Assembly: GCA_903834465.1 (NCBI GenBank)
Contig: CAILJB010000045.1
Location: forward strand, 1-64,000
Source of the DNA: an uncultured Pseudomonadota bacterium
Lineage (GTDB): Bacteria > Pseudomonadota > Gammaproteobacteria > Methylococcales > Methylomonadaceae
Direction of reading: 5' to 3'
DNA: 64,000 bases
The position numbers and the translations under genes are program-made. Positions 1 through 64,000 of this stretch are shown piece by piece. Each line of letters opens with the position of its first letter. Positions within the stretch are counted from its first letter, which is position 1. A model generated the notes under the pieces. That model did no database searches. It worked only from the letters and a program-made list of their open reading frames with translations, and was not told the DNA's origin.

Positions 1-114
1 AGTGCGGCATTTGCCGCTGCCTCTGTTGCTGTAGGTAGAATGGTTGGAATCGACGGCATGATGGCGGCGAAACTAAATTCAAATCAACAAATTCTAGGTG
101 TGTCAAATGCGTAA
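1..114 (+). CDS. 3' end of a RiPP-precursor-like small peptide (partial)
   Basis: Frame 1 is open from the window edge to a TAA at 112-114, giving the last 37 residues of a small Ala-rich peptide. It contains the stretch GRMVGIDGMM and ends ILGVSNA. It resembles the next peptide: both have an Ala/Val-rich segment, then a [R/K]M[V/I]GI motif, then a short polar tail ending in a similar LG/MG-x motif. That relationship and the following PqqD-like gene suggest a ribosomally synthesised, modified peptide precursor, of which this is the core end. Its stop overlaps the start of the next gene, so the two are probably translationally coupled. The start and leader lie outside the window. The precursor role is inferred. 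Confidence 0.6.
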   Translation, partial: SAAFAAASVAVGRMVGIDGMMAAKLNSNQQILGVSNA

Positions 115-316
115 AAAATATGTTTCTCCACAAGTTAGAACGGATATGATTCCTAACGAAGCTGCGCCATTAGCATTTTTTTCTGCTGCAACAGCTGCCG
201 CAGCTGTTGTGGGCGCGGCAGTTGGGGCTGTTGCAACATCAAAGATGATAGGTATAGGTAATGACGGTTGCCGCAGAGAGATGATTAACCAAGAAATCAT
301 GGGATTATGTGCATGA
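107..316 (+). CDS. RiPP-precursor-like peptide (69 aa)
   Basis: The peptide begins MRKKYVSPQVRTDMIP, a leader like those of lasso-type and other PqqD-dependent precursors (basic start, KYxxPxV). An Ala/Val/Gly-rich middle of about 30 residues follows (from about residue 20), then SKMIGIGNDGCRREM and a C-terminal MGLCA. The two cysteines in the tail are absent from the 37-residue visible tail of the upstream paralogue. The ATG at 107 is chosen because an AGG-type ribosome site lies about 7 bases upstream and it overlaps the upstream stop (112-114). An in-frame GTG at 98 is less likely. The stop at 314-316 overlaps the next start as ATGA. Precursor status rests on leader resemblance and context; no cyclase or transporter is visible in this window. 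Confidence 0.6.
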   Translation: MRKKYVSPQVRTDMIPNEAAPLAFFSAATAAAAVVGAAVGAVATSKMIGIGNDGCRREMINQEIMGLCA

Positions 317-612
317 ATTATATAGATTCCATTTATGGAAAATACCAACACTTAGTAGTTCAGCCCAGCTATCGAAAAGCGCGACTTAATGGTACTGATT
401 TTTTAATTGTTATGAATGACAATTTAGAAACTTTTTACCTTGCTTCGACGGCTAAAGAAATAATAGAAACCATATCGAATGGAATTAAGGTTGATGACTT
501 GTATCAAAAAATGCAAACAGAGTATGAAATTGATGCTACGACTTTAAAAAGCGACATCCTGGAGTTTCTGAAAGATATGCAGTGGAAAAGGGTTATTTGT
601 TTGAGCGCATAG
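313..612 (+). CDS. PqqD-family RiPP recognition protein (99 aa)
   Basis: A small protein matching the PqqD fold, the winged-helix RiPP recognition element that binds leader peptides. An N-terminal strand region (LIVMNDNLETFYLAST, about residues 33-50) precedes helices with AKEIIETI, the short DDLYQKMQ segment, and a C-terminal helix ending LEFLKDMQW. It would present the leader of the two upstream peptides to a modifying enzyme encoded elsewhere, probably left of the window. The ATG at 313 is preferred over 307: it overlaps the precursor stop (ATGA) and GGGA lies 9-12 bases upstream. The family call is by pattern; the partner enzyme cannot be named. Confidence 0.7.
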   Translation: MNYIDSIYGKYQHLVVQPSYRKARLNGTDFLIVMNDNLETFYLASTAKEIIETISNGIKVDDLYQKMQTEYEIDATTLKSDILEFLKDMQWKRVICLSA

Positions 613-735
613 CTGTTGGTAAATACGTTGAAAAATGGTGTATTTGAAGGCGACACAAATGGTGATGCAAAAGCAGATTTTTCAATTCAACTAAATGGCA
701 TGAGCAGTTTGGTCGCGACGGATTTTGTTTTGTAA
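613..735 (+). pseudogene. C-terminal remnant of an RTX/serralysin-type secreted protein
   Basis: Directly after the PqqD-like stop, in the same frame, the sequence reads open for 40 codons to TAA at 733-735. Its last ~30 residues, including EGDTNGDAKADFSIQLNG and the ending LVATDFVL, are the typical C-terminal end of RTX/M10-serralysin proteins exported by type I secretion (GDxNGDxxADFxIxLxG...ADFxL). No start codon with a ribosome site and no glycine-rich calcium-binding nonapeptides precede it, so only the tail of a once larger gene remains. A strong hairpin terminator follows. It marks a deletion or insertion joint in this accessory stretch. Confidence 0.7.
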
Positions 736-743
736 TTCGCCTG

Positions 744-784
744 AAACCGCCCGTTTTTCAAGGAAAGCGGGCGGTTTTGTTTTT
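744..784 (+). terminator. Rho-independent terminator after the RTX remnant
   Basis: Perfect 10-base arms (AAACCGCCCG at 744-753 and CGGGCGGTTT at 768-777) enclose a 14-base loop and run into a T-rich tract. It lies just upstream of vapB's ribosome site, so it also separates vapBC from transcription coming from the left. Confidence 0.85.
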
Positions 785-799
785 ATTTTAGGAGTTTTT

Positions 800-993
800 A
801 TGTCGATTATGATTGCTGTTGAAGATAGGTTAATCAATGAAGCCCTAGCGATTGGGCATTTTGAAACAAAAGAAGATATTGTTGTCACCGCGTTGCGAGA
901 ATTTATCAATCGTCACAAACAACAAAAAATAACCACGTTGTTTGGAACGTTAGACCCCGATGCGGATTATGATTACAAAGTAGGGCGCAAATC

Positions 994-997
<4 letters not shown>
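800..997 (+). CDS. vapB: VapB-family antitoxin
   Basis: A 65-residue antitoxin of the VapB type with a short N-terminal DNA-binding segment (EDRLINEALAIGHFETKED) of the ribbon-helix-helix kind found with PIN toxins, and a C-terminal toxin-binding tail. It would neutralise the VapC ribonuclease encoded immediately downstream and autoregulate the pair. The ATG at 800 follows GGAG at 791-794. A longer frame from 725 is rejected because it would run through the terminator hairpin. The stop overlaps the toxin start. Related sequences are often labelled DUF2191. Confidence 0.82.
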
Positions 998-2545
<1,548 letters not shown>

Positions 2546-2564
2546 GGTTTTTTAATTTTGGATG

Positions 2565-2601
2565 AGTAGCGAGAGAGTTTTTAAGGCTCGCTACTTTTTT
2601 T
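2565..2601 (+). terminator. Rho-independent terminator after thiC remnant
   Basis: AGTAGCGAG (2565-2573) pairs with CTCGCTACT (2587-2595) and is followed by seven or more T. This is a well-formed terminator 20 bases after the thiC stop, so the original thiC 3' end is intact. Confidence 0.85.
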
Positions 2602-2695
2602 CGAAGTAGGCTTGACATACTAATTTTGATACCCATAGTCAGTTGGTGGAAGCTGTATAAGTCCATACAACTTAATTATTTTAGGGGTGTCTTCA

Positions 2696-2911
2696 ATGAA
2701 TAAAACGAAATTAGAGTTAAAAGAAATTGCCCAGTATGGTGTAAATCTGGTGGTTGATGGATCAAAATTTACAAAGCTAGAGTTGATTGAAATTGTGGAA
2801 TCAATTCAAAGTGAATGCTCAATAGAGATTACAAATTGTCATTCTAAAACCAAGTTAGAACTTATCGAAATTGCAAAATACTCAAACAATGGAAGGCTAA
2901 CATATAGCTGA
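2696..2911 (+). CDS. Small three-repeat protein of unknown function
   Basis: A 71-residue protein made of three copies of a KTKLEL-x-EIA motif spaced about 25 residues apart (near residues 3, 28 and 53), each followed by a hydrophobic/polar strand-like segment. The repeats suggest a small repeat fold. Similar short KxELIEIA repeat proteins occur in other Proteobacteria, as far as I recall, without an assigned function. The ATG at 2696 is chosen for the AGGGGTG ribosome site at 2683-2689; the longer frame starting at 2687 is less likely. It is isolated between the thiC terminator and the DUF2188 gene. No functional call is made. Confidence 0.6.
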   Translation: MNKTKLELKEIAQYGVNLVVDGSKFTKLELIEIVESIQSECSIEITNCHSKTKLELIEIAKYSNNGRLTYS

Positions 2912-2968
2912 AATGCTATGACACAGAATCATGTAGTTTCATTACTCAAAATTTAGGAATTGAAAATT

Positions 2969-3202
2969 ATGAAAGGTAAAAGTACACATGTAGTACCTAA
3001 CAGTGATCGTGGTGGTTGGGATATAAAGCACAGTGATGGGAAACGTTCATCTGGTCATTTTGAGACTAAAGAGGATGCAGAGAATCGCGCTCGTGAAATT
3101 AGCAAAAAGCAGAAAACCGAACTGGTTATTCACAAGAAAGATGGAACAATTAGTAGTAAAGATAGTCACGGAAATGATCCATGTCCACCGAAAGATAGTT
3201 AA
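2969..3202 (+). CDS. DUF2188 domain protein
   Basis: A 77-residue basic protein matching the DUF2188 family: THVVPNSDRGGWDIKHSDG, then HFETKEDAENRAREIS, then ELVIHKKDGTI and a closing DSHGNDPCPPKDS. The family is widespread and small, and its function is unknown. Many members sit in accessory regions or near stress genes. The ATG at 2969 is preferred to the TTG at 2960. It has no clear operon partner: 57 bases separate it from the three-repeat gene and 127 from the next small gene. Confidence 0.75.
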   Translation: MKGKSTHVVPNSDRGGWDIKHSDGKRSSGHFETKEDAENRAREISKKQKTELVIHKKDGTISSKDSHGNDPCPPKDS

Positions 3203-3209
3203 TTAACGT

Positions 3210-3248
3210 ATCAACAGAGCAGTGAAAACATATCATATTTTGACTGCT
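3210..3248 (+). repeat. Hairpin-forming inverted repeat after DUF2188 gene
   Basis: GAGCAGTGAAAA and TTTTGACTGCTC form a 12-base stem with one mismatch around a short AT-rich loop. There is no clear T tract after it, so it is a weak terminator at best. The rest of 3203-3329 shows no other structure. Confidence 0.4.
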
Positions 3249-3329
3249 CGTCTAATTTCAAATTTTCATCATCAACAAAGCCACAACATAACCTACCCAA
3301 AAAAATTCAACTCAGAGTAAGCCACCACG

Positions 3330-3503
3330 ATGAAAAACCTAAAATATCTCATTTACCGCGAAGGCGATTATTACGTTTCACAATGTTTAAACGTCGAAGT
3401 GGCAAGTTTTGGCTCAACGATTGATGAAGCTCTGGCAAACTTAAAAGAAGCAACCGAACTTTATTATTTTGAAGATGCGAAAGTCGCGCAATTAGCCGCT
3501 TAG
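3330..3503 (+). CDS. HicB-like antitoxin (57 aa, solitary)
   Basis: A short open frame (MKNLKYLIYREGDYYVSQCL...) with the HicB/DUF1902-type partial RNase H fold: strand, GDYYVSQCLNVEVASFG, then STIDEALANLKEATELY and a short tail. HicB proteins neutralise HicA toxins, but no HicA (a roughly 60-residue dsRBD-like protein) is seen on either side. It could be an orphan antitoxin or one acting in trans. The C-terminal DNA-binding domain of longer HicB proteins is absent, as in many short members. A weak inverted repeat, GAGTAGC/GCTACTC, follows the stop. Confidence 0.65.
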   Translation: MKNLKYLIYREGDYYVSQCLNVEVASFGSTIDEALANLKEATELYYFEDAKVAQLAA

Positions 3504-3635
3504 GTTTTGATGAGTAGCCGTTATAGAATTGCTACTCGTTGAATGTTTAAATCTAATCATGAATGAAAACCAATAAAACGAAATAACAAATCTTTTGCTA
3601 AACTTAGCGTTTTTTTAGCCTATTGGACTTTTCTT

Positions 3636-4376
3636 TTGCTTTCAAACATTAAAATCGTATTAGTTGAAACCTCGCACGCTGGAAATATTGGGGCAGTGGC
3701 GCGAGCAATGAAAAACATGACGCTAACCAATTTGTGTTTGGTTTCGCCCAAATTTTTTCCTCATGCCGATGCGACGGCTAGAGCGGCAGGAGCAGATGAT
3801 ATTTTAGCGAGAGCGGCGATTTATCCGACCTTGCAAGAAGCCATTGCCGATTGCACGCTTGTAATTGGCGCAAGTGCGCGAAGTCGAACCATCAGTTGGG
3901 CGGAAGTAACACCGCGTGAATGTGCGGAAAAAGTGATACGCGAATCGGCAAATGAAAAAATTGCGATTGTATTTGGACGTGAGAATTCGGGGTTAAAAAA
4001 CGAAGAGTTAGATTTATGCCGTTTTTTGCTGCACATTCCCTGCAATCCAAATTACAGTTCGCTTAATATTGCCGCTGCTGTGCAAGTGATTTCTTATGAA
4101 CTATTTATTGCTGCACAAAGCGGTGAAATGGCGCGTAAATCGGTTGGCGACGAAGATGAACAGGTCTTAGCCACCAATGGACAAATGGAATTGTTTTACA
4201 ATCATCTTGCTGAAGCCTTAACCGATATTGGTTTTATGCAATCTGAGAAAGAGAAATCGTTAATGCGCCGTTTACGTCGAATTTACAGCCGTGCCGAATT
4301 ACGCAGCAAAGAAGTGGATATTTTGCGTGGAATTTTACGTTTATCACAGGGACATAAAGGCGCGATGAAAAAATAA
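3636..4376 (+). CDS. trmJ: tRNA (cytidine/uridine-2'-O-)-methyltransferase TrmJ
   Basis: A 246-residue SPOUT methyltransferase. The N-terminal domain shows the family motifs: ETSHAGNIGAVARAM near residue 10, IVFGRENSGL near 110 and IPCNPNYSSLNIAAAVQ near 133, which forms the trefoil-knot SAM site. A C-terminal helical extension (about 180-246) is typical of TrmJ. It methylates the 2'-O of nucleotide 32 in the anticodon loop of several tRNAs. The start is TTG at 3636 because no ATG is in a sensible place and the family begins MLxNIxIVLV; GGA lies about 10 bases upstream. It converges with the PilZ gene. Confidence 0.92.
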   Translation: MLSNIKIVLVETSHAGNIGAVARAMKNMTLTNLCLVSPKFFPHADATARAAGADDILARAAIYPTLQEAIADCTLVIGASARSRTISWAEVTPRECAEKVIRESANEKIAIVFGRENSGLKNEELDLCRFLLHIPCNPNYSSLNIAAAVQVISYELFIAAQSGEMARKSVGDEDEQVLATNGQMELFYNHLAEALTDIGFMQSEKEKSLMRRLRRIYSRAELRSKEVDILRGILRLSQGHKGAMKK

Positions 4377-4392
4377 GTACAAGCCTAAAAAT

Positions 4393-4830
4393 TTAAGGCA
4401 ACTCAGCAATACGATTAGGTTTAGAAAAGCCCACGCCAAAACATGGCTGTTTTGAAAACTCAATCGCATAACGCTCAATATCATCGATATAATGTGCAAA
4501 CTGAATGCCATAACAATAATCCGTATTTTCACGAATTACTTTTGCGTCATATTCAAACAATTTGCCGTTTAAGCACAAACTTACACAAATAGTACGATTC
4601 GGAGCCAATTTTTGATAATCATCCAACGCAATCAACGAACCGGTCGCGCTTAAATTCAGTAACTGAATAGGATGTTCATTACAAGAGAACAACCTTTTTT
4701 CACGCACGGCGGCGATGACATGCAATTTGTTAGAATGTAAAAAACGGATACTAAAACGACGATCTGCAGGAAATGCTTTTAATGAATTGTAAGAAAATAG
4801 GTGGGAATTATTAGCTTTACTTGAATACAT
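4393..4830 (-). CDS. PilZ-domain protein
   Basis: A 145-residue protein with a PilZ c-di-GMP-binding core: the RRFSIR box (RxxxR) near residue 24 and LNLSATGSLIAL near 59-70, corresponding to the (D/N)xSxxG motif. The first position is Asn rather than Asp, which many functional PilZ domains tolerate. No other domain is visible, so it probably acts as a stand-alone adaptor responding to c-di-GMP. The ATG at 4830 has AGAGG about 8 bases upstream; the in-frame GTG at 4839 is less likely. It is monocistronic, convergent with trmJ and divergent from the formate dehydrogenase operon. Confidence 0.8.
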   Translation of the reverse strand: MYSSKANNSHLFSYNSLKAFPADRRFSIRFLHSNKLHVIAAVREKRLFSCNEHPIQLLNLSATGSLIALDDYQKLAPNRTICVSLCLNGKLFEYDAKVIRENTDYCYGIQFAHYIDDIERYAIEFSKQPCFGVGFSKPNRIAELP

Positions 4831-4839
4831 GACTTGCAC

Positions 4840-5088
4840 CTCTTTTTAATCATTTAGTTAACAAAAACAAATAGATAAATCTAAGTAACTACCACTAACT
4901 TGTTTGTGATTCTAATCCTTTAACCGCATTATGGCAATGTAACACGACGGTAAAAAGCATTCTTTCACGTTGGTCGTAGTATTTTTTATAGCTTCATAAC
5001 TGTGCTATTCTATCGCCGAATTTTTAATGATAATTTGTAATTAAAATATAGTTGTTTTAAATAAACAGAACCTCGACAGCGAGCAACC
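4840..5088 (+). promoter_or_regulatory. Divergent promoter region, PilZ gene / fds operon
   Basis: This 249-base AT-rich non-coding gap must hold the promoter of the formate dehydrogenase operon. ACGAC (4944-4948) and GTCGT (4973-4977) form a loose inverted repeat about 25 bases apart. A TATTCT-like -10 hexamer lies near 5005-5010. I see no sigma-54 box. The promoter assignment is by position only. Confidence 0.4.
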
Positions 5089-5556
5089 ATGACACAAATA
5101 ACGATGATGCAGACCGTGCAGACGATAGTCGAAGGTCTCAAAGATAAACCGGGCGCACTTTTACCGATTCTACACGGCATACAAAATGCTCTTGGATATG
5201 TTCCCCCTGAAAGCGTTGGAACAATTGCTAAAGCGTTGAATCTCTCCCGCGCTGAAGTACATGGCGTGATTAGTTTTTATCATTATTTCCGTGACCACGC
5301 GCCAGGCAAAAAAACGGTGCGTATTTGTCGCGCTGAATCGTGTTTAGCGATGGGTGGCAAAGCCTTAGAAAGCCACGTCAAAACAAAATTAGGTATCGAT
5401 TATCACGAAACTACAGCAGACGGTAAATTCTCATTAGAAGCAGTTTATTGTTTAGGAAATTGTGCCTGTTCGCCTGCAATTCAAATTGATAATGCCGTTT
5501 ATGGTCGCGTGACAGCCGAATCGTTTAACGAAATTTTGACGGAGCAATCAGCATGA
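5089..5556 (+). CDS. fdsG: NAD-dependent formate dehydrogenase gamma subunit
   Basis: A 155-residue thioredoxin-fold [2Fe-2S] subunit homologous to NuoE. It shows HGIQNALGYVPPE near residue 30, HGVISFYHYF near 58, and the four cluster cysteines in CRAESC (near 80-85) and CLGNCACSP (near 121). With FdsB it forms the diaphorase module that passes electrons from formate to NAD+. It is the first gene of fdsG-fdsB-fdsA-fdhD-fdsD, and its stop overlaps the fdsB start by four bases. The ATG at 5089 fits the family N-terminus although its ribosome site is weak. Confidence 0.92.
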   Translation: MTQITMMQTVQTIVEGLKDKPGALLPILHGIQNALGYVPPESVGTIAKALNLSRAEVHGVISFYHYFRDHAPGKKTVRICRAESCLAMGGKALESHVKTKLGIDYHETTADGKFSLEAVYCLGNCACSPAIQIDNAVYGRVTAESFNEILTEQSA

Positions 5557-7094
5557 GTATCACAGTTTATGTGCCTTGCGACTCAAGTGCCGTTTCATTA
5601 GGTGCAAATCGTGTCGCTGACGCTATCGCGCAAGAAGCGCAAAAACGTGGCGTTGAAATTGTGTTAGTTCGCAACGGTTCGCGCGGAATGTATTGGCTTG
5701 AACCGATGGTTGAAGTAGCCACTGATAAAGGGCGTATTGCTTACGGTGCAGTAAAAACGAGCGATGTTGCAGGTTTGTTCGATGCTGATTTCTTAAATGG
5801 CGGCGCACATGCGTTGAATTTAGGTTTAACTGAAGAAATCCCTTATCTCAAAAAACAACAACGTTTGACCTTTGCGCGTGTTGGGATTACCAATCCTGTG
5901 AGCGTTGAAGATTATGTTGCTCATGACGGTTATCGCGGTTTGAAAAATGCGTTGAGCTATTCACAAGCAGACATCGTTAAACACGTTACCGATTCAGGTT
6001 TGCGTGGACGTGGTGGCGCGGCGTTTCCAACTGGTATTAAATGGAACACCGTTTTAAATACACCGTCTGAACAAAAATACATTATTTGCAACGCTGACGA
6101 AGGCGATTCGGGTACGTTCTCTGACCGTATGATTATGGAAGGCGACCCACTTGTTTTAATCGAAGGCATGACGATTGCGGGTATCGCAGTTGGCGCGACG
6201 CAAGGTTATATCTATTTGCGTATTGAATACCCACACGCTTACGAAATTTTAAACGCGGCAATTGCGAATGCTTACGCGGCAAATTATTTAGGCGAAAATA
6301 TCCAAGGCAGTGGCAAAACGTTCCATTTAGAAGTTCGTCAAGGTGCGGGCGCGTATGTTTGTGGCGAAGAAACTTCTTTGATGGAAAGTTTAGAAGGCAA
6401 ACGCGGTTTAGTGCGTTTCAAACCACCACTTCCAGCCATCAGCGGTTTATTTGGCAAACCAACGGTTGTTAATAACGTGATTTCGCTCGCGTCTGTGCCA
6501 GTGATTTTAGATAAAGGCGGCGAATTTTACCGTGATTTCGGCATGGGACGTTCACGCGGCACATTGCCATTGCAATTGGCTGGCAATTTAAAACACACAG
6601 GTTTAGTCGAATTAGCGTTCGGCGCGACATTGCGCGAAGTGCTTTACGATTTTGGTGGCGGTTCTGCTACAGGCAAACCCATTCGTGCAGTGCAAGTCGG
6701 CGGGCCTTTAGGTTCATATTTGTCTGAATCACAATTTGATACGCCACTTGATTACGAAGCCTTTGCCGCAATTTGGGCAGTTTTAGGTCACGGCGGTATC
6801 GTGGCATTTGATGAAACGGTTGATTTGGCGCAAATGGCAAAATACAGCATGGAATTCTGCGTTGAAGAATCGTGCGGAAAATGTACGCCTTGTCGAATTG
6901 GCTCAACACGCGGTTATGAAGTGATGGATGAAATTGTTGCAAAACGCGATTTGGATAAAAACATCCCATTATTACGTTCATTGTGCGACACGATGTTAAA
7001 CGGTTCGCTTTGTGCGATGGGTGGCATGACACCGTATCCTGTGTTGAGTGCGCTCAATCATTTCCCTGAAGATTTTGGTATCAAAGCCGCTTAA
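5553..7094 (+). CDS. fdsB: NAD-dependent formate dehydrogenase beta subunit
   Basis: A 513-residue NuoF-type flavoprotein with a short extra thioredoxin-like N-terminal region (about residues 1-110). The NADH/FMN motifs GLRGRGGAAFPTG (near 148) and GAGAYVCGEETSL (near 265) are visible, as is the C-terminal 4Fe-4S ligand set SCGKCTPCRIG (near 445) and its fourth cysteine in LNGSLCAMGG. It reduces NAD+ with electrons from the FdsA clusters and is cytoplasmic. The fdsA start follows 15 bases downstream with an AAAAGGA ribosome site. Confidence 0.95.
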   Translation: MSITVYVPCDSSAVSLGANRVADAIAQEAQKRGVEIVLVRNGSRGMYWLEPMVEVATDKGRIAYGAVKTSDVAGLFDADFLNGGAHALNLGLTEEIPYLKKQQRLTFARVGITNPVSVEDYVAHDGYRGLKNALSYSQADIVKHVTDSGLRGRGGAAFPTGIKWNTVLNTPSEQKYIICNADEGDSGTFSDRMIMEGDPLVLIEGMTIAGIAVGATQGYIYLRIEYPHAYEILNAAIANAYAANYLGENIQGSGKTFHLEVRQGAGAYVCGEETSLMESLEGKRGLVRFKPPLPAISGLFGKPTVVNNVISLASVPVILDKGGEFYRDFGMGRSRGTLPLQLAGNLKHTGLVELAFGATLREVLYDFGGGSATGKPIRAVQVGGPLGSYLSESQFDTPLDYEAFAAIWAVLGHGGIVAFDETVDLAQMAKYSMEFCVEESCGKCTPCRIGSTRGYEVMDEIVAKRDLDKNIPLLRSLCDTMLNGSLCAMGGMTPYPVLSALNHFPEDFGIKAA

Positions 7095-7109
7095 AAAAGG
7101 ACACTAAAA

Positions 7110-9956
7110 ATGAGCATTGATAAAGACAAAGATTACGGCACGCCAGCGAGCAGTGCTACCGAAATGGTCAATTTGGAAATTGACGGATTTAAAGTGACTG
7201 TTCCTGCGGGAACATCTGTGATGCGTGCGGCAGCAAGCATCGGCATTGATATTCCAAAACTTTGCGCGACCGACAGCATCGAACCATTTGGTTCATGCCG
7301 TTTGTGTGTGGTGCAAATTGAAGGTGGACGCGGTTTGCCTGCTTCATGTACGACACCTGTTTTTGAAGGCATGAAAGCGGTGACGCAAAATCAAAAACTC
7401 GCTGACGTACGTCGCGGTGTGATGGAACTTTATATTTCTGACCATCCGCTTGACTGTTTAACTTGCGCGGCAAACGGTGATTGCGAATTACAAGATATGG
7501 CGGGTGCAGTCGGTTTGCGTGAAGTGCGTTACAAACCAGTCGAAACCCATTTGGGTGCAACAAAAGATACTTCAAACCCTTACTTCACGTTTGACCCAAG
7601 CAAATGTATCGTTTGCCAACGTTGCGTTCGAGCTTGCGAAGAAACACAAGGTACTTTCGCATTAACCATTGATGGACGTGGCTTTGATTCAAAAGTGTCA
7701 CCTGGTCAAAATCAAGACTTTTTAAGCTCAGAATGCGTATCCTGTGGCGCGTGTGTTCAAGCGTGTCCAACAGCGACATTGATTGAAAATAATGTTATCG
7801 AAAATGGTCAACCAGAACACGCCATTGTGACAACTTGTGCGTATTGCGGCGTAGGTTGTTCATTCCGTGCCGAAATGAAAGGCGAGCAAGTGATTCGCAT
7901 GGTTCCTGATAAAAACGGTCAGGCAAATCATGGGCATTCTTGTGTGAAAGGACGTTTTGCATTTGGTTACGCAACGCACAAAGATCGCATCACTAAACCA
8001 ATGATTCGCGCCAGCATTCAAGATGCGTGGAAAGAAGTTTCTTGGGAAGAAGCCATTAACCATGCCGCTTCTGAAATGAAACGCATCCAAGCAAAATACG
8101 GAAAAGATTCAATCGGCGGCGCAACCTCATCACGTTGCACTAACGAAGAAGCCTATTTAGTTCAAAAATTGATTCGTGCAGGTTTTGGTAATAACAACGT
8201 CGATACTTGTGCGCGAGTTTGCCATTCACCAACAGGTTATGGTTTAAAACAAACGCTCGGCGAATCATCTGGCACACAAAATTTTGATTCCATCATGAAA
8301 GCCGACGTGATTGTGGTCATGGGCGTAAATCCAACTGACGGACATCCTGTGTTTGGTTCGATGATGAAAAAACGTTTGCGTCAAGGCGCGAAACTTATCG
8401 TTATCGATCCACGCGACATTGATTTAGTCAAAACGCCGCACGTTCAAGCAAATTATCATTTGAAATTGCGTCCAAGTACCAACGTTGCTGTTGTTAATGC
8501 GTTTGCACATGTTGTTGTAACGGAAGGTTTTGTTAATGAAGAATTTGTGAATGCGCGTTGCGACATGACTTCATTTAACAAATGGCGCACGTTTGTTTCT
8601 GACGAACGTCATTCGCCAGAAAATACCGAATCTATCACAGGCGTGCCAGCAGCTGACATGAGAGCAGCGGCGCGTTTGTATGCAACAGGCGGTAATGCAG
8701 CGTTCCATTATGGTTTAGGTGTCACCGAACACAGTCAAGGTTCAACAACCGTTATCGGCATTGCAAACTTAGCGATGGCAACAGGTAACATCGGGCGTGA
8801 CGGCGTAGGTGTAAATCCTTTGCGTGGTCAAAACAACGTGCAAGGTTCATGCGATATGGGGTCATTCCCGCATGAATTACCAGGCTATCGCCATGTTGCC
8901 GACCCTGCAACGCATGATTTGTTTGAAAAAGCGTGGAATGCAACATTAAGTACCAATCCAGGTTTGCGTTTGCCAAACATGTTTAATGCGGCGTTAGAAG
9001 GTACTTACATGGGTATGTACATCGAAGGCGAAGACATCGCGCAATCTGACCCGAATATCACCCACGTTCATGCGGCGTTGCGAGCGATGGAATGCGTCAT
9101 TGTGCAAGATATTTTCTTGAACGAAACCGCGAAATTCGCACACGTTTTCTTACCAGGTGCATCGTTTCTCGAAAAAACAGGTACATTCACCAATGCAGAA
9201 CGTCGTATTTCACCTGTTCGTAAAGTCATGACACCGCTTGCAGGCTATGCGGATTGGGAAGTGACGCAAATGTTGTCGAACGCGCTTGGTTATCCAATGA
9301 ATTATTCAGACCCATCTGAAATTATGGATGAAATCGCCAGCTTGATGCCAACTTTTACAGGTGTGAGCTACGCAAAAATCGATGAATTAGGCAGTATTCA
9401 ATGGCCTTGCAATAACGATGCACCAGAAGGTACACCTGTTATGCACACGCAAGAATTTTTGCGTGATGGCGGCAAAGGCTTATTCATGTTGACCGAATAT
9501 GTACCAACGATTGAAAAAATTACGCCGATGTATCCATTGATTTTGACCACGGGTCGAATTTTGGCGCATTACAACGTCGGCGCACAAACTCGCCGCACGG
9601 GTAACGTGGCGTGGAATCCTGAAGATTTATTAGAAATCCATCCGCATGATGCCGAAGATCGTGGCATTAACGATGGTGATTGGGTTGGCATTAAAAGTCG
9701 TGCTGGTGAAACCGTGTTACATGCTGTCATTACTGACCGTGTGCAACCTGGTGTGGTTTATACCACGTTCCATTTTCCAGAATCGGGCGCAAACGTGATT
9801 ACCACTGATAATTCGGATTGGGCGACAAACTGTCCTGAATACAAAGTTACTGCCGTGCAAGTCACGAAAGTGAACCAACATTCTGAATGGCAAGAAGGTT
9901 ATCGGGCTTTCACTGAAAATCAGCTCGATTTGTTGGCGCAAGCGGCAAATGTCTAA
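7110..9956 (+). CDS. fdsA: NAD-dependent formate dehydrogenase, molybdenum catalytic subunit
   Basis: The 948-residue catalytic subunit oxidises formate to CO2. From the N-terminus it has a plant-type [2Fe-2S] domain (CATDSIEPFGSCRLC), a His/Cys cluster segment (CLTCAANGDCELQ), two 4Fe-4S ferredoxin motifs (CIVCQRCVRACEE and CVSCGACVQACP), and then a Mo-bis-PGD domain with its own cluster (CAYCGVGCSF, from about residue 244). The Mo-ligating Cys-His pair is in VCHSPTGYG near residue 371. The C-terminal molybdopterin dinucleotide-binding domain begins near residue 800. The length and order match FdsA of Cupriavidus/Rhodobacter-type soluble enzymes. Its end overlaps fdhD by eight bases. Confidence 0.96.
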   Translation: MSIDKDKDYGTPASSATEMVNLEIDGFKVTVPAGTSVMRAAASIGIDIPKLCATDSIEPFGSCRLCVVQIEGGRGLPASCTTPVFEGMKAVTQNQKLADVRRGVMELYISDHPLDCLTCAANGDCELQDMAGAVGLREVRYKPVETHLGATKDTSNPYFTFDPSKCIVCQRCVRACEETQGTFALTIDGRGFDSKVSPGQNQDFLSSECVSCGACVQACPTATLIENNVIENGQPEHAIVTTCAYCGVGCSFRAEMKGEQVIRMVPDKNGQANHGHSCVKGRFAFGYATHKDRITKPMIRASIQDAWKEVSWEEAINHAASEMKRIQAKYGKDSIGGATSSRCTNEEAYLVQKLIRAGFGNNNVDTCARVCHSPTGYGLKQTLGESSGTQNFDSIMKADVIVVMGVNPTDGHPVFGSMMKKRLRQGAKLIVIDPRDIDLVKTPHVQANYHLKLRPSTNVAVVNAFAHVVVTEGFVNEEFVNARCDMTSFNKWRTFVSDERHSPENTESITGVPAADMRAAARLYATGGNAAFHYGLGVTEHSQGSTTVIGIANLAMATGNIGRDGVGVNPLRGQNNVQGSCDMGSFPHELPGYRHVADPATHDLFEKAWNATLSTNPGLRLPNMFNAALEGTYMGMYIEGEDIAQSDPNITHVHAALRAMECVIVQDIFLNETAKFAHVFLPGASFLEKTGTFTNAERRISPVRKVMTPLAGYADWEVTQMLSNALGYPMNYSDPSEIMDEIASLMPTFTGVSYAKIDELGSIQWPCNNDAPEGTPVMHTQEFLRDGGKGLFMLTEYVPTIEKITPMYPLILTTGRILAHYNVGAQTRRTGNVAWNPEDLLEIHPHDAEDRGINDGDWVGIKSRAGETVLHAVITDRVQPGVVYTTFHFPESGANVITTDNSDWATNCPEYKVTAVQVTKVNQHSEWQEGYRAFTENQLDLLAQAANV

Positions 9957-10785
9957 CGACGCATTTTTAGCATCGGTGTTGGAATTGGGCTGGTCGAGTT
10001 ACCAGCCCGTTTCAGTTGAACGCTTCAAAAATGGTGAGCTTTCAACAGTTGATGATTTTGTTGCAGAGGAAGTACCCGTTGTTCTCATGTATAACGGCGT
10101 GTCACATGTCGTTATGCTGGCAACACCAACCAATTTAGAAGATTTCGCGCTAGGTTTTAGTTTAACCGAAGGCATTATTGGTAATGCGGCAGAATTGGAA
10201 TCAGTGAAAGTTTATCAGCGTTCAAACGGTATCGAAGTTCAGATAAAAATTCCCGAAACACGTTTTCAATGTCTTGCTGACAAAGGACGTAATTTAACAG
10301 GGCGCACGGGCTGTGGTTTATGTGGTGCGACCACGTTAAAACAAGCAATTAAACCGCCACGTTCCGTATCGGGTAATTTGAAAATTACCGCTGTGCAATT
10401 AACGAGTGCGTTGCAAAATTTATCCGAGCATCAAAAACTTAATCAAATTACAGGCGCAATTCATGCTGTCGCGTGGGTTGAACCGGAAAAAGGCATTGTC
10501 GAATTGCGCGAAGATGTTGGACGACATAATGCGTTGGATAAGTTGATTGGTTCACTGCTCAAACGGAATACGGATTTCGGCGCGGGTTTTATGATTACGA
10601 CCAGTCGTGCAAGTTATGAAATGGTACAAAAAGCGACTGCTGTAGGCGTAACAATTTTAGCGGCAATTTCAGCCCCGACAGCATTAGCGATTCGTTTAGC
10701 ACAAGAATCAGGTTTAACTTTAATAGGTTTTGCGCGAGATAATTCTTGCGTGATTTACAGTCATTCACAACGATTTACAGAGTAA
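9949..10785 (+). CDS. fdhD: Formate dehydrogenase accessory sulfurtransferase FdhD/FdsC
   Basis: This 278-residue protein transfers sulfur (from the desulfurase IscS in E. coli) to the molybdenum cofactor before insertion into formate dehydrogenase. It has the conserved essential CxxC pair in TGCGLCGATT near residue 121 and the family segments EDFALGFSLTEG near 63 and LREDVGRHNALDKLIG near 184. The start overlaps the fdsA end, and fdsD follows 3 bases after the stop, so it is part of the operon. In fds operons this gene is also called fdsC. Confidence 0.93.
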   Translation: MSNDAFLASVLELGWSSYQPVSVERFKNGELSTVDDFVAEEVPVVLMYNGVSHVVMLATPTNLEDFALGFSLTEGIIGNAAELESVKVYQRSNGIEVQIKIPETRFQCLADKGRNLTGRTGCGLCGATTLKQAIKPPRSVSGNLKITAVQLTSALQNLSEHQKLNQITGAIHAVAWVEPEKGIVELREDVGRHNALDKLIGSLLKRNTDFGAGFMITTSRASYEMVQKATAVGVTILAAISAPTALAIRLAQESGLTLIGFARDNSCVIYSHSQRFTE

Positions 10786-10788
10786 CAA

Positions 10789-11010
10789 ATGAGTTCAAAT
10801 ATCGATACATTGATTAAAATGGCAAACGACATCAGCGATTTTTTTAACGCTGACCCCGATAAAACATTAGCCGCCGAAGGTGTGAGAAATCACATTTCAC
10901 GCAACTGGGAATTGCGGATGCGTCAAATGATTGTTGAGCATTTGAATAATCATGGCGGCGAGGGTTTATCGATTTTAGCAAAATCTGCAATCGGTCAGCT
11001 TACATTCTAG
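10789..11010 (+). CDS. fdsD: Formate dehydrogenase delta subunit
   Basis: A 73-residue helical protein matching FdsD: IKMANDISDFF near the start, then a helix containing VRNHISRNWELRMRQMIV. It is the small accessory subunit of soluble NAD-dependent formate dehydrogenases and contacts the catalytic subunit. As the last gene of the operon it begins 3 bases after fdhD. It converges with the ABC transporter ATPase after a 12-base gap, and no strong terminator hairpin is visible between them. Confidence 0.9.
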   Translation: MSSNIDTLIKMANDISDFFNADPDKTLAAEGVRNHISRNWELRMRQMIVEHLNNHGGEGLSILAKSAIGQLTF

Positions 11011-11022
11011 TGTATTGTGTGC

Positions 11023-12621
11023 TTACAGTTTCGGTACGGCAGCCAATAGTTTTTGTGTATAAGGATGGTGCGGCGCGGTAAGAATTTGTTTAACTGCGCC
11101 CTGCTCCACAATTTTCCCTTTGTACATCACCGCAACATCGTCAGCAATTTCGGCGACTACACCCAAATCATGCGTAATAAATAAATAACTCATGCCCTGT
11201 TCATGTTGCAGCGTTTTAAGTAACTGAATAATTTGCGCTTGCACTGAAACATCTAACGCACTGGTCGGTTCATCGCAAATAATCACTTTCGGTTCAACCG
11301 CTAACGCTCGCGCAATACAAATGCGTTGCCGTTGTCCGCCTGAGAATTCATGTGGATAACGATACATAGCCTCTTCGGGTAATTCTACGCGCTGCAATAA
11401 ATTTCTGACGCGCTGTTCACGTTCAGCGGCTGCCATTTCAGGTCGTAACGCTTGCAATCCTTCGGCAATAATATCGCCGACTAATAAACGGGGATTCATC
11501 GACGAAAACGGATCTTGAAACACAATTTGCAACGCCGCACGTTGTTGACGTAACGCCTCGCCGGTAAGCGTATGCAATGCCACACCATCTAAAATTACTT
11601 CTCCACCATTCGATGGAATCAAATGCAACAAGGCTTTGCCTAACGTTGTTTTGCCACAACCGGATTCGCCGACTAACGCTAATGTTTTACCGCATTGCAA
11701 CGTAAAACTCACGCCATCAACCGCTCGAACATAATCCACGATACGTTTAAAAATACCTTTGCGAATTGGATAATGACAATGAAAATTTTGTACTTGCAGG
11801 AGTGGCGATGTCGCAGGTTTATCATGCGTTTGACAGTTTTGCATCGATGGCAATGCCGCCACTAATTTTTGTGTATAGGGATGCTGGGGATTTTGAAAAA
11901 TTGCTTTTGCATCGCCTGTTTCAACAATTTTTCCGTTTTGCATCACGGCAACGCGCTGGGCAATACTCGCCACTAATGCCAAATCATGACTAATCAACCA
12001 CAATGCCATGCCGGTTTGTTGTTGAATCGTTTTAAGTAATTCTAAAATCTGTGCTTGAATCGTAACGTCTAACGCTGTTGTCGGCTCATCGGCAATCAAT
12101 AAATCTGGTTTTCCAGCCAACGCAATGGCAATCATCACACGTTGGCGTTGTCCACCTGAAAGCTGGTGCGGATAATCATTGACTCGTTTCGCAGCGTTAG
12201 GCAATTCAACTTGTTGCAATAATTCGATAACACATTGTTTCAATTGCGCTTTAGTAAATTTGAAATGCAACGCAATCACTTCGGCAATTTGCGTCCCAAT
12301 GGTCATCACGGGATTAAGCGAAGCAATCGGGTCTTGAAAAATAATTGCAATCCGTCGCCCTCGAATTTTACACCATTCTTTTTCGGAAAACCGTGCCAGA
12401 TTTTTCGCTTGCAGCGTTATACCCTTGCTATTTGTAACAGCATTATGCGGTAATAAATTTAATGCCGCCAACGCTGTCATGGATTTTCCTGAACCGGATT
12501 CACCGACTAAAGCAAACGTCTCACCAGTTTGAATTTCAAAACTGATTTTGTCTACAACAACCGTATTATCAAAACCGACTGTTAAATCTTTAACAGCAAA
12601 TAAAACTGCCGTTTCGCTCAT
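11023..12621 (-). CDS. Tandem ATPase of a peptide ABC importer (YejF-like)
   Basis: A 532-residue protein of two fused ABC ATPase domains. Each has Walker A (GESGSGKS near residue 38; GESGCGKT near 317), signature (LSGGQRQR near 158; FSGGQRQR near 430) and Walker B/H-loop. Each half ends with the oligopeptide-transporter C-terminal segment ([11 protein letters not shown] and [11 protein letters not shown]). The layout matches YejF/DppDF-type ATPases for uptake of di- or oligopeptides or microcin C. The permeases and binding protein are not in this window. Its ATG overlaps the esterase stop (ATGA), so it ends a thiD-thiE-esterase-ATPase run. Confidence 0.88.
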
Positions 12622-13379
12622 TTAAAAATCGTATTGATGAACGCCGCAATTTGTTCAATTTCCTCAATGCACAAACTGTGTTCCATCAAATAATCGTGCC
12701 ATTGAATGTCATAGCCTAACGCTTTTAAACCATCAAACGCCGCTTTGCCCGTTTCAATGGCGACGACAGAATCAATAATGCCGTGAGACATAAAAATCGG
12801 CGTGTGATTATTGGCTTCAGCGCGTTGTGTTTTCAAACTGTCTAACGTTGGCAAATACGTTGACAATGCAATAATGCCAGCCAGTGGCTGTGAATAACGT
12901 AATCCCGTGTGTAGCGCAATTACGCCACCTTGCGAGAAACCGACCAGCAAAATATTTTTTGACGGAATGCCGCGATCAAGTTCTTTTTGAATCAGTTGTT
13001 CAATCAATTGTGCAGATTGTTCAATCCCCGCGACATCGACCTCTCGTGTTAATTCATTCATATTTAGAATGTCATACCACGCTCGCATTTCTGCACCGTG
13101 ATTGATGGTGATTTTTTGTACGGGGGCGTTCGGAAAAATGAAACGAATGCTCGACGAATCAATTAAATGTAATTCCGGCACAATGCCTTCAAAATCATGT
13201 CCATCCGCACCTAAACCATGTAGCCAAATAACAGAATATTTATGCGTAGATGTTGCGGGAATTTCAACAGTGCTAAGAGCAGAGGCGTTTTGCGATGTCA
13301 TAACAATCCAAAAAATCAGTGAAAGAAAAAATGTCGCCATTATGATAACGCGACGCAACAGAATGCGAAAACTTAGCAT
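12618..13379 (-). CDS. Alpha/beta-hydrolase of the phospholipase/carboxylesterase family
   Basis: The mature part matches EstB/acyl-protein-thioesterase-type carboxylesterases: VIWLHGLGADGHDFEG, the nucleophile elbow GFSQGG near residue 149, the catalytic Asp in HGIIDSVV and the His in MEHSLC. Unlike the usual cytoplasmic members it has about 35 extra N-terminal residues with a hydrophobic stretch (FFLSLIFWIVM) ending NASA, which looks like a signal peptide or anchor. It is therefore probably periplasmic or membrane-associated. An internal Met at residue 14 (13340) is an alternative start that keeps the signal. It lies 15 bases after thiE and overlaps the ABC ATPase start. The substrate is unknown. 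Confidence 0.82.
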   Translation of the reverse strand: MLSFRILLRRVIIMATFFLSLIFWIVMTSQNASALSTVEIPATSTHKYSVIWLHGLGADGHDFEGIVPELHLIDSSSIRFIFPNAPVQKITINHGAEMRAWYDILNMNELTREVDVAGIEQSAQLIEQLIQKELDRGIPSKNILLVGFSQGGVIALHTGLRYSQPLAGIIALSTYLPTLDSLKTQRAEANNHTPIFMSHGIIDSVVAIETGKAAFDGLKALGYDIQWHDYLMEHSLCIEEIEQIAAFINTIFK

Positions 13380-13394
13380 TATTTTGTGACCTAC

Positions 13395-14012
13395 TCATGA
13401 AAATAATGCGCCATATTTTTGCGCTTGAATGTCTGGTTGCCCTGTAACTAAACCACCAATGACCGCCAATAAATCTGCACCCGAATCAATCAAACTCGCG
13501 CCATTTTCGGGCAAAATTCCGCCAATGGCGACAATAGGCAGCGATAATATTTTTTTCGCAGCAACCAATGTTTCAATATCGGCAGGTGCCGCTAATGGCT
13601 TAGAGTTTGATGAAAAAAAACGTCCAAACGCGACATACGTTGCGCCTTGTTTTTCTGAAGAAATTGCCCGTTCCAACGAGTTGTAACACGACACGCCAAT
13701 AATTGCCTGCTCACCTAAATGCTGCCGCGCATGGATGACATCACCATCATTTTCGCCTAAATGCACACCGTCTGCATCAACTCTTGCGGCAAGTTCAACA
13801 TCATCGTTAATAATTAACGGCACGTTATAAGCATGACAAACGGCAACTAATTCTCGCGCCAACACTAAGGCATCGATTGGATTTTTATCTCGATATTGCA
13901 CCATTGCTGCACCATTACGCACCACATTAGTGATATTTTCAATGACTTCATCAATAGTTTTTCCGTCAGTATGCGTAATCGCATAAAGTCCCCGTTTTGG
14001 CATGGCTAACAT
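13395..14012 (-). CDS. thiE: Thiamine phosphate synthase
   Basis: A 205-residue TIM-barrel enzyme joining HMP-pyrophosphate and thiazole phosphate to thiamine phosphate. Visible motifs are GLYAITHTDG at the start, the pyrophosphate-site segment MVQYRDKNP near residue 37, NDDVELAARVDADGVHLGE near 70-88, GVSCYNS near 109, and the phosphate-binding GGI and IGGL loops at the end. The length is normal. It lies 3 bases downstream of thiD, so the pair is co-transcribed. Confidence 0.93.
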   Translation of the reverse strand: MLAMPKRGLYAITHTDGKTIDEVIENITNVVRNGAAMVQYRDKNPIDALVLARELVAVCHAYNVPLIINDDVELAARVDADGVHLGENDGDVIHARQHLGEQAIIGVSCYNSLERAISSEKQGATYVAFGRFFSSNSKPLAAPADIETLVAAKKILSLPIVAIGGILPENGASLIDSGADLLAVIGGLVTGQPDIQAQKYGALFS

Positions 14013-14015
14013 TTA

Positions 14016-14798
14016 CTAATCTCTCCAAAAAAAACGATTAGGATTGGCTTGACCGCCACCTGTTTGATATGCCGCTTGCAAACTGTGCCAAGTGTATTCT
14101 TGAGCATCGTTTATTGCTTGCACGGGTTCAATTCCGTGTGCAAATAATGCGGCAATACTCGCCGCTAACGTACAACCTGAACCATGATAACGTGCAGGTA
14201 ATCGCGCCCAAGTGTAACTGTCTTGGTAATCATTATAGAAAAGCTGATTTGTCACGCTTTCGGTTGCCTCGTCTGCACCTGTTATTAAAATATATTCACA
14301 ACCTGATTTTAATAATTTCAAACCACACGATTCAATCGTATTTAATCCGGTTAAACGCCGCGCTTCTTGGCAATTTGGTGTTAAAACGGTCGTCAGTGGT
14401 AATAACAAATCACACATCGCATTCAATAATTCGTCATTGGCTAAATCCGTTCCGCCACCGGCGGCTAAAATGGGATCTAAAATGATGGGTATCAATGGAT
14501 AATGTCGCACAATGTCGTAAATTGCCCGTGCCGTATCAACGTGTCCAATCAAACCAATTTTGAACGCATGCACCGGCACATCACGCAGCAACGTGTTGGC
14601 TTGTTGAATAATATTATCAGGGGATTGCGGCACGATTCTTGTTACATTTTTTGTATCCTGTTCTGTTAAGCAAGTAATAATGCTCGCAGCGTGACAATTA
14701 TGACTAATAATTGTTTCAATATCCGCCTGAACCCCTGCACCACCGCTAGGGTCATGACCTGAAAAAGAAACGACGACAGGACGCTGTGTATTTTGCAT
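14016..14798 (-). CDS. thiD: Hydroxymethylpyrimidine/phosphomethylpyrimidine kinase
   Basis: A 260-residue ribokinase-fold kinase that phosphorylates HMP and then HMP-phosphate for thiamine synthesis. It shows SFSGHDPSGGAGVQADI near residue 10 and the anion-hole/catalytic segment HGSGCTLAASIAA near 213. The ATG at 14798 (MQNTQRP) is chosen over the frame's first start at 14915, whose 39-residue extension is unlike the family. It is followed by thiE. I see no TPP riboswitch in the 168-base gap shared with the divergent chemoreceptor gene. Confidence 0.92.
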   Translation of the reverse strand: MQNTQRPVVVSFSGHDPSGGAGVQADIETIISHNCHAASIITCLTEQDTKNVTRIVPQSPDNIIQQANTLLRDVPVHAFKIGLIGHVDTARAIYDIVRHYPLIPIILDPILAAGGGTDLANDELLNAMCDLLLPLTTVLTPNCQEARRLTGLNTIESCGLKLLKSGCEYILITGADEATESVTNQLFYNDYQDSYTWARLPARYHGSGCTLAASIAALFAHGIEPVQAINDAQEYTWHSLQAAYQTGGGQANPNRFFWRD

Positions 14799-14966
14799 GA
14801 TATTGTTAAATCTTAAAAAATTACAGAAAATTGTAATACAACCGATATTGCGTTGTAATACAAACGTAACTAAAGTGGCAGAGTGAACCACATAAAAAAT
14901 ATATTTGTTGAGCAAGCTGTTTGCCTTCAGATTCTAGCAAATTTTAACCTTTAATCGTGAATTAAG

Positions 14967-17660
14967 ATGTCTACAAACCAAGAATACGTCCTCGCAGATA
15001 CTGATTTAATTGTTTCTAAAACCGATTTGAAAGGTGTTATTACCTACGTTAATGATGATTTTATTCGAATTGGCGGTTTTTCGAGAACTGAGTTAATTGG
15101 TAAACCGCATAATATTTTACGGCATCCCGATATGCCTAAAGCGGCATTTGAGGATTTGTGGAAAACATTAAAATCTGGCAATTCCTGGACGGGCATCGTT
15201 AACAACCAGATGAAAAATGGCGGATTTTATTGGGTTCGTGCCAATATTATGCCGCTATTTGAACAGGGGAAAATAGTCGCTTATTTATCAGTGCGAAATA
15301 AACCCTCAGCGGCTGAAATTGCCGCAGCATCTAAATTGTATAAAGAGATGCAAGCTGGTCGTAGTCGTATCAAATTGGATGCTGGCGAGGTTATCGAACC
15401 GAACTTGACCAAAGCGATTGTGAGAACATTTAGCAATATCACTATTAAAACAAAGTTAATCACTTTAGTGACGCTGTCATTGCTATCACTAGGTGGAATT
15501 GCAGGTTATGGCAGTTACGGGTTAGGTTATATTCAGTCCGTGACTGAAAAAAATATAACTGAAGTTGAAGAACACGCTAAAGGCATGAATTTATCTCGAT
15601 CCGCACAAGTGGATTTTAAAACGCAAGTTCAAGAATTTAAAAATAGTTTAATACGCGGTCAAAACCCTGAAGCATTTGCTAAATATGTCAAAGCCTTTGA
15701 CGAACAAAGTGAAAAAGTCGACAAAAATTTGCGGGCATTAAGCGAATTGATGGCGGACATGCCAGAAAAAGATATTGTCGCTTTGCCTACTGCGGCATTA
15801 GAGCATCATATCGAAGTAACGAAAAAATATCGTGCGGCACTTCAAGCGTATCAATCAGATAATGTTGCCAGTATTTTCACAGTTGACGCGCTGGTAAAAG
15901 GCATCGATCGGTCATTCATCGATGATGTTGATAAATTAGTTGCCTTCAATCAAAGCGAAATTGAAAAACACATTGGCGAAGGTAAAGCGATTTCATCAAA
16001 TGTTGTGGAACAGTTTCAAAATTCGGTAACGCTAATTGGTTTATTGATTGCGTCGATATTACTCACTTGGTCAATTGCGACATTACTTAGTATTCTCAGA
16101 CCCATTAAACGTGCCTCAGAATTGATGGTACAAGTTGCAGAAGGTCAGCAAGTTCAAGTAAATGAATTTTCAAAAAACGAACTTGGTCAAATCATGCAAG
16201 CCATTAAAAATATGGGCATTAAATTTGGTTTTGAAGCTGCTGAAGATAAACGTACAGCGCGTGAAATGTTACGCATTAAAATGGCACTTGATGAAGTGAG
16301 AATTCCGGTGACATTGTCAAACAGCCAAAAAGAACTAATTTACATGAATACGGCGGCACAAATGTTATGGAACGACATGAGTGAAACATTGGCAAAACGT
16401 CTTCCTAATTTCACTGTGCAAGGTATGCTCGGTCAACCCGTTGGGCAATATTTAGAAACCGAAGAAGATCGTGAACATTTTGCAAAACATGATGATGCGC
16501 CGATTACGATGATTGTCAATTTAGGTGGCAAAAAATTACGTTTAACCGTCCTTTCCATTTATGATGCCAACAAAAATTACGTTGGACGGGCAACGCAATG
16601 GAAAGATATTACGGCAGAGCTTGCTATGCAACGCCAAATTTCAGATATTGTTAAAGATGCAACAAGTGGTAACTTTAGAAATCGCGTCAATGTGACCGAA
16701 AAAGAAGGCTTTTTCAGAAAATTGGCTGATGGGCTTAACTTATTACTGGAAACGTGTGAAAAAAGTTATACCGATATTGCCGACATTTTTGACGCACTGT
16801 CGCACGGCGATTTAACGCATAAAATTACGACGCAATATACGGGCGAATTTGACACCATTAAAAACGATGCTAATTACACAGTGGATAAATTAACCGAAAT
16901 TGTGGAGCAGATTAAAAGTATTACACGTAATGTAAACGAAGGTTCAAAAGAAATCGCCGCAAGCAACGCGGATTTATCTGATCGCACAACGTCTCAAGCC
17001 AGTGCATTAGAAGAAACCGCCGCAAGTATGCACGAATTAAATTCTACCGTGCAAACGAATACCGAAAATGCTAATGATGCGAATACGTTTGTAGTCAATA
17101 CCTCAGACATCGCCTCGAAAGGCGTGCAAGTTATTGGGCGTGTTGTTCATACGATGGAAGACATTCGAGAATCGTCGCGCAAAGTTGTAGATATTATTTC
17201 GGTTATCGATGGTATTTCATTTCAAACCAATATTTTGGCATTAAACGCGGCGGTTGAAGCGGCTCGCGCAGGTGAACAAGGTCGTGGTTTTGCGGTGGTG
17301 GCAACAGAAGTGCGAAGTTTGGCGCAACGTGCCGCGACGGCAGCAGGTGAAATAAAAATGTTAATCAATGATTCCGTTGAGAAAATTGAAGATGGCAGTA
17401 AATTAGTTGTTGATGCCGGACATACCATGGAAGAAATTGTGTCATCCATTCACACCGTCACCAAAATGATTTCTGGTATTTCCGCTGCATCAAACGAACA
17501 AAGTTCAGGGATTGGACAAGCGAATAGTGCTATTTTAAATATGGAAGAAATGACGCAACAAAACGCTGCATTGGTTGAACAATCAGCCGCGACAGCAGAT
17601 AATTTGAAAAATCAAGCAGTTGCGTTATCGAGTGCCGTTGACTATTTCAAATTTGGTTAA
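14967..17660 (+). CDS. PAS-HAMP-PAS methyl-accepting chemotaxis protein (Aer-like)
   Basis: An 897-residue chemoreceptor. An Aer-type PAS domain (residues ~10-115, with HNILRHPDMPKAAF) is followed by a membrane helix (~152-180), a helical ligand-domain-like region (~180-345), a second membrane helix (~350-372), HAMP (~372-425), a second PAS-like domain (~430-550) and a HAMP-like linker. The cytoplasmic signalling hairpin has its tip, EAARAGEQGRGFAVVATEVR, near residue 765. The redox- or oxygen-sensing role is suggested by the Aer-like PAS; the cofactor is not provable here. It is likely a single gene, with murU starting 3 bases after its stop. No CheB/CheR pentapeptide is present at the C-terminus, which ends DYFKFG. 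Confidence 0.9.
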   Translation: MSTNQEYVLADTDLIVSKTDLKGVITYVNDDFIRIGGFSRTELIGKPHNILRHPDMPKAAFEDLWKTLKSGNSWTGIVNNQMKNGGFYWVRANIMPLFEQGKIVAYLSVRNKPSAAEIAAASKLYKEMQAGRSRIKLDAGEVIEPNLTKAIVRTFSNITIKTKLITLVTLSLLSLGGIAGYGSYGLGYIQSVTEKNITEVEEHAKGMNLSRSAQVDFKTQVQEFKNSLIRGQNPEAFAKYVKAFDEQSEKVDKNLRALSELMADMPEKDIVALPTAALEHHIEVTKKYRAALQAYQSDNVASIFTVDALVKGIDRSFIDDVDKLVAFNQSEIEKHIGEGKAISSNVVEQFQNSVTLIGLLIASILLTWSIATLLSILRPIKRASELMVQVAEGQQVQVNEFSKNELGQIMQAIKNMGIKFGFEAAEDKRTAREMLRIKMALDEVRIPVTLSNSQKELIYMNTAAQMLWNDMSETLAKRLPNFTVQGMLGQPVGQYLETEEDREHFAKHDDAPITMIVNLGGKKLRLTVLSIYDANKNYVGRATQWKDITAELAMQRQISDIVKDATSGNFRNRVNVTEKEGFFRKLADGLNLLLETCEKSYTDIADIFDALSHGDLTHKITTQYTGEFDTIKNDANYTVDKLTEIVEQIKSITRNVNEGSKEIAASNADLSDRTTSQASALEETAASMHELNSTVQTNTENANDANTFVVNTSDIASKGVQVIGRVVHTMEDIRESSRKVVDIISVIDGISFQTNILALNAAVEAARAGEQGRGFAVVATEVRSLAQRAATAAGEIKMLINDSVEKIEDGSKLVVDAGHTMEEIVSSIHTVTKMISGISAASNEQSSGIGQANSAILNMEEMTQQNAALVEQSAATADNLKNQAVALSSAVDYFKFG

Positions 17661-17663
17661 GCA

Positions 17664-18338
17664 ATGCGAGCCATGATTTTAGCGGCTGGTCGTGGTGAGC
17701 GAATGCGTCCATTAACAGATAATACGCCAAAACCGTTACTTTTAGCCGCAGGGAAATCGTTAATCGAACGTACCATTGAGCAATTAGTAATGGCGGAATT
17801 TACGGAACTAGTTATCAATCATGCGTATTTAGGCAGACAAATTGAAACCGCATTAGGTGATGGTTCAAAATTTGGCGCGACAATTTGTTATTCGCCTGAA
17901 GGTGAAACAGGTTTAGAAACGGCGGGGGGGATTATTCATGCCCTATCCTTGCTGGGCAATGCGCCATTTTTAGTAGTGAATGGCGATATTGCTACAAATT
18001 TCCCGTTTGCCACGTTGAAAACACAAGCCGTCGATTTAGCGCATTTAGTGTTAGTGCCAAATCCTGAGCATCATGCTTCAGGCGATTTTCAATTGCATCC
18101 AGACAATACCCTGTCATCTGATGGCGAAAATAAATGGACGTTTAGTGGTATTGGCATTTATTCGCCACAATTTTTTAACACTGCGCCAAAAGATAGCACT
18201 AAACTTGCGCCATTATTACGCACTGCCATGTCATCGCAACGTGTTACTGGTCAAGTTTTTGAAGGTTTTTGGATGGATATTGGCACACCAGAAAGATTGC
18301 AAACATTGGAAAATCACCTCGCACCCTCGCCTATTTAA
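17664..18338 (+). CDS. murU: N-acetylmuramate alpha-1-phosphate uridylyltransferase
   Basis: A 224-residue nucleotidyltransferase with the signature LAAGRGERMRPLTDNTPKPL near residue 6 and the metal-binding VVNGDI near 106. The size and the GLETAGGI and FWMDIGTPERL segments match MurU of the peptidoglycan recycling route that bypasses de novo UDP-MurNAc synthesis in Pseudomonas and relatives. A closely related sugar nucleotidyltransferase cannot be excluded, since the usual partner kinase AmgK is not adjacent. It starts 3 bases after the chemoreceptor stop. Confidence 0.85.
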   Translation: MRAMILAAGRGERMRPLTDNTPKPLLLAAGKSLIERTIEQLVMAEFTELVINHAYLGRQIETALGDGSKFGATICYSPEGETGLETAGGIIHALSLLGNAPFLVVNGDIATNFPFATLKTQAVDLAHLVLVPNPEHHASGDFQLHPDNTLSSDGENKWTFSGIGIYSPQFFNTAPKDSTKLAPLLRTAMSSQRVTGQVFEGFWMDIGTPERLQTLENHLAPSPI

Positions 18339-18413
18339 ATTTATACTTGCCCACCGAAGCTCGAATTTCAGCTCTCCAAACATTTTAAAATAAAAATAAT
18401 TGAGGATATATTC

Positions 18414-18827
18414 ATGCAAAAAGCAATTTTACGCGGACTGGGTTTGTTAACATTTTTATTTACCGCAAACAGTTACGCGGTTGATCACAGTATGCACACG
18501 GGTGGAAGTTCTGGCGGGGGTGGCAGTAGCGCAACGTGCGAAAAAGCGCGTTTTGATAAATTTCAACCTGAAAATTTAGCTACCGTCGCACCTGAATCAG
18601 AATTTTCATTTACCGCATTTAATGTGCAAAAATCTGAACAAATTGAAGTGAATGTGAAATCTTATCCCGTTGCCATTACCACCGAAGCACGCGGTAATTT
18701 GTATCGCGTTACGGGTAAATTACCTGCTGAATTGAAAAATACCACCGCACGCATCAATATAAAAGCAACCACCAAAGCTGAGAAGTGTAATGGTGAAGGT
18801 GGTTGGCTTGTGACGATTAGCGAATAA
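18414..18827 (+). CDS. Small secreted protein of unknown function
   Basis: A 137-residue protein with a clear signal peptide (basic start, hydrophobic GLLTFLFTANSYA, cleavage before VDHS). A Gly/Ser-rich linker (TGGSSGGGGSS) leads to a compact domain with two cysteines (ATCEKARFDKFQPE and EKCNGEGGW) that could form a disulfide. It is probably periplasmic. I cannot name a family. It ends just before rlmJ (2-base gap), but the products are unlikely to be functionally linked. An AGGA-type ribosome site precedes the ATG. Confidence 0.7.
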   Translation: MQKAILRGLGLLTFLFTANSYAVDHSMHTGGSSGGGGSSATCEKARFDKFQPENLATVAPESEFSFTAFNVQKSEQIEVNVKSYPVAITTEARGNLYRVTGKLPAELKNTTARINIKATTKAEKCNGEGGWLVTISE

Positions 18828-18829
18828 GC

Positions 18830-19672
18830 ATGTTAAGTTATCGTCACGCTTTTCATGCTGGAAATTTTGCCGATGTTTTAAAACACATCGTATTACTGGA
18901 AGTGCTGGCGTATTTGGCACAAAAAGAAAAACCCTTTTGTGTCATCGATACACACGCAGGGGCAGGGAAATATTCACTCGACAGCGATTATGCGTTAAAA
19001 ACACGCGAATTTGACACCGGTATTAGTCAGTTATGGCAGCGTGACGATTTACCACCGAGTGTGGCAAATTACGTTGATTTACAAAAACGTTTTAATGCTA
19101 ACGGACAATTTAAACATTACGCAGGTTCGCCGCTTTTAATTAAGCAGGTGTTGCGCGAAAAAGATAAATTGCATTTGTTTGAATTACATTCAACAGAAGT
19201 TGGCTTATTAAAAACGACGATGAAACAAGATAAACGCATTCGAATCGAACACGCGGATGGTTTAAAAAATAGTCTCGGTTTATTGCCACCGACAGAACGA
19301 CGCGGTTTAGTGCTAATTGATCCGTCGTATGAAATGAAAAGTGATTATGCGGACGTGGTGAAAACGCTCATTCAAATGCACAAACGTTTTGCAACAGGCA
19401 CTTACGCGCTGTGGTATCCGGTTATTGAACGTGGACGAAATCAAGCGTTAGAAACGGCATTTAAAAAAAGTGGCATGACAAATATTCAACTTTTTGAACT
19501 TGGTATTAACGCTGATAATTCGGGGCGAGGTATGAATGCGAGCGGCATGATTATCATCAATCCGCCGTGGAATTTAGCAGCGACAATGCAAACAGTGTTG
19601 CCTTGGTTAGCAGGCATTTTAGGCGAAAATGGCGCGGGGAATTTTCGGGTGGAAACGTTAGTTCCCGAATAA
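18830..19672 (+). CDS. rlmJ: 23S rRNA (adenine2030-N6)-methyltransferase RlmJ
   Basis: A 280-residue Rossmann methyltransferase that begins MLSYRHAFHAGNFADVLKH, the hallmark RlmJ N-terminus. It has the SAM motif IDTHAGAGKYS near residue 39 and the catalytic LIDPSYEMKSDY near 163, where the family has DPPYE; here the second proline is Ser. It methylates A2030 of 23S rRNA. It converges with ftsX, with a 6-base gap between the stops. Confidence 0.93.
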   Translation: MLSYRHAFHAGNFADVLKHIVLLEVLAYLAQKEKPFCVIDTHAGAGKYSLDSDYALKTREFDTGISQLWQRDDLPPSVANYVDLQKRFNANGQFKHYAGSPLLIKQVLREKDKLHLFELHSTEVGLLKTTMKQDKRIRIEHADGLKNSLGLLPPTERRGLVLIDPSYEMKSDYADVVKTLIQMHKRFATGTYALWYPVIERGRNQALETAFKKSGMTNIQLFELGINADNSGRGMNASGMIIINPPWNLAATMQTVLPWLAGILGENGAGNFRVETLVPE

Positions 19673-19678
19673 TAATGA

Positions 19679-20698
19679 CTACACATTAAGTTGTTGTAAT
19701 TGCAAGCGCACCACAACCCAAGAACCTGCAATGCCTAATAACGAAGACACCATAATTAAAGCGAGTGTTTCAAAAAAACCCATGAATAATAAATGAAAAC
19801 TACTGTTATAGAGCATTGATAATTTTTCGACCGGTTGTTTTAACACCAGCATCATAATGGTGACGATAAACCACGCGCTAATACCCGAAAAAAAACCAAT
19901 CCAAAAACCGCTGTATAAAAATGGCCGTTGCACAAAACTATTCGTCGCACCCACTAATTTTGCAATCACAATTTCATCTTTGCGATTATGAAGTTCAAGG
20001 CGAATAGTGTTTCCGGTAATAAACAGCACCGCTAAACTGAGCAAAACGCCTAATAACATCACAGAACATTGCGCGACTTCTATCATGAGTTGCAAACGTT
20101 TCACCCATTGCATATCGAGTTGTGCGAAATCCACTTCACCGGCTTGTTTAAAATTCTCAACAAGCGTTTCAATATTTTGCCCATCTTCGAGCGAATTTTT
20201 TGGAATCACTTGCAAGACAATTGGCAACGGATTTTTTTCCAAAGCACGCACCGCTTCACCAAAACCACTAAAATCTTCAAATTCCTTTAACGCTTGCTCT
20301 TTGGTAATCACTTTTACAGCTTGCACGCTAGGATCTAATTTGATGCCATTCGCCAAGCGATTCGCACTTGCCAGCGACACGTCGTCACGCAAAAACAACG
20401 AAATTTGATTACTGGTTTCTAAATCCGACGTTAATTGCTGGGCATTTTCGACCAATAAATAAAAACCGCACGCCAATGAAATCGAAATCGATAACACGAT
20501 AATCGTCAACACCGCATTCAAACGCGAGGCAACTAAACGCCCTAAACTGGAAAATAAAGCGTGCGCGTGTAAATCCCGATAAGCGCGTAATTTATCCGAA
20601 AAATCACCGCCAACATGCGAAGTCTGTTTCGGATTTTTTTTCGCTTCGATAATGCGATTATGATTATGTCTAGGTTTGTGTTGCTGCACGTTAGCCAC
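19679..20698 (-). CDS. ftsX: Cell division protein FtsX
   Basis: A 339-residue inner-membrane protein of the FtsEX complex, which couples divisome ATP hydrolysis to periplasmic amidase activation. It has a basic cytoplasmic N-terminus, a first membrane helix near 62-84, a periplasmic domain (~85-205) and three further helices near 215, 265 and 310 with FtsX-type sequence (NTIRLELHNRKDEI, IAKLVGATNSFVQRPFLYSG). The start overlaps the ftsE end by eight bases. It is the last gene of the ftsY-ftsE-ftsX run. Confidence 0.93.
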   Translation of the reverse strand: MANVQQHKPRHNHNRIIEAKKNPKQTSHVGGDFSDKLRAYRDLHAHALFSSLGRLVASRLNAVLTIIVLSISISLACGFYLLVENAQQLTSDLETSNQISLFLRDDVSLASANRLANGIKLDPSVQAVKVITKEQALKEFEDFSGFGEAVRALEKNPLPIVLQVIPKNSLEDGQNIETLVENFKQAGEVDFAQLDMQWVKRLQLMIEVAQCSVMLLGVLLSLAVLFITGNTIRLELHNRKDEIVIAKLVGATNSFVQRPFLYSGFWIGFFSGISAWFIVTIMMLVLKQPVEKLSMLYNSSFHLLFMGFFETLALIMVSSLLGIAGSWVVVRLQLQQLNV

Positions 20699-21350
20699 CT
20701 GCGACTAATTGACCATGATCGAGTTTTAACACGCGATGATTTAATTGTGAAATGAGTGAAATATCGTGCGACGCAATCAAAACTGTTACGCCAACTTGTT
20801 TAAATTGTTCAAATAAGTGCATGATTTCTGCGGATAATTCAGGGTCTAAGTTACCGGTTGGTTCGTCAGCTAAAATCATTAATGGTTTATTTACAACAGC
20901 ACGCGCGATACCAATTCGTTGCTGTTCACCACCCGATAATGTGAGCGGATATTTTTTTTCTTTACCAAGCAAACCCACTTTGTCAAGTGCTGCGCGAACA
21001 CGTCGCGAAATTTCATTATAACTGTAACCCATAATAATCAGCGGTAATGCGACGTTATCAAACACCGTTCGGTCATTGAGTAATTTATAATCTTGGAAAA
21101 TCAATCCCATTTTGCGCCGAATGAACGGAATTTGGCGCGAATTGATTTTGTTCAAATTGTAATCACTAAACGTAATTTGCCCACGATTGCCACGTTCCAT
21201 CATCGCAATGAGTTTGAACAATGTACTTTTGCCCGCCCCCGAATGCCCTGTTAAAAACGCAATTTCGCCTTTTTCAAGATGAAAACTGACGCTACGCAAC
21301 ACATCGCCCACTTCAGGATAACGCATACTCACATTGTCGAACTTTAACAT
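20691..21350 (-). CDS. ftsE: Cell division ATP-binding protein FtsE
   Basis: A 219-residue ABC ATPase with Walker A GHSGAGKST near residue 36, signature LSGGEQQR near 138, Walker B LILADEPTGNLDPE near 160 and the H-loop SHD. It begins MLKFDNVSMRYP as FtsE does. It pairs with FtsX and is recruited to FtsZ. It starts 6 bases after the CtaA-like/FtsY fusion gene, keeping the classical ftsY-ftsE-ftsX order. Confidence 0.95.
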   Translation of the reverse strand: MLKFDNVSMRYPEVGDVLRSVSFHLEKGEIAFLTGHSGAGKSTLFKLIAMMERGNRGQITFSDYNLNKINSRQIPFIRRKMGLIFQDYKLLNDRTVFDNVALPLIIMGYSYNEISRRVRAALDKVGLLGKEKKYPLTLSGGEQQRIGIARAVVNKPLMILADEPTGNLDPELSAEIMHLFEQFKQVGVTVLIASHDISLISQLNHRVLKLDHGQLVAGG

Positions 21351-21356
21351 GGTCGA

Positions 21357-23066
21357 TTAGTCTTTAGTAAACAACGCATTAACAAACGATTCTGCATCAA
21401 AATCTTGCAAATCTTCAATGCCTTCGCCGATGCCGATAAAACGAATCGGCACGCCAAATTGTTTCGCCAAAGCAAAAATAACACCGCCTTTTGCCGTACC
21501 GTCCAATTTCGTCAGCGTCAAACCTGTCAATGTCACCGCTTCGTTGAACAATTTGGTTTGTGAAACCGCATTTTGTCCTGTGCCTGCATCTAAAACTAAT
21601 AACACTTCATGCGGCGCAGTATCATCGAGCTTTGCCATGATGCGTTTGACTTTTTTCAATTCGTCCATCAAGTTCGATTTTGTCTGCAAACGCCCTGCTG
21701 TGTCCGCAATTAAAACGTTAATGCCTTTTGCTTGCGCGGATTGGACAGCATCGTAAATAACCGAAGCGGAATCTGCGCCAGTGTGTTGCGCGACAACATG
21801 AATTTGATTACGCTCACCCCACGTTTGCAATTGCTCAACAGCAGCGGCTCTGAATGTATCGCCTGCGGCAAGCATCACGCTATGACCTTGTGATTTCAAA
21901 CGATTTGCCAATTTTCCAATTGTCGTGGTTTTGCCCGCACCATTTACGCCGACGACTAAAATAACAAACGGTTTATCTTGTTTGGGAATGGTTAAGTTCA
22001 CGCTGCATGGTTGCAAAATTTCTAATAATTCTTCTTTTAAAATAGCTTCTAATGCCGTGCTATCTTTGAGTTCTGAACGCGTGACACGCTCGTTTAAACG
22101 GTCAATAATGGCTCGCGTTGCTTCAACGCCTACGTCTGCCATGAGCAAATTCGTTTCGATTTCTTCAAGCAAATCATCGTTAATCGTTTTCGATAAAGAC
22201 AACGTTGAAAATACGCCACCTAAACCGGTGCGTGTGCGTTGCAATTGCGATTTTAAACGACCGTATAACGAATCCGCAGTAATAACAGGTGTTTCACTAA
22301 CAGGTAATTCGGTTGTTAAAACGTCACTTTTTGATTCAAATGGAAAGTCGTATTTGCTGTAAAAATGAATCGCAATCAGCGGCAAAATAAGCAATGTTGC
22401 TAATGTCGCGTGAATGACTGCCATCCACCATGGCAAATCAAATTTGATAGTAAGAATGCTTAAACTGATTTGTAAAAATAATAAACCGCTCAGCCACAAG
22501 CCTGCTTTGCGTAACGTTTTCGATGGCGCAGATGTCGCTCGAAAGCTAACACCGCTTAAAACCACGAAACACAATAACGCGCCCGCGCGATGCAACCACG
22601 CTAAGGTAATTTGCGCGTCATAAGCCACGACACCACTGTAATGATTTTGCAAGCCGTAAAATAAATTCAGTGCATTGTCATAATTTAACGCTGGCAACCA
22701 TGTTCCGTTGCATTGCGGAAAACCGCGACACGCCAAGGCGGCATGATTTGCCGTTGTCCAATCACCTAAAAATACTTGGATTAAAACCACAATTAACGCA
22801 ACTTGTACAAACAATCGGCTTTGCGGTTGCGGCGACAAAATCACCCGTGAATCCAAACGTAAATACAACGTAAACAACAACCAAAAAATACTACTTATTA
22901 AAAACAACGCGCCCGTCACCACAATCGGCATTATTTGCGCGAGCAACCGATGCAACTCATTTAAATTTAAATTACCTAAATCAATCGGCGATAAGCGAAT
23001 CCACTCGCTTGTAATAATCGTCGCTAATGCAAGTAGGACGCTCACTCCTGTTATTTTTCTAAACAT
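21357..23066 (-). CDS. ftsY: Fusion of a shortened CtaA/Cox15-like membrane domain and FtsY
   Basis: A single 569-codon frame. Residues 1-236 form a Cox15/CtaA-like domain with about six predicted membrane helices and the signature GDWTTANHAALACRGFPQCN (Cys113, Cys119). They include candidate haem-ligand histidines in ELHRLL (39), WLHRAG (159) and VIHATL (219). Compared with full heme A synthase (~340 residues, eight helices) one helix pair, one of the four histidines and the N-terminal Cys pair are missing. Residues ~265-569 are a complete SRP receptor NG domain: GVNGAGKTT (373-381), GDTFRAAA, DTAGRL (455-460) and TKLDGTAKGG (519-528). No ATG, and no GTG or TTG with a ribosome site, occurs between residues 236 and 275, so FtsY appears to be made only as the fusion. 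It lies between SCO-like/SURF1 oxidase assembly genes and ftsEX. Confidence 0.88.
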   Translation of the reverse strand: MFRKITGVSVLLALATIITSEWIRLSPIDLGNLNLNELHRLLAQIMPIVVTGALFLISSIFWLLFTLYLRLDSRVILSPQPQSRLFVQVALIVVLIQVFLGDWTTANHAALACRGFPQCNGTWLPALNYDNALNLFYGLQNHYSGVVAYDAQITLAWLHRAGALLCFVVLSGVSFRATSAPSKTLRKAGLWLSGLLFLQISLSILTIKFDLPWWMAVIHATLATLLILPLIAIHFYSKYDFPFESKSDVLTTELPVSETPVITADSLYGRLKSQLQRTRTGLGGVFSTLSLSKTINDDLLEEIETNLLMADVGVEATRAIIDRLNERVTRSELKDSTALEAILKEELLEILQPCSVNLTIPKQDKPFVILVVGVNGAGKTTTIGKLANRLKSQGHSVMLAAGDTFRAAAVEQLQTWGERNQIHVVAQHTGADSASVIYDAVQSAQAKGINVLIADTAGRLQTKSNLMDELKKVKRIMAKLDDTAPHEVLLVLDAGTGQNAVSQTKLFNEAVTLTGLTLTKLDGTAKGGVIFALAKQFGVPIRFIGIGEGIEDLQDFDAESFVNALFTKD

Positions 23067-23072
23067 TTTCTA

Positions 23073-23675
23073 CTAACCAATTTGTGAAATTTTTAAAAGG
23101 TGCATCAAATCACTTTTTGCATCATACGGATTAAAGTTTGGCGCGTATTGCATCATGAAATTGCCAAGCGGATCGACAAGTAATAACGCACCTTCGGGAA
23201 TTTGCCCATTATAAAGCACATTCAATTTTTCCATGACGCTCACATTCGGTTTTAAGCGCAATAAATCCGTGTCTTCTTTCCACCAATTCGCGGCAGTATC
23301 TTGCGACACATTCGCATCCAGCACTAAAACCGCGCGGCGCGTTCGCACCAATTCTTTATTTAGCATCAAACGTAATTGCCGACTTTTGTGCAATGCGTCT
23401 AAACAAACATCACCACAATCGTTTTTAGGAATGACATTGACAATCAACCAATGCGCCTCAAGTTCTTTTAAATTGTCCTGCGAAAAAGCATCGAAACCTT
23501 GAAAATCGGTGCGTTCAGTCGTGATGATTGGCGTAATTAACTGTCCATGATTGGTTGCTGAGGGCGTTAATAATTCAGGATTTTTTGCCAAAAACCATGC
23601 AATGCTAAACGGGATAATCGACATTGCGAAAATGCCAATAATAAGTTGTCGATTTCTACGTTGTTGAGGTGTCAT
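23073..23675 (-). CDS. SCO1-like cytochrome oxidase assembly protein
   Basis: A 200-residue membrane-anchored protein: basic start, one membrane helix (~11-28, IIGIFAMSIIPFSIAWFL), then a thioredoxin-like domain with WLIVNVIPKNDCGDVCLDAL near 95, carrying a CxxxC pair as in SCO copper chaperones. Proteins of this type sit between SURF1 and CtaA in many gamma- and betaproteobacterial oxidase clusters and are thought to help copper or redox assembly of the Cu-A site. Here it overlaps SURF1 (4 bases) and is 6 bases before the CtaA-like/FtsY gene. Confidence 0.78.
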   Translation of the reverse strand: MTPQQRRNRQLIIGIFAMSIIPFSIAWFLAKNPELLTPSATNHGQLITPIITTERTDFQGFDAFSQDNLKELEAHWLIVNVIPKNDCGDVCLDALHKSRQLRLMLNKELVRTRRAVLVLDANVSQDTAANWWKEDTDLLRLKPNVSVMEKLNVLYNGQIPEGALLLVDPLGNFMMQYAPNFNPYDAKSDLMHLLKISQIG

Positions 23676-24373
23676 TTTTTCAAACCAAATTTAATAAAAA
23701 TTATTGTTAAAGCAAACGCTAAACCGAACCATTGTAGCGCGTATGCTAAATGTTGTTCAGGCTGCATTATTTTAGCTGCCGCCCAGTCACGTTTAAAACC
23801 GTTTGGTAAAGCTGCGTCCAATTCTAATTGAAAGTTAAATAATTCGTAGCCTAACTGTCGCGCTAAAATTTGACTATCGATTACGCCTACGACAGCAGGA
23901 TTGGTTTTTGTCGGCTGATTTGCACCTTCCAATTTCAAACCAATACTTGGAAAAGTGTTAAGCCGTCCGTTTAACGTGATGTTGCCTTCTACTAAAAAAT
24001 TCACATTTGGCAACGTTGCACGCGGTTCAACTAATGGAATCCAGCCACGATTTACCAAAATGGCTTTGGAACTATTTTGCAATTTAAAGGGCGTAAAAAC
24101 GAAATAGCCTGCTTTGCCCGCATCGATTTGATTATCGAGCAAAAACTGTTTCGTCGTGTCGTAATGCCCAATAACGCTTGCTTGTTTATAGCGCAACTCG
24201 GTTGCATCGCTAGACGTTTCTGTTGTCAATTGAATTGTCTCATTTACGCGTCGTGCTTCGGTATCTAAAAACTCTTGTTTTTCGTTAGCACGGTTAATTT
24301 GCCACGCCCCCAAACTCAAAAATAATATGAATAATCCTAAATAAGCAAATAGCCATCTTAGTTTTATATTCAT
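23672..24373 (-). CDS. SURF1 family cytochrome oxidase assembly protein
   Basis: A 233-residue protein with an N-terminal membrane helix (~7-25, LFAYLGLFILFLSLGAWQ), a large periplasmic domain (LLDNQIDAGKAGYFVFTPF, VNRGWIPL near 118) and a C-terminal helix ending in ALQWFGLAFALTIIF. SURF1/Shy1 proteins deliver or retain heme a for insertion into oxidase subunit I. The ATG at 24373 with AAAGG upstream is preferred to 24412. It is divergent from the DUF2909 gene and leads into the SCO-like gene. Confidence 0.9.
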   Translation of the reverse strand: MNIKLRWLFAYLGLFILFLSLGAWQINRANEKQEFLDTEARRVNETIQLTTETSSDATELRYKQASVIGHYDTTKQFLLDNQIDAGKAGYFVFTPFKLQNSSKAILVNRGWIPLVEPRATLPNVNFLVEGNITLNGRLNTFPSIGLKLEGANQPTKTNPAVVGVIDSQILARQLGYELFNFQLELDAALPNGFKRDWAAAKIMQPEQHLAYALQWFGLAFALTIIFIKFGLKK

Positions 24374-24450
24374 GCTGTCGCCTTTAAAGTTGTATTGCCG
24401 TCGCAAAATCATCGAAAATAGGATTTTCTTTTTTCACGATACTCAAAATT

Positions 24451-24708
24451 ATGTTGATTAAAACGTTAGTCATTATTGCTTTTGTTGCCATTATCGCCAG
24501 TTTGGGTTCGGCGTTATTTCACCTAGTTAAACACAAAGATAAAGTCAACTCACAAAAAACACTTAAAGCCTTAACATTTCGGATTGGATTATCGGTTGCG
24601 TTATTTATTTTTGTTGTCATTGCGATTGCAACGGGATTAGTTGAGCCACATGGTTTAGGTGCAAAAATTCACAGCTCGCAATCTATTTCTGAAATACCTA
24701 CAAAATAA
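24451..24708 (+). CDS. DUF2909 twin-transmembrane small protein
   Basis: An 85-residue protein with two membrane helices (~3-25 and ~47-67) joined by a short basic loop, matching DUF2909. The family is regularly found beside SURF1 and cox3 in proteobacterial oxidase clusters and is probably an assembly or stability factor, but its role is not established. It is transcribed opposite to the rest of the cluster and is followed by a bidirectional terminator. Confidence 0.82.
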   Translation: MLIKTLVIIAFVAIIASLGSALFHLVKHKDKVNSQKTLKALTFRIGLSVALFIFVVIAIATGLVEPHGLGAKIHSSQSISEIPTK

Positions 24709-24723
24709 TTAACACATTTGACA

Positions 24724-24761
24724 AAAAAAAAGCGCGGTCTAATTAGCGACCACGCTTTTTT
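24724..24761. terminator. Bidirectional terminator between DUF2909 gene and cox3
   Basis: An A-run, then GCGCGGTC, loop TAATTAGC, GACCACGC and a T-run. The 8-base GC-rich stem has one mismatch and is flanked by A and T tracts on both sides, so it can end transcription of both convergent genes. This means SURF1 and the FtsY fusion probably have their own promoter rather than relying on cox3 transcription. Confidence 0.85.
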
Positions 24762-24777
24762 GCAGTAAATTTTCGGC

Positions 24778-25644
24778 TTACATTAAATAAACGAAAATAA
24801 ACAAACCTAACCAAACTACGTCAACAAAGTGCCAATACCACGCAGCCGCTTCAAACGCGAAATGGTTTTCTGGGCTGAAATGACCTTTCCAGCTACGGAA
24901 TAATACGACGCTCAAAATAATCGCACCAACGCAAACGTGGAAACCGTGGAAACCTGTCAACATGAAGAAAGTTGAACCGTAAATGCCTGAACCTAAAGTT
25001 AAGCCCATTTCGGTATACGCTTCGTGATATTCAATGGCTTGGCAAAGTACGAATAAAAAGCCTAAACCTACTGTTGCGGCTAAACCTTGAATCAATTGTT
25101 TACGATTTTTAGCAATTAAACCGTGATGCGCCCAAGTACAAGTTACGCCACTGGTTAAAAGTAACAATGTATTCAATAAAGGCAAACCAAACGCGCCCAT
25201 TGGTTCAAAATGACCACCCACATTGCCAGGACCATTTGTTGGCCAGACAGCATCAAAACTTGGCCATAAAAGTGCATGTGTTGCAGCATTTGAACCTGCA
25301 CCACCTAACCATGGCACTGATAAATTGCGGGTATACCACAATGTGCCAAAGAAAACCGCGAAGAACATGATTTCAGAAAAAATGAACCACATCATGCCCA
25401 TGCGATATGAAATACCCACGCCATGATTGTACATACCAGATTCACTTTCGGTTGATTGCAACGTAAACCAACCCGCAAGCATGACGATGAAAATAGTCAG
25501 CCCTGCAACCATTAGCGTTGAGCCAATAGATGAGCCATTAAGATAATTTGCAAATCCCGCTAACGTAGTCACTAAACCAGCAGTTGCCAGCACAGGCCAT
25601 GTCGCTTTATGCGGAATGTAATAAGTAGTATTACTTGTTGACAT
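24778..25644 (-). CDS. ctaE: Cytochrome c oxidase subunit III
   Basis: A 288-residue protein with seven membrane helices and subunit III sequence: YRMGMMWFIFSEIMFF near residue 80, the mid-protein PFDAVWP-like segment, and the C-terminal FHGFHVCVGAI and AAWYWHFVDVVWL, which contain the conserved His/Glu-rich faces. It stabilises the proton-pumping core of aa3-type oxidase. The gene begins 13 bases after cox11. Confidence 0.95.
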   Translation of the reverse strand: MSTSNTTYYIPHKATWPVLATAGLVTTLAGFANYLNGSSIGSTLMVAGLTIFIVMLAGWFTLQSTESESGMYNHGVGISYRMGMMWFIFSEIMFFAVFFGTLWYTRNLSVPWLGGAGSNAATHALLWPSFDAVWPTNGPGNVGGHFEPMGAFGLPLLNTLLLLTSGVTCTWAHHGLIAKNRKQLIQGLAATVGLGFLFVLCQAIEYHEAYTEMGLTLGSGIYGSTFFMLTGFHGFHVCVGAIILSVVLFRSWKGHFSPENHFAFEAAAWYWHFVDVVWLGLFIFVYLM

Positions 25645-25657
25645 AAACTTCCCCTTG

Positions 25658-26209
25658 TTATTTTTTTACGGCTGTTTCAGTGTTATCAAAAAAAGTGTAG
25701 GACAACGTAATCGTTTTGTAATCTTTCGGTAAATTCGGGTTAATCACAAAACGCATTGGCATCGTTTTCTTTTCATGCGGCGCAAAAGTCTGTTCTGAAA
25801 AACAAAAACATTCTACTTTCTCAAAATAAGTGCTAGTCAAAGCAGGGGAAAAACTCGGAATCGCTCGCGCAATCATCGGTTTATTCGTCTTATTTTCAGC
25901 ATAAAAATTCACCGTATGATATTCACCGGTGTGAACTTGCAATTGCTTTGTTTCCGCACTAAAAACCATCGGTGTGTTTTCGTTTAACGTGGTTACAAAT
26001 TCCACGTTAATATTGCGATTCACATCGACAGGATAAGCGATTTCCGGAATCGCTTTAATCGCATCGGGGCGATCACGCTCAATCCATTTCCATTCGCACA
26101 ATACGTCATACAACGGCACTAACGCATAACCAAAACCAAACATCGCAATGGCAATAATTGCCAATTTGCGTCCTAACTTTTTATTTTTTACCGCAACATC
26201 ATCGTTCAT
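25658..26209 (-). CDS. ctaG: Cytochrome c oxidase assembly protein CtaG/Cox11
   Basis: A 183-residue membrane-anchored copper chaperone for the Cu-B site of subunit I. It has one N-terminal helix (~15-32, IIAIAMFGFGYALVPLYDVLC), the Cox11 beta-sandwich, and the copper-binding pair in KVECFCFSEQTF near residue 130. The ATG overlaps the stop of a tiny upstream gene as ATGA, indicating coupling. Confidence 0.93.
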   Translation of the reverse strand: MNDDVAVKNKKLGRKLAIIAIAMFGFGYALVPLYDVLCEWKWIERDRPDAIKAIPEIAYPVDVNRNINVEFVTTLNENTPMVFSAETKQLQVHTGEYHTVNFYAENKTNKPMIARAIPSFSPALTSTYFEKVECFCFSEQTFAPHEKKTMPMRFVINPNLPKDYKTITLSYTFFDNTETAVKK

Positions 26210-26304
26210 CGTGATACTGCTTGAATGACAGCCATAACGTAAATCGTAGTAGCGATTGCAATTAACACCACCGCCGTTAAGATATTTTTTTGTTTTATCG
26301 TCAT
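26206..26304 (-). CDS. 32-residue single-helix protein between coxA and cox11
   Basis: A small frame missed by usual length cut-offs: it begins MTIKQKN, then a hydrophobic helix ILTAVVLIAIATTIYVMAVI, and ends QAVSR. A tiny one-helix cytochrome oxidase assembly protein is often found between coxA and ctaG in other Proteobacteria, so position and shape both support a real gene. Its TGA overlaps the cox11 start (ATGA). The function in oxidase maturation is inferred from position only. Confidence 0.65.
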   Translation of the reverse strand: MTIKQKNILTAVVLIAIATTIYVMAVIQAVSR

Positions 26305-26318
26305 ATTCAATCCAACGC

Positions 26319-26342
26319 AGAGACGCGATAAATCGCGCCTCT
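26319..26342. repeat. REP-like palindrome inside the oxidase operon
   Basis: AGAGACGCGAT and ATCGCGCCTCT pair over 11 bases with one mismatch around a two-base loop. It lies in the gap between coxA and the 32-residue gene. It resembles dispersed palindromes of the type GAGACGCGATxxATCGCGTCTC found in many genomes. It could slow or partly end transcription or protect upstream mRNA. Confidence 0.55.
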
Positions 26343-26353
26343 ACATTTTGACC

Positions 26354-27976
26354 TTAATCGTGATCGCAAGGAATCACAGTAGGTGGCGTTGTGAAGGTGT
26401 GATAAGGCGGTGGAGATGGCAATGTCCATTCCAAACCGTGTTTATGTGCATCTTCCCAAACTTCGTCGGTTACTTTTTCGCCTGTGCCGCCTTTGATTGT
26501 GTCAATCACAATCCAAAGGAATAACAATTGGCTCACGCCGAAAATGAAACCACCAATACTTGAAACCATGTTCCAATCCGCAAATTGAATCGCGTAATCA
26601 GGAATACGACGTGGCATACCTGCTAATCCCAAGAAATGTTGTGGGAAAAACAAAACGTTTACCGAAATCGCAGACAACCAGAAATGCAATTGTCCAATTT
26701 TTTCGTTATACATGTGACCCGTCCATTTAGGCAACCAGTAATAACCTGCCGCCATCAAAATGAACACTGACGCTGGAACTAAGGTGTAATGAAAATGCGC
26801 CACGATGAAATAAGTATCATGATATTGGAAATCCACTGGTGCAACAGACATCATCAAACCAGTAAAACCACCTAATGTGAACAATACAACGAATGCAATT
26901 GAAAACAACATCGGTGTTTCAAATGTCATTGCGCCTTTCCACATCGTTGCAGTCCAGTTAAAGACTTTCACGCCGGTTGGAATCGCAATCAACATAGTGG
27001 CATACATGAAATACAACTCGCCTGAAATTGGCAAGCCGACCGTGAACATGTGATGCGCCCAAACGATGAATGACAAAAATGCAATTGACGCTGTTGCATA
27101 AACCATTGAGCTGTAACCAAATAAAGGTTTACGCGCAAATACTGGAATAATGGTCGATGCCACACCAAAAGTTGGCAAAATCATGACATAAACTTCTGGG
27201 TGTCCGAAGAACCAGAAAATGTGTTGATAAAGCACTGGATCACCACCACCTGCTGCATCAAAGAAGCTAGTGTGGAAGAATTTGTCGGTCAGCAACATGG
27301 TTACTGCGCCAGCAAATACAGGCATAATTGCAATTAACAAGAAACCTGTAATGAGCCAAGTCCAAACGAACAATGGCATTTTCATCAACGTCATAGCAGG
27401 CGCGCGCATATTCAAAATAGTCGCGATAATGTTAATCGCACCCATAATTGATGAAATACCGAGCAAATGCACAGAAAAAATCGCGAACGGTAACGCTTTA
27501 CCTGTTTGCAAAACTAACGGTGGATACAATGTCCAACCACCGGCAGGTGCGCCACCTTCCATGAATAATGTTGATGCAAGTAATAAAACACCTGCAACCA
27601 GCATCCAAAAACTCATGTTGTTCATGCGTGGCAACGCCATATCCGGCGCACCAATCATCATTGGAATCATCCAGTTCGCAAGACCTACGAATGCTGGCAT
27701 AACCGCCCCGAATACCATAACCAGCGCGTGCATGGTCGTCATCGAGTTAAAAAATTGCGGATTTACAAATTGCATTCCGGGTTCAAACAATTCAGCACGA
27801 ATAATCATCGCCATCGCGCCGCCAACGAAAAACATCGCCAACGCAAATAACAAATACAACGTACCAATATCTTTATGGTTGGTGGTAATTATCCATCGCA
27901 ACCAGCCCTTCTCTGGGCCATGCGCGTGATCATCGTGATGATCATCGTGTCCATGTTCAGCTATTACAGCAGACAT
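26354..27976 (-). CDS. ctaD: Cytochrome c oxidase subunit I
   Basis: The 540-residue catalytic subunit of aa3-type oxidase with twelve membrane helices. It shows the low-spin haem region ([14 protein letters not shown]), the Cu-B/active-site [17 protein letters not shown] with the cross-linking His-Tyr pair near residue 250, HHMFTVG near 300, and the haem ligand region HFHYTLV near 387. The N-terminus carries a His/Asp-rich stretch ([13 protein letters not shown]) common in gammaproteobacterial members. GAGG lies upstream of the ATG. It follows coxB. Confidence 0.97.
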
Positions 27977-28025
27977 ACTTTATACCTCATAACAGTTAAA
28001 AAAGAGTAAAAACGACAAACCTTTA

Positions 28026-29159
28026 TTACTTATCATCGTCGTCATAAACGGGCGTGATAGCTTTAGGTTGAATTTCGTCGCCAACTTTATTGCCGAGTTC
28101 AGGCGCATTTCTAATGTAAGTAATGACTGCCGCTAATTCGTTGTCTTTCAACTTAGCAAATGAAGGCATTCTGCTTGTACCTGCTTGCAAGAATCCAATC
28201 AAAGGATCGATACCAGCCGTTACTTTTGCACTACCACGCAATGCTGGGAAAGCTCCCGCCGCACCGTTACCATCAATTTGATGACATGAAACGCAGTTTT
28301 TCAAATACACTGCCGCGCCATTTGCCATTAACTGTTCGCGCGATTGATCGCTTAAATCAGGTTTTTCATTTTGTTTTGCTAAAGTCGTTTGAACCCATTT
28401 GTCGTAATCAGGTTGTTCCATTGCAATAACAACGATAGGCATAAAGCCATGATCGCGACCACACAATTCGGTACATTGACCACGATAAACACCTGGTTTA
28501 TCAACTTGAGTCCACGCTTCGTTAATGAAGCCTGGGTTTGCGTCTTTTTTCCAACCTAAATCAGGTACCCACCAAGAATGGATTACGTCAGCGGCGGTGA
28601 AGACGAAACGGATTTTTTTGCCAACCGGCACAACCAATGGGTTATCCACGTTTAACAAATAATGCGGAACAGTGTGTGGATCAATCGAATCAACACGATG
28701 CGCCTTTTCACTGGCAGCATCTAAATGACTTTCAAAATGCACGCCGCTATCAAGGTATTCATAATCCCAATACCACTGTTTACCGGTGACTTTAATAGAC
28801 ATTTCAGATTCTTGAACATCATCCAATTCTATCATCGCTTTGGTAGCAGGAATCGCCATGCCGATTAAAATCAACGTGGGGATAATTGTCCAAATGATTT
28901 CGACAGTCGTATTTTCATGGAAATTCGCGGCTTTATGTCCTTTTGATTTACGATGATGGTAAATCGAATAAAACATTGTGCCGAAAACGGCAATACCAAT
29001 AAACACGCATATCCATAGAATAAGCATGTGCAGGTCATAAATGTCATTACTGACTTTTGTAACCCCTTGCATCAAATTAAGTGCGTAATCCGCCTGCGCT
29101 GTTTGCAACCCAAAGGCTGTCAACGTAGCACCGACGAAAAGTTGCTTTGTTTTTTTCAC
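28026..29159 (-). CDS. ctaC: Cytochrome c oxidase subunit II with fused cytochrome c domain
   Basis: A 377-residue subunit II. It has a signal peptide ending QTAQA, two membrane helices (~45-68 and ~88-110), then the cupredoxin domain with Cu-A ligands (HSWWVPDLG and CTELCGRDHGFM). A C-terminal class I cytochrome c follows, with CVSCH near residue 292 and an axial Met in TSRMPSF. The fused haem domain makes it a caa3-like subunit able to accept electrons from soluble cytochrome c. It is the first gene of the oxidase run. The start is GTG at 29159, with AGAGGAG about 10 bases upstream lying in a small hairpin. Confidence 0.95.
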   Translation of the reverse strand: MKKTKQLFVGATLTAFGLQTAQADYALNLMQGVTKVSNDIYDLHMLILWICVFIGIAVFGTMFYSIYHHRKSKGHKAANFHENTTVEIIWTIIPTLILIGMAIPATKAMIELDDVQESEMSIKVTGKQWYWDYEYLDSGVHFESHLDAASEKAHRVDSIDPHTVPHYLLNVDNPLVVPVGKKIRFVFTAADVIHSWWVPDLGWKKDANPGFINEAWTQVDKPGVYRGQCTELCGRDHGFMPIVVIAMEQPDYDKWVQTTLAKQNEKPDLSDQSREQLMANGAAVYLKNCVSCHQIDGNGAAGAFPALRGSAKVTAGIDPLIGFLQAGTSRMPSFAKLKDNELAAVITYIRNAPELGNKVGDEIQPKAITPVYDDDDK

Positions 29160-29171
29160 GGAGCAAACTCC
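29160..29171 (-). promoter_or_regulatory. Short hairpin covering the coxB ribosome-binding site
   Basis: On the minus strand GGAG-TTTG-CTCC directly precedes the GTG start, so the Shine-Dalgarno bases can pair with the four bases next to the start codon. A stem of four pairs is weak. It may only modestly lower translation. Confidence 0.3.
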
Positions 29172-29473
29172 TCTAGTAGTTTATAAACCTTTATGCGTTA
29201 TATCCATTGGTAATTCAAAGCGATACAGTACACCGTAGCTTTGTTCCTTTTACTCAATAATTATCACAAATAATCGGGTTAATTCTAACCTATGATACCT
29301 ATCGATGCTAGTTTCTATACGAGTGCGATAAGCTAAAAACAATAAAAGGCAGTAAGACTAATTCGTTGATTCTCCAATAGAATACACGTTTTAAATATAA
29401 GGTTTTATTAAGTAACAAACTGATTTATAAGGTAAAATATATACTTTTTAATGCTAATTACCATTTAAACTTT
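29172..29473. other. AT-rich intergenic region between coxB and Tim44-domain gene
   Basis: About 300 bases with no gene, holding the promoter of the oxidase operon (minus) and that of the Tim44 gene (plus). It is strongly AT-rich toward 29400-29470. I could not fix -35/-10 boxes or an operator with confidence. Confidence 0.5.
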
Positions 29474-29524
29474 ATGGCATTATCAATTGTGTATGTCGTT
29501 AAGACGCGAGATTTGTTATTGTGT

Positions 29525-29546
29525 ATGGCGCGAATATTCGCGCCAT
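29525..29546. repeat. Perfect 22-base palindrome upstream of the Tim44-domain gene
   Basis: ATGGCGCGAATATTCGCGCC followed by AT is a perfect palindrome and runs into TTTTT. It sits 33 bases before the chosen start of the Tim44 gene, so it could be an attenuator or operator. The loop-free symmetry suits a protein-binding site as well as an RNA hairpin. Confidence 0.5.
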
Positions 29547-29578
29547 TTTTAATTTATATACGGAATTCAAAAAATCTT

Positions 29579-30661
29579 ATGAACAAGAAAACCAATGTTT
29601 TTATTAACAGCGTCGTTTTGATTTCGTTGGCATTAGGCGGAATGTCTGCCGCCGAAGCACAACGTTTAGGGGGCGGTAAATCTTTTGGCAGTAAACCTTC
29701 TTACAGTGCGCCTTATAGTCGTGCCGATTTACCGCCAAGTAATCGAGTTTCAACACCTCCGCCCGTAAACCATCCTGCACCTATAGCCCAGCAACCACAA
29801 CAACCTGCTAGTTCAGCATGGAAAGATCGTGCAATGGGCGCAGCGGCTGGATTGGCAGTGGGTGGTTTAGTTGGTTCGATGATGGGCGATCACAATAATG
29901 CGGTGCCTGTGCAATCGCAACAAGGTTATGCGCCTTCACAAAATCAAGGCTATGCGCCAGCCCCCATGCAACCGCAACAAGGTTACGCTCAACCTGCCCC
30001 AGTTTATAGCGATAATACTGGTGCAACGAGAAGCTCTAGTGGCATTGGCTTCTTTGGTATTTTATTACTTGCAGGTTTAGGTTATTTGGCTTATCGATTC
30101 TTTTTCGCAAACAAAACGCCATCGCAACCAAACTATCAACGTACTTCAAATGAACCTGCTTATTCATCGCCAACGAGTGCAACGGGTAGTTCACCTGATT
30201 TCAATACAGATATTATGTTTAGAAAAAGCGATTCGACTGTTTCATCATCGACGGTTAATTTGGCAAAGTCGCGCGAAACGTCAATGCCATTTGGATTTGA
30301 TTCAGTTGCGTTTTTAGACGATGTGAAAAATCGTTATATGCAATTACAACAAGCATGGGATGCGCGTGATTTGGCTGAAATTCGTGGTTTAACTACAGAT
30401 AAAGTATTTGCTGAAATTCAAGACCAACTCAAAGCGTCTAACAGCCTGAATCGTACGGACATTTTGAAATTGGATGCCGATATTTTAGAAGTGCGCGAAT
30501 TAAGTTCGGAATTTGAAGCCGTGGTTTTATTTGATTCTATTATGCGTGAAGAAGTCAATGAACATGCCAACCAAGTGCGTGAAGTATGGCACTTTATAAA
30601 ATCAAAATCGGGTTTTCATGCTCAATGGATGTTAGACGGTATTCAACAATTGGAAAATTAA
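29579..30661 (+). CDS. Tim44-domain membrane-associated protein
   Basis: A 360-residue protein with a signal peptide or first helix (VFINSVVLISLALGGMSAAEA) and a Pro/Gln/Tyr-rich low-complexity region (~40-150) holding repeated QGYAP units. A short Gly-rich segment resembles a membrane motif (AAAGLAVGGLVGSMMGD). A second helix (~165-182) and a C-terminal Tim44/MlaC-like domain (~240-360: MQLQQAWDARDLAEIRGLTTDKVF, EVWHFIKSKSGFHAQWMLDGIQQ) follow. Bacterial members are common near translation or redox genes, but their role is unsettled. The ATG at 29579 (MNKKTN) is chosen because it gives a normal signal; the frame is open from 29474. Confidence 0.82.
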   Translation: MNKKTNVFINSVVLISLALGGMSAAEAQRLGGGKSFGSKPSYSAPYSRADLPPSNRVSTPPPVNHPAPIAQQPQQPASSAWKDRAMGAAAGLAVGGLVGSMMGDHNNAVPVQSQQGYAPSQNQGYAPAPMQPQQGYAQPAPVYSDNTGATRSSSGIGFFGILLLAGLGYLAYRFFFANKTPSQPNYQRTSNEPAYSSPTSATGSSPDFNTDIMFRKSDSTVSSSTVNLAKSRETSMPFGFDSVAFLDDVKNRYMQLQQAWDARDLAEIRGLTTDKVFAEIQDQLKASNSLNRTDILKLDADILEVRELSSEFEAVVLFDSIMREEVNEHANQVREVWHFIKSKSGFHAQWMLDGIQQLEN

Positions 30662-30671
30662 AATACTGTTT

Positions 30672-30697
30672 GTCGAGGCGTAGCGATGCGCCTCGAC
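30672..30697. repeat. REP-like hairpin between Tim44-domain gene and iscA
   Basis: GTCGAGGCG and CGCCTCGAC pair perfectly over nine bases around an eight-base loop. It lies between the convergent Tim44 and iscA stops without a strong T tract. It could serve as a bidirectional terminator or be a dispersed palindrome. Confidence 0.55.
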
Positions 30698-30704
30698 TGT
30701 TCAA

Positions 30705-31028
30705 TTACACTGCAAAACTTTCCCCGCAACCGCACATGCCTTTCACATTCGGATTATTGAATTTAAATGCGGCGTTTAAACCTTCTCTGCGATAATCGAT
30801 TTCAATGCCGTTCAATAGTGCTAAATCGTCACTTTTCACAACGATTTTCACCCCAGAGGTTTCAAAAATTTGGTCATTTTCATCAAACGCATCGACATAA
30901 TCTAAAACGTAAGCGTAACCCGAACAGCCGGATTTTTTCACCCCCAAGCGTAATCCTAAACCGCTACCGCGTTTGGTTAATTGTTTTTGAATTTGTTGTG
31001 CAGCACTTTCTGTGACGGTGACAGACAT
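30705..31028 (-). CDS. iscA: IscA-type iron-sulfur cluster assembly protein
   Basis: A 107-residue A-type carrier with the three conserved cysteines C35 (SGCSGYAY) and C99/C101 (CGCGESF). The [14 protein letters not shown] ending is characteristic of IscA. It accepts or delivers Fe-S clusters or iron. It lies 2 bases downstream of the cysteine desulfurase, without iscU, hscBA or fdx here, so this is a partial isc arrangement. The formate dehydrogenase in this window needs many clusters, but no direct link is shown. Confidence 0.88.
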
Positions 31029-31030
31029 TT

Positions 31031-32113
31031 TTAAACTCCAAATGATTCGATAAGGTCGATAAATTCTAACACTTCAGCAGGTGTATTTTGATGACTCAAA
31101 CTCACGCGCAGAGCCGTTTTTGCTTGTTGCTCTGAAATTCCCATTGCCAATAAAACATGACTTGGCGTAGTTTCGCCGCTCGCACATGCTGAACCGCTCG
31201 AAAGCGCAACGCCTTTTTGGTCTAATTTCAGCAATACTAATTCTCCTTCAACACCATCGATACCAAACAAAACGGTATTCGGTAAGCGCGGGGCGGTTTG
31301 GGAAAAAATTGTCACTTTTGAAAATTGTGCCAATTTATTTTCGAGCATCGTTCGCAAGGACAACATTCGTGTTTGACGGGCATCTAATTCAGTTTTTGCC
31401 AATTCTGCGGCTTTGCCAAAACCGACAATTGCCGCCACATTTTCAGTCCCCGAACGCAAATTTTGTTCTTGTCCACCGCCCTTCAATAACGATTCGAGCG
31501 CAATCGATTTATCAACAACTAACGCGCCACACCCTTTTGCACCGTAAATTTTATGACTAGAAAGGGAAAGCATTTGCACGCCAAGTCGTCGAAATGAAAC
31601 GGGGATTTTTCCTACTGCTTGCACCGCATCCGTGTGAACAATAATGCCTCGTTCGGCAAGTTGTTTGGCAATGTCGGCAATCGGTTGAATTACGCCGTTT
31701 TCATTATTTGCCAACATAATTGAGACAAAATCAGGACGTTTTGCAATCAAATCCGAAATGGTTTGTGGTTCAATTAAACCATCACGATTAACGGGAATGA
31801 TCTCTGGGTTGTAACGTTTTGCCGGTTCAAAAACAGATGGATGTTCAATGGCTGAAATCGCCACTCGCCCAAAGGCAGAATTTAACGCTAAATTATTTGC
31901 TTCCGTGCCGCCGCTGGTGAAAATGACTTGCGAGGGTTCGGCATCAATCAGCGCAGCAACTTGTTCGCGAGCAATTTCTACCGCACTTTTTGCAATACGC
32001 CCTAAACGATGCACGCTCGATGGATTACCGTACATCGTTTTTAGGAATGGCAACATTGCATCCAACACGCGCTCATCGATAGGCGTTGTGGCGTTGTTAT
32101 CAAAATAAATCAC
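31031..32113 (-). CDS. Cysteine desulfurase (NifS/IscS type)
   Basis: A 360-residue PLP enzyme releasing sulfur from cysteine for Fe-S clusters. It shows YFDNNATTP at the start, [10 protein letters not shown] near 65, the PLP lysine in [10 protein letters not shown] (K188) and the catalytic cysteine in SGSACASGE (C310). It is shorter than E. coli IscS (404), lacking the extended C-terminal tail used for scaffold binding, and is closer to NifS-like members. It is placed between lysS (3 bases) and iscA (2 bases). Confidence 0.88.
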
Positions 32114-32116
32114 GGT

Positions 32117-33619
32117 TTATTTTGGTCTCATGTGCGGGAATAACAACACGTCACGAATTGATGGCGAATCGGTAAATAACATCACCAATCTGTCGATACC
32201 AATGCCCTCACCTGCTGTGGGCGGCATGCCGTGTTCAAGCGCGGTAATGTAATCTGCATCAAAGTGCATGGCTTCATCGTCGCCAGCTTCTTTTTCGTTC
32301 ACTTGTTGTTGGAAACGCGCCGCTTGGTCTTCGGCATCATTTAATTCTGTAAAACCGTTTGCAATTTCACGTCCACCGACGAAAAATTCAAATCTATCGG
32401 TAACGTGTGGGTCATTATCATTACGACGTGCAAGCGGTGAAACCTCGACAGGATACGCGGTAATAAACGTTGGATTCATCAAACGGCTTTCAACGGTTTT
32501 TTCAAAAATTTCGATTTGAATTTTGCCCAAACCGTAACCGTCTTTGACAGGAATTCTTAAATTTTCTGCCACGATTAAAGCCGCTTCACGAGTTGAAATA
32601 TTTTCAGCCGTCAAATCAGGATTGAAATGCAAAATCGAATCAAACACCGTCATTCGCACAAACGGTTTGCCGAAATCGTATTCTTCGCCTTGATAAGTGA
32701 TTACGGTTTGCCCTAAAACTTCCTCAGCAATGCCGCGCAACATTTCTTCCGTTAAATCCATGAGTTCATGATATTCGGCATAGGCTTGATAAAATTCGAG
32801 CATCGTGAATTCAGGATTATGGCGCGTTGATAAACCTTCGTTTCTGAAATTACGGTTAATCTCAAACACTCGCTCAAAGCCGCCGACGACTAAACGTTTT
32901 AAATACAATTCTGGCGCAATTCGCAAGAACATATCCATGTCGAGCGCGTTGTGATGCGTGGTAAAAGGTCGCGCTGTCGCACCACCTGGGATGACTTGCA
33001 TCATCGGCGTTTCAACTTCTAAAAATGCGCGTTCAATCAAAAAATTCCGAATATAGCCAACCACTTTCGAGCGAATCAAAAACGTATTGCGCGATTCTTG
33101 GCTCATGATTAAATCTAAATATCGTTGGCGATATTTGATTTCTTGGTCAGCAATGCCGTGGAATTTTTCGGGCAATGGACGCAAGGCTTTGGTGAGTAAG
33201 CGAATGCTATCAACTTTTACACTGAGTTCACCCGTTTGGGTTTTGAACAAAACTCCTTCTGCGCCCAAAATATCGCCGATGTCCCATTTTTTGAATTGGT
33301 CGTTATAAACGCCTTCAGGTAAATTATCTCGCGCCACATAAACCTGTAATTGCCCTGACATGTCTTGCAAATGACTAAAACTCGCTTTACCCATAATGCG
33401 GCGTGTCATCATGCGACCTGCGATTTTTACACGCAAATGTTCGGTTTCGAGTTCTTCTTTGGTTTTTTCGCCATACTTTGCGAGCAATTCACCTGCAACC
33501 ACGTCGCGGCGGAAATCGGTTGGAAAAGCAATGGTTTCTTCGCGCAACGCGGTTAATTTTTCACGGCGTTGGCGGATTTGGTCTTGTTCGTCTTGGAGTA
33601 TTTCTTGTGGTTCTGTCAT
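32117..33619 (-). CDS. lysS: Lysyl-tRNA synthetase (class II)
   Basis: A 500-residue class II synthetase: an N-terminal OB-fold anticodon-binding domain (~55-150, [18 protein letters not shown]), motif 1 ([16 protein letters not shown]), motif 2 ([20 protein letters not shown] near 262) and motif 3 ([13 protein letters not shown] near 470). It charges tRNA-Lys. The length is normal. In E. coli prfB usually precedes lysS; here it follows a DUF4276 gene with a 39-base gap. Confidence 0.96.
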
Positions 33620-33658
33620 GTTTTTTAATTTAATTTTGGAAAAAGTTGTGGCTGTGCG

Positions 33659-34252
33659 TTAACACAACGTAAGTTGTTCAATCATTTTTTCGGTGTTTAT
33701 TTCTTGTCTTATCAAATGATCAATTCCTTTAATAAAACAATTAAAACTATGGGAATGGTTTTGGTGAATATTCATGTGACTAGCAATTTTTTTAGCCCCA
33801 CTCACTTTACGATAACCTTTAACTAATTTTGCTAGTTCCTCTGACGCATTGGTTAATTTATCGGGATCTTTGTATTTTCTATTTTGTTGTTGCCCAGCTA
33901 ATTTTTTAATGTCAAAGGCTTTTTCAACTGCGGCTAAATCACCCAAAAACCAAGATTCCAATTCATGACAAGCAATGCGAACTAGACTATCAGCACGTCC
34001 AGCTTGCTGACATAAACTAACAAGACGTTTTTTCAGAATAATACAATCTTCCTTATCTTTATCACGAATAATTACAAATAAGGCTGGCGTTTGCCAAGCT
34101 CGTAACTTCCGTGGAATGGATTTCTCTAAATCTTGTTTGCCTTGATGAGGTACACAAAGAAAATCAGTCTCTGACGGTAAAATCTGTGGTAGTAAAACAT
34201 CTAGTAAAGCCTTCATGGATTCTTCCTCTAGCAAAAATACTAGTTGTGTCAT
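33659..34252 (-). CDS. DUF4276 (TOPRIM-like) protein, partner of upstream ATPase
   Basis: A 197-residue protein matching DUF4276: VFLLEEESMKALLDVLLP at the start, FVIIRDKDKEDC near residue 77 and ACHELESWFLGD near 108. An early glutamate and a later DxD-type motif suggest a TOPRIM-like metal site. Such proteins nearly always accompany an AAA ATPase of the OLD/RecF-like kind, and the pairs are suspected anti-phage or abortive-infection modules. Here the start overlaps the ATPase stop (ATGA). The nuclease activity and defence role are inferred. Confidence 0.75.
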   Translation of the reverse strand: MTQLVFLLEEESMKALLDVLLPQILPSETDFLCVPHQGKQDLEKSIPRKLRAWQTPALFVIIRDKDKEDCIILKKRLVSLCQQAGRADSLVRIACHELESWFLGDLAAVEKAFDIKKLAGQQQNRKYKDPDKLTNASEELAKLVKGYRKVSGAKKIASHMNIHQNHSHSFNCFIKGIDHLIRQEINTEKMIEQLTLC

Positions 34253-35436
34253 GAAGGATTAACTCCTGTAAATAGATTCTGTTTCCATAAAGCTCCTGGC
34301 AAATCTCCCTCGTTGATTAGGTTTACTAATAATGGATTGTCACTTGCTCGTTCAATAACTGTAATACCTTGTTTTTTTGATAAACAAAAAATCTCGTGAA
34401 GCGTAATGTAATTCAAGACATCAGGCGAATGCGTTGAAATCATGACTTGTCCACCTTTATCAGCATAATCACGAAACTCTTCTACCAAACCACAAAACAA
34501 GCTCGGATATAACTGATTTTCTGGTTCTTCCACACACAACAAGGGATGTGGATTAGGATCATGTAGCAATAAAAGATATGCAAACATTTTAATGGTGCCA
34601 TCTGAAACAGAGCGGGCAATAAATGGGTCTTTAAAAGCACCATCTTGAAATTTTAAAAGAATGCGACCGTCATCTGTGTCTACCGCTTCAACTTTTGAAA
34701 CACCTGGTACACGCTCTGCCATTTTCTTTAAAATAATTTTAAAAATGTCTGGGTGATTTTCGTACAGATACTGAGCAACTAGTGGCATGTTTTCACCACG
34801 AGTAGAAAGATGTTCAGCATAACCCGCTTCTTGGCTAGGTCTTGCATCGCCGATATGAAAATCTGAAACGTGCCAACTTTCAATCAGCTTACGGAAACTA
34901 TTCGCGGCTTTAAATCGTTGAAATTGACCTAAACCCTTTAAGGCTAGAATATCTGGCGAATCAACAGTTTGTTCTTCTTTAGTTTCCTTAGATTCTTTAT
35001 CTTCGTAGCTACTTTCATTAGTAATCGCCATTCCTGAACCTTTTTTAAAATCCAAGAAATGCCAAGGCTGTCCTTTCGCCCCTCTTCTATATTTAAGAAT
35101 TTCCCGCGCAACAACAGGTTGATTATTATCCAATTCAATGATCAGAGAATAAGTAACCAAAGGGCTATGTGTCCTATCATCGTATTCTCGAAATTTAATC
35201 TCGATTTCAATCGCCCCTTTTTCACCGCGTGTTATCACTTCTTTAAAGCCACCACGTTTTTGAAGTGCAACACGCACATTATCTTGCAATGAGTCACGCA
35301 AAAAACCAAAGACATCAAATAGCGTTGTTTTGCCTGTTCCGTTTGCACCGATAAAAACAGAAATAGCAGGTAAATTGGTTAATTTAATATCTTTAAAGGC
35401 TTTAAAATTCTTAACACGCAAGGCTTCTATTTTCAT
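34249..35436 (-). CDS. AAA ATPase of the OLD/RecF-like family (defence-type, partner of DUF4276)
   Basis: A 395-residue SMC/RecF-like ATPase. It has an N-terminal MKIEALRVKNFKAFKD strand and Walker A GANGTGKTT near residue 31, and a charged middle region with KESKETKEE. The signature SVSDGTIKMFAYLLLL lies near 290, Walker B LLCVEEPENQLYP near 310 and the switch histidine STHSPDVLN near 350. There is no fused nuclease; the DUF4276 gene overlapping its stop probably supplies it. The neighbours (cysN upstream, lysS downstream) are housekeeping, so the pair looks inserted. It resembles ATPases of AbiL/PARIS-class systems in architecture only. Confidence 0.78.
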   Translation of the reverse strand: MKIEALRVKNFKAFKDIKLTNLPAISVFIGANGTGKTTLFDVFGFLRDSLQDNVRVALQKRGGFKEVITRGEKGAIEIEIKFREYDDRTHSPLVTYSLIIELDNNQPVVAREILKYRRGAKGQPWHFLDFKKGSGMAITNESSYEDKESKETKEEQTVDSPDILALKGLGQFQRFKAANSFRKLIESWHVSDFHIGDARPSQEAGYAEHLSTRGENMPLVAQYLYENHPDIFKIILKKMAERVPGVSKVEAVDTDDGRILLKFQDGAFKDPFIARSVSDGTIKMFAYLLLLHDPNPHPLLCVEEPENQLYPSLFCGLVEEFRDYADKGGQVMISTHSPDVLNYITLHEIFCLSKKQGITVIERASDNPLLVNLINEGDLPGALWKQNLFTGVNPS

Positions 35437-35457
35437 GATAATTCACTCTAAGAATGG

Positions 35458-37083
35458 CTAATAAATCACTTTCTGCACTTTCAACGCGGCATAAATTTCA
35501 TCAAGGCTTTCCGTATCGGTATTGAAATGAATGGGAGTAAAACCTTCGTTTGTATTAACACAAATTGCAATCAAACCCGCATGATTTATCGCTTCAATTA
35601 ACACGTTGTTTGCGGTTTCTAAAATCGTGCAAGCATGACCGTTGTCGAACAATTTACGTTCTAATTGGTAAGCGATTTCCACGCTCTTTTCACCCGTCAA
35701 ATTCACAGCCGTTGCAATTTGACTAAAACGTGCGGCGCGTTCCTCAACGCTAACGGGTTGCAGATTTTCACTATCATCACTCCCCGTAATCATTCCCGCG
35801 CCAACCGTACTGTTGGTCAAACGGTCAATGACGATAAATGAACCTGTGCCTTTATGCGTTTTATACGCATCAAACACAACAGGCGCATTCACCGAAACCG
35901 TACACAAACCAATTTCATTAAGTTGCAAACCACTTGCGTCGTGATGTTCAAGCGTATTCACGTCAATACGATGATGAATGAGCGAGACGCTGCCAAACAC
36001 ACTGCGTGTTGCCAATTTAATTGCGTATTGTTTACCAATGTTGAGCGGCTGTTCTGCCATCCAAACAATGTGCGCTTTGAATTTATCCGCCACAATCGGC
36101 GCAAGTTCTTGTGTACCGATAAGCATATCGCCGCGACTAATATCAATTTCGTCATCGAGTGTGAGCGTGACTGCCATCGGTGAAAAGGCTTCTTCCAATT
36201 CGCCATCATAAGTGACGATAGATTTAATCGTACTACTTTTGCCAGAAGGCAAGGCGGTGATTTTGTCGCCTTTTTTGAAAATTCCTGCCGCCACCGTGCC
36301 ACAAAATCCACGAAAATCTAAATTCGGACGATTCACATATTGCACAGGGAAACGTGCGTCAGTGAAATTACGGTCGTTGGCAATTTCAATCGTATTTAAG
36401 GCTTCCATTAACGGTTTGCCTTTGTACCACGACATATTTTCGCTCGGATTTACCACGTTATCACCGTCCAACGCTGACATTGGAATAAACAGAATATCGT
36501 GCAAATCGAGCGTTTTCACAAAATCCAAATAATCTGCTTTGATTTGTTCAAATTTCGCTTCGCTGTATTCGACTAAATCCATTTTGTTAATGGCAACGAT
36601 AATGTGTTGAATGCCGAGCAATGAGGCAATGAAACTGTGGCGTTTTGTTTGTGTTTGCACGCCGTAACGCGCGTCAATCAGAATAATCGCTAAATCACAC
36701 GTCGATGCGCCCGTTGCCATGTTGCGCGTGTATTGTTCATGTCCTGGTGTGTCGGCAATGATGAATTTGCGCGTGGCGGTTGAAAAATACCGGTATGCCA
36801 CGTCAATGGTGATGCCTTGTTCGCGTTCAGCTTGCAGCCCATCGACGAGTAACGCTAAATCGATTTTTCCCGCGCCAGTCGTGCCAGATTTGACGCTATC
36901 TGCTTGCACGGCGGCAAGTTGGTCTTCGTAAATCATTTTTGAATCGTGCAACAATCGCCCGATGAGCGTACTTTTGCCGTCATCGACGTTGCCACAGGTT
37001 AAAAATCGCAATAATTCTTTGCGTTCGTGTTGCGCTAAATAAGCGTTAATATCGCTGCTGATTAAATCGGATTGGTGGGACAT
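35458..37083 (-). CDS. cysN: Sulfate adenylyltransferase subunit 1 (GTPase)
   Basis: A 541-residue EF-Tu-like GTPase subunit of ATP sulfurylase with [17 protein letters not shown] near residue 31, DTPGHEQY near 114, NKMDLVE near 168 and beta-barrel domains II and III after 250. It powers formation of APS from sulfate with CysD. It is longer than E. coli CysN (475) but has no APS-kinase domain, so it is not a CysNC fusion; the extra ~65 residues are C-terminal. It is separated from cysD by two inserted genes but keeps the same strand. Confidence 0.93.
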
Positions 37084-37106
37084 TTTTTTTCCTGAAAATA
37101 ATAAGT

Positions 37107-37607
37107 CTAATTGGTGCGAATAAGCCCAGCTTCTTGTGCTAATTGTTCATTCATTAGCCGAATCCATGCGCCTTTTAAATTCCAAAGTTTTGCAGTCAGT
37201 TTTAATTGTTTTTGTAATTCATCTTTTAAGGGGGCTAACCAATCTTTTTGATGATTTTTTATAATTAAAACAAAAACAGGCTCTATTTTAGATAAATCTA
37301 ATTGCTTAAATTTAGATGAAAGCTCGTTGTTGTCATAACGTTGTATGTAAATTGAATTAAATAATGTCAGACTATGAATGAACTTTATTTTGATTTCTGC
37401 AATATATTCATCAAAGCGTGGTTGCGTAGTTTGTTGAGGAGATGTCAGTTTAGCTTCTATAACCCATAGCTGATTTTTTCTAAGTAATAAACATTCAGCG
37501 ACTTTTACACCTTGAGTTTGTACCGTTTGATAAACATTGCTTGTTTCAATTCGAAAACAAAATTCATCATCAAATTTAAATGACATGCCTGATTCGGTGA
37601 ATTCCAT
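37107..37607 (-). CDS. Unknown protein with nuclease-like motif, partner of AAA ATPase
   Basis: A 166-residue protein with no family I can name. A stretch near residues 35-55 reads [20 protein letters not shown], which resembles the E-x(n)-(E/Q)xK core of PD-(D/E)xK nucleases. The rest is helical, with several aromatic-hydrophobic segments. It starts 5 bases after the AAA ATPase stop, so the pair is likely one module. The nuclease call is a motif-level inference; a regulatory subunit is equally possible. It ends 23 bases before cysN. Confidence 0.5.
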
Positions 37608-37612
37608 ATAAG

Positions 37613-38710
37613 TTATAAGCCTATCTCTTGTTTATATAATCGAATCGACTCATCAATAATCGGATTATCAGGCATATCATCTAACAAGTCAGATTGCACC
37701 CATTCATCATTTTGATAAGAAAGCACAGGAATAGACATTTTCTGTTCTTGTGCGATTAAAAACAGTTTTTTAATAACGAAATAAGAATGACTAGCTAGAA
37801 AAAATTGAATTCCATGATTTGCCAGTATGGCGATAATATCAAGCAATTGAGAAATAGCTTGTGGATGCAAATTAGATTCTGGTTCATCAATGAAAATAAT
37901 GGATTTTTCACTTAAATAACCATTGCCTAATAATGTGTCCAAAATAGCAATTTTTTTGATTCCTTCAGCAGTTACGCCCATTGGAAATCGTTGTTCGTTT
38001 TTTATGAAATACCATCGTTTACTCGCGTCATCAAACTCTACGCGACCTCCAATCATTATTTCTAAATCCTTTCTCGATTTATTGAAATCGCTGGAATTAT
38101 GTCCTTTAACTAACAATTTCTGAGTAGATAAGGAATTTAATTGAGGTGCCATATCGTCATCATTCCAATAATCTTCCTGTACTTTTACCATTTGTTTTGC
38201 AGCCACTTGCAAAGCCAAGGCTAACTCAAAATAGGTATTATCAAACCCAAGTAATATATCTAGTTGTCTTGACCTTAGAATGAGGTTGTATAACGATAAA
38301 ACTTCTTTTGCAGGCAAAAAAATGGAATTTTCGATACGAGGAGATACTTGATTATCTAATGATTTGAAATTCTTTGTTTTAGTAGAATCTTTGTCAAGAC
38401 TATAACTGAATTTTTTTTCATCAATTAACAAACTACACACTAAATCACTATTGCTTGTTCCTCTCATTAAATGACTAATTTTTTCTGGCTGAAAAGTCCA
38501 ATACAACTTATCTGCCAAAATTTCCCGTTCGTCGTACGGATTATCACCGCGCTTATATTCTTCCAAAGTACGGACAGAACAATATAGAGCTTTAAGCAAA
38601 AACGACTTACCACAACCATTGTTGCCAATGATTAAGTTGATTTTGCTTAAATTCTGCCAATCCAACTGTTCTATTGGCCCGAAATTTTTTAGCTCTACGC
38701 GGTTAATCAT
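37613..38710 (-). CDS. AAA ATPase (AAA15/RecF-like), second defence-type pair
   Basis: A 365-residue ATPase: MINRVELKNFGPIEQLDWQ, Walker A IGNNGCGKSF near residue 28, a helical middle region, Walker B IIFIDEPESNLHP near 275 and the switch SHSYFVIKK near 310. It differs clearly in sequence from the ATPase at 34-35 kb, so it is not a recent duplicate. It is followed 5 bases later by the putative nuclease. It sits exactly between cysD (3-base gap) and cysN, genes that are usually adjacent. A defence or DNA-maintenance role is inferred. Confidence 0.75.
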   Translation of the reverse strand: MINRVELKNFGPIEQLDWQNLSKINLIIGNNGCGKSFLLKALYCSVRTLEEYKRGDNPYDEREILADKLYWTFQPEKISHLMRGTSNSDLVCSLLIDEKKFSYSLDKDSTKTKNFKSLDNQVSPRIENSIFLPAKEVLSLYNLILRSRQLDILLGFDNTYFELALALQVAAKQMVKVQEDYWNDDDMAPQLNSLSTQKLLVKGHNSSDFNKSRKDLEIMIGGRVEFDDASKRWYFIKNEQRFPMGVTAEGIKKIAILDTLLGNGYLSEKSIIFIDEPESNLHPQAISQLLDIIAILANHGIQFFLASHSYFVIKKLFLIAQEQKMSIPVLSYQNDEWVQSDLLDDMPDNPIIDESIRLYKQEIGL

Positions 38711-38713
38711 AAT

Positions 38714-39622
38714 TTAAAAATACCCTTCGCGTTTTTTCTGTTCCATCGAACCGGCTTGGTCGTGGTCAATCAAACGTCCTTGACGTTCAGATGTGGTCGT
38801 CAAAAGCATTTCTTGAATAATCTCAGGTAACGTCGTGGCATCCGATTCCACTGCCCCCGTCAATGGATAACAGCCCAACGTACGGAAACGCACTTTTTTC
38901 ATTTCGACTTTTTCATGTTCACCAATTGGCATACGGTCATCATCCACCATAATCAACATGCCATCACGTTCTACAACAGGACGTTCTTTTGCAAAATATA
39001 ACGGCACAATAGGGATATTTTCCAAATGAATGTATTGCCAAATATCCAGCTCCGTCCAATTCGACAACGGGAAAACACGGATACTTTCGCCTTTATCGAT
39101 TTTACCGTTGTAGATATTCCATAATTCAGGACGTTGATTTTTAGGATCCCAGCGGTGATTTTTGTCACGGAAAGAATAAACACGTTCTTTTGCCCGTGAT
39201 TTCTCTTCGTCACGACGTGCGCCACCGAATGCCGCATCAAATTGATATTTGTTTAACGCTTGTTTCAAACCATCGGTTTTCATGACATCGGTGTGTTTTT
39301 TACTGCCATGCACAAACGGACTAATGTCCATATCTACGCCGTCTTGATTGACGTGGACAATTAAATCTAACCCTAACTCTTTCACCATTTTGTCGCGAAA
39401 TTCAATCATTTCTTTGAATTTCCACGTCGTATCAACGTGCATCATCGGAAACGGTGGACGCGCTGGATAAAACGCTTTCATGGTTAAATGCAGCATCACT
39501 GCTGAATCTTTCCCAATCGAATACAGCATCACAGGGCGTTCAAACTCTGCCGCCACTTCACGAATAATATGAATACTTTCCGCTTCGAGTTGTTTTAAAT
39601 GGGTTAATTTATAGTCTGTCAT
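38714..39622 (-). CDS. cysD: Sulfate adenylyltransferase subunit 2
   Basis: A 302-residue PP-loop ATP pyrophosphatase that adenylates sulfate to [16 protein letters not shown] near residue 35, [18 protein letters not shown] near 151 and a C-terminal [14 protein letters not shown]. It is canonical CysD throughout, not a DndC-like phosphorothioation protein. Its usual partner cysN lies about 1.6 kb downstream, beyond an AAA ATPase and a small gene. No cysC, cysH or cysJI is in this window. Confidence 0.95.
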
Positions 39623-39683
39623 TAAAAAATCCGTTGAGTTTTAAGGCGTGAATGGCGGCTATTCTAGCACGTTCTGACGTGAA

Positions 39684-40139
39684 TTAGTGCCGCCCTGTGT
39701 GACCAAAACCACCTTCGCCGCGATGGCTTTCATCAAAATCAGTGACTTGTTCAAAGGCAACTTGTACGACGGGAACAAACACCATTTGAGCAATGCGTTC
39801 GCCGATGTTTACGGTAAAAGGTTCGTTGCCGCGATTCCAACAGGAAACAAAAACTTGTCCTTGATAATCTGAATCGATAAGACCAACCAAATTACCTAAC
39901 ACAATCCCGTGTTTATGCCCTAAACCTGAACGTGGCAATAACACAGCGGCGAGTGAATTATCGCCGATATGAATGGCTAAACCTGTTGGAATTAAAACGG
40001 TTTCACTCGGTTGAATGGTGATGGCTTCATCCAAACAAGCGCGTAAATCTAAACCTGCGCTGCCCGTTGTCGCATATTCAGGTAAAGGAATCGTATCGCC
40101 TAAACGTGAATCTAAAATTTTGAGTTGAATTTTGTGCAT
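39684..40139 (-). CDS. dut: dUTP diphosphatase
   Basis: A 151-residue trimeric dUTPase removing dUTP and providing dUMP. The five family motifs are visible: [10 protein letters not shown] near residue 25, [12 protein letters not shown] near 67, [13 protein letters not shown] near 82, [11 protein letters not shown] near 108 and the C-terminal [11 protein letters not shown]. The length is normal. There is a short gap to cysD on one side and the coiled-coil gene on the other. Confidence 0.96.
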
Positions 40140-40201
40140 TTTTTTAAATTTGAAATCAGAAGAATGAATTAAATTCTGCTAATTATGCACTAACGTTGGA
40201 G

Positions 40202-40876
40202 TTAATGCGGCGTTTTTGATTCACTTTCAAATGCGGTGACTTTCAAATCATCCAACTTAAATTGGTAAGTTTGCAGCGTGTTTTGCGTTTCCACATTGCC
40301 AATGCCGGTAAATGGTTCAGTTTCACTGAGTTTCGTCCACAGGCTTTTGTTTTGATATTTATCGACCAATTCATTGGCAGCCGTCACAACATGACGATTT
40401 TTTTCGCCACAATTTGTTATCCATTTTTCGCGCTCTTGAACCATTGCGACAAGCTGTTGATTATCGCTTTGAATGAGTTTGGCTTGGGCGATAATTTCCT
40501 GTTGTTTTTCTTTTAAACTACGTTCATTTTCATGCACGTGATTGAGTTGCGAGGACAACGTACTGTTTGAATTGCGTAAACTCTCTACATTCGCCTTTTG
40601 CGCCGTGACTTCGGTTTGCAACGGCTCAAGCTGTTTAATAACGCTTTCCAATTTTTTGAGCTGTTCTTGTAACGCCATTTTTTCTTGCCCCAAAGCGTTT
40701 TTTTCACTTTCCAAAACGGCTTTTTCTTCACCCAATTGCCGCAACACGCCTTGGGCTTTTTTCAGAGCTTGTTGCGCGGCATCGCTTTGTTTAGCGGCAA
40801 CTTCGGCATAAATTTCTGTGTGCCACACAATGGCTAAAAGTAAAAACAACGCGCGTGAATTTATTACGTTAAACAT
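40202..40876 (-). CDS. Periplasmic coiled-coil protein at the end of the TPS/TonB cluster
   Basis: A 224-residue protein with a signal peptide (LFLLLAIVWHTEIYA) followed by a long coiled coil (~27-155) rich in Glu, Gln and Lys with Leu/Ile heptads. A C-terminal segment with one Cys (WITNCGEKNRHVV) follows, ending in a short strand-like region (NTLQTYQFKLDDLKVTAFE). It starts 8 bases after the porin gene, on the same strand. Such proteins recur at the end of similar clusters as I recall. The role is unknown; a periplasm-spanning rod or chaperone is possible. Confidence 0.65.
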   Translation of the reverse strand: MFNVINSRALFLLLAIVWHTEIYAEVAAKQSDAAQQALKKAQGVLRQLGEEKAVLESEKNALGQEKMALQEQLKKLESVIKQLEPLQTEVTAQKANVESLRNSNSTLSSQLNHVHENERSLKEKQQEIIAQAKLIQSDNQQLVAMVQEREKWITNCGEKNRHVVTAANELVDKYQNKSLWTKLSETEPFTGIGNVETQNTLQTYQFKLDDLKVTAFESESKTPH

Positions 40877-40884
40877 AAAAAAAC

Positions 40885-42687
40885 CTATAAACGAACGTTC
40901 AAATCTAACGTGACGGTATCGATATTTAGCGGCTGATTATTCACATTGTCGATACTGTCCGTGCTAAACCAACGCAAATTCAACCAAGTGTTTTTTGCAA
41001 TGCCATAATTTGCGCCCAAAATCCAACCTTTCGCATTTGTGCCACCTTGATGGAAAACAGAATCCGTAAACGCATCTAATACCGCATCACGTTCAAGATA
41101 ACGATAAGAAAGGAACATATTCCAGTCGTTAAAATGTTTCATTTCTGGATTGCCAACATCAAGTCGAACTTGGTAAGCATTGGTTTTTGGCATAATGCTT
41201 TGTTTGAATTCCTGAGCAATTCTTGCCTGATTAAAACCAAGATTTTTCGCATAATCAGCTGAAAATAAAATCGGTGTGTCAAAGCCGGTAAATTCATACA
41301 TTGCGGTAATGTTCAGGATTTTAAAGTCTGATGCTAAACCATATAAACAACCTTGACCTGTTGCACTTTGACTATCGGTGCAACGGCTATTAAAACCATC
41401 ATTAACATTGATTGGCACAAGAGAATTACCTTTTTGCATAAATTGTGGCACAGTCCAATCGTTAGTAAAACTGTTGCTTGCATTCGCTCTAGCTTGAACA
41501 TTTTGATAATCGTAATACGCTGCCGCAACTTTTAAACGGTCATTTTTACGCACCAGCCAATCACCGCCCGCTTGTCCACCAAATAACCATTTATCCGCCG
41601 TTGATAAATTCACTTCTTGCAGCGGAAATGCACCCAATGTTAGGAATAGTGAGTCTGGTGAGTGCGTTCCTGTTTGTAAACCCAAGCGTGCGTTGGCATC
41701 TGCGGCATGATAATTTTTAACTGTGCCATCCTCTTGATTGAAATGCCAACGGAATGTTCCTGCAAAACCTTCAAAACTCAAGTCTGAGCTATAAACCAAC
41801 TCGGTAGACATCCACGGATTGGCAATCCGACCGCCATAAAGACTAAACCAATCGTTATGTTTATCGTCAAGAAAATCATATTGTACAAATGCGCGGTCTA
41901 TTGCTACTTGATAACCTTGCCCTGTATTGCCTAACGTTTGATTGCTTGAAACGGGACTATATTGGTTACTAGTCGCTAAACGCATCCCTACTTTTAAACC
42001 TTCCGTGATTTGCGCGTCTAATCCTAAACGAAATCGTTCTGAAAAACGCATGCGATTAGCTGATGTATTCAATAATTCTTCGTTTTTATTACGCGCAGCT
42101 AAGTGTCCGCCGTCTTTGTTAATAGACAAATAATCGTAGTAAGGATTATTGAGTACGTTCTGCCCTGGATTTCCTGCGGCAAATAAATCGTCTTGTGCGC
42201 GTAGGCGGGCATCACCGGTGATTTTGATGCGACTTACCCAATCAGGAAGAGCCGCCGGAACGCCCCATTTTTCTTCTTTTGCATCGGCTTTCACTTCGGC
42301 AACGACATCATTTTTTAATTCGGCGACCACTTGCTGGCGAATTTCTTCTTTCACAAAATCTGGCACATACGTCACGCGCACCCGTTTTGGATTTTTAGCA
42401 TTATCGTCAGCGACTTTTGCCGCTTCTTGAGCAAGTTCTTTTTGTGTAGTGGTTTCAGCTTTACTTTGCGCGGCTTTTACTAACGATTGCGCTTTGTTTT
42501 TGTCGAGCAAACCTTGTTGCACAAACACATCGATTAAATTAACGGTCGTATTTTTTAGCGTTAATAATTCTTCGCGCTCGCCGGCAATTTCTTCTTTGAG
42601 TTTGAGTAATTCTTCTTTTTCATCTGCCATCACCGGCGTAATCAATGTACTTGCTAGCAATGCAGCGATAGTTTTTCGAGTCATCAT
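40885..42687 (-). CDS. Putative outer-membrane porin (Porin_5-like)
   Basis: About 600 residues: a signal peptide (MMTRKTIAALLASTLITPVMA), an N-terminal coiled coil (~22-125, ELLKLKEEIAGEREELL) likely to trimerise or span the periplasm, and then a beta-barrel of alternating strands with many aromatic girdle residues (RIKITGDARLRAQDDL, LNLRWFSTDS), ending in a strand closing VTLDLNVRL. This is the layout of 'putative porin' proteins. The frame is open to an ATG at 42708 that overlaps the tonB stop (ATGA) but lacks a ribosome site; the internal ATG at 42687 with GGAA upstream gives a normal signal. It is probably the substrate channel or TonB-linked pore of this cluster. Confidence 0.78.
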   Translation of the reverse strand: MMTRKTIAALLASTLITPVMADEKEELLKLKEEIAGEREELLTLKNTTVNLIDVFVQQGLLDKNKAQSLVKAAQSKAETTTQKELAQEAAKVADDNAKNPKRVRVTYVPDFVKEEIRQQVVAELKNDVVAEVKADAKEEKWGVPAALPDWVSRIKITGDARLRAQDDLFAAGNPGQNVLNNPYYDYLSINKDGGHLAARNKNEELLNTSANRMRFSERFRLGLDAQITEGLKVGMRLATSNQYSPVSSNQTLGNTGQGYQVAIDRAFVQYDFLDDKHNDWFSLYGGRIANPWMSTELVYSSDLSFEGFAGTFRWHFNQEDGTVKNYHAADANARLGLQTGTHSPDSLFLTLGAFPLQEVNLSTADKWLFGGQAGGDWLVRKNDRLKVAAAYYDYQNVQARANASNSFTNDWTVPQFMQKGNSLVPINVNDGFNSRCTDSQSATGQGCLYGLASDFKILNITAMYEFTGFDTPILFSADYAKNLGFNQARIAQEFKQSIMPKTNAYQVRLDVGNPEMKHFNDWNMFLSYRYLERDAVLDAFTDSVFHQGGTNAKGWILGANYGIAKNTWLNLRWFSTDSIDNVNNQPLNIDTVTLDLNVRL

Positions 42688-42704
42688 TGTGTGTTTATTT
42701 CCTT

Positions 42705-43373
42705 TCATAATCGTGAAGTCACGCGAATTTTTAACGGTTGCGGCATATTTTCGGGCGGTGCTTTTTCGAGCGTAAAATGCAGTTTCGACAACGCTTGACG
42801 AATATCGTTATCCACTTCGGCATTGCCGCTGGCATTGGCTAATTCAGCACGTTCAACCCGTCCGTTAGTGTTAATCCAAATGTTAATTTGCACGCTATAG
42901 CTGCTTTCTCGCGCACTGCCTTCTAAAGCGTTTTGCAATTCATTTTCTACACCGCGTTTCACTACGCCCCCGTACCATAAAATCGTGCTGCCATTTGTGC
43001 CGCTTAATAAACTTTGTCCGCCTTTTTTGCCGACTAAGCCAAACCCATCACTGCCCGCCGCGCCATTTGCATCCACGCCTAATTGTTCGCTGGGTGGTTC
43101 TTGTGCTTCTTCGGGCGTAGGTTCTGGCTCTTTTTCTGGTTCGGGTTCAGAAATTTTTTCCGGCTCGGGTTCAGGTGGCGGCGGTTTTTGTTCCGGCGGA
43201 GGTGGTGGCGGTGGCGGTTGTTGCACCATCGTAATTTGTTGAATCTGTTTTTTTGTTTGCGCCGGTTTTTCAAACATGCCTTGCAAAAAATACACAGCCA
43301 CCGCGATGAGCAACGTCAACAGTCCACCGATAGCCCACGGCAAATTACGCAATAAAAAATGTTTTTGTTTCAT
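42705..43373 (-). CDS. TonB-like energy transducer
   Basis: A 222-residue TonB family protein: one N-terminal membrane helix (~13-31, PWAIGGLLTLLIAVAVYFL), a long proline/glutamate periplasmic spacer (~50-95, runs of P and repeats of EPEPE), and a C-terminal TonB domain (~130-222, SYSVQINIWINTNGRVERAEL and LKIRVTSRL). It transmits proton-motive force from the adjacent ExbB/ExbD to an outer-membrane partner. No TonB-dependent receptor plug is nearby, so its client is probably the porin or the two-partner-secretion system. It follows exbD by 6 bases. Confidence 0.88.
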   Translation of the reverse strand: MKQKHFLLRNLPWAIGGLLTLLIAVAVYFLQGMFEKPAQTKKQIQQITMVQQPPPPPPPPEQKPPPPEPEPEKISEPEPEKEPEPTPEEAQEPPSEQLGVDANGAAGSDGFGLVGKKGGQSLLSGTNGSTILWYGGVVKRGVENELQNALEGSARESSYSVQINIWINTNGRVERAELANASGNAEVDNDIRQALSKLHFTLEKAPPENMPQPLKIRVTSRL

Positions 43374-43379
43374 GACGTG

Positions 43380-43784
43380 TTATTTCACTAATTTTTGCGT
43401 GACCAAACCTAATTGGCTGATTTCAAGGCGCGTTACCACATCTAACACCGAAACCACTTTTTCATATTCGACCGCGCCATCGGCTTTTACGACGACTGGC
43501 AAATCAGGCGTGGCGGCTTTGTATTGTCCTAAACGTGTTTCGAGTTCTTCAATTGAGACTGGATAAGTATCTAAATAAATCGTGCCGTCTTTAGTAATCG
43601 AAATGGCTTTGGTTTTAGGTTTTGACAACGCCGGTGTACTGCTCGCTTTAGGCAAATTTACCGTAATGCCTTGCACGGTCGCGGTCGTCATGATGATAAA
43701 AATCAGCAGCAACACATAGGCGACATCAAGCATGGGCGTGATGTTGATGTCGTCATAAACCTTATCTTCTTCGCCGACTTTCAT
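43380..43784 (-). CDS. exbD: ExbD/TolR-type biopolymer transport protein
   Basis: A 134-residue protein with a short cytoplasmic start ending in NITPMLDVAYVLLLIF, where the Asp in MLDV is the proton-carrying residue of ExbD/TolR. A single membrane helix (~17-37) and a periplasmic domain with IYLDTYPVSIEELETRL follow. It works with the ExbB-type protein whose stop overlaps its start by four bases and with the TonB that follows. Confidence 0.92.
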   Translation of the reverse strand: MKVGEEDKVYDDINITPMLDVAYVLLLIFIIMTTATVQGITVNLPKASSTPALSKPKTKAISITKDGTIYLDTYPVSIEELETRLGQYKAATPDLPVVVKADGAVEYEKVVSVLDVVTRLEISQLGLVTQKLVK

Positions 43785-45670
43785 GATGCAATTTCCCGTT
43801 GTTGTTCAATAACTCGTTTGCTAATCGTGGCAATAAATTCGTCCGTCAAAACAACGTACTGAATGTCGCCGTTATTGCGTTGACGGTCAGCGATACGTTT
43901 GGAAATAATTGCTAAAAACTCATCGGTAAAAACGTGCATATCTGCGGTGATTTCTTTGATTTGCGTGAGCAAATAGTTGTAGGCAAATAGCGCAGGAATC
44001 GCAACCGCTAAACCTGCAACCGTCGCCGCAAGCGCACCGGAAATACCGGGCGCGATAGAGTTGATATTCACATCGCCGGTCGCCGCAATCACTGCAAAAG
44101 TAATCATTACGCCCATAACTGTTCCCAATAATCCTAAGAAAGGTCCGCCGGAAATAGCGATGGTGAGCAATACCATATTTTTATTGAGTTTCTGCCCTTC
44201 TCGCACCACCGCTGCATCCAAACGAGTTCGCACTAAATTGAGAGCTTCCGGCGTTAAAATGCTGTTGCTATCTGTGCTGCCAAACGTTTTTTTCAATTCA
44301 TGTACACCGGCGTGATAAACGTGATAAATCGGCGAACTTTGAAAATGATCGTGTTTTCCCACGATGGCGGTGAGAAATTCGGAATTACTTAATTCACGTT
44401 CTTCCTCGCTTTCTTCACGGTCTAATGCGCCAACATCGGAAGAATCCACATTGCGATATTGTTCTAAAAAAGCGCGATTGTCTTTGCGAGCGCGATTCAT
44501 GGTTAAACTTTTACCAATAATTACCATCGCACTCATCACCAGCATTACGCCGCATAAGGCAATGACAACCCAACCATCGACGGTCAAACTTTGCAAAATA
44601 ATGACAAAATAATTTGGCTCAGAAGAACCGTTCGATTCGTCACCGCCAAAATTCAACACAGTAAAATCAGGGCTTTGAGAACGTTGCGCGAATTTAATCC
44701 AATCCGCACTTCGCGCTTGTTTGGAAAGCTGCACTTCGTCGAGTTCGCCGTTAAAATTTTGTCCGTTTTCCGCGCTACCAATGAAAATGCTTGGATTCAT
44801 GGCGGCTAAGTTAATTGGCGCACTGGCGGCAAGTTGTCCGTCTAAATACAATTCCAATTTGTCTTTACGCGCCACAACGGCGATGTGTTGCCATTTATCA
44901 GCCGAAAAATTAACCGCTGCGGTGCTGACATTTTGATAACGAGCGATTAACGCGCTGCCTTGTACGAGTAATTCGAGTTTTGCCGACGCATCTTTGCTTT
45001 GAAAAAGCGTGCTATTTTGAGGCTGAGAAATTTTTGCCCAAGTGCTAAACGTAAAACCGTCTTCAGCATGAGTGGCTAACGCTGGATTGGCGGCGATACT
45101 CATTCCGCCATCCGTAAATTTCGCTGCCGCACCAATCCAACCCGATGTTTCAATAATTGCTTTTGATGTCGTCGCATTATTTGCATACGCCGTCGCATCT
45201 TGCGGCAAGGTTTCACCTTCGTTGAAATGAAATACCAATGACTGATTCACATCGTAAATGCCTTTGCTATCCGAAGCCTCCACCGCATTGGCATTGCCGT
45301 AATACATCGATAACGTGTCGGTACTGATTCCGCCCCGCACGGTTGGAATTTTTAACCAAACCAAACCAATTTCTGATAACGCATCGACTTTTTCAATCGC
45401 GTGTTTGAGCGGCGTTTTATCGTCTACCGCAAAACGTAAATCTTTGCCATTTTCAGCAAGTTCAGTGAAAAAGCCAAAATTGCCCGTATGCAAACGCACT
45501 AACACTGGCACATCGCTTAACGTCGCTTGAATATCTGCACCGGTCGCGCCTGCATCAAGTGTTAAAGATTTGCGCGATGTCCAATCGTTATTCCACCATG
45601 CAAACGCGATAACAGGGACAAGAAACAATAACAGCCCCAGTTTTAAAGAATGATTCGTCATTTTTTTCAT
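43781..45670 (-). CDS. DUF2341-LamG-ExbB fusion (motor protein with ectodomain)
   Basis: A 629-residue protein. It has a signal peptide (FLVPVIAFA), a DUF2341 domain (~25-140, WWNNDWTSRKSLTLDAG) and a concanavalin/LamG-like sandwich (~150-340, DKWQHIAVVARKDKLELYLDG, GELDEVQLSKQARS). A membrane helix (~357-386) is followed by a cytoplasmic helical region and a MotA/TolQ/ExbB domain (~440-620) with VLLTIAISGGPFLGLLGTVMGVM and AATVAGLAVAIPALFAYN. Ordinary ExbB is about 240 residues and has no ectodomain, so a large carbohydrate- or protein-binding module has been added on the periplasmic side. It lies between tpsA and exbD on the same strand. Confidence 0.88.
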   Translation of the reverse strand: MKKMTNHSLKLGLLLFLVPVIAFAWWNNDWTSRKSLTLDAGATGADIQATLSDVPVLVRLHTGNFGFFTELAENGKDLRFAVDDKTPLKHAIEKVDALSEIGLVWLKIPTVRGGISTDTLSMYYGNANAVEASDSKGIYDVNQSLVFHFNEGETLPQDATAYANNATTSKAIIETSGWIGAAAKFTDGGMSIAANPALATHAEDGFTFSTWAKISQPQNSTLFQSKDASAKLELLVQGSALIARYQNVSTAAVNFSADKWQHIAVVARKDKLELYLDGQLAASAPINLAAMNPSIFIGSAENGQNFNGELDEVQLSKQARSADWIKFAQRSQSPDFTVLNFGGDESNGSSEPNYFVIILQSLTVDGWVVIALCGVMLVMSAMVIIGKSLTMNRARKDNRAFLEQYRNVDSSDVGALDREESEEERELSNSEFLTAIVGKHDHFQSSPIYHVYHAGVHELKKTFGSTDSNSILTPEALNLVRTRLDAAVVREGQKLNKNMVLLTIAISGGPFLGLLGTVMGVMITFAVIAATGDVNINSIAPGISGALAATVAGLAVAIPALFAYNYLLTQIKEITADMHVFTDEFLAIISKRIADRQRNNGDIQYVVLTDEFIATISKRVIEQQREIAS

Positions 45671-45705
45671 AATTTAGTTTTTTTGATTTAAAAATATTTG
45701 GGCGA

Positions 45706-48700
45706 TTAACTGCCGCAGCCTTCTTTGTGTTCGCGCACTTCAGCAACCGTACAGTTTCCATATCCGACTACGTCAGCACTGAGCGAACTCATGACAGATT
45801 TTTTCTTATCTTTGCCGTCATTGTTGTCAGCGGTGTTTGAATTTTTATTGTCTTCGGTCATTTGTGTTGCCGATTTTGCAGCACTGGTAGCCGCACTGCT
45901 TGCGCTTGACGGCACAACAGGTGGTGCAACCGTTGTGGGAACACCGACGCTACCGCCTGATGCCGAAATGTTTGACGCACCGACAACAGCATTTGCCGCA
46001 ATCACAATTTTGCCTCCGCTGATTCCCGCTTCGCCGGCATCAACAATGCCCGATGGTGCAGCGAGATAAACGTTACCTTGTTTTTTAGTGTTGTCCTGAG
46101 GATTGATGGTTTGAATGCCACTGCCAGAAACAACCGGCGGGAAAGTCGTGACGATATTGCCTAACGCATCAATGCTGGTAATCGGTGCAGGGGCAGAAAT
46201 GGCAGACTTCGCACCTTTTCCTGCATCGATATTGCCTTGCGATGACCAAATCGCAATATCCCCGCCGCCCATCGTAAACACGCGCGATTGATTCACGTTG
46301 AAACCACCACTCGTAAACGCGCTAATATCGCCTGATTGTTGCGCGACAATACCGAGTTTATCTGCGCCTTTTTGAATGCCGCCAACCATGCCCGCTAAAC
46401 CAACATTTACCGAGCCATTTGGAATCGCTAAATAAATATCTCCGCCGGCTAAGGTTTTAATTTGACTAAATACTAACGACAAATTACCGGTATTTTTGCT
46501 TAAGGGGAAAAGGGCATTAATTGCATCATAGCCTTTTTGGTAAGCGGCTTTACGTTCATTTTGAGGGGCTACCGCTGCCGTTTCTGCAGATTGTTTGATG
46601 TCATTAAACAGCGTGTCTAACGCCGTTTTATCGATGGCTTCATTTGTACCTGCTAATACCGAAATACTCGCGCCTTCAGCGGACAAAACAGAATTTTTGG
46701 TATTACCGATGGTGTTAATCCCTGCGCTGCCGCCTAAACTGATATTGCGTCTGGCTTGCACTTGCAATTCGCCATCACCACCTAATTCGATTTGTTTATC
46801 GTTACTTTGCACCACACCGTTATCGTTGATAAGTGCGTCAAAAGTGATGTCCCGTCCTGCGCTAATGCTGGTAATGTCTGATGTTTTTAGTTGTTGCGCG
46901 GATAAACTCAAATTTTGAATATCTTTGCCTGCGCTAAACTCGGAGGCTTGCGGGATAAAAAACGTCACATCGGAATTAGATGGAAACGCGATGCTGCCAA
47001 AATTTGCACGAATAATCGGTTTATTCGTATCATTCAAATGCAATGGTTGCGGGGCGTGAATCAATATCGGATTCGGTGTAGAAGGATCGAGGCGTTCACG
47101 CGCGTTGATGATGTTGTCGGCTAAACTGCCTTCTAATTGTTGTGCTGGATGTTGAACATTGGGCAATAAATCAGGATTTGCATCGGACATATTAACGTTA
47201 ATCAATTGCCCCGCCGTGTCATCGACACCGATATTGTTATTCGCTAGCAATGTCAATTTCCCTTGCGCTGATGGAAATAACGTCATGGAATTATCGATGC
47301 GTAAATCACCCGATAATGCGGTGGAATTTAACGTTTGTGGATAAACGGTGTATTCAAAACCGGTTTCTGAATCATTTTCTTGATGTTTGTCGGCTTTAAT
47401 TGCAGCAATATCATTTTGCAAAATCACATTACCTGCGGTGGCAGCAAGGTCAACGGCACTATTCTCGCCATAAGTGAAGAAACGCGAATCACCACCGGCA
47501 GCATTAGGCAATAACACGTTTTGTTTCAAGACAGTTGGATTGAAAACAGAGGCAATATTGATATTTTGTCGCGCTTGAATATTGAAATTTGCATCGCCTA
47601 ATTCAAGCAACGCGCCCAAGTTATTGGTGGTCGAAATCGCAACACTGCCACCGGCATTTAATGTTCCTGTGCCTTTAGCAACGAAATATTCGCCGCCAAC
47701 AATGTCGTTGCCAGCGTTAATATTTAAATTGCCGCCACCATTTACGATGGTGTCATTTTCAGTCCACTGATTTGTTGCCATAGTGCTTAATTTACCAAAC
47801 GGTTTGCCCGTAGTTGGTAACATCACGGATAAATTTTGAACGTCGCCACCGGCGTTAATATTGACATCTCCGCCCCCTAATGCGCCAACATTTTGATTAA
47901 AACTATGGATACCCGTGTCACCCGTATTAGGTTTATCACCACTAAGATTGATTCCCCACGCGGTCGGACGATTGTTTTCATCTATCACACCGCTACGCAC
48001 CAGCCAATCGCTGATTTCTTGTCCTGTATCGATGCCGCTGATATTACCGCCAGCGTTTAAGTTAATTGCCCCGCCGTGCGTTGGATATTCCGCGACACGA
48101 TATTGAAGACCTAACAAATTTTCATCCACATAGCCGTAACGCAATAATGTATTCATTTGCGTTGGATCTAAACGATTGAGGTAATCGGCTTCGCTTTCGC
48201 CTATTTTTTGTGCGGGAACGTTTGGAATTTCACCGTTGAGTAATTGTGTTTTAGTATAAAGTGCTGGTGTACCGGCGGTATAAATTGCCGCTGCGTCGCT
48301 GGGATTTTCACTGTCACTGACAAATTGAATATTGCTACCGGCTTTAATATCGATTTGCCCCGTGCCTGTTCTGACCATCACTTGCGATGCAGAGGATGCC
48401 GCGTTGCCATATTCATCGACCGGAAAATAAGAATTAGCTAGTTTGACATTGCCACCTGCGACAATGTTGTAACTCCAAGATAAACCCGATTGCAATACGT
48501 CTTGGAAAATATTAGACGGGTCTGTGCCAGGCAAATTTGTATTAGCAAACGCATCAGTTATCGACGCATTGATTAACACATCTTTTGCGGCTTTCAATGT
48601 TAAAAATCCAGGTAGTTGAGCTTCACCATAACGCCAATTTAATTCCGTCAGTCCCGTGCTGTCGTTGACATGATTACTCATGAAATCCCAGCCGCTCGAT

Positions 48701-51700
48701 AACGTTAAATCACCATTGCTGCGAATTTCAATTCCCGGTAGCAAACTGATATTCGCGCCGGAATTATTTTGCAAGCGTGGCGCTGCATTCATAAAGTCAG
48801 CGGTTTCCGTTTGCCAAGTGGCAATAGCTGTACTGTCTATGTCGTTTTGATTGTCGTAAACGCGCGTTGCTTCTAAGATTGTTCGCGTTGCATCTGCACC
48901 TTTGATGTTAGTATTTATATCGCTGATATTAACGGTATGTGCGCTGTCATTTCTGCCGGTGCGTAAATGCACTAAACCGCCGTCACCATTTAAACCGCCT
49001 GAAACATCAATTAACGCCCCTTTTGCTGACAAATCCAACAAACCGCTATTTGTGTCATCACGATGAACCGTATCTAACGTCACACTTCCGCCGTTTGAAT
49101 CAGCAGTATTTGTTGTAGCGAGAATTTTTGCGCTCGAACCTAAACTAATGCCATCATGTCCATAAATAGAAACTGAATCCGCTTGTGCGCCGCTGGTGTC
49201 AATTGTTCCGTTTACAACAATTTTTCCTTGATCGGCTGCTAATTCAAATTGGTTCGCTTTAATTTGGTCAGTTGCGGCAATATTTATGTCGCCGCTGTGT
49301 TGTTCTAAATTTAACGATTGACTAAAACCTGCACCGGCTAATTTGCTATTTAACGCGGAGAAATCCCCCAAATTATTCACATCCAAACTTAACGCCCCAG
49401 AATCTGCGCTAATCGAACCATTCCACGCAAATTTTCCCTTCGGAGCAGTAATATTTAATGTGCCGACATGATTGATTGTGGCATTTTGCGCCAGCGTAAT
49501 ATTGCCTTTAGTAGCAGATAATTGCACTGTACCGGCGGGTGAGATTTTATTAACCGAATCGAATGCAACTGTTTTTCCTGAAACATCAATTGCGCTGCCA
49601 TCATTGAGCGCAATATCACCTTGCAACGCATTGAGTTTTAGCGTTCCAGACTGTAAATCAAAACGCCCGCTACTGTTAATGCTATCAGCGGTAATTGCCC
49701 ACGAACCGCCTAAATCATTGGTTTGAGTGGTTGATTGTGTTGGCGAAGCGAGCGTGACATTGTAACCGCTTGCATCAATTTGCGTGGTCGAACCATTATC
49801 GCCCGAAAAACTTGCCGCATTTGCTGTTAAATTCGCTGCTACACGCAAATCACCTGCTGGACTTAAACTACTATTTCCCGTATCTGTGGCAAAAACTTGC
49901 CCTAAACCTTTGAGACTTTCGCTAGCATTGAGATTAACTTGATTGAATCCGCTAATGGCATATTGACCGCTGCCCAATTGAATATTTTTAGCCGTTAAAT
50001 TTAGCGTACCAGTAGCGTTACTATCGCTGGAAGATGTCGCGTTATGATTCGACAACGTGATGTTACCAGCAGTAATCGTCGCCGTTTTATCGGTATTATC
50101 CATGCCTCGAATCGCTGCTGCATCGATTGCCAATTCATTGGTTTTCAAATTTACCGCGCCATAAATATCAAGATCGCTGCGGCTATTTAACTTTAATTCA
50201 TCAAGATTGAACGACGTTGATGACAAGACTAATCCCGATGTGTTAGCCGGCGCATTGCCCAAACTGATACGACTAGCATTTAAAGCTAACGAGCCGCCGT
50301 TCATTGCAATATCGCCGGCAAAAACGGTGTCTTTGGTCGAGTCGAGCAACATCGAATTATCAGATTGCAGTTTCGCGCCTTTTTCGACAATTAAAACGCC
50401 AGCATCGCCCGTCACATTGCCATCGCGTACAACTTCAGTTTGTCCAAACGATGACACGCGCAATAATGCACCATCGCTAGACATTACCGGATTACCGCTG
50501 TTGTCGGCAATAGGATTTCCATTACTGTCAAGGGCTGGCGTGTTACTTGTTACAAACAGTGTTTCGCTAGGCACATTTGTTTTGCCTTGACTGATTACTT
50601 CTGCGCCAGATGCAATTTTCAGCGTATCTTTTGCCGCCAATAATATTTCTGAACCTTGTAAATTCACATCTCCGGCTATCGTTAATGTTTGCGAATTAAC
50701 GGTGATGAGCTGTCCATCTTTGTTTTTACTACGCACACCACCTAACAGCAAACTGGGCGCATTGAGTTTATTCAAATCATCAACGGATAACGTCACCGTA
50801 TCGCCATCGGTAATAACATCTTCCGGGCGACGACCAACAATTGCCAAATGGTCAGCACTAATATCAACTGAACCACCTAACCCGTTGCCAACGGGTTTTG
50901 CATCTAATTCGGCACTTAAAGATAATTTCGTTTGCGCGGCAATCGCTAAACTACCTGCATCCTGAGGTAATTGTGGCGCAATCGTGCCGTTTTGTGCGGC
51001 GTTAGCTGGGAAAAAATCGTTGGCAAAATAATCGGTATATTGGGAATAATCTCGTGCGACACTGCCTTTTTGCACCGCAAAACCTTGCCACCGTGCATCT
51101 TGAATTCCAGCATCCGCTACGCCGTAACGCCCAGCAACAATGGTCGTGCCTGAAATATCGGTTAGCGTTTGATTGGGTTGCCAATCTTGCGTATTAGCTT
51201 GTGGCGTAACTAAGTAAGCATCGGGTAATAACGCATAATGTGCAGGTAAAAGTGTGTACCAACCTGCTGCTAGTCCTGCGCCCGCACTGAGGTAGACACT
51301 GTCACCGACTTTAAGATTAGAATTTGCCGATTCCAGCGGGTCAACTGGCGTAAGCGCATGACCTAAATTCGGTAACACAGCAAATTTTTGATTAGTATTT
51401 AAAATATCGTTCGTGCCACCTGCACCAGTGATAAATTCATACGCATACAAATCGCCGCCACCGTTCAAATTCACGGTTGCACCTTTATCTAACGCGACTT
51501 CTTTACCGGTGAGTGTTAAACGTTTTTCGGGCGGCGTGGCAACCACTAACGCTACACTCGCTTGAGCATCAAACGGATACAACCAATTTAATCCGCCTGA
51601 ACCTTGTCCGAATGGCACGGTTACGCCATCACCAGAAACAGACGTTACGCTTCCTGTTGCTAAATGTAATTGATTAGTAGCATTAAGATTTAGCGTACCG

Positions 51701-54700
51701 AATGGGACTTTAAGTGTGCCGTTTTGATTGATATTTGCCGCATTGATACTTAACAAACCAGCGGCAGAATAAACCGGTGTTGCAACTGAGCCGCTGTGAT
51801 TGATGGTGACGGTGCTGCTGTCACCGCCGATAGAAAATTTATAATTACTCAATGTGGCGGGATAAACCTGCGCGGCAGTAAGCGTTAAATCGCCGTCTAA
51901 TTTGAATTCACCTAAATAATCTTTACTATCTGTGCGAACACGAATGCCTTGGGTGCGAATATCCCCATCACTAGCCAAATTAACTTGATTAAAACCGTTA
52001 AAACTCAAGCCACCGATTAAATCAATATTTTTCGCCGCAACTGAAAATTTGCCTTGTCCGCTCATTGCCGCCGGTGCAAGCGTACTGGAAAATGTGCCAT
52101 CACCTAAATCGGTATCTAATCGACTTTTACTTGAACCCAATGCCGCGTAAGCGGTATTTAATTGCACATTGCCATTGCTGGTTTGCAATTGTGGCGTATC
52201 TAAAATGATTTGTTTTGCTGCATTCAGCGTAACATCACCGTTAAATAAAATACTGCCTGCATAATCACCACTCGCACCGATAACATCGGTTTTAAACGCT
52301 AACGATGCAAACCCCGCATTGTTGAGTTGCTGGCTATTTAATAACGCGCGACCGCTGTAATTTTCCGAGGCAAGTTCATCGCCTTGATGCACGGTCGTTG
52401 CAAGATTTGGCGTAACGACGGTTGTGATTTCAATGGTGCGAGGCAAAGCATTATTTTCATCATCAGGAAATAATCCACCGCTAATTGCCACATCCGGTTT
52501 GTTGCGTAAACCACTATTTAATTCAACCGATAACGAACCACCTGCCGCACCATCGCCGCCTTTCGCTTGAAAATTACCATCAGCAATTATGCCTTCGCCT
52601 GCTTTCAAACTAATCGTGCCACCGGGTGACGCGATGTTTTGGCTCACAAACGTTGAACCTTGTGGAATATCGAGTTTTTTTGAACTGCCCGACACATCAA
52701 TGGCGGATTGCGTACGCGTAACGATATAACCGCGTTTTGCCGTTAATGAAATATTGCCACCTGCTAAAACATCGCCCATTGTTAAATTTAACGAATTAAG
52801 TTTTGGTTTGAACACACCTTGCGCGATTAAGCGACTATCTGAACTAAGCCAAATGCCTTGCGAGGCAAAAAAACCTGTATCGCCACCACTGGGCGTATTC
52901 AGTGTTAAATTGATATTCCCCGCTGGCGCGTTAATCGTACCATTGATAAAAATTGAGGTGTCCGAATTTAGGTTAATCGTGGCTTGTGTATCGCCTTGAA
53001 TCGATGCACCTTTGCCAAGCGTTAAGGATTCGGCGCGATTTTGTGCTAACAGTTCACTAAAGGACAATGTGAGATTGGTTGGATTCCGCAATTCGTCCGG
53101 CAAAATAATGGCTGTGCCAATATCAGTTAAATGACTGCCCGTTGCTTTGGTAGAGGCATCGCCGTTAAGTTGAATATTTTGTTGTTGTAGTTTGAGTTGC
53201 GCGTTATTGGCAATTGTTAAACCATAAACGCTAGAGCTAACATCGTAAGACGCAAACCCGTTTTGCTGGAAAAAATCAGGATTTAAAATCAACGGTTGCG
53301 TAGTTGACGCATTGCGTTTTGGCGCATCACTCGCGTTTCCAATCACAACTTCATTGCTACTCAAACGTAAACTGCCACCTTGATTGATGCCAAAGCCGGA
53401 AAGTTTCCCATCTAAAATTAGATTCGCATTTTGTCCCCCCGCGTCATGATTGGCAGCGGCTAAATCAATGGCACCTGCTTTTCCAGCTGTGATTTTATTA
53501 TTACTGTTCAACCACGCGCCACCACTGACATCAATGCGACTACCGGTTGTTAAATGTAAATCACCTTGTTCGGCATGAAGAATGACTGAGCCGCCATCGA
53601 GAGCTAATGGATTCAACGTGTTATCTGTGCTGTCATTTGTCCATAATCCGGCAACATCGATAACCGCAGAATTTCCTAACGTAATCGGATTTGGCAACAA
53701 ATTACCGTCAATTTTAATCGGCTCGAAATCAACTTTTCCGGATGGCGAAATAATCGAACCTTGCACATCAAACCCCGTTGCTGCAATTTTCAAATTCGCA
53801 TTAGTGGGCAAATTCACCACCGCATTTTGAGCAATATTGACCGCATCATTGGTTTTAATATCGATGTTTGAAATGCCTGCCTTTTGAAATGTATTGGCGG
53901 CTAAATTTAACGCAATGGGATTTGTTGAATTTTTCGCATTTCTGGGTAGAGCATCTGTTGCACTCATTGCCGTTGGATTCGCTGTTTCTGAGAAATCAAT
54001 AGCTTGTTTGCTTAACAAATTGTTATTACTTAAATCCAACGATAAGGAACTGCCAGCAGCTTGTTGAGCGGCGGTACGTTGATAAATACCGGCAACCGTT
54101 TCGCCTTTTAATGTCCCATCTAATACAGCCTCATAACTGTTAATGGTTAATGAACCGCCTTGTTTTCCTTCCACATAACCTGACGCGACATAAGAACTCG
54201 TAGTGATACCATTGTAAGTACGATTTGGATCAGCCGTTGCAATGGGAAATACTTGCCCGTTGGAGGTGAGTTGCGTGGTAGTAATATTGCCATCTTGATA
54301 TTTGATTGAACCACCCGAAAAATCCAATGTACTTTGGGCTTGCGTGATAACATCACCGCTAGATTTAAGCGTAATGCTTCCACCGCTGGTGCTGCGTTCA
54401 TCAATGTTACGAGCAATGCGGTCAACGGCACCTTTTATGTCGGCAATCGGAACCGTTGCGCTGGTTAAATTACCGCTACTGTCTTTGGTTAGCGTTGCAT
54501 CACGAACATCAACAGAAATTGTTGATCCATACAAAATCCCGTCACGTTGTAACGGTGAATCGCGTAATTCATTTTTACGAAGTTCAACTTGAACAACATT
54601 ACTTTCCATTGGAAAAATGACATCTTTTACACCTGAAACATCGACTTTACTGCCTGCGTCTAAATAAATTCGTGCATCACCTTTTTGGGTACTGTCCGTA

Positions 54701-55917
54701 GGATTATCGATTGCCGTGATATTGACTTGCCCTGATTTCGCTTCGACAACGGAACTATTATCTAAAACAACATCGTGTGCGCTGATTTCAATTTGTGACG
54801 GCGTTTGGGCTTGTGCATCGATAGCCGTATCACTTTTGTTACTGTCTAAATCTACGCTGGTGCGACTATCGCTACTCAAATGTACAGTAGCTTTTGTACC
54901 TAAACCATCACCTAAATCTTCCGTTCTCACAGTGCCTTTGGGTAATAATTTTCCACCTGTCCCCGCAGGGTCTTGGATACCTTCACGCGCTAATAAGCGA
55001 ACTGAACCATTGAGGCGCACCGAAGTCGTCGCTGAAACACTGCCTTTTTGATTGACTGCAAAACCCAGCAAACTCACGTTGCCACGTTCCGCAAGCACTT
55101 TACCGACATTATCAACTTCGCCGCCCGTACCAACTTCAACCAATAAACCGCGTGTTGACGAATCACTGCTCGCTTCTTGCAAGTAGACTTTATCTTTAGC
55201 GGCGGCAAGAATGGCTTGTCCATCTGGCGTTTCAATTGTGCCTTCATTATCAATGCTCGGCGCGGCAATAATAACTCGTCCGCCTGCTGCATTGGTTTTG
55301 ATACTCGCACCTTTGGCGACAATAATTTGAATTTTAATCGGGTCGCCGTGAGCATCTTTAAGCGGATTACCGTTGTTATCTTTGAGATAAATTTCGCCAT
55401 TGCCTTGCAACGCCGCCGTGCCATTAGTATCAAAGGCTTTCGTGATACCTTGTTGAAAAACATCGTTACTAATTCCCAACGTCGTCGCAACTAAAGAATT
55501 TACATTCACCTGCGAATTTTCACCAAACACAAAACCGTTTTGATTGACCAAATACACCTGCCCATTTGCCGAAATCGTCCCCATGATTTTGCTGGCATCG
55601 GCTTGATGAATATTATTTAATGCTACTGAACTCGTGGATGGTTGCTCAAAACGTACGCTGTTTTCTACGCCAACATTAAATTTTTGCCAATCTAAAACGG
55701 CTTTATCACTGCTTTGGTGAATGGTCATGTTTTGACCTGAAATCGATGCAGCAGCTTGACCTTGCGTCGCAATATCGACGGGCGTATTTGATAACGTGAC
55801 ATTGGCGGTGGGAACGGGCAACTCACCCGCATTCACTTGAATGTTAAACATCACACCACCCGCGATAAGTGTGCGAATGGCAATGACTAATGGTTTAAGA
55901 GAATAGTGTTTCGTCAT
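45706..55917 (-). CDS. Giant filamentous-haemagglutinin-like exoprotein (TpsA)
   Basis: About 3,403 residues. A signal peptide (~1-30) is followed by a two-partner-secretion domain (~33-300) with GQVYLVNQNGFVFGENSQV near 120 and LVATTLGIS, related to the NPNG/NPNL motifs. Thousands of residues of right-handed beta-helix follow, with recurring short repeats of the types GxIxLxA, SGTLxLxA and GxVxIxA. The C-terminus is a charged linker (TEDNKNSNTADNNDGKDKKK) and an end with two cysteines (YGNCTVAEVREHKEGCGS) that could form a loop anchoring the protein to its transporter. No toxin domain is evident. The start is ATG at 55917; a TTG at 55923 overlaps the transporter stop. Confidence 0.9.
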   Translation of the reverse strand: MTKHYSLKPLVIAIRTLIAGGVMFNIQVNAGELPVPTANVTLSNTPVDIATQGQAAASISGQNMTIHQSSDKAVLDWQKFNVGVENSVRFEQPSTSSVALNNIHQADASKIMGTISANGQVYLVNQNGFVFGENSQVNVNSLVATTLGISNDVFQQGITKAFDTNGTAALQGNGEIYLKDNNGNPLKDAHGDPIKIQIIVAKGASIKTNAAGGRVIIAAPSIDNEGTIETPDGQAILAAAKDKVYLQEASSDSSTRGLLVEVGTGGEVDNVGKVLAERGNVSLLGFAVNQKGSVSATTSVRLNGSVRLLAREGIQDPAGTGGKLLPKGTVRTEDLGDGLGTKATVHLSSDSRTSVDLDSNKSDTAIDAQAQTPSQIEISAHDVVLDNSSVVEAKSGQVNITAIDNPTDSTQKGDARIYLDAGSKVDVSGVKDVIFPMESNVVQVELRKNELRDSPLQRDGILYGSTISVDVRDATLTKDSSGNLTSATVPIADIKGAVDRIARNIDERSTSGGSITLKSSGDVITQAQSTLDFSGGSIKYQDGNITTTQLTSNGQVFPIATADPNRTYNGITTSSYVASGYVEGKQGGSLTINSYEAVLDGTLKGETVAGIYQRTAAQQAAGSSLSLDLSNNNLLSKQAIDFSETANPTAMSATDALPRNAKNSTNPIALNLAANTFQKAGISNIDIKTNDAVNIAQNAVVNLPTNANLKIAATGFDVQGSIISPSGKVDFEPIKIDGNLLPNPITLGNSAVIDVAGLWTNDSTDNTLNPLALDGGSVILHAEQGDLHLTTGSRIDVSGGAWLNSNNKITAGKAGAIDLAAANHDAGGQNANLILDGKLSGFGINQGGSLRLSSNEVVIGNASDAPKRNASTTQPLILNPDFFQQNGFASYDVSSSVYGLTIANNAQLKLQQQNIQLNGDASTKATGSHLTDIGTAIILPDELRNPTNLTLSFSELLAQNRAESLTLGKGASIQGDTQATINLNSDTSIFINGTINAPAGNINLTLNTPSGGDTGFFASQGIWLSSDSRLIAQGVFKPKLNSLNLTMGDVLAGGNISLTAKRGYIVTRTQSAIDVSGSSKKLDIPQGSTFVSQNIASPGGTISLKAGEGIIADGNFQAKGGDGAAGGSLSVELNSGLRNKPDVAISGGLFPDDENNALPRTIEITTVVTPNLATTVHQGDELASENYSGRALLNSQQLNNAGFASLAFKTDVIGASGDYAGSILFNGDVTLNAAKQIILDTPQLQTSNGNVQLNTAYAALGSSKSRLDTDLGDGTFSSTLAPAAMSGQGKFSVAAKNIDLIGGLSFNGFNQVNLASDGDIRTQGIRVRTDSKDYLGEFKLDGDLTLTAAQVYPATLSNYKFSIGGDSSTVTINHSGSVATPVYSAAGLLSINAANINQNGTLKVPFGTLNLNATNQLHLATGSVTSVSGDGVTVPFGQGSGGLNWLYPFDAQASVALVVATPPEKRLTLTGKEVALDKGATVNLNGGGDLYAYEFITGAGGTNDILNTNQKFAVLPNLGHALTPVDPLESANSNLKVGDSVYLSAGAGLAAGWYTLLPAHYALLPDAYLVTPQANTQDWQPNQTLTDISGTTIVAGRYGVADAGIQDARWQGFAVQKGSVARDYSQYTDYFANDFFPANAAQNGTIAPQLPQDAGSLAIAAQTKLSLSAELDAKPVGNGLGGSVDISADHLAIVGRRPEDVITDGDTVTLSVDDLNKLNAPSLLLGGVRSKNKDGQLITVNSQTLTIAGDVNLQGSEILLAAKDTLKIASGAEVISQGKTNVPSETLFVTSNTPALDSNGNPIADNSGNPVMSSDGALLRVSSFGQTEVVRDGNVTGDAGVLIVEKGAKLQSDNSMLLDSTKDTVFAGDIAMNGGSLALNASRISLGNAPANTSGLVLSSTSFNLDELKLNSRSDLDIYGAVNLKTNELAIDAAAIRGMDNTDKTATITAGNITLSNHNATSSSDSNATGTLNLTAKNIQLGSGQYAISGFNQVNLNASESLKGLGQVFATDTGNSSLSPAGDLRVAANLTANAASFSGDNGSTTQIDASGYNVTLASPTQSTTQTNDLGGSWAITADSINSSGRFDLQSGTLKLNALQGDIALNDGSAIDVSGKTVAFDSVNKISPAGTVQLSATKGNITLAQNATINHVGTLNITAPKGKFAWNGSISADSGALSLDVNNLGDFSALNSKLAGAGFSQSLNLEQHSGDINIAATDQIKANQFELAADQGKIVVNGTIDTSGAQADSVSIYGHDGISLGSSAKILATTNTADSNGGSVTLDTVHRDDTNSGLLDLSAKGALIDVSGGLNGDGGLVHLRTGRNDSAHTVNISDINTNIKGADATRTILEATRVYDNQNDIDSTAIATWQTETADFMNAAPRLQNNSGANISLLPGIEIRSNGDLTLSSGWDFMSNHVNDSTGLTELNWRYGEAQLPGFLTLKAAKDVLINASITDAFANTNLPGTDPSNIFQDVLQSGLSWSYNIVAGGNVKLANSYFPVDEYGNAASSASQVMVRTGTGQIDIKAGSNIQFVSDSENPSDAAAIYTAGTPALYTKTQLLNGEIPNVPAQKIGESEADYLNRLDPTQMNTLLRYGYVDENLLGLQYRVAEYPTHGGAINLNAGGNISGIDTGQEISDWLVRSGVIDENNRPTAWGINLSGDKPNTGDTGIHSFNQNVGALGGGDVNINAGGDVQNLSVMLPTTGKPFGKLSTMATNQWTENDTIVNGGGNLNINAGNDIVGGEYFVAKGTGTLNAGGSVAISTTNNLGALLELGDANFNIQARQNINIASVFNPTVLKQNVLLPNAAGGDSRFFTYGENSAVDLAATAGNVILQNDIAAIKADKHQENDSETGFEYTVYPQTLNSTALSGDLRIDNSMTLFPSAQGKLTLLANNNIGVDDTAGQLINVNMSDANPDLLPNVQHPAQQLEGSLADNIINARERLDPSTPNPILIHAPQPLHLNDTNKPIIRANFGSIAFPSNSDVTFFIPQASEFSAGKDIQNLSLSAQQLKTSDITSISAGRDITFDALINDNGVVQSNDKQIELGGDGELQVQARRNISLGGSAGINTIGNTKNSVLSAEGASISVLAGTNEAIDKTALDTLFNDIKQSAETAAVAPQNERKAAYQKGYDAINALFPLSKNTGNLSLVFSQIKTLAGGDIYLAIPNGSVNVGLAGMVGGIQKGADKLGIVAQQSGDISAFTSGGFNVNQSRVFTMGGGDIAIWSSQGNIDAGKGAKSAISAPAPITSIDALGNIVTTFPPVVSGSGIQTINPQDNTKKQGNVYLAAPSGIVDAGEAGISGGKIVIAANAVVGASNISASGGSVGVPTTVAPPVVPSSASSAATSAAKSATQMTEDNKNSNTADNNDGKDKKKSVMSSLSADVVGYGNCTVAEVREHKEGCGS

Positions 55918-55919
55918 AA

Positions 55920-57581
55920 TCAAAACTCGTACGCAAAGCGGAAATCAATCCGTTGATTACCCGCATTCACCGTGCCTTGGCTATACAACGGAAATGCCCA
56001 ATCCAGTTCGCTGACAAAATGTTTGAATAATTGCATCCGTAAACCAACCCCTGTGCCGGCGAGTTTGTAATTGGACGGATTAGGCACGAGCGGTTTTTGA
56101 ACCCAAAGATAACCGTAATCCAAAAAGGCGTGTGCGCGTAAATTTTGAGCAAAATCCCATTGGTTTAATGCAGGGCTTTGTAATTCAAAAGAGAGGTTCG
56201 CCCCGTCATCGCCTAATTGTTGGGTTTGATAATAACCGCGCACACTTTGTTGACCACCGACTGCAAATTGCTCATTGCTGATTAACGGTGAATTTGCAAG
56301 TTGTCCCGATGCGCGAGCGGCTAAACGTAAATCCCACGGTAACGTCTGTAAATGTTTAAGTTCACTGGTTAGATATAAATAATCGGCTTTTGCGCCAGCC
56401 CGTTTTTGAGCGAATTCTTGCGCGTCATTGCCTAAACCGCGCACTGAAAAATGTATCGCCGAACTAAGCGATGTGACGGACGTTTCAGAACGCCAATTGC
56501 CGTCGTAACCTACTTGAAAACCCGCATAACTAATCGGTGTATTTTGAGTATCTTGACCTTGCGTTTTAACGCCTTGATTGAAGTCTTTGTAATCAAAACC
56601 GGCGGTTAAACTGTGGTTGTAATCGTTCAGAGTCGTTAACGGCAACATCAAACGCGCCCCGTAAATTGTGCCTGCTCCGACGACTGATAACCCGCCGACA
56701 CTTGTACCGAGTTGCGTATTGGAACTAATGCCAATGCCATACAACGCTAAACGTGAATCACGCCAACCGGTTGGTAACACATAAGTGCCTGACCATACAT
56801 CGACTTCATTATTATTTTCGGGCGAAACTTGATATTGCAACGACGCGCTGTGAAAACGCTGCCACAAATTATCGTAACGAATTGAACCAATTAAACGGCT
56901 GCGGCTGGTGTGTTCAGAATTGCGACCATTCATTTCAACGCTACCATGCAGCGGCAAATTATCTTTCACACGCAATTCCACTTCGGTTTTTCCCGGTGTT
57001 GAACCAGCACGAAACACCGGCGTGACTTGTCTATCGGAAGATTCTTTACTTAACGCGCTGATTTGCTCTTGCACGGCTGGCATGTAAGGTACTTGACCCG
57101 CTTCGAGTGCGGGTAGATTTTCACGAATTTTTCCTAAGTAAAAATAACGTGAACCGGTGATTTTTAAATGTTCAACAGAACCTTCCACCACTTTCAAACG
57201 GACGATATTTTCAACCACATCTTGTTCTGGAATTTCAACTAAAACGGTTGGATAACCTTTGTTTTTGTAAAGGGTTTCTAAGGTTTGACGTGCTTTTTCA
57301 ACATCTTCAACCGATTTTTTTGTTCCTAAAAATGGATACAACGTTTTTTCGATTAACGAGCTGTCTAAAACGGTATTGCCATCAACTTGTAATTCAAATA
57401 AATCAAAGTCAGGACGTGCTTCAGGTTGTGCAGTCGTTGTTGACGTATTGTTTGGTAATTCTTCTGCTGATAATGATGTTGAACACAACAAAAAAACGAT
57501 AAGGTACAAATAATTTTGTAGCCCATAATTTTTAATTCGTACGTTATCCATTTCCACTGTGTTGAGTTTGCTATCCATCAT
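55920..57581 (-). CDS. Two-partner-secretion outer-membrane transporter (TpsB, ShlB/FhaC family)
   Basis: A 553-residue protein with a signal peptide (LIVFLLCSTSLSAEE), two POTRA domains (~60-205; FDLFELQVDGNTVLD, VVENIVRLKVVEGSVEHLKI) and a 16-strand FhaC-type barrel (~215-553). The conserved lid-loop motif VRGY is at 447-450 (QQSVRGYYQ). It secretes the adjacent TpsA across the outer membrane. The gene begins after a strong hairpin and overlaps the tpsA start, the standard transporter-first order. Confidence 0.93.
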   Translation of the reverse strand: MMDSKLNTVEMDNVRIKNYGLQNYLYLIVFLLCSTSLSAEELPNNTSTTTAQPEARPDFDLFELQVDGNTVLDSSLIEKTLYPFLGTKKSVEDVEKARQTLETLYKNKGYPTVLVEIPEQDVVENIVRLKVVEGSVEHLKITGSRYFYLGKIRENLPALEAGQVPYMPAVQEQISALSKESSDRQVTPVFRAGSTPGKTEVELRVKDNLPLHGSVEMNGRNSEHTSRSRLIGSIRYDNLWQRFHSASLQYQVSPENNNEVDVWSGTYVLPTGWRDSRLALYGIGISSNTQLGTSVGGLSVVGAGTIYGARLMLPLTTLNDYNHSLTAGFDYKDFNQGVKTQGQDTQNTPISYAGFQVGYDGNWRSETSVTSLSSAIHFSVRGLGNDAQEFAQKRAGAKADYLYLTSELKHLQTLPWDLRLAARASGQLANSPLISNEQFAVGGQQSVRGYYQTQQLGDDGANLSFELQSPALNQWDFAQNLRAHAFLDYGYLWVQKPLVPNPSNYKLAGTGVGLRMQLFKHFVSELDWAFPLYSQGTVNAGNQRIDFRFAYEF

Positions 57582-57634
57582 TGGGTAATACAGATTGGTT
57601 TTATGTTTCGTTATGTATTTAAGTATATAACAAA

Positions 57635-57680
57635 AGCGTGCGAAATGAACAAAAGCCCTTATTGTTCATTTCGCAACGCT
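57635..57680 (-). terminator. Strong hairpin (attenuator/terminator) between PstS-like gene and tpsB
   Basis: Arms GCGAAATGAACAA (57640-57652) and TTGTTCATTTCGC (57662-57674) pair perfectly over 13 bases around a nine-base loop. The pairing extends five more bases on each side with a one-base bulge. On the minus strand the stem is followed by TTTTGTTATAT. It may partly end transcription after the PstS-like gene, setting a high first-gene to tpsBA ratio. Confidence 0.75.
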
Positions 57681-57696
57681 CATGTGTATTTAAAAG

Positions 57697-59376
57697 TTAC
57701 TTCAATTGAAGTTCCAAACCGCCTTTGCCATTCGCATCGGCAACAGGCACAATTTCAGTGTGCGTTGTTGAATCGCTGCTTAAATGCGAGAATGGTACGA
57801 CGGGATTGCTTGGATCGAATGGCACAGATGCGGTGAAACCGCGTGGATCAGCCGTGGTCGCAAAAATACCCGTTTTACCCCACGCTTGCGTAGTATTTAC
57901 GACGCTGGCAACGGTTGGACTGCCTAAATCATCCGCTAAGGCTTTTAACAATTTTGTTTTAGATGCCCATAATTTATCACTTGGTTTAGCTGTGGAATAA
58001 AGGATTGAACCTTCTGCCCAAACAGGATAAACACCCGCCGCGACGTTTTCCAAAGTAGGTGCGTAACCATCTATTTTTATATAACGCCATGGATCACCAC
58101 CTGTACCATCGGCTTTAACAGCGTTATTTCGATCTGCACTATTTATCGCAATGCCCCAACGTTTTGCAAAGCCTGAACCATCCACAACATTATTGAAATG
58201 CGTGGTATTTGTGCCATTCTGCCAATCTTTCAACAAATTGCCGGTATCCGCAGTACCCGCTGGTGATTTAACGATAGGTAAAGACGCATCTTCTTGAATA
58301 GGTTTGTCAGCTATTGCACTAGCAGGTGCGATGGAATAAGGTGTCGCTGGATAATTGAGGAATTTAGAATAAGCAACCGCCCCAACAGCCGCCCCGCTAT
58401 TACGTCTACCGATTGCAATAGGTGTGAAATGGCTACCAGAGGTGGTTTCTTTATGAGGCGCGGTAACGCCAGCATCGTTAAGAATCGCGTTATCGAGCAG
58501 CGATTTAACCGTGTTATCCGTTTTATCAACAATTTTGAACTGATCCCACGCGCCAACTTTCCCAGCGAGCAATGAACCAATGACATTACGATTAAGACTT
58601 GGTAAATCACCGTCGCTGTAACCACCAATAACTGCGGTACTTGGTAATGTACCGGCGCGTTTTTGTGCTGCTTGCAGAACTTTGTATAAATCCAATGTAA
58701 CCGCTACACCGTAGACTAAACCACCTGTAGGAACTATCGTAAATGCTCCAGCCCCAGTTGTTTTAATACCATTCCAATCCAATGGCCAATTTGCTTCAGG
58801 TCGTCCTGTAATCAGTTCATTGACAGGCGTTGGATAATTTTCAGTTCCACGTTTTAATAAAATATTCGGATCAACGCCTAAAAAACCACCATCCGAAACA
58901 TGTTTAGCAAGGTATTTACTAGCATTTGCACTGGTAAGCGTCGTTTTCCAAGATCCAGCTGCTGTATCTGCTGTCCAGTCTGCAGCCTTTGTACCAACGA
59001 TATTGAGATGTTCAATTGAAATATTTGCAACCAATGGCACCACGCCATAACCTGCTGCACCGTAAATCCGTTTTTCCAATAAAATCTTTTTGCCCGCCAA
59101 ACCGGTGCCTAACTTATCGTTGCCTGTGAAATAATAGGCCGTCCAACGTGAACCGACTGACCCAGTATTAGGATCAACATCGGAAAAAACATCAAGGGTG
59201 CCTGTTGCCGCCAATGTAGTGGCAACAACTTGACCATAGGCTTTATCTTGCGCCGCACCACCGGATGTGTAAATAGTAATATCGGGAGCTTGGTCAGTCC
59301 ACGGTGTGAGCGCGTAACTTGCCGGTGCGCCTAACAATAAAGAAATAGCCACGCTGAGTTTTTTTATGTTTTTCAT
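57697..59376 (-). CDS. PstS-like secreted substrate-binding protein
   Basis: A 559-residue secreted protein: signal peptide KKLSVAISLLLGAPASYA, then a periplasmic-binding-protein (type II) fold like phosphate-binding PstS, here enlarged with insertions. Segments include DITIYTSGGAAQDKAYGQVV near residue 30, NVIGSLLAGKVGAWDQFKI (~270-300) and a C-terminal KLLKALADDLGSPTVASVV. No Pst permease or ATPase is adjacent; it stands first in the TPS/TonB run, so an uptake role would need other partners. A surface or scavenging function is possible. The ATG at 59376, with an AGAAGG site, is chosen over the upstream 59484. The binding ligand is not proven. Confidence 0.68.
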   Translation of the reverse strand: MKNIKKLSVAISLLLGAPASYALTPWTDQAPDITIYTSGGAAQDKAYGQVVATTLAATGTLDVFSDVDPNTGSVGSRWTAYYFTGNDKLGTGLAGKKILLEKRIYGAAGYGVVPLVANISIEHLNIVGTKAADWTADTAAGSWKTTLTSANASKYLAKHVSDGGFLGVDPNILLKRGTENYPTPVNELITGRPEANWPLDWNGIKTTGAGAFTIVPTGGLVYGVAVTLDLYKVLQAAQKRAGTLPSTAVIGGYSDGDLPSLNRNVIGSLLAGKVGAWDQFKIVDKTDNTVKSLLDNAILNDAGVTAPHKETTSGSHFTPIAIGRRNSGAAVGAVAYSKFLNYPATPYSIAPASAIADKPIQEDASLPIVKSPAGTADTGNLLKDWQNGTNTTHFNNVVDGSGFAKRWGIAINSADRNNAVKADGTGGDPWRYIKIDGYAPTLENVAAGVYPVWAEGSILYSTAKPSDKLWASKTKLLKALADDLGSPTVASVVNTTQAWGKTGIFATTADPRGFTASVPFDPSNPVVPFSHLSSDSTTHTEIVPVADANGKGGLELQLK

Positions 59377-59631
59377 ATAAACCTTCTTTAACAAAATCGA
59401 ATGATGAAGAGCAACAAATCTTTGTTTGTTGGTCATAGAGTAGAGAAGGTTAATTGCCTTGAAAAACGTTATTTTTAGATACAAATATCGAAAAAAAGAA
59501 TATGTAAAAAAGTGATTTAACTATCGAATAATACCGTTTTACTCTCCAAAAAATCTGACTAAGCTAAGCCCTAGTTTTTTGTTGTTACTTTTACCCCCCT
59601 AAAGTCATCCACCATTGAGGAGAAAACTGTC
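59377..59631. promoter_or_regulatory. Divergent promoter region, PstS-like gene / cysK
   Basis: A 255-base AT-rich gap between divergent genes, so it should carry the promoter of the TPS/TonB cluster (minus) and of cysK (plus). GAGGAG precedes the cysK start. I found no convincing two-half-site Pho box. A CTGTCAT half-site overlaps the cysK start and is probably chance. Confidence 0.4.
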
Positions 59632-60606
59632 ATGAGTTTTTACGCTAATAATTCATTAAGTATTGGTCATACACCGCTCGTTAAATTAAACCAAATCACC
59701 GATAACGCACCCGCTACGATTTTGGCAAAAATTGAAGGACGTAATCCGGCGTATTCCGTGAAATGCCGAATTGGTGCAGCGATGATTGCTGATGCAGAAA
59801 AACGTGGTTTATTGGGTAAAGGAAAAGAACTCATTGAACCTACCAGTGGTAATACCGGCATTGCTTTAGCGTTTGTCGCAGCAGCAAAAGGTATTCCACT
59901 AACATTGACGATGCCAGAAACGATGAGTATAGAGCGACGTAAATTGCTTGCGGCTTTTGGGGCAAAATTGGTATTAACTGAAGGCGCAAAAGGAATGAGT
60001 GGCGCGATTGCGAAAGCAGAAGAAATCACCGCGTCAGAACCTGATCGTTATGTGTTATTGCAACAATTTAAAAATCCAGCAAATCCAGCAATTCATGTTG
60101 AAACCACGGGACCTGAAATTTGGAATGACACAAATGGTGAAATTGATTTGTTTGTTTCAGGTGTAGGAACAGGCGGCACAATTACAGGCGTTTCGCGCTT
60201 TATTAAAGAAAAACAAGGAAAAGCTATTATTTCTGTTGCAGTTGAACCCGCCGCAAGCCCAGTGTTATCACAATTTCGAGCAGGACAACCGTTGCAACCT
60301 GGTCCGCATAAAATTCAAGGAATTGGCGCAGGATTTATCCCAGATGTATTGGATTTATCGTTAATAGATTTGATTGAACAAGTTAGTAATGAGGATGCCA
60401 TCCAGTATGCGCGTCGATTAGCGAAGGAAGAAGGCATTTTAGCGGGTATTTCAGGTGGTGCAGCCGTTGCCGCAGCAGTGCGATTAGCAAAACAACCTGA
60501 ACATGCAGGCAAAACGATTGTGGTTATCTTACCTGATTCGGGTGAACGGTATTTAAGTTCGGTTCTCTTTGAAGGGATTTTTGATGAACGCGGTTTAAGT
60601 CTATAA
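59632..60606 (+). CDS. cysK: Cysteine synthase A
   Basis: A 324-residue PLP enzyme making cysteine from O-acetylserine and sulfide. It begins [17 protein letters not shown]; the PLP lysine is in YSVKCRIGA (near residue 44), the substrate loop [10 protein letters not shown] near 71, the phosphate loop [10 protein letters not shown] near 179 and the closing segment [10 protein letters not shown] near 303. The length and sequence fit CysK (E. coli 323) rather than CysM (303). It converges with the histidine kinase genes. Confidence 0.95.
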
Positions 60607-60622
60607 AAATTTCTGGTCTATT

Positions 60623-62989
60623 TTACGGCTCATCTGCCACATCGGTAAGTTGAATAATTTGCTCAAATTGGTAGCCCTTTGCCAACGCTTCCAAACTATC
60701 TGCTATATCAGGGACAATGGCGCGAATTTGAGCAATCACAGTGCAAATGTCTTCGGTGTCCAATTGCAACGCGGCTTGGTGTAGCTGTTCACGCAGCTCT
60801 AATGGCAATACCATTAGCATTTCAGCCGTGATTTTCAATGTTGGCGAAGATACCGTTGAGGGCGTATCGTCATAAATAAATTTAACACCTAAATATTTTG
60901 TCAGTGCGGCAAAAATTTCGGGAATATGAAACGGTTTATGCAACACGGCATCACAGCCTGCTTCGATAATGCTTAGATATTGTTCTACAAAAGCACTCGC
61001 AGTCAGTGCAAGAATCTTTACTTTATGACCACCTGAAAGTTGTCTAATTTTTGCCGTTGCTTCATAACCGTCCATCACTGGCATACGCATATCCATCCAA
61101 ATCAAATCTGGTTGCCATTGTTCAAATGCGTTGATTGCCTCTTGACCATTTTCAGCTTCACGAACTTGAAATCCGACACTGCTAAGCATGGAGACAAGCA
61201 ACAACCGATTGTCTGCATTATCATCGACAACCAATAATTTAAAATTCGGTTGATTGGGCGCGAGACCTTTAACGGCACGATAATTTTCTTTGATAACAAT
61301 ATCAACGTCATTCGCAATCGTTATCGGCAATTCAATCTTAAATGTCGAACCTTCGCCTAACGCACTGCTCACGCTGATATGTCCGCCCATTAATTCAATC
61401 AACGATTTAGAAATCGTCAAACCTAAGCCCGTCCCTGCCGTGTCGGAATTTTCCTGCATTAACTGCACAAAAGGTTTGAATAACTCGTCTTGCTTGTCTT
61501 CGGGAATGCCAGTTCCACTATCCGTCACCTCGATAATCAACATGGTCATCGCCACCTGCAAAGGCTGAGCTTGGGCGCGTAAAACAACGGTACCCTGTTT
61601 TGTAAACTTAATCGCATTGCCCAATAAATTGATGAGTATTTGCCGTAATTTTCCGTCATCAGCTTTAACAAACCGTGGCACATCGGTGGCGATGTCTAAA
61701 TCAAATTTCAACTGTTTATTCGTGGCACGCACACCAATCATGTCGCCAATATCATTGAGGAGTTGCAGCAAATCGAACGCATGAATATCCAATTCAAGAC
61801 GACCAGCTTCAATTTTGGAAATATCTAACACATCGTTAATCATACTAAGCAAATGCGCCCCGCTACGATTGATGATGCCAAGTGTTTCTTTTTGTTCAGT
61901 TGTCGCCGCCGCATCCAAACTCATCAATTCTGAAAACCCTAAAATCGCATTTAACGGCGTGCGTAATTCATGACTCATGGTAGCAATAAAGATACTTTTC
62001 GCGATATTGGCAGTTTCAGCGACTTCTTTGGCAACCGATAATTCGGCAACCAAATTTTCGAGATAATTGCGATTACGTTCCAATTCGGCAGCGATTTTAT
62101 GCCGTTCAGCTTCCAGATCCGCTGTGATTTTGTTGCGCTCAATTTCTATTTTATGACGTTCTTCTTCGAGTTTAGTGTCTACTTTATTACGTTCAATTTC
62201 TACTTTGTTACGCTCCATTTCTAATTCGGCAGCGATTTTATTGCGTTTAACTTCTAAGTTATTGCGTTTAGTTTCCAGTTCAGCGGCGGCTTTATTTCGT
62301 TCAACTTCCATCCTGTTACGTTCGGATTCTAATTCAGCGGCAACTCTATTTCGTTCGGTCTCTAGCTCCGCAGCGACTTTATTGCGTTCTGCTTCCAATT
62401 CGGTCGCTACTTTGTTGCGTTCGACTTCTATTTTATTACGTTCCATTTCCAGTTCAGCGGCAATTTTATTACGTTCAATTTCTATTTTATTGCGTTCAAC
62501 TTCTAGTTTGGCAGCGAATTTATTGGCTTCCGCCGCGACTTTGTTACGCTCAATTTCTACTTTGTTGCGTTCCATTTCCAGTTCCTCCGCTACTTTGTTG
62601 CGTTCGGTAACATCTCTGGCAGTCGCTACGACACCAACCACATCGCCATTATTGTCTCGGTACACGCTAGCGTTGTAAAGTACGTCGGAAACCTTGCCCG
62701 ATGCGTGGCGAATCGCCAAAGGATAATTAAGTACAAAACCTTGTAAAAATACCTGTTGATAACTCTCGTGGGCTTGCATGGAATCAGTAAAATAGTCACA
62801 AAAATCACTGCCAATTAAATCATCTCGATTCACGCCCGTTATCCATTCTGACGCTTTATTCACATCGGTAATTTTACCTTCGGGACTAATTGTGACTAAA
62901 GGATCTAAACTCGCTTCAATCAAACTACGCGCATATCCGTAGACGGAATTATCCACGTCTTCGATAGATAAGTTGACTTTAGTCGTCAT
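60623..62989 (-). CDS. PAS hybrid histidine kinase with long ERNK coiled coil
   Basis: A 788-residue cytoplasmic sensor: one PAS domain (~15-130, SPEGKITDVNKASEWITGV), a ~180-residue coiled coil (~135-311), and a histidine kinase (H-box TMSHELRTPLNAILGFSEL near 340; G boxes DSGTGIPEDKQ and GTGLGLTISKSL). A receiver with its phospho-Asp in PDLIWMDMRMPVMDGYEA follows near 631. A C-terminal ~100-residue helical domain (LPLELREQLHQAALQL...) is shared with its neighbour. There are no membrane helices. The start overlaps the paralogue's stop (ATGA). The signal is unknown. Confidence 0.9.
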   Translation of the reverse strand: MTTKVNLSIEDVDNSVYGYARSLIEASLDPLVTISPEGKITDVNKASEWITGVNRDDLIGSDFCDYFTDSMQAHESYQQVFLQGFVLNYPLAIRHASGKVSDVLYNASVYRDNNGDVVGVVATARDVTERNKVAEELEMERNKVEIERNKVAAEANKFAAKLEVERNKIEIERNKIAAELEMERNKIEVERNKVATELEAERNKVAAELETERNRVAAELESERNRMEVERNKAAAELETKRNNLEVKRNKIAAELEMERNKVEIERNKVDTKLEEERHKIEIERNKITADLEAERHKIAAELERNRNYLENLVAELSVAKEVAETANIAKSIFIATMSHELRTPLNAILGFSELMSLDAAATTEQKETLGIINRSGAHLLSMINDVLDISKIEAGRLELDIHAFDLLQLLNDIGDMIGVRATNKQLKFDLDIATDVPRFVKADDGKLRQILINLLGNAIKFTKQGTVVLRAQAQPLQVAMTMLIIEVTDSGTGIPEDKQDELFKPFVQLMQENSDTAGTGLGLTISKSLIELMGGHISVSSALGEGSTFKIELPITIANDVDIVIKENYRAVKGLAPNQPNFKLLVVDDNADNRLLLVSMLSSVGFQVREAENGQEAINAFEQWQPDLIWMDMRMPVMDGYEATAKIRQLSGGHKVKILALTASAFVEQYLSIIEAGCDAVLHKPFHIPEIFAALTKYLGVKFIYDDTPSTVSSPTLKITAEMLMVLPLELREQLHQAALQLDTEDICTVIAQIRAIVPDIADSLEALAKGYQFEQIIQLTDVADEP
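62055..62590 (-). repeat. Coding tandem repeat (ERNK coiled-coil array)
   Basis: Within the kinase gene, DNA units encode ERNKxxx and ERNKxAAELEx in alternation, so repeats step by 7 and 11 residues (21 and 33 bases; 18 residues per pair). About ten near-identical units are present. Such mixed heptad/hendecad spacing is typical of long, slightly right-handed helical rods. The DNA repetition favours copy-number change by slippage. Confidence 0.7.
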
Positions 62990-64000
62990 ATAATTTCTCC
63001 CGGCGGTGTTTGAATAATCGAGTGCGTAACTGTTTCGGTAAGCTGAATAATCTGTTCAAATTGATAATCCTTTACTAACACCTCTAAACCATTAGCCACA
63101 TCAGGACTAAGAGTGCGAATTTTAATAATTACGTCGTTAATGTCTTCGGTATCAAGTTGCAATGCGGCTTCGTGTAGTTGTTGGCGCAGTTCTAATGGCA
63201 ATACACTAAACATTTCAGGTGTGATTTTCACGTTAGGTAATACGGAAGCCACCGAATCTTGATAAATGAATTTCACATCAAGATAATTTGTTAGCGTGGC
63301 AAAAATTTCTGGTAAATGAAAAGGTTTGTGCAATACAGCATCACAACCCGCATCGATAATACTTCGGTGCTGTTCTTTAAAAGCACTCGCGGTCAAGGCA
63401 ATAATTTTTACTTTATCACCACCTGCGAGTTGCCGAATTTTTGTGGTCGCTTCATAACCGTCCATCACAGGCATACGCATATCCATCCAGATTAAATGCG
63501 GTTGCCATTGTTCAAATGCGTTGATTGCCTCTTGACCATTCCCTGCTTCACGAACGTCAAAACCAATGTGACTTAACAGGGTAGCTAATAACAACCGATT
63601 ATCTGCACTATCGTCTACAATCAATAACCGCCAAACAGGTTGATTAGGGGCAAGACTTTTAATTACCTGATACTGTTCTTCGCTGGCAATTTCATCAATA
63701 TTTGCTAAAACAACAGGCAATTCCACTTTAAATTTCGACCCCTCGCCTAATATGCTCTTCACACTAATGTGTCCACGCATCAATTCGACCAATGATTTCG
63801 AAATCGCCAAGCCTAAGCCCGTGCCTTTTATTCCTGAATCTCCCTGTATTAATTGAACAAACGGTTTGAATAACTCATCTTGTTTGTCTTCTGGAATACC
63901 AATACCACTGTCAATGACTTCAATAATCAGCATTAGCGTATCGCCAGAAAACTGCGTTTGAGCGCGTAATATAATCTCGCCCTTTTGCGTAAATTTGATG
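62986..64000 (-). CDS. Hybrid histidine kinase, C-terminal part (runs off the window)
   Basis: The frame continues to the right window edge, so the start is outside. The residues just before the first internal Met, such as KFTQKGEIILRAQ, align with the neighbour's ATPase domain. Visible parts are the kinase G boxes (DSGIGIPEDKQ, GTGLGLAISKSL), a receiver (PHLIWMDMRMPVMDGYEA) and the same C-terminal domain ending YQFEQIIQLTE. It is closely related to the downstream kinase over all visible parts, indicating tandem duplication. It is transcribed first and overlaps the next gene by four bases. Confidence 0.9.
   Translation of the reverse strand, partial: IKFTQKGEIILRAQTQFSGDTLMLIIEVIDSGIGIPEDKQDELFKPFVQLIQGDSGIKGTGLGLAISKSLVELMRGHISVKSILGEGSKFKVELPVVLANIDEIASEEQYQVIKSLAPNQPVWRLLIVDDSADNRLLLATLLSHIGFDVREAGNGQEAINAFEQWQPHLIWMDMRMPVMDGYEATTKIRQLAGGDKVKIIALTASAFKEQHRSIIDAGCDAVLHKPFHLPEIFATLTNYLDVKFIYQDSVASVLPNVKITPEMFSVLPLELRQQLHEAALQLDTEDINDVIIKIRTLSPDVANGLEVLVKDYQFEQIIQLTETVTHSIIQTPPGEII

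Follow-up and report, generated by a model that had tools for sequence, protein, structure and literature searches.

The closest solved maturase, by sequence as well as by fold, to the radical SAM enzyme described here belongs to the sporulation killing factor SkfA/SkfB, a sactipeptide system with a Twitch-type radical SAM enzyme, and the auxiliary-cluster domain is shortened in both enzymes. However, SkfB carries five conserved C-terminal cysteines (PMC6231123) whereas its counterpart in the methanotroph operon has two; moreover, in this operon the RiPP recognition element (RRE) is a separate protein and the first precursor, A1, is devoid of cysteine. The PQQ pathway resembles the operon by its PqqD-family adaptor, its radical SAM partner and a YxxPx-type leader motif, but the operon proteins fall below the cut-offs of the PqqD and PqqE models, there are two long hydrophobic precursors, and no PqqB or PqqC is encoded in the operon. 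As the genome under study possesses separate PqqD and PqqE proteins, the latter with a full SPASM domain, the operon is not its PQQ pathway. Lasso peptide systems of the B1 type share with the operon the YxxPx[A/V] leader motif and a discrete RRE; in the two relatives in which the operon is complete, however, a radical SAM gene is present instead of an asparagine-synthetase-like cyclase or a B2 peptidase. Finally, the streptide-like WgkBC system provides the best NCBIfam match of the PqqD-like protein (WgkC) and a match of the radical SAM enzyme (WgkB), but both scores are far below the cut-offs (32 of 110 bits and 80 of 650 bits respectively), and neither precursor contains a WGK motif.

The window, i.e., the whole stretch of DNA that was analysed, corresponds to bases 1-64000 (64,000 nucleotides) of contig C45. 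Since base 1 is the end of the contig, the left part of the operon was read in the two relatives. Three genes lie at the start of the window:

1-114, + strand: 3' part of A1 (last 37 codons, stop codon at 112-114; the 5' part is cut off by the contig end)
107-316, + strand: A2, 69 aa, with leader motif YVSPQV, hydrophobic segment FFSAATAAAAVVGAAVGAV and C-terminal GLCA
313-612, + strand: PqqD-family protein, 99 aa, putative RRE (PF05402, E 4.3e-9)

A1 and A2 overlap by 8 nt (ATGCGTAA), and A2 is joined to the PqqD-like gene by an ATGA overlap. The initial annotation had described this arrangement of two Ala-rich peptides, each overlapped by the next start, and its assignment of the third gene agrees with the significant PF05402 match (37 bits, for a Pfam cut-off of 23.4). 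The PqqD-like protein also gave weak matches to the WgkC, lasso B1 (NF033536) and PqqD models, all below cut-off (21 bits against 46 for the PqqD equivalog model); its structure prediction was poor (pLDDT 46) and the model was not used. In the relative of the same genus A1 is 66 aa long at full length, and the residues encoded in the window are identical to the corresponding part. Alignment of A1 with A2 yielded a score of 57.5, compared to 2.9 +/- 8.1 for shuffled sequences; this score was reached by none of 2000 shuffles, and by 5 of 2000 when composition was kept block by block. By these alignments the two peptides look paralogous, as had been proposed.

Both leaders carry a YxxPx[A/V] motif. 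The sequences YTKPIA and YVSPQV fit [Y/W]xxPx[LVIAFY], published as the RRE-binding motif of lasso leaders and found in PQQ precursors too (PMC13381572; YxxPx[LVIAFY] is cited as an RRE-binding motif to PMC12710340 as well), and thus represent putative RRE-binding motifs. Within the whole window, only two distinct small ORFs display YxxPx[LVIAFY] in their first 16 residues, one of which is A2. Beyond the leader, A1 and A2 have in common an Nx[AG]xP step, a hydrophobic Ala/Gly segment (Kyte-Doolittle values of about 1.9-2.0 over 19 residues) and a similar C-terminal tail. Cysteine is absent from A1 and occurs once in A2, at a conserved position within GLCA. The [R/K]M[V/I]GI sequence that had been suggested as the core is not conserved, as it is missing from A2 of the relative of the other genus, which reads AKALGDI at this position.

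The relatives were found by a scan of genome contigs: one belongs to the same genus (G271, contig C21; locus L002) and the other to a different genus of the same family (G284; locus L003), the loci being assigned to these genomes by their matching coordinates. In both loci, the genes are arranged in the order CxxCxxCC protein (92 aa), radical SAM enzyme (346 aa in L002), A1, A2 and PqqD-like protein, with the same tight spacing. Because this order and the overlaps are repeated in the two loci and dN/dS values are low, A1, A2 and the PqqD-like gene are real genes rather than chance reading frames. The modifying enzyme had been predicted to lie to the left of the window, and the radical SAM gene is indeed located directly upstream of A1 in both relatives. 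Protein and DNA searches did not find it in the assembly of the genome under study, where they retrieved nothing closer than pqqE and further radical SAM genes (27-31% identity); as this assembly lacks the stretch to the left of base 1, we infer the enzyme for this genome from its relatives. Radical SAM genes are common neighbours of RREs (PMC12710340).

The radical SAM protein matches PF04055 (E 7e-21) and, partially, PF13186, which represents a SPASM remnant or a truncated region. Its cysteines comprise a CxxxCxxC motif at positions 48-55 and, in the C-terminal region, C288 and C313 only, too few for a full SPASM or Twitch cluster. The closest solved structures by sequence are SkfB (8e-17) and PqqE, and the closest folds to its low-confidence model are SkfB, SuiB and PqqE, all peptide maturases; as the model is weak at the C-terminus, the barrel match alone was used. 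The protein remained below the cut-off of all the maturase models shown, including those for PqqE and the mycofactocin maturase. These sub-threshold matches, and the pairing of a PqqD-like protein with a PqqE/MftC-like radical SAM enzyme, are in favour of a pathway of the PQQ or mycofactocin type, in which a small redox cofactor or a signal would be excised from the precursor. However, this appears very improbable: the operon is devoid of PqqBCF or Mft partner genes, there are two precursors with hydrophobic segments, the distribution is patchy and cargo-like, and PQQ genes are already present in the genome.

The operon block is 84.7% identical between the two genera, and homology between L002 and L003 covers 2.0 kb, from the start codon of the CxxCxxCC gene to the stop codon of the PqqD-like gene; the association of peptide and PqqD-like protein seen in the window is thus kept across two genera. 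Comparison of L002 with L003 gave dS values of 0.33-0.99 and dN values of 0.036-0.133, with dN/dS of about 0.07 for the CxxCxxCC gene, 0.07 for the radical SAM gene (computed over its C-terminal 255 codons), 0.11 for the PqqD-like gene, 0.18 for A1 and 0.25 for A2. All five genes are under purifying selection between genera. In G284 the radical SAM gene is frameshifted within a G run, reflecting either a sequencing error or decay. This frameshift, together with the RTX and thiC remnants that flank the operon (see below), could indicate decaying cargo without function; yet dN/dS is far under 1 for every gene between genera and all operon reading frames are intact in G271, which makes such a state quite improbable. 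Close homologues of the radical SAM gene are present in 2 of 311 genomes of the order, and none was detected in 369 sampled genomes of the class or 399 of the phylum, two samples that partly overlap and were searched at thresholds (E 1e-30/1e-28) that distant relatives could escape. Among 61 relatives, the PqqD-like protein was found in the genome under study and in G271; plasmid, phage and viral collections gave no match. Since the operon is rare, occupies different chromosomal places in the two genera and shows homology that stops at its borders, it is likely to be horizontally mobile.

With short precursor genes adjoining a radical SAM gene in both relatives and a PqqD-like/RRE protein present, we consider that the start of the window is probably the 3' end of a five-gene, RRE-dependent radical SAM RiPP operon making a hydrophobic two-peptide product. 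The PqqD-like protein would bind the YxxPx[A/V] motif of A1 and A2 and hand both peptides to the radical SAM enzyme, which may modify the Ala/Val/Gly segment or residues of the C-terminal tail. An unlinked peptidase would then cut near the conserved Nx[AG]xP step: the linked exporter or peptidase that had been anticipated was not seen in the L002 and L003 flanks that were read, nor was an immunity gene or a cyclase. The released product would most likely be membrane-active and used in competition. Sactionine formation cannot explain both peptides, as A1 has no cysteine, and this chemistry was ruled out for the pair. Because thioether chemistry cannot account for both substrates, the operon would be a useful test of the scope of radical SAM peptide enzymes, should a maturase whose auxiliary domain is reduced indeed act on two hydrophobic peptides that are poor in cysteine. 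More speculatively, the operon might define a class of two-peptide RiPPs in which Cys-free, Ala/Gly-rich membrane segments undergo a new radical modification, in which the CxxCxxCC partner also serves candidate membrane-type anti-phage systems, and which spreads in cassettes carrying their own thiC 3' end.

Downstream of the PqqD-like gene, the window continues as follows:

613-735, + strand: RTX-like remnant, last about 40 codons (ending in ADFSIQLNGMSSLVATDFVL and the stop codon)
747-774, + strand: hairpin CCGCCCG...CGGGCGG, a boundary element or terminator between cargo and toxin-antitoxin (TA) genes
800-997, + strand: VapB antitoxin (PF09957, E 4e-11)
994-1404, + strand: VapC toxin, PIN domain (NF047959, above cut-off)
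1427-2545, + strand: thiC 3' fragment without about 232 N-terminal codons (NF006763/TIGR00190, matched over their C-terminal part only)

Large ORFs in L040, L042 and L047 terminate with the same tail as the RTX-like remnant; two of the L040 ORFs are RTX/FG-GAP proteins by Pfam. The hairpin and its T-rich flank recur mostly at thiC-linked cassettes of the same genus. Several genomes of this genus bear fragments of thiC, a vitamin B1 gene, downstream of intact thiC (window, L040, L042, L043, L002 and L049), and the cargo of the cassettes includes VapBC, BrnT, MazE, PIN, PDDEXK_2, RTX/FG-GAP proteins and HEC-01A/B. The thiC junction of the window, GGCRGCGACACGATTATGG, is the same in six other fragments, and the seven junctions examined all start at one thiC base, GGCGGCGACACGATTATGG, preceded by varying cargo or by the hairpin. 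Among 237 genomes of the family, the exact junction motif is duplicated in this genus only. The contig ends of G271 fit the order thiC, RiPP operon, TA genes, thiC fragment, HEC-01, trpS, with the repeat collapsed in the assembly. In this genus, the RiPP operon is among the cargo of a thiC-tail cassette region and is placed between copies of the 3' half of thiC.

SCC elements in rlmH are integration hotspots at which the end of the gene is restored, and the thiC region is comparable in that its cargo is flanked by the intact gene on one side and by additional copies of the 3' end on the other. However, the thiC repeat reaches about 1 kb and every fragment starts at the same base, close to a hairpin; inspection by eye and a partial Pfam scan of the thiC cassettes that were retrieved revealed no recombinase among their ORFs. 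A recent simple tandem duplication of thiC is disfavoured, the fragments being inconsistently closest to the intact copy of their own genome: the tail of the G269 fragment, for instance, is 93.2% identical to its own thiC and 98.2% to that of G265. This inconsistency suggests that thiC fragments were exchanged between species. We infer a single ancestral join between a hairpin arm and thiC at GGCGG, followed by spread and shuffling by homologous recombination via the thiC repeat, and the fragments may form a recombination-driven cassette array. Judged by titles, no paper on thiC as a cassette hotspot was found in the open-access literature. The region offers a readable example of the way in which conflict genes, among them a RiPP operon, are swapped between methanotroph species.

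These neighbours, TA pairs and the HEC-01 candidate defence genes, raise the question of an intracellular conflict system of the abortive-infection type, in which the modified peptides would hit the producer's own membrane when triggered, the CxxCxxCC protein acting as sensor or partner and no bacteriocin being exported. The lack of a linked exporter and the hydrophobicity of the 19-residue segments would suit such a system, as would distant CxxCxxCC homologues (33-40%) encoded directly after candidate defence genes in other Methylococcales: PDC-M09A at L063 (scanned with PADLOC), PDC-M09B at L061 and PDC-M40B at L062, the neighbours at L064 and L065 being near-identical by eye to those at L063. 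PMC12715929 deals with the co-localisation of lanthipeptide genes and defence systems; for CxxCxxCC proteins encoded in RiPP operons, a search of the open-access literature by title yielded no paper. However, CxxCxxCC proteins form a broad family and are tied to defence through guilt by association, and PADLOC, run on the CxxCxxCC, radical SAM and PqqD-like proteins, returned only the general similarity between radical SAM enzymes and viperin. We regard a conflict system as unlikely and retain a two-peptide product used in competition as the preferred reading.

The thiC surroundings hold further genes. The HEC-01A/B candidate defence pair is located at L049:2347-4306 and adjoins a thiC 3' end in G271. 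In the window, small ORFs follow the thiC fragment at 2699-3503: one is internally repetitive (about 70 aa), one encodes a DUF2188 protein and one is HicB-like. Pieces of this stretch are encountered again close to thiC in further genomes of the genus. At L052:4753-4950, a HicB-like ORF ends with IYHEV, the last residues of ThiC; it seems to be an antitoxin-like gene to which a very short remnant of thiC has been fused.

Follow-up and report, generated by a model that had tools for sequence, protein, structure and literature searches.

FtsY, the SRP receptor, is nearly universal, and how firmly it must be attached to the membrane has long been debated. The NG domain of E. coli FtsY remains functional when it is attached to unrelated membrane proteins (Zelazny 1997, as discussed in PMC5533587) and, according to the same discussion, also works when fused to a Streptomyces hydrophobic segment (PMC5533587), so that a permanently anchored receptor is workable. 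Heme A synthase, CtaA/Cox15, carries heme b in its C-terminal bundle and heme O in its N-terminal bundle (PMC7327177), and CtaA-CtaB fusions have been described (PMC8239418).

The protein analysed here, from an uncultured member of the Methylococcales, may be compared with each of these systems. It is like E. coli FtsY (TIGR00064) in its NG domain, GTPase motifs, 64% identity, ftsY-ftsE-ftsX gene order and accompanying Ffh and 4.5S RNA, but six heme A synthase helices take the place of the A domain and would prevent it from cycling off the membrane. With the engineered E. coli NG domains placed on a foreign membrane protein it shares integral-membrane anchoring of the SRP receptor; unlike theirs, its anchor arose naturally from an enzyme, spans the membrane several times and has a putative cofactor site. 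The integral-membrane SRP receptor of the Streptomyces type likewise has an N-terminal anchor, whereas here the anchor is derived from CtaA. Like type-B (1.1) heme A synthases (PF02628; 6a2j, 8aw5), the protein has the TM5-8 bundle, the heme-b histidine pair and the ECL3 cysteine pair, and its gene also lies downstream of surf1 and a PA0111-family gene; unlike them, it has lost two helices, the ECL1 cysteine pair and the equivalent of H123, and is joined to FtsY. The CtaA-CtaB fusions also combine CtaA with a C-terminal partner, but their partner is the enzyme that acts one step earlier in the pathway and not, as here, the SRP receptor. A literature search covering journals other than subscription titles found no paper on a CtaA-FtsY protein, and our analysis suggests a membrane-anchored, possibly heme-carrying SRP receptor that has apparently gone unstudied so far.

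The fusion gene and its neighbourhood

The gene lies in a window of 64,000 nucleotides, the whole stretch of DNA that was analysed, from a genome of 2.82 Mb that is 97% complete. The features of the locus are as follows.

21357..23066, minus strand: ctaA-ftsY fusion gene, sole ftsY in the genome (ORF, Pfam, NCBIfam, congener conservation)
22341..23066, minus strand: membrane domain, residues 1-242, a type-B heme A synthase remnant (Pfam, AlphaFold2, Foldseek, alignment)
22269..22340, minus strand: disordered, fast-evolving linker, residues 243-266, in place of the FtsY A domain (pLDDT <50; dN/dS 0.30; no SD-preceded start codon)
21360..22268, minus strand: FtsY N and G domains, residues 267-569, including the amphipathic N-domain start SLYGRLKSQLQRTR (Pfam/NCBIfam; Foldseek)
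20691..21350, minus strand: ftsE, beginning 6 nt past the fusion gene (ORF, NCBIfam)
19679..20698, minus strand: ftsX (ORF, NCBIfam)
23073..23675, minus strand: PA0111-family periplasmic disulfide protein, 6 nt upstream of the fusion and its neighbour across the order (weak NCBIfam match below the cut-off; synteny)
23672..24412, minus strand: surf1 (Pfam)
24778..29159, minus strand: cox cluster of coxC, ctaG/cox11, coxA and coxB (ORFs; ctaG by Pfam, coxC by BLAST, coxA and coxB by sequence reading)

The open reading frame at 21357-23066 (minus strand) begins with ATG and encodes 569 residues without an internal stop. Pfam places COX15-CtaA at residues 50-228, a match confined to the second half of the profile (positions 146-319 of 322), followed by SRP54_N at residues 281-347 and SRP54 at residues 366-566, and the NCBIfam FtsY model (TIGR00064) scores 369.7 bits against a cut-off of 260.7. 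The GTPase motifs GVNGAGKTTT, DTAGR and TKLDGTAKGG are all present and invariant, or nearly so, in a 47-row alignment. AlphaFold2, run on this alignment, predicts six membrane helices, a low-confidence stretch at about residues 243-295 and a well-formed NG domain, for which the best Foldseek match is the E. coli FtsY NG domain (6cqp, 64% identity). The A domain with its membrane-targeting segment, common though not universal at the FtsY N-terminus, is absent, and AlphaFold2 and hydropathy place the CtaA-derived membrane anchor N-terminal to the NG domain instead. An earlier note on this DNA, made from the sequence alone, had thus rightly described one intact frame joining a CtaA-type membrane domain to a complete FtsY NG domain, with about six membrane helices where the acidic A domain would usually stand.

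The gene order of the window also bears out the statement that the fusion gene joins the cox genes to ftsEX. Judged by their spacing, the PA0111-family gene, the fusion and ftsE, with surf1 and the cox genes beyond, make up a single compact row of genes. The cox genes are separated from surf1 onward by a plus-strand DUF2909 gene (24451-24708), and the fusion gene may therefore be driven by a promoter upstream of surf1 and not by the coxB promoter.

No second FtsY was found in the genome, the two weaker matches being Ffh and FlhF as judged by rank and score, so that FtsY exists only as the fusion, as had been proposed. Both ffh and 4.5S RNA are present, as is ctaB.

Distribution of the fusion

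When 61 relatives were compared, the fused query matched a single uninterrupted frame in almost every member of families f1-f6, with a length of 564-582 aa in the genus of the window and ~620-864 aa elsewhere, the frames being longer there since other genera have lost little or none of CtaA. In families f7 and f8, ftsY (~330-350 aa) and ctaA are separate genes. A census of 151 Methylococcales genomes at least 90% complete found FtsY in 151/151: the single FtsY lay in a frame of 565-878 aa in 139 of the 140 f1-f6 genomes, that is, in all that were listed (G462 is not among the matches listed), and the frame measured 343-367 aa in the 11 genomes of f7 and f8. Frame length alone is no proof of CtaA, and the extra part of the fusion was CtaA-derived in every sequence that was extracted. 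Among the isolates that carry it are Methylobacter tundripaludum, M. luteus, Methylovulum miyakonense, Methylomonas lenta, Methyloglobulus morosus and Methylotetracoccus oryzae. The CtaA-FtsY fusion is an order-wide, ancient architecture in the Methylococcales, two outgroup families excepted. The earlier note was right about the fusion itself, and its check for both domains in one chain turned them up across the order; the fusion is not, however, confined to one genome, and the other genomes mostly retain all eight CtaA helices.

The assembly that holds the window is a draft in 135 contigs, which might speak for an artefact of assembly or binning. Such an artefact is refuted, with practically no probability left to it, by the recurrence of the same fusion in dozens of independent genomes, isolates and single-contig assemblies among them; assembly error is excluded because 16 congeners keep the fused frame, with 77-92% identity across residues 1-569.

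Outside the Methylococcales, no fusion was among the matches listed for 369 Gammaproteobacteria genomes, where a rare, weaker case is possible. The long CtaA frames seen in G347, G156, G145, G350, G075 and G144 are CtaA-CtaB fusions or ordinary CtaA with a spurious extension; G347:C80 (L228), from another gammaproteobacterium, encodes a CtaA-CtaB fusion of 655 aa. We do not claim that the fusion is tied to methanotrophy, since families f7 and f8, which lack it, have AMO/pMMO-type genes as well.

Origin of the fusion

In the unfused families, ftsY-ftsE-ftsX-rpoH converges on sco-ctaB-ctaA-PA0111-surf1-coxC (gene labels by similarity and sequence reading), and the order in fused genomes is coxC-surf1-PA0111-ctaA~ftsY-ftsE-ftsX-rpoH. 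In genomes G058 and G047 the next matched gene past rpoH is ctaB, in the opposite orientation, and a single inversion joining ctaA to ftsY therefore explains the origin of the fusion. Such an inversion, with one break separating ctaA from ctaB and the other at the 5' end of ftsY, would yield the fused order exactly. Unfused FtsY begins with MFGFGKKK and then a short acidic stretch; the former is lost in the fusion, and the amphipathic segment that comes next is kept (EGFFGRLKNQL in relatives, SLYGRLKSQL in the window). The CtaA tree sets the fusion of G040 (F_G040) apart, but it does not reject a single clade of fusions (p-AU 0.318 under that constraint), and independent origins were not adopted.

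The membrane domain and its decayed half

Modelled alone by AlphaFold2, the membrane domain reaches a mean pLDDT of 88.9 and a pTM of 0.87, and its only Foldseek match in the PDB below E 0.001 is the B. subtilis heme A synthase 6a2j (E 1.1e-4). A PDB sequence search with the membrane domain of the window protein alone returned nothing relevant; the family profile did align 6a2j. The helices are TM1 (residues 2-25), a hybrid TM2/TM4 (47-70), TM5 (85-106), TM6 (149-178), TM7 (183-208) and TM8 (213-238), so that instead of eight helices in two four-helix bundles, as found in most other genera, the window protein has six, the helix pair TM2-3 having been deleted in its genus. The positions of E57, H60 and H123 are occupied by N, H and A, respectively, and the ECL1 cysteine pair is absent; H39 (in NELHRLL) lies near the H60 position and is Tyr in several congeners. 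Alignment and AlphaFold2 thus agree with the earlier reading that the CtaA part has lost a pair of helices, a histidine ligand and the N-terminal cysteine pair; these are TM2-3, the equivalent of H123 and the pair in ECL1. With its N-terminal half, the heme O substrate half, cut to two helices, the fused CtaA in the genus of the window is predicted not to act as a normal heme A synthase and should not make heme A.

The number of helices, counted simply from hydropathy, is even (8 or 6) in 104/113 fusions, the odd counts in the other 9/113 being read as threshold errors. An even number of helices would place the FtsY NG domain in the cytoplasm.

Retention of the heme-b half

The C-terminal half of the membrane domain presents the opposite picture. 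The following features of the window protein were placed by alignment to 6a2j or by their substitution rate.

22728..22730, minus strand: C113, corresponding to B. subtilis CtaA C191 (kept in 74/78 non-redundant fusions; aligned to 6a2j)
22710..22712, minus strand: C119, corresponding to C197 (kept in 74/78; aligned to 6a2j)
22590..22592, minus strand: H159, corresponding to heme-b ligand H216 (kept in 75/78; aligned to the HR motif of 6a2j)
22410..22412, minus strand: H219, corresponding to heme-b ligand H278 (kept in 77/78; aligned to the TM8 His of 6a2j)
22617..22751, minus strand: ECL3, the periplasmic loop of residues 106-150, under the strongest constraint within the membrane domain (dN/dS 0.030)

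Within the same 78 non-redundant fusions, the residues of the N-terminal half are kept in 52 (ECL1 cysteine pair), 24 (E57), 50 (H60) and 56 (H123). On the NG-domain tree, whose 73 rows are a somewhat different set from the 78 fusions, the ECL1 cysteine pair changed 4 times, E57 9 times, H60 12 times and H123 11 times, against 2 changes for the ECL3 cysteine pair, 1 for H216 and 0 for H278, with residues tracked by alignment to the intact fusion of G040. Within the genus, dN/dS (pairwise Nei-Gojobori medians over 86 non-independent pairs) is 0.030 for ECL3 (residues 106-150), 0.031 for the G domain, 0.060 for the N domain, 0.070 for TM5-8, 0.235 for residues 1-80 and 0.30 for the linker. The standalone CtaA of the genus (20 pairs) is the mirror image of the fusion, with its strongest constraint in ECL1/TM1-4 and its weakest around TM5/ECL3. 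The substrate half of the fused CtaA has decayed repeatedly, and the heme-b half is nearly invariant.

Such strong purifying selection on the C-terminal half argues that more than a hydrophobic anchor is maintained in most lineages, and the retention of the ECL3 cysteines is the more telling because the second cysteine pair of B. subtilis CtaA is not needed for enzyme activity (PMC12808453). We consider heme-b binding by the fused bundle likely, although this conservation, read from sequence throughout, may reflect a function other than heme. The suggestion that the CtaA part serves as a membrane anchor rather than an enzyme fits the loss of the catalytic features but undersells the selection on the C-terminal half; of the two options offered in the earlier note, that the domain still touches heme appears the better supported. 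In at least three lineages (L066; L073 with L075; and L141 of G024) the heme-b ligands, cysteine pair and ECL3 loop are partly or wholly lost and the helices and FtsY are kept, so that the heme site is not needed everywhere and the membrane anchor is the one universal feature. These four loci provide natural controls for the heme question.

A model for the fused receptor

We propose a model in which the fusion is quite probably an obligatorily membrane-anchored SRP receptor that uses a retained heme-b bundle as its anchor and is not a heme A synthase. The FtsY NG domain would be tethered by the flexible linker to the cytoplasmic end of the decayed heme A synthase, and with the loss of the usual A domain, and thereby of reversible lipid binding, anchoring would have become permanent. 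In the SRP-receptor function that we infer, complexes of SRP/4.5S RNA and ribosome would dock on the NG domain at the membrane. The C-terminal four-helix bundle would keep its putative bis-His heme-b site and the periplasmic cysteine pair, any bound heme b most likely serving to keep the bundle folded and stable, and heme supply or the periplasmic redox state may affect the level or activity of the receptor. A more far-reaching version, in which the heme b bundle signals heme supply or periplasmic redox state via C113/C119 and the neighbouring PA0111-family protein, would make this a heme-responsive SRP receptor; we regard such a regulatory link as distinctly improbable, though if true, co-translational insertion of membrane proteins, oxidase subunits included, would be tuned to heme availability.

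The CtaA remnant could instead be a plain hydrophobic tether, with the C-terminal half conserved through packing and proximity to the linker and not through heme. That the lineages without the C-half ligands and loop retain the helices and the fusion, that the anchor alone is universal and that helix parity is kept all speak for this reading, but the invariant residues are the heme ligands, the cysteine pair and a G-W-N-A loop motif, and a periplasmic loop distant from FtsY is as constrained as the GTPase, even though its cysteine pair is dispensable for the B. subtilis enzyme; we consider a plain tether unlikely, yet the most credible of the alternatives. The bundle might also still aid heme A synthesis, for example by associating with the standalone CtaA, whose constraint pattern is opposite to that of the fusion, and A. 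aeolicus CtaA does trimerise via its C-terminal bundles (PMC7327177). As the standalone CtaA has its own H216 and H278 equivalents in every genome looked at, we give such a role scarcely any weight.

The fusion would be incidental if internal initiation or proteolysis were to free a normal soluble FtsY. The linker is disordered and fast evolving, and could be cut, and in-frame TTG codons occur; in the stretch spanning the linker and N domain of the window protein, however, the only in-frame start-type codons are three TTG, none with an SD-like motif, in agreement with the earlier observation that the linker holds no plausible internal start. An SD-preceded start codon is found in this stretch in only 22/113 fusions, at positions that are not conserved, and some genomes, congeners included, have no in-frame start codon there at all. 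Furthermore, MFGFGKKK, the lipid-binding segment with which the unfused relatives begin, has been lost. Release of free FtsY by internal initiation is thus unlikely, and split products as a whole seem very improbable to us.

Under the anchored-receptor model, a whole order of methanotrophs would live with an SRP receptor unable to leave the membrane, a natural experiment on FtsY attachment. The fusion also shows how an enzyme can be captured as a structural component through a single inversion, the catalytic half then decaying repeatedly as the cofactor half persists. Both points can be tested in cultured species, e.g. Methylomonas or Methylobacter.

A second, candidate heme A synthase

The check for a second, full-length ctaA proposed in the earlier note found one on a separate contig of the same genome, belonging to another clade: the standalone CtaA proteins of the order form one fully supported group in the tree, far from the fused and the other gammaproteobacterial CtaA. 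They have Asn at the H60 position and are without the ECL3 cysteine pair. The Asn is found in the standalone CtaA of every sampled Methylococcales genome of f1-f6, an example from the genus of the window being L001 (G000:C91:72220-73110). Where the fused CtaA has lost its N-terminal half, the Asn-type standalone protein is the only candidate heme A synthase, and either it would be active or heme A would be made by another route.

A damaged N-terminal half of the fused protein co-occurs with a standalone ctaA in all sampled genomes except G050 (85% complete), which would fit a loss of enzyme function once a second enzyme was present. In G040 (94% complete) no standalone ctaA was found and the fused CtaA is fully intact; its CtaA-FtsY fusion (L234/L157), with every catalytic residue in place, may combine a working enzyme and a receptor in a single polypeptide.

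The standalone ctaA shares a contig with a pmoA/AMO-family gene in three genomes of the genus of the window, the two being 15-35 kb apart, at the following positions.

G000:C91: standalone ctaA at 72220, pmoA/AMO-family gene at 87776
G001:C61: standalone ctaA at 6462, pmoA/AMO-family gene at 24633
G010:C13: standalone ctaA at 58700, pmoA/AMO-family gene at 93204

Follow-up and report, generated by a model that had tools for sequence, protein, structure and literature searches.

The DNA between cysD and cysN in a methanotroph of the family Methylomonadaceae carries two genes, for an ATPase and a 166-residue partner, that we assign to HEC-02, a candidate anti-phage system, by PADLOC models covering nearly the full length of both proteins. 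The genes lie in the window, by which we mean the whole 64,000-nucleotide stretch of DNA that was analysed; its source genome contains two AMO/pMMO subunit matches. The pair is probably an anti-phage module, an ATPase-controlled PD-(D/E)xK nuclease held in an exchangeable slot between cysD and cysN.

The genes of the region lie on the minus strand in the order cysD, HEC-02 ATPase, 166-residue partner, cysN, HEC-01 ATPase, DUF4276 protein and lysS (Table 1), with successive distances, taken from the coordinates, of 3 bp, 5 bp, 23 bp and 21 bp, a 4-bp overlap and 39 bp. The HEC-02 genes, tightly spaced on one strand within the cys operon, have a GC content of about 0.32 compared with 0.41–0.46 in cysD and cysN. 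In three genomes of the same genus (G128, G096 and G143), about 22 bp separate cysN from the start of lysS; the window therefore has a second insertion there, the HEC-01 pair, whose ATPase has an AAA_21 domain. Other genes were also observed after cysN in the genus (L169, L170, L174–L176; L108, L161, L172). They include a long ORF of about 825 aa, which had no NCBIfam match in L108, the one tested, and what we take to be a photolyase-like ORF. Elsewhere in the window, a very long ORF of 3405 aa occupies positions 45706–55923 on the minus strand.

Table 1. Features of the cys region, in positions of the window, with the evidence for each.
Feature	Position	Strand	Evidence
HEC-02 ATPase (HEC-02A here), 365 aa, ABC/OLD-type	37613..38710	-	PADLOC PDLC04214 9e-144; Pfam AAA_21/AAA_15; model
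Walker A GNNGCGKS, residues 29-36 of HEC-02A	38603..38626	-	conservation in 18 family sequences
HEC-02 partner (HEC-02B here), 166 aa, predicted PD-(D/E)xK nuclease	37107..37607	-	PADLOC PDLC04221 1e-54; model; structural neighbours
WVIEAK motif, HEC-02B residues 48-53, with E51 and K53 (LWVIEAK = 47-53)	37449..37466	-	conservation
HEC-02B E38, place of the usual PD-(D/E)xK Asp (putative)	37494..37496	-	83/83 rows
cysD, upstream flank, 3 bp from ATPase start codon	38714..39622	-	NCBIfam NF009214 above cut-off
cysN, downstream flank, 23 bp past partner stop codon	35458..37083	-	NCBIfam NF003478 above cut-off
HEC-01 ATPase of the second inserted pair (cysN–lysS interval)	34249..35436	-	PADLOC PDLC04144 5e-187
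HEC-01 partner, DUF4276	33659..34252	-	Pfam DUF4276 8e-16; PADLOC PDLC04143 7e-73
lysS, flank of second insertion	32117..33619	-	NCBIfam TIGR00499 above cut-off

HEC-02B matched PADLOC model PDLC04221 at 1.3e-54 over residues 2–163 of 166, and all eight of its PADLOC matches were HEC-02 models. HEC-02A matched PDLC04214 at 9.1e-144 over residues 1–364 of 365. The locus thus combines an ATPase-model match, a partner-model match and adjacency (5 bp), and the PADLOC rule for HEC-02, as we understand it, is two adjacent genes. The partner looks unassigned in Pfam and NCBIfam because neither shows anything above chance, and the original prediction recognised no family for it; the nearly full-length HEC-02 matches of both proteins overturn that part of the reading, while the part that saw an ATPase with a small nuclease is supported by the model, structural neighbours and motif of the partner. 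HEC-02B had no match in a PDB sequence search or in phage records and one among plasmids, from Comamonas. A viral structure library gave no match at 1e-3. In PADLOC-DB 2.0.0, the A and B labels of the HEC-01 and HEC-02 models PDLC04143–PDLC04146 are swapped relative to the other models: PDLC04145, labelled HEC-02A, matches the small protein, and PDLC04146, labelled HEC-02B, matches the ATPase. HEC denotes Hma-embedded candidate, and the available text of PMC12988326 describes several HECs as active, naming HEC-06. The source preprint is 10.1101/2024.01.29.577857. Mention of HEC was not found in the accessible portion of PMC9252829, nor was a published mechanism for HEC-02 found in the literature searched, as far as its accessible text extends.

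The structure of HEC-02B was modelled with AlphaFold2 and 19 relatives (pLDDT 94.7, pTM 0.90). In the model, secondary-structure elements follow the order alpha-beta-beta-alpha-beta, as in PD-(D/E)xK enzymes, and the neighbouring strands 39–43 and 46–53 bear acidic residues and the ExK; a fold unrelated to PD-(D/E)xK, which would have spoken against the nuclease core originally proposed, did not appear. Foldseek gave no match at E 1e-3 (best E 0.02), the top rows being cap-snatching endonucleases, with Holliday-junction resolvases and Can2 lower, all above 1e-3. Realignment returned 20 chains at Z ≥ 5, the best at Z 7.2 (Can2, rmsd 3.7, 119 residues), which is below the clear-match range of the tool and, according to the tool, a value that can reflect a common arrangement. 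The rows comprised Can2 (six), BspD6I (three), Cdn1 (two), EcoO109I, Card1, FokI, BsmI and AF1548, along with two CdiA-CT toxins and two acetyl-CoA carboxylase chains, which do not fit; we take 16 of the 20 to be PD-(D/E)xK nucleases.

Conservation was read from an alignment of 84 relatives, with duplicates and partners below 60 bits left out. E38, E51 and A52 were invariant in all 83 rows with a letter at these positions, E21 was kept in 82 of 83, K75 in 83 of 84 and K53 in 80 of 83, with R in the other three. Because these residues are conserved across the relatives, the WVIEAK motif, earlier singled out as a possible nuclease core, is not a chance string. The protein has the conserved acidic residues and (D/E)xK expected of the class, namely E38 and E51-A-K53, plus E21. 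The usual residue in PD-(D/E)xK enzymes is Asp, where HEC-02B has Glu; from the spacing and the model strands we infer that E38 is its equivalent. HEC-02B is probably a PD-(D/E)xK-like nuclease, a reading that draws on the make-up of the structural-neighbour list together with the conserved residues, the Z values being weak by themselves. One copy of the partner (G120, L013) is split into two frames.

HEC-02A has the sequence of an intact ABC-type ATPase. An AAA15-type ATPase with a small partner had been predicted at 37107–38710, both ORFs are present there, and the ATPase matches Pfam AAA_21 (6e-21) and AAA_15 (2e-16). G29, N31, G34, K35, D275, E276 and H308 were invariant in 18 family sequences, and we take residues 29–36 and DE275–276 to be Walker A and Walker B, respectively. 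The model reached a pLDDT of 80.4, with residues 176–203 unreliable, and its nearest solved folds in Foldseek were PtuA chains of Septu and retrons, followed by Rad50 and SMC heads. Phage records held three distant matches.

The HEC-02 pair was compared with described two-gene systems, and the original view that it does not clearly match Septu, PARIS or Gabija held, as HNH, Toprim and helicase matches of the partner were absent from Pfam, PADLOC and NCBIfam. PtuA chains of Septu and retron PtuAB are the top Foldseek rows for the ATPase, yet PtuB of Septu is an HNH nuclease, and Septu was rejected because the partner here lacks an HNH match and its model is PD-(D/E)xK-like. PARIS was rejected because the partner lacks a match to the Toprim of AriB. 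Gabija, in which GajA has a fused Toprim and GajB is a helicase, was rejected since the ATPase domain covers the 365-residue protein and there is no helicase between cysD and cysN. PD-T4-4, to whose A component HEC-02A is weakly matched in PADLOC (PD-T4-4_A, 1.5e-20), was rejected as no PD-T4-4 nuclease partner is present.

The closest tested design, judged by its published description, is WonAB of Vibrio cholerae, an OLD-type ABC ATPase with a PD-(D/E)xK-like nuclease. In the available text on that system, both genes are required, protection is lost in ATPase motif mutants and with K71A in the nuclease, activation comes once phage DNA replication is under way, and the outcome is abortive infection; WonAB is carried on a prophage, whereas the HEC-02 pair sits in a housekeeping operon (PMC12137116). 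The accessible part of the BREX surveys describes OLD-ABC ATPases paired with PD-(D/E)xK, HNH or PIN nucleases, modules that share the HEC-02 design with alternative nucleases and lie near BREX-type loci; neither a cys-operon slot nor partner swapping was found in that part of the account (PMC12839542).

By analogy with WonAB, an ATPase that senses infection likely releases the nuclease. An ABC-type ATPase of the OLD/PtuA kind would hold, or stand ready to release, the small PD-(D/E)xK nuclease; an infection signal would change the state of the ATPase and free it; and the freed nuclease would cut its nucleic acid target, which may be DNA, RNA or tRNA, in a metal-dependent manner; this would halt phage production and probably sacrifice the cell. 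The module would be expressed together with the cys genes from its chromosomal slot.

Both window proteins match the models of the reference family and share its two-gene order. Of 313 relatives in named genomes, the best 80 were kept, and in 78 of these loci a partner ORF comes after the ATPase; the other two loci reach contig ends. These best 80 of 313 span at least a dozen phyla as labelled, some labels possibly being wrong through binning errors because many relatives are MAGs. Around 14 HEC-02 loci away from cysD–cysN, where 84 of 106 neighbour proteins were scanned, the 25 of 102 families listed included BrxL, BrxC, type I R-M and GajB, as well as a reverse-transcriptase defence protein and HEC-01 models at 1e-20. 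Within the family of the window, the partner was present in 21 of 201 genomes, and it was absent from all 17 other genomes of the genus.

Occupancy of the slot was surveyed in 120 junctions, that is, family genomes in which a single contig carries both cysD and cysN; these came from the best 150 rows per gene in 201 genomes and consequently lean toward relatives of the window. Matches to cysD were found in 190 and to cysN in 194 of the 201 genomes, and 30 of the 150 cysD rows were unpaired. The distance between the genes was below 100 bp in 51 genomes, 100–250 bp in 6, 250–600 bp in 29 and 600–6000 bp in 34. With inserts of at least 250 bp in 63 of 120 genomes, cysD–cysN is an insertion hotspot in this methanotroph family. 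The slot in methanotrophs was not found described in the searched literature, which includes the available portions of PMC8565338, PMC7969007, PMC10853773 and PMC13092281. In Salmonella, the accessible text of PMC11305592 reports a hotspot of CRISPR type I-E beside cysD; defence genes lie next to cysD there as here, but adjacent to it and not between cysD and cysN, and with other cargo.

Since the pair is built into the cysD–cysN operon, we considered a role in sulfate activation or sulfur control. Its placement on the same strand, tightly spaced inside the operon, would suit such a role, as would the 15 of 20 fetched family HEC-02 loci that adjoin cysN and/or cysD. However, among the 13 of 18 genomes of the genus with a readable slot, 8 were empty (35–39 bp) and the 5 occupied slots held five different cargos: HEC-02, HEC-01, GmrSD, DUF29 and Excalibur. 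Moreover, the 62 ATPase-tree rows that belong neither to the cysD–cysN clade nor to its two outliers had no cysD or cysN match in the fetched DNA. A sulfur role is thus very improbable.

Cargo was examined in 68 of the 69 junctions with gaps of at least 100 bp, the 69th being the window, by BLAST to representatives with Pfam or PADLOC names. The most frequent classes among the 68 inserts were 23S_rRNA_IVP (20), DUF4124/Excalibur (16), HEC-02 (13), HEC-01 (8) and Doc with DUF2281 (7), followed by DUF29 (3), an Mrr-like and Toprim-like pair (3), a PD_DExK protein (2) and one each of DUF4145, HicAB and GmrSD. The term Toprim-like is our own presumptive name for a protein with a weak HEC-01B match. 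All 109 classified ORFs were oriented as the cys genes, and two inserts of at least 250 bp fit no cargo class. Nuclease, toxin-antitoxin or defence-type genes were present in 30 of the 63 inserts of at least 250 bp, the window counted; about half of the inserts are non-defence (S23, DUF4124/Excalibur, DUF29), and the slot is therefore not devoted to defence only. In L168 (oriented 916–5376), three two-gene cassettes stand in tandem: Mrr-like with Toprim-like, HEC-01 and HEC-02. The 23S rRNA intervening-sequence-protein ORFs in L113, L119 and L124 are flanked by inverted repeats of 17–29 nt, an arrangement that resembles IVS elements of 23S rRNA.

The presence of toxin-antitoxin pairs (Doc, HicAB) in the same slot raises the alternative that HEC-02, itself a small, mobile set of two genes, is a toxin-antitoxin-like or selfish pair that maintains itself, with phage defence as a side effect. 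We consider this unlikely, in view of a large ABC-type ATPase with conserved ATP motifs, the PADLOC classification of HEC-02 as a defence candidate, and the apparent ease of its loss in relatives, where the slot is often empty.

Two controls place the hotspot in context. At carA–carB in the same family (141 genomes, 120 with both genes on one contig), inserts of at least 250 bp were found in 24 of 120 (Fisher 2e-7 against 63 of 120), and in other gammaproteobacteria none of 21 cysD–cysN junctions from 20 genomes, read by eye, was occupied (largest distance 118 bp; Fisher 1e-6), both p-values treating related genomes as independent. The carA–carB count means that invasion of operon junctions in this family reaches beyond cysD–cysN, which stands out as an extreme example and not as the sole one. 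By BLAST against the cargo library, HEC-01, HEC-02, S23 and Doc were absent from the 24 carA–carB inserts, which yielded one DUF29 fragment; their cargo (L177–L200) presumably consists of Uma2, RelBE, PIN and IS66 genes.

The history of HEC-02 in the slot was examined in a tree of 86 ATPases, in which all 20 cysD–cysN rows and two family members from elsewhere formed one fork (99/90), with bootstrap support not fully settled. This topology fits one settlement of the slot followed by two departures. The same fork would be expected of simple vertical descent of an old cysD–cysN insertion with many losses and no exchange at the slot, and ATPase distances partly track those of cysN (r 0.54, Mantel p 0.0005, 13 loci), which counts against pure exchange. 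Against vertical descent, the identities of ATPase and partner were uncorrelated in the slot (r 0.19, 19 loci), compared with 0.81 elsewhere (64 loci), where the two proteins diverge together and cysD and cysN were not found in the fetched DNA outside the methanotroph family; none of 2000 random subsets gave so low a value. Where ATPases shared 75% identity or more, the partners fell below 50% in 6 of 6 slot pairs, versus 20 of 242 pairs elsewhere. By these sequence comparisons, ATPase and nuclease are decoupled within the slot clade.

Individual cases show where the exchange would have occurred. Genomes G088 and G070 have ATPases 98% identical and partners 45% identical. Their DNA identity is 86–100% over DUF29 and the ATPase, drops to 46–73% over the partner and returns to 82–100% in cysN. 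The drop is abrupt and close to the gene boundary: it begins some 40 bp ahead of the ATPase stop and lasts until shortly before cysN. Between G088 and G077, which belongs to another genus, the partners share 75% identity and the ATPases 63%. L008 and L026 are a reverse case, with partners 91% and ATPases 59% identical. These breaks, the lack of correlation and the five cargos of a single genus make descent with losses and no exchange improbable, even less credible to us than the toxin-antitoxin-like reading.

Decayed cysN starts were observed between two cargos in L166 (oriented 2590–2697), L146 (oriented 1514–1630) and L039 (5410–5535), and they fit insertion by homology with the cysN start. 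L166 is the same contig as L034, and its ATPase frame opens upstream of the cysD end. We lean slightly toward a model of exchange in which cysD–cysN is a fixed slot for small, integrase-less defence cassettes and its HEC-02 pairs mix and match: the ATPase would be kept while homologous recombination between shared flanks would swap in a complete other nuclease, so that new nuclease–sensor combinations arise. Cargo at the slot turns over, with cassettes gained, lost and exchanged, and there the nuclease appears to be replaced independently of the ATPase, probably through recombination between those flanks.

A HEC-02 member in an operon slot of methanotrophs is, as far as the literature searched extends, unreported, and partner swapping is the most interesting lead from this locus. 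The motif, the alignment and the natural swaps raise the question of whether near-identical ATPases with different nucleases give different phage protection. Defence genes can turn over within a biosynthetic operon that is itself conserved, a setting that defence-island searches would overlook, and the interval from cysD to cysN offers a simple place to seek further small systems in methanotrophs.
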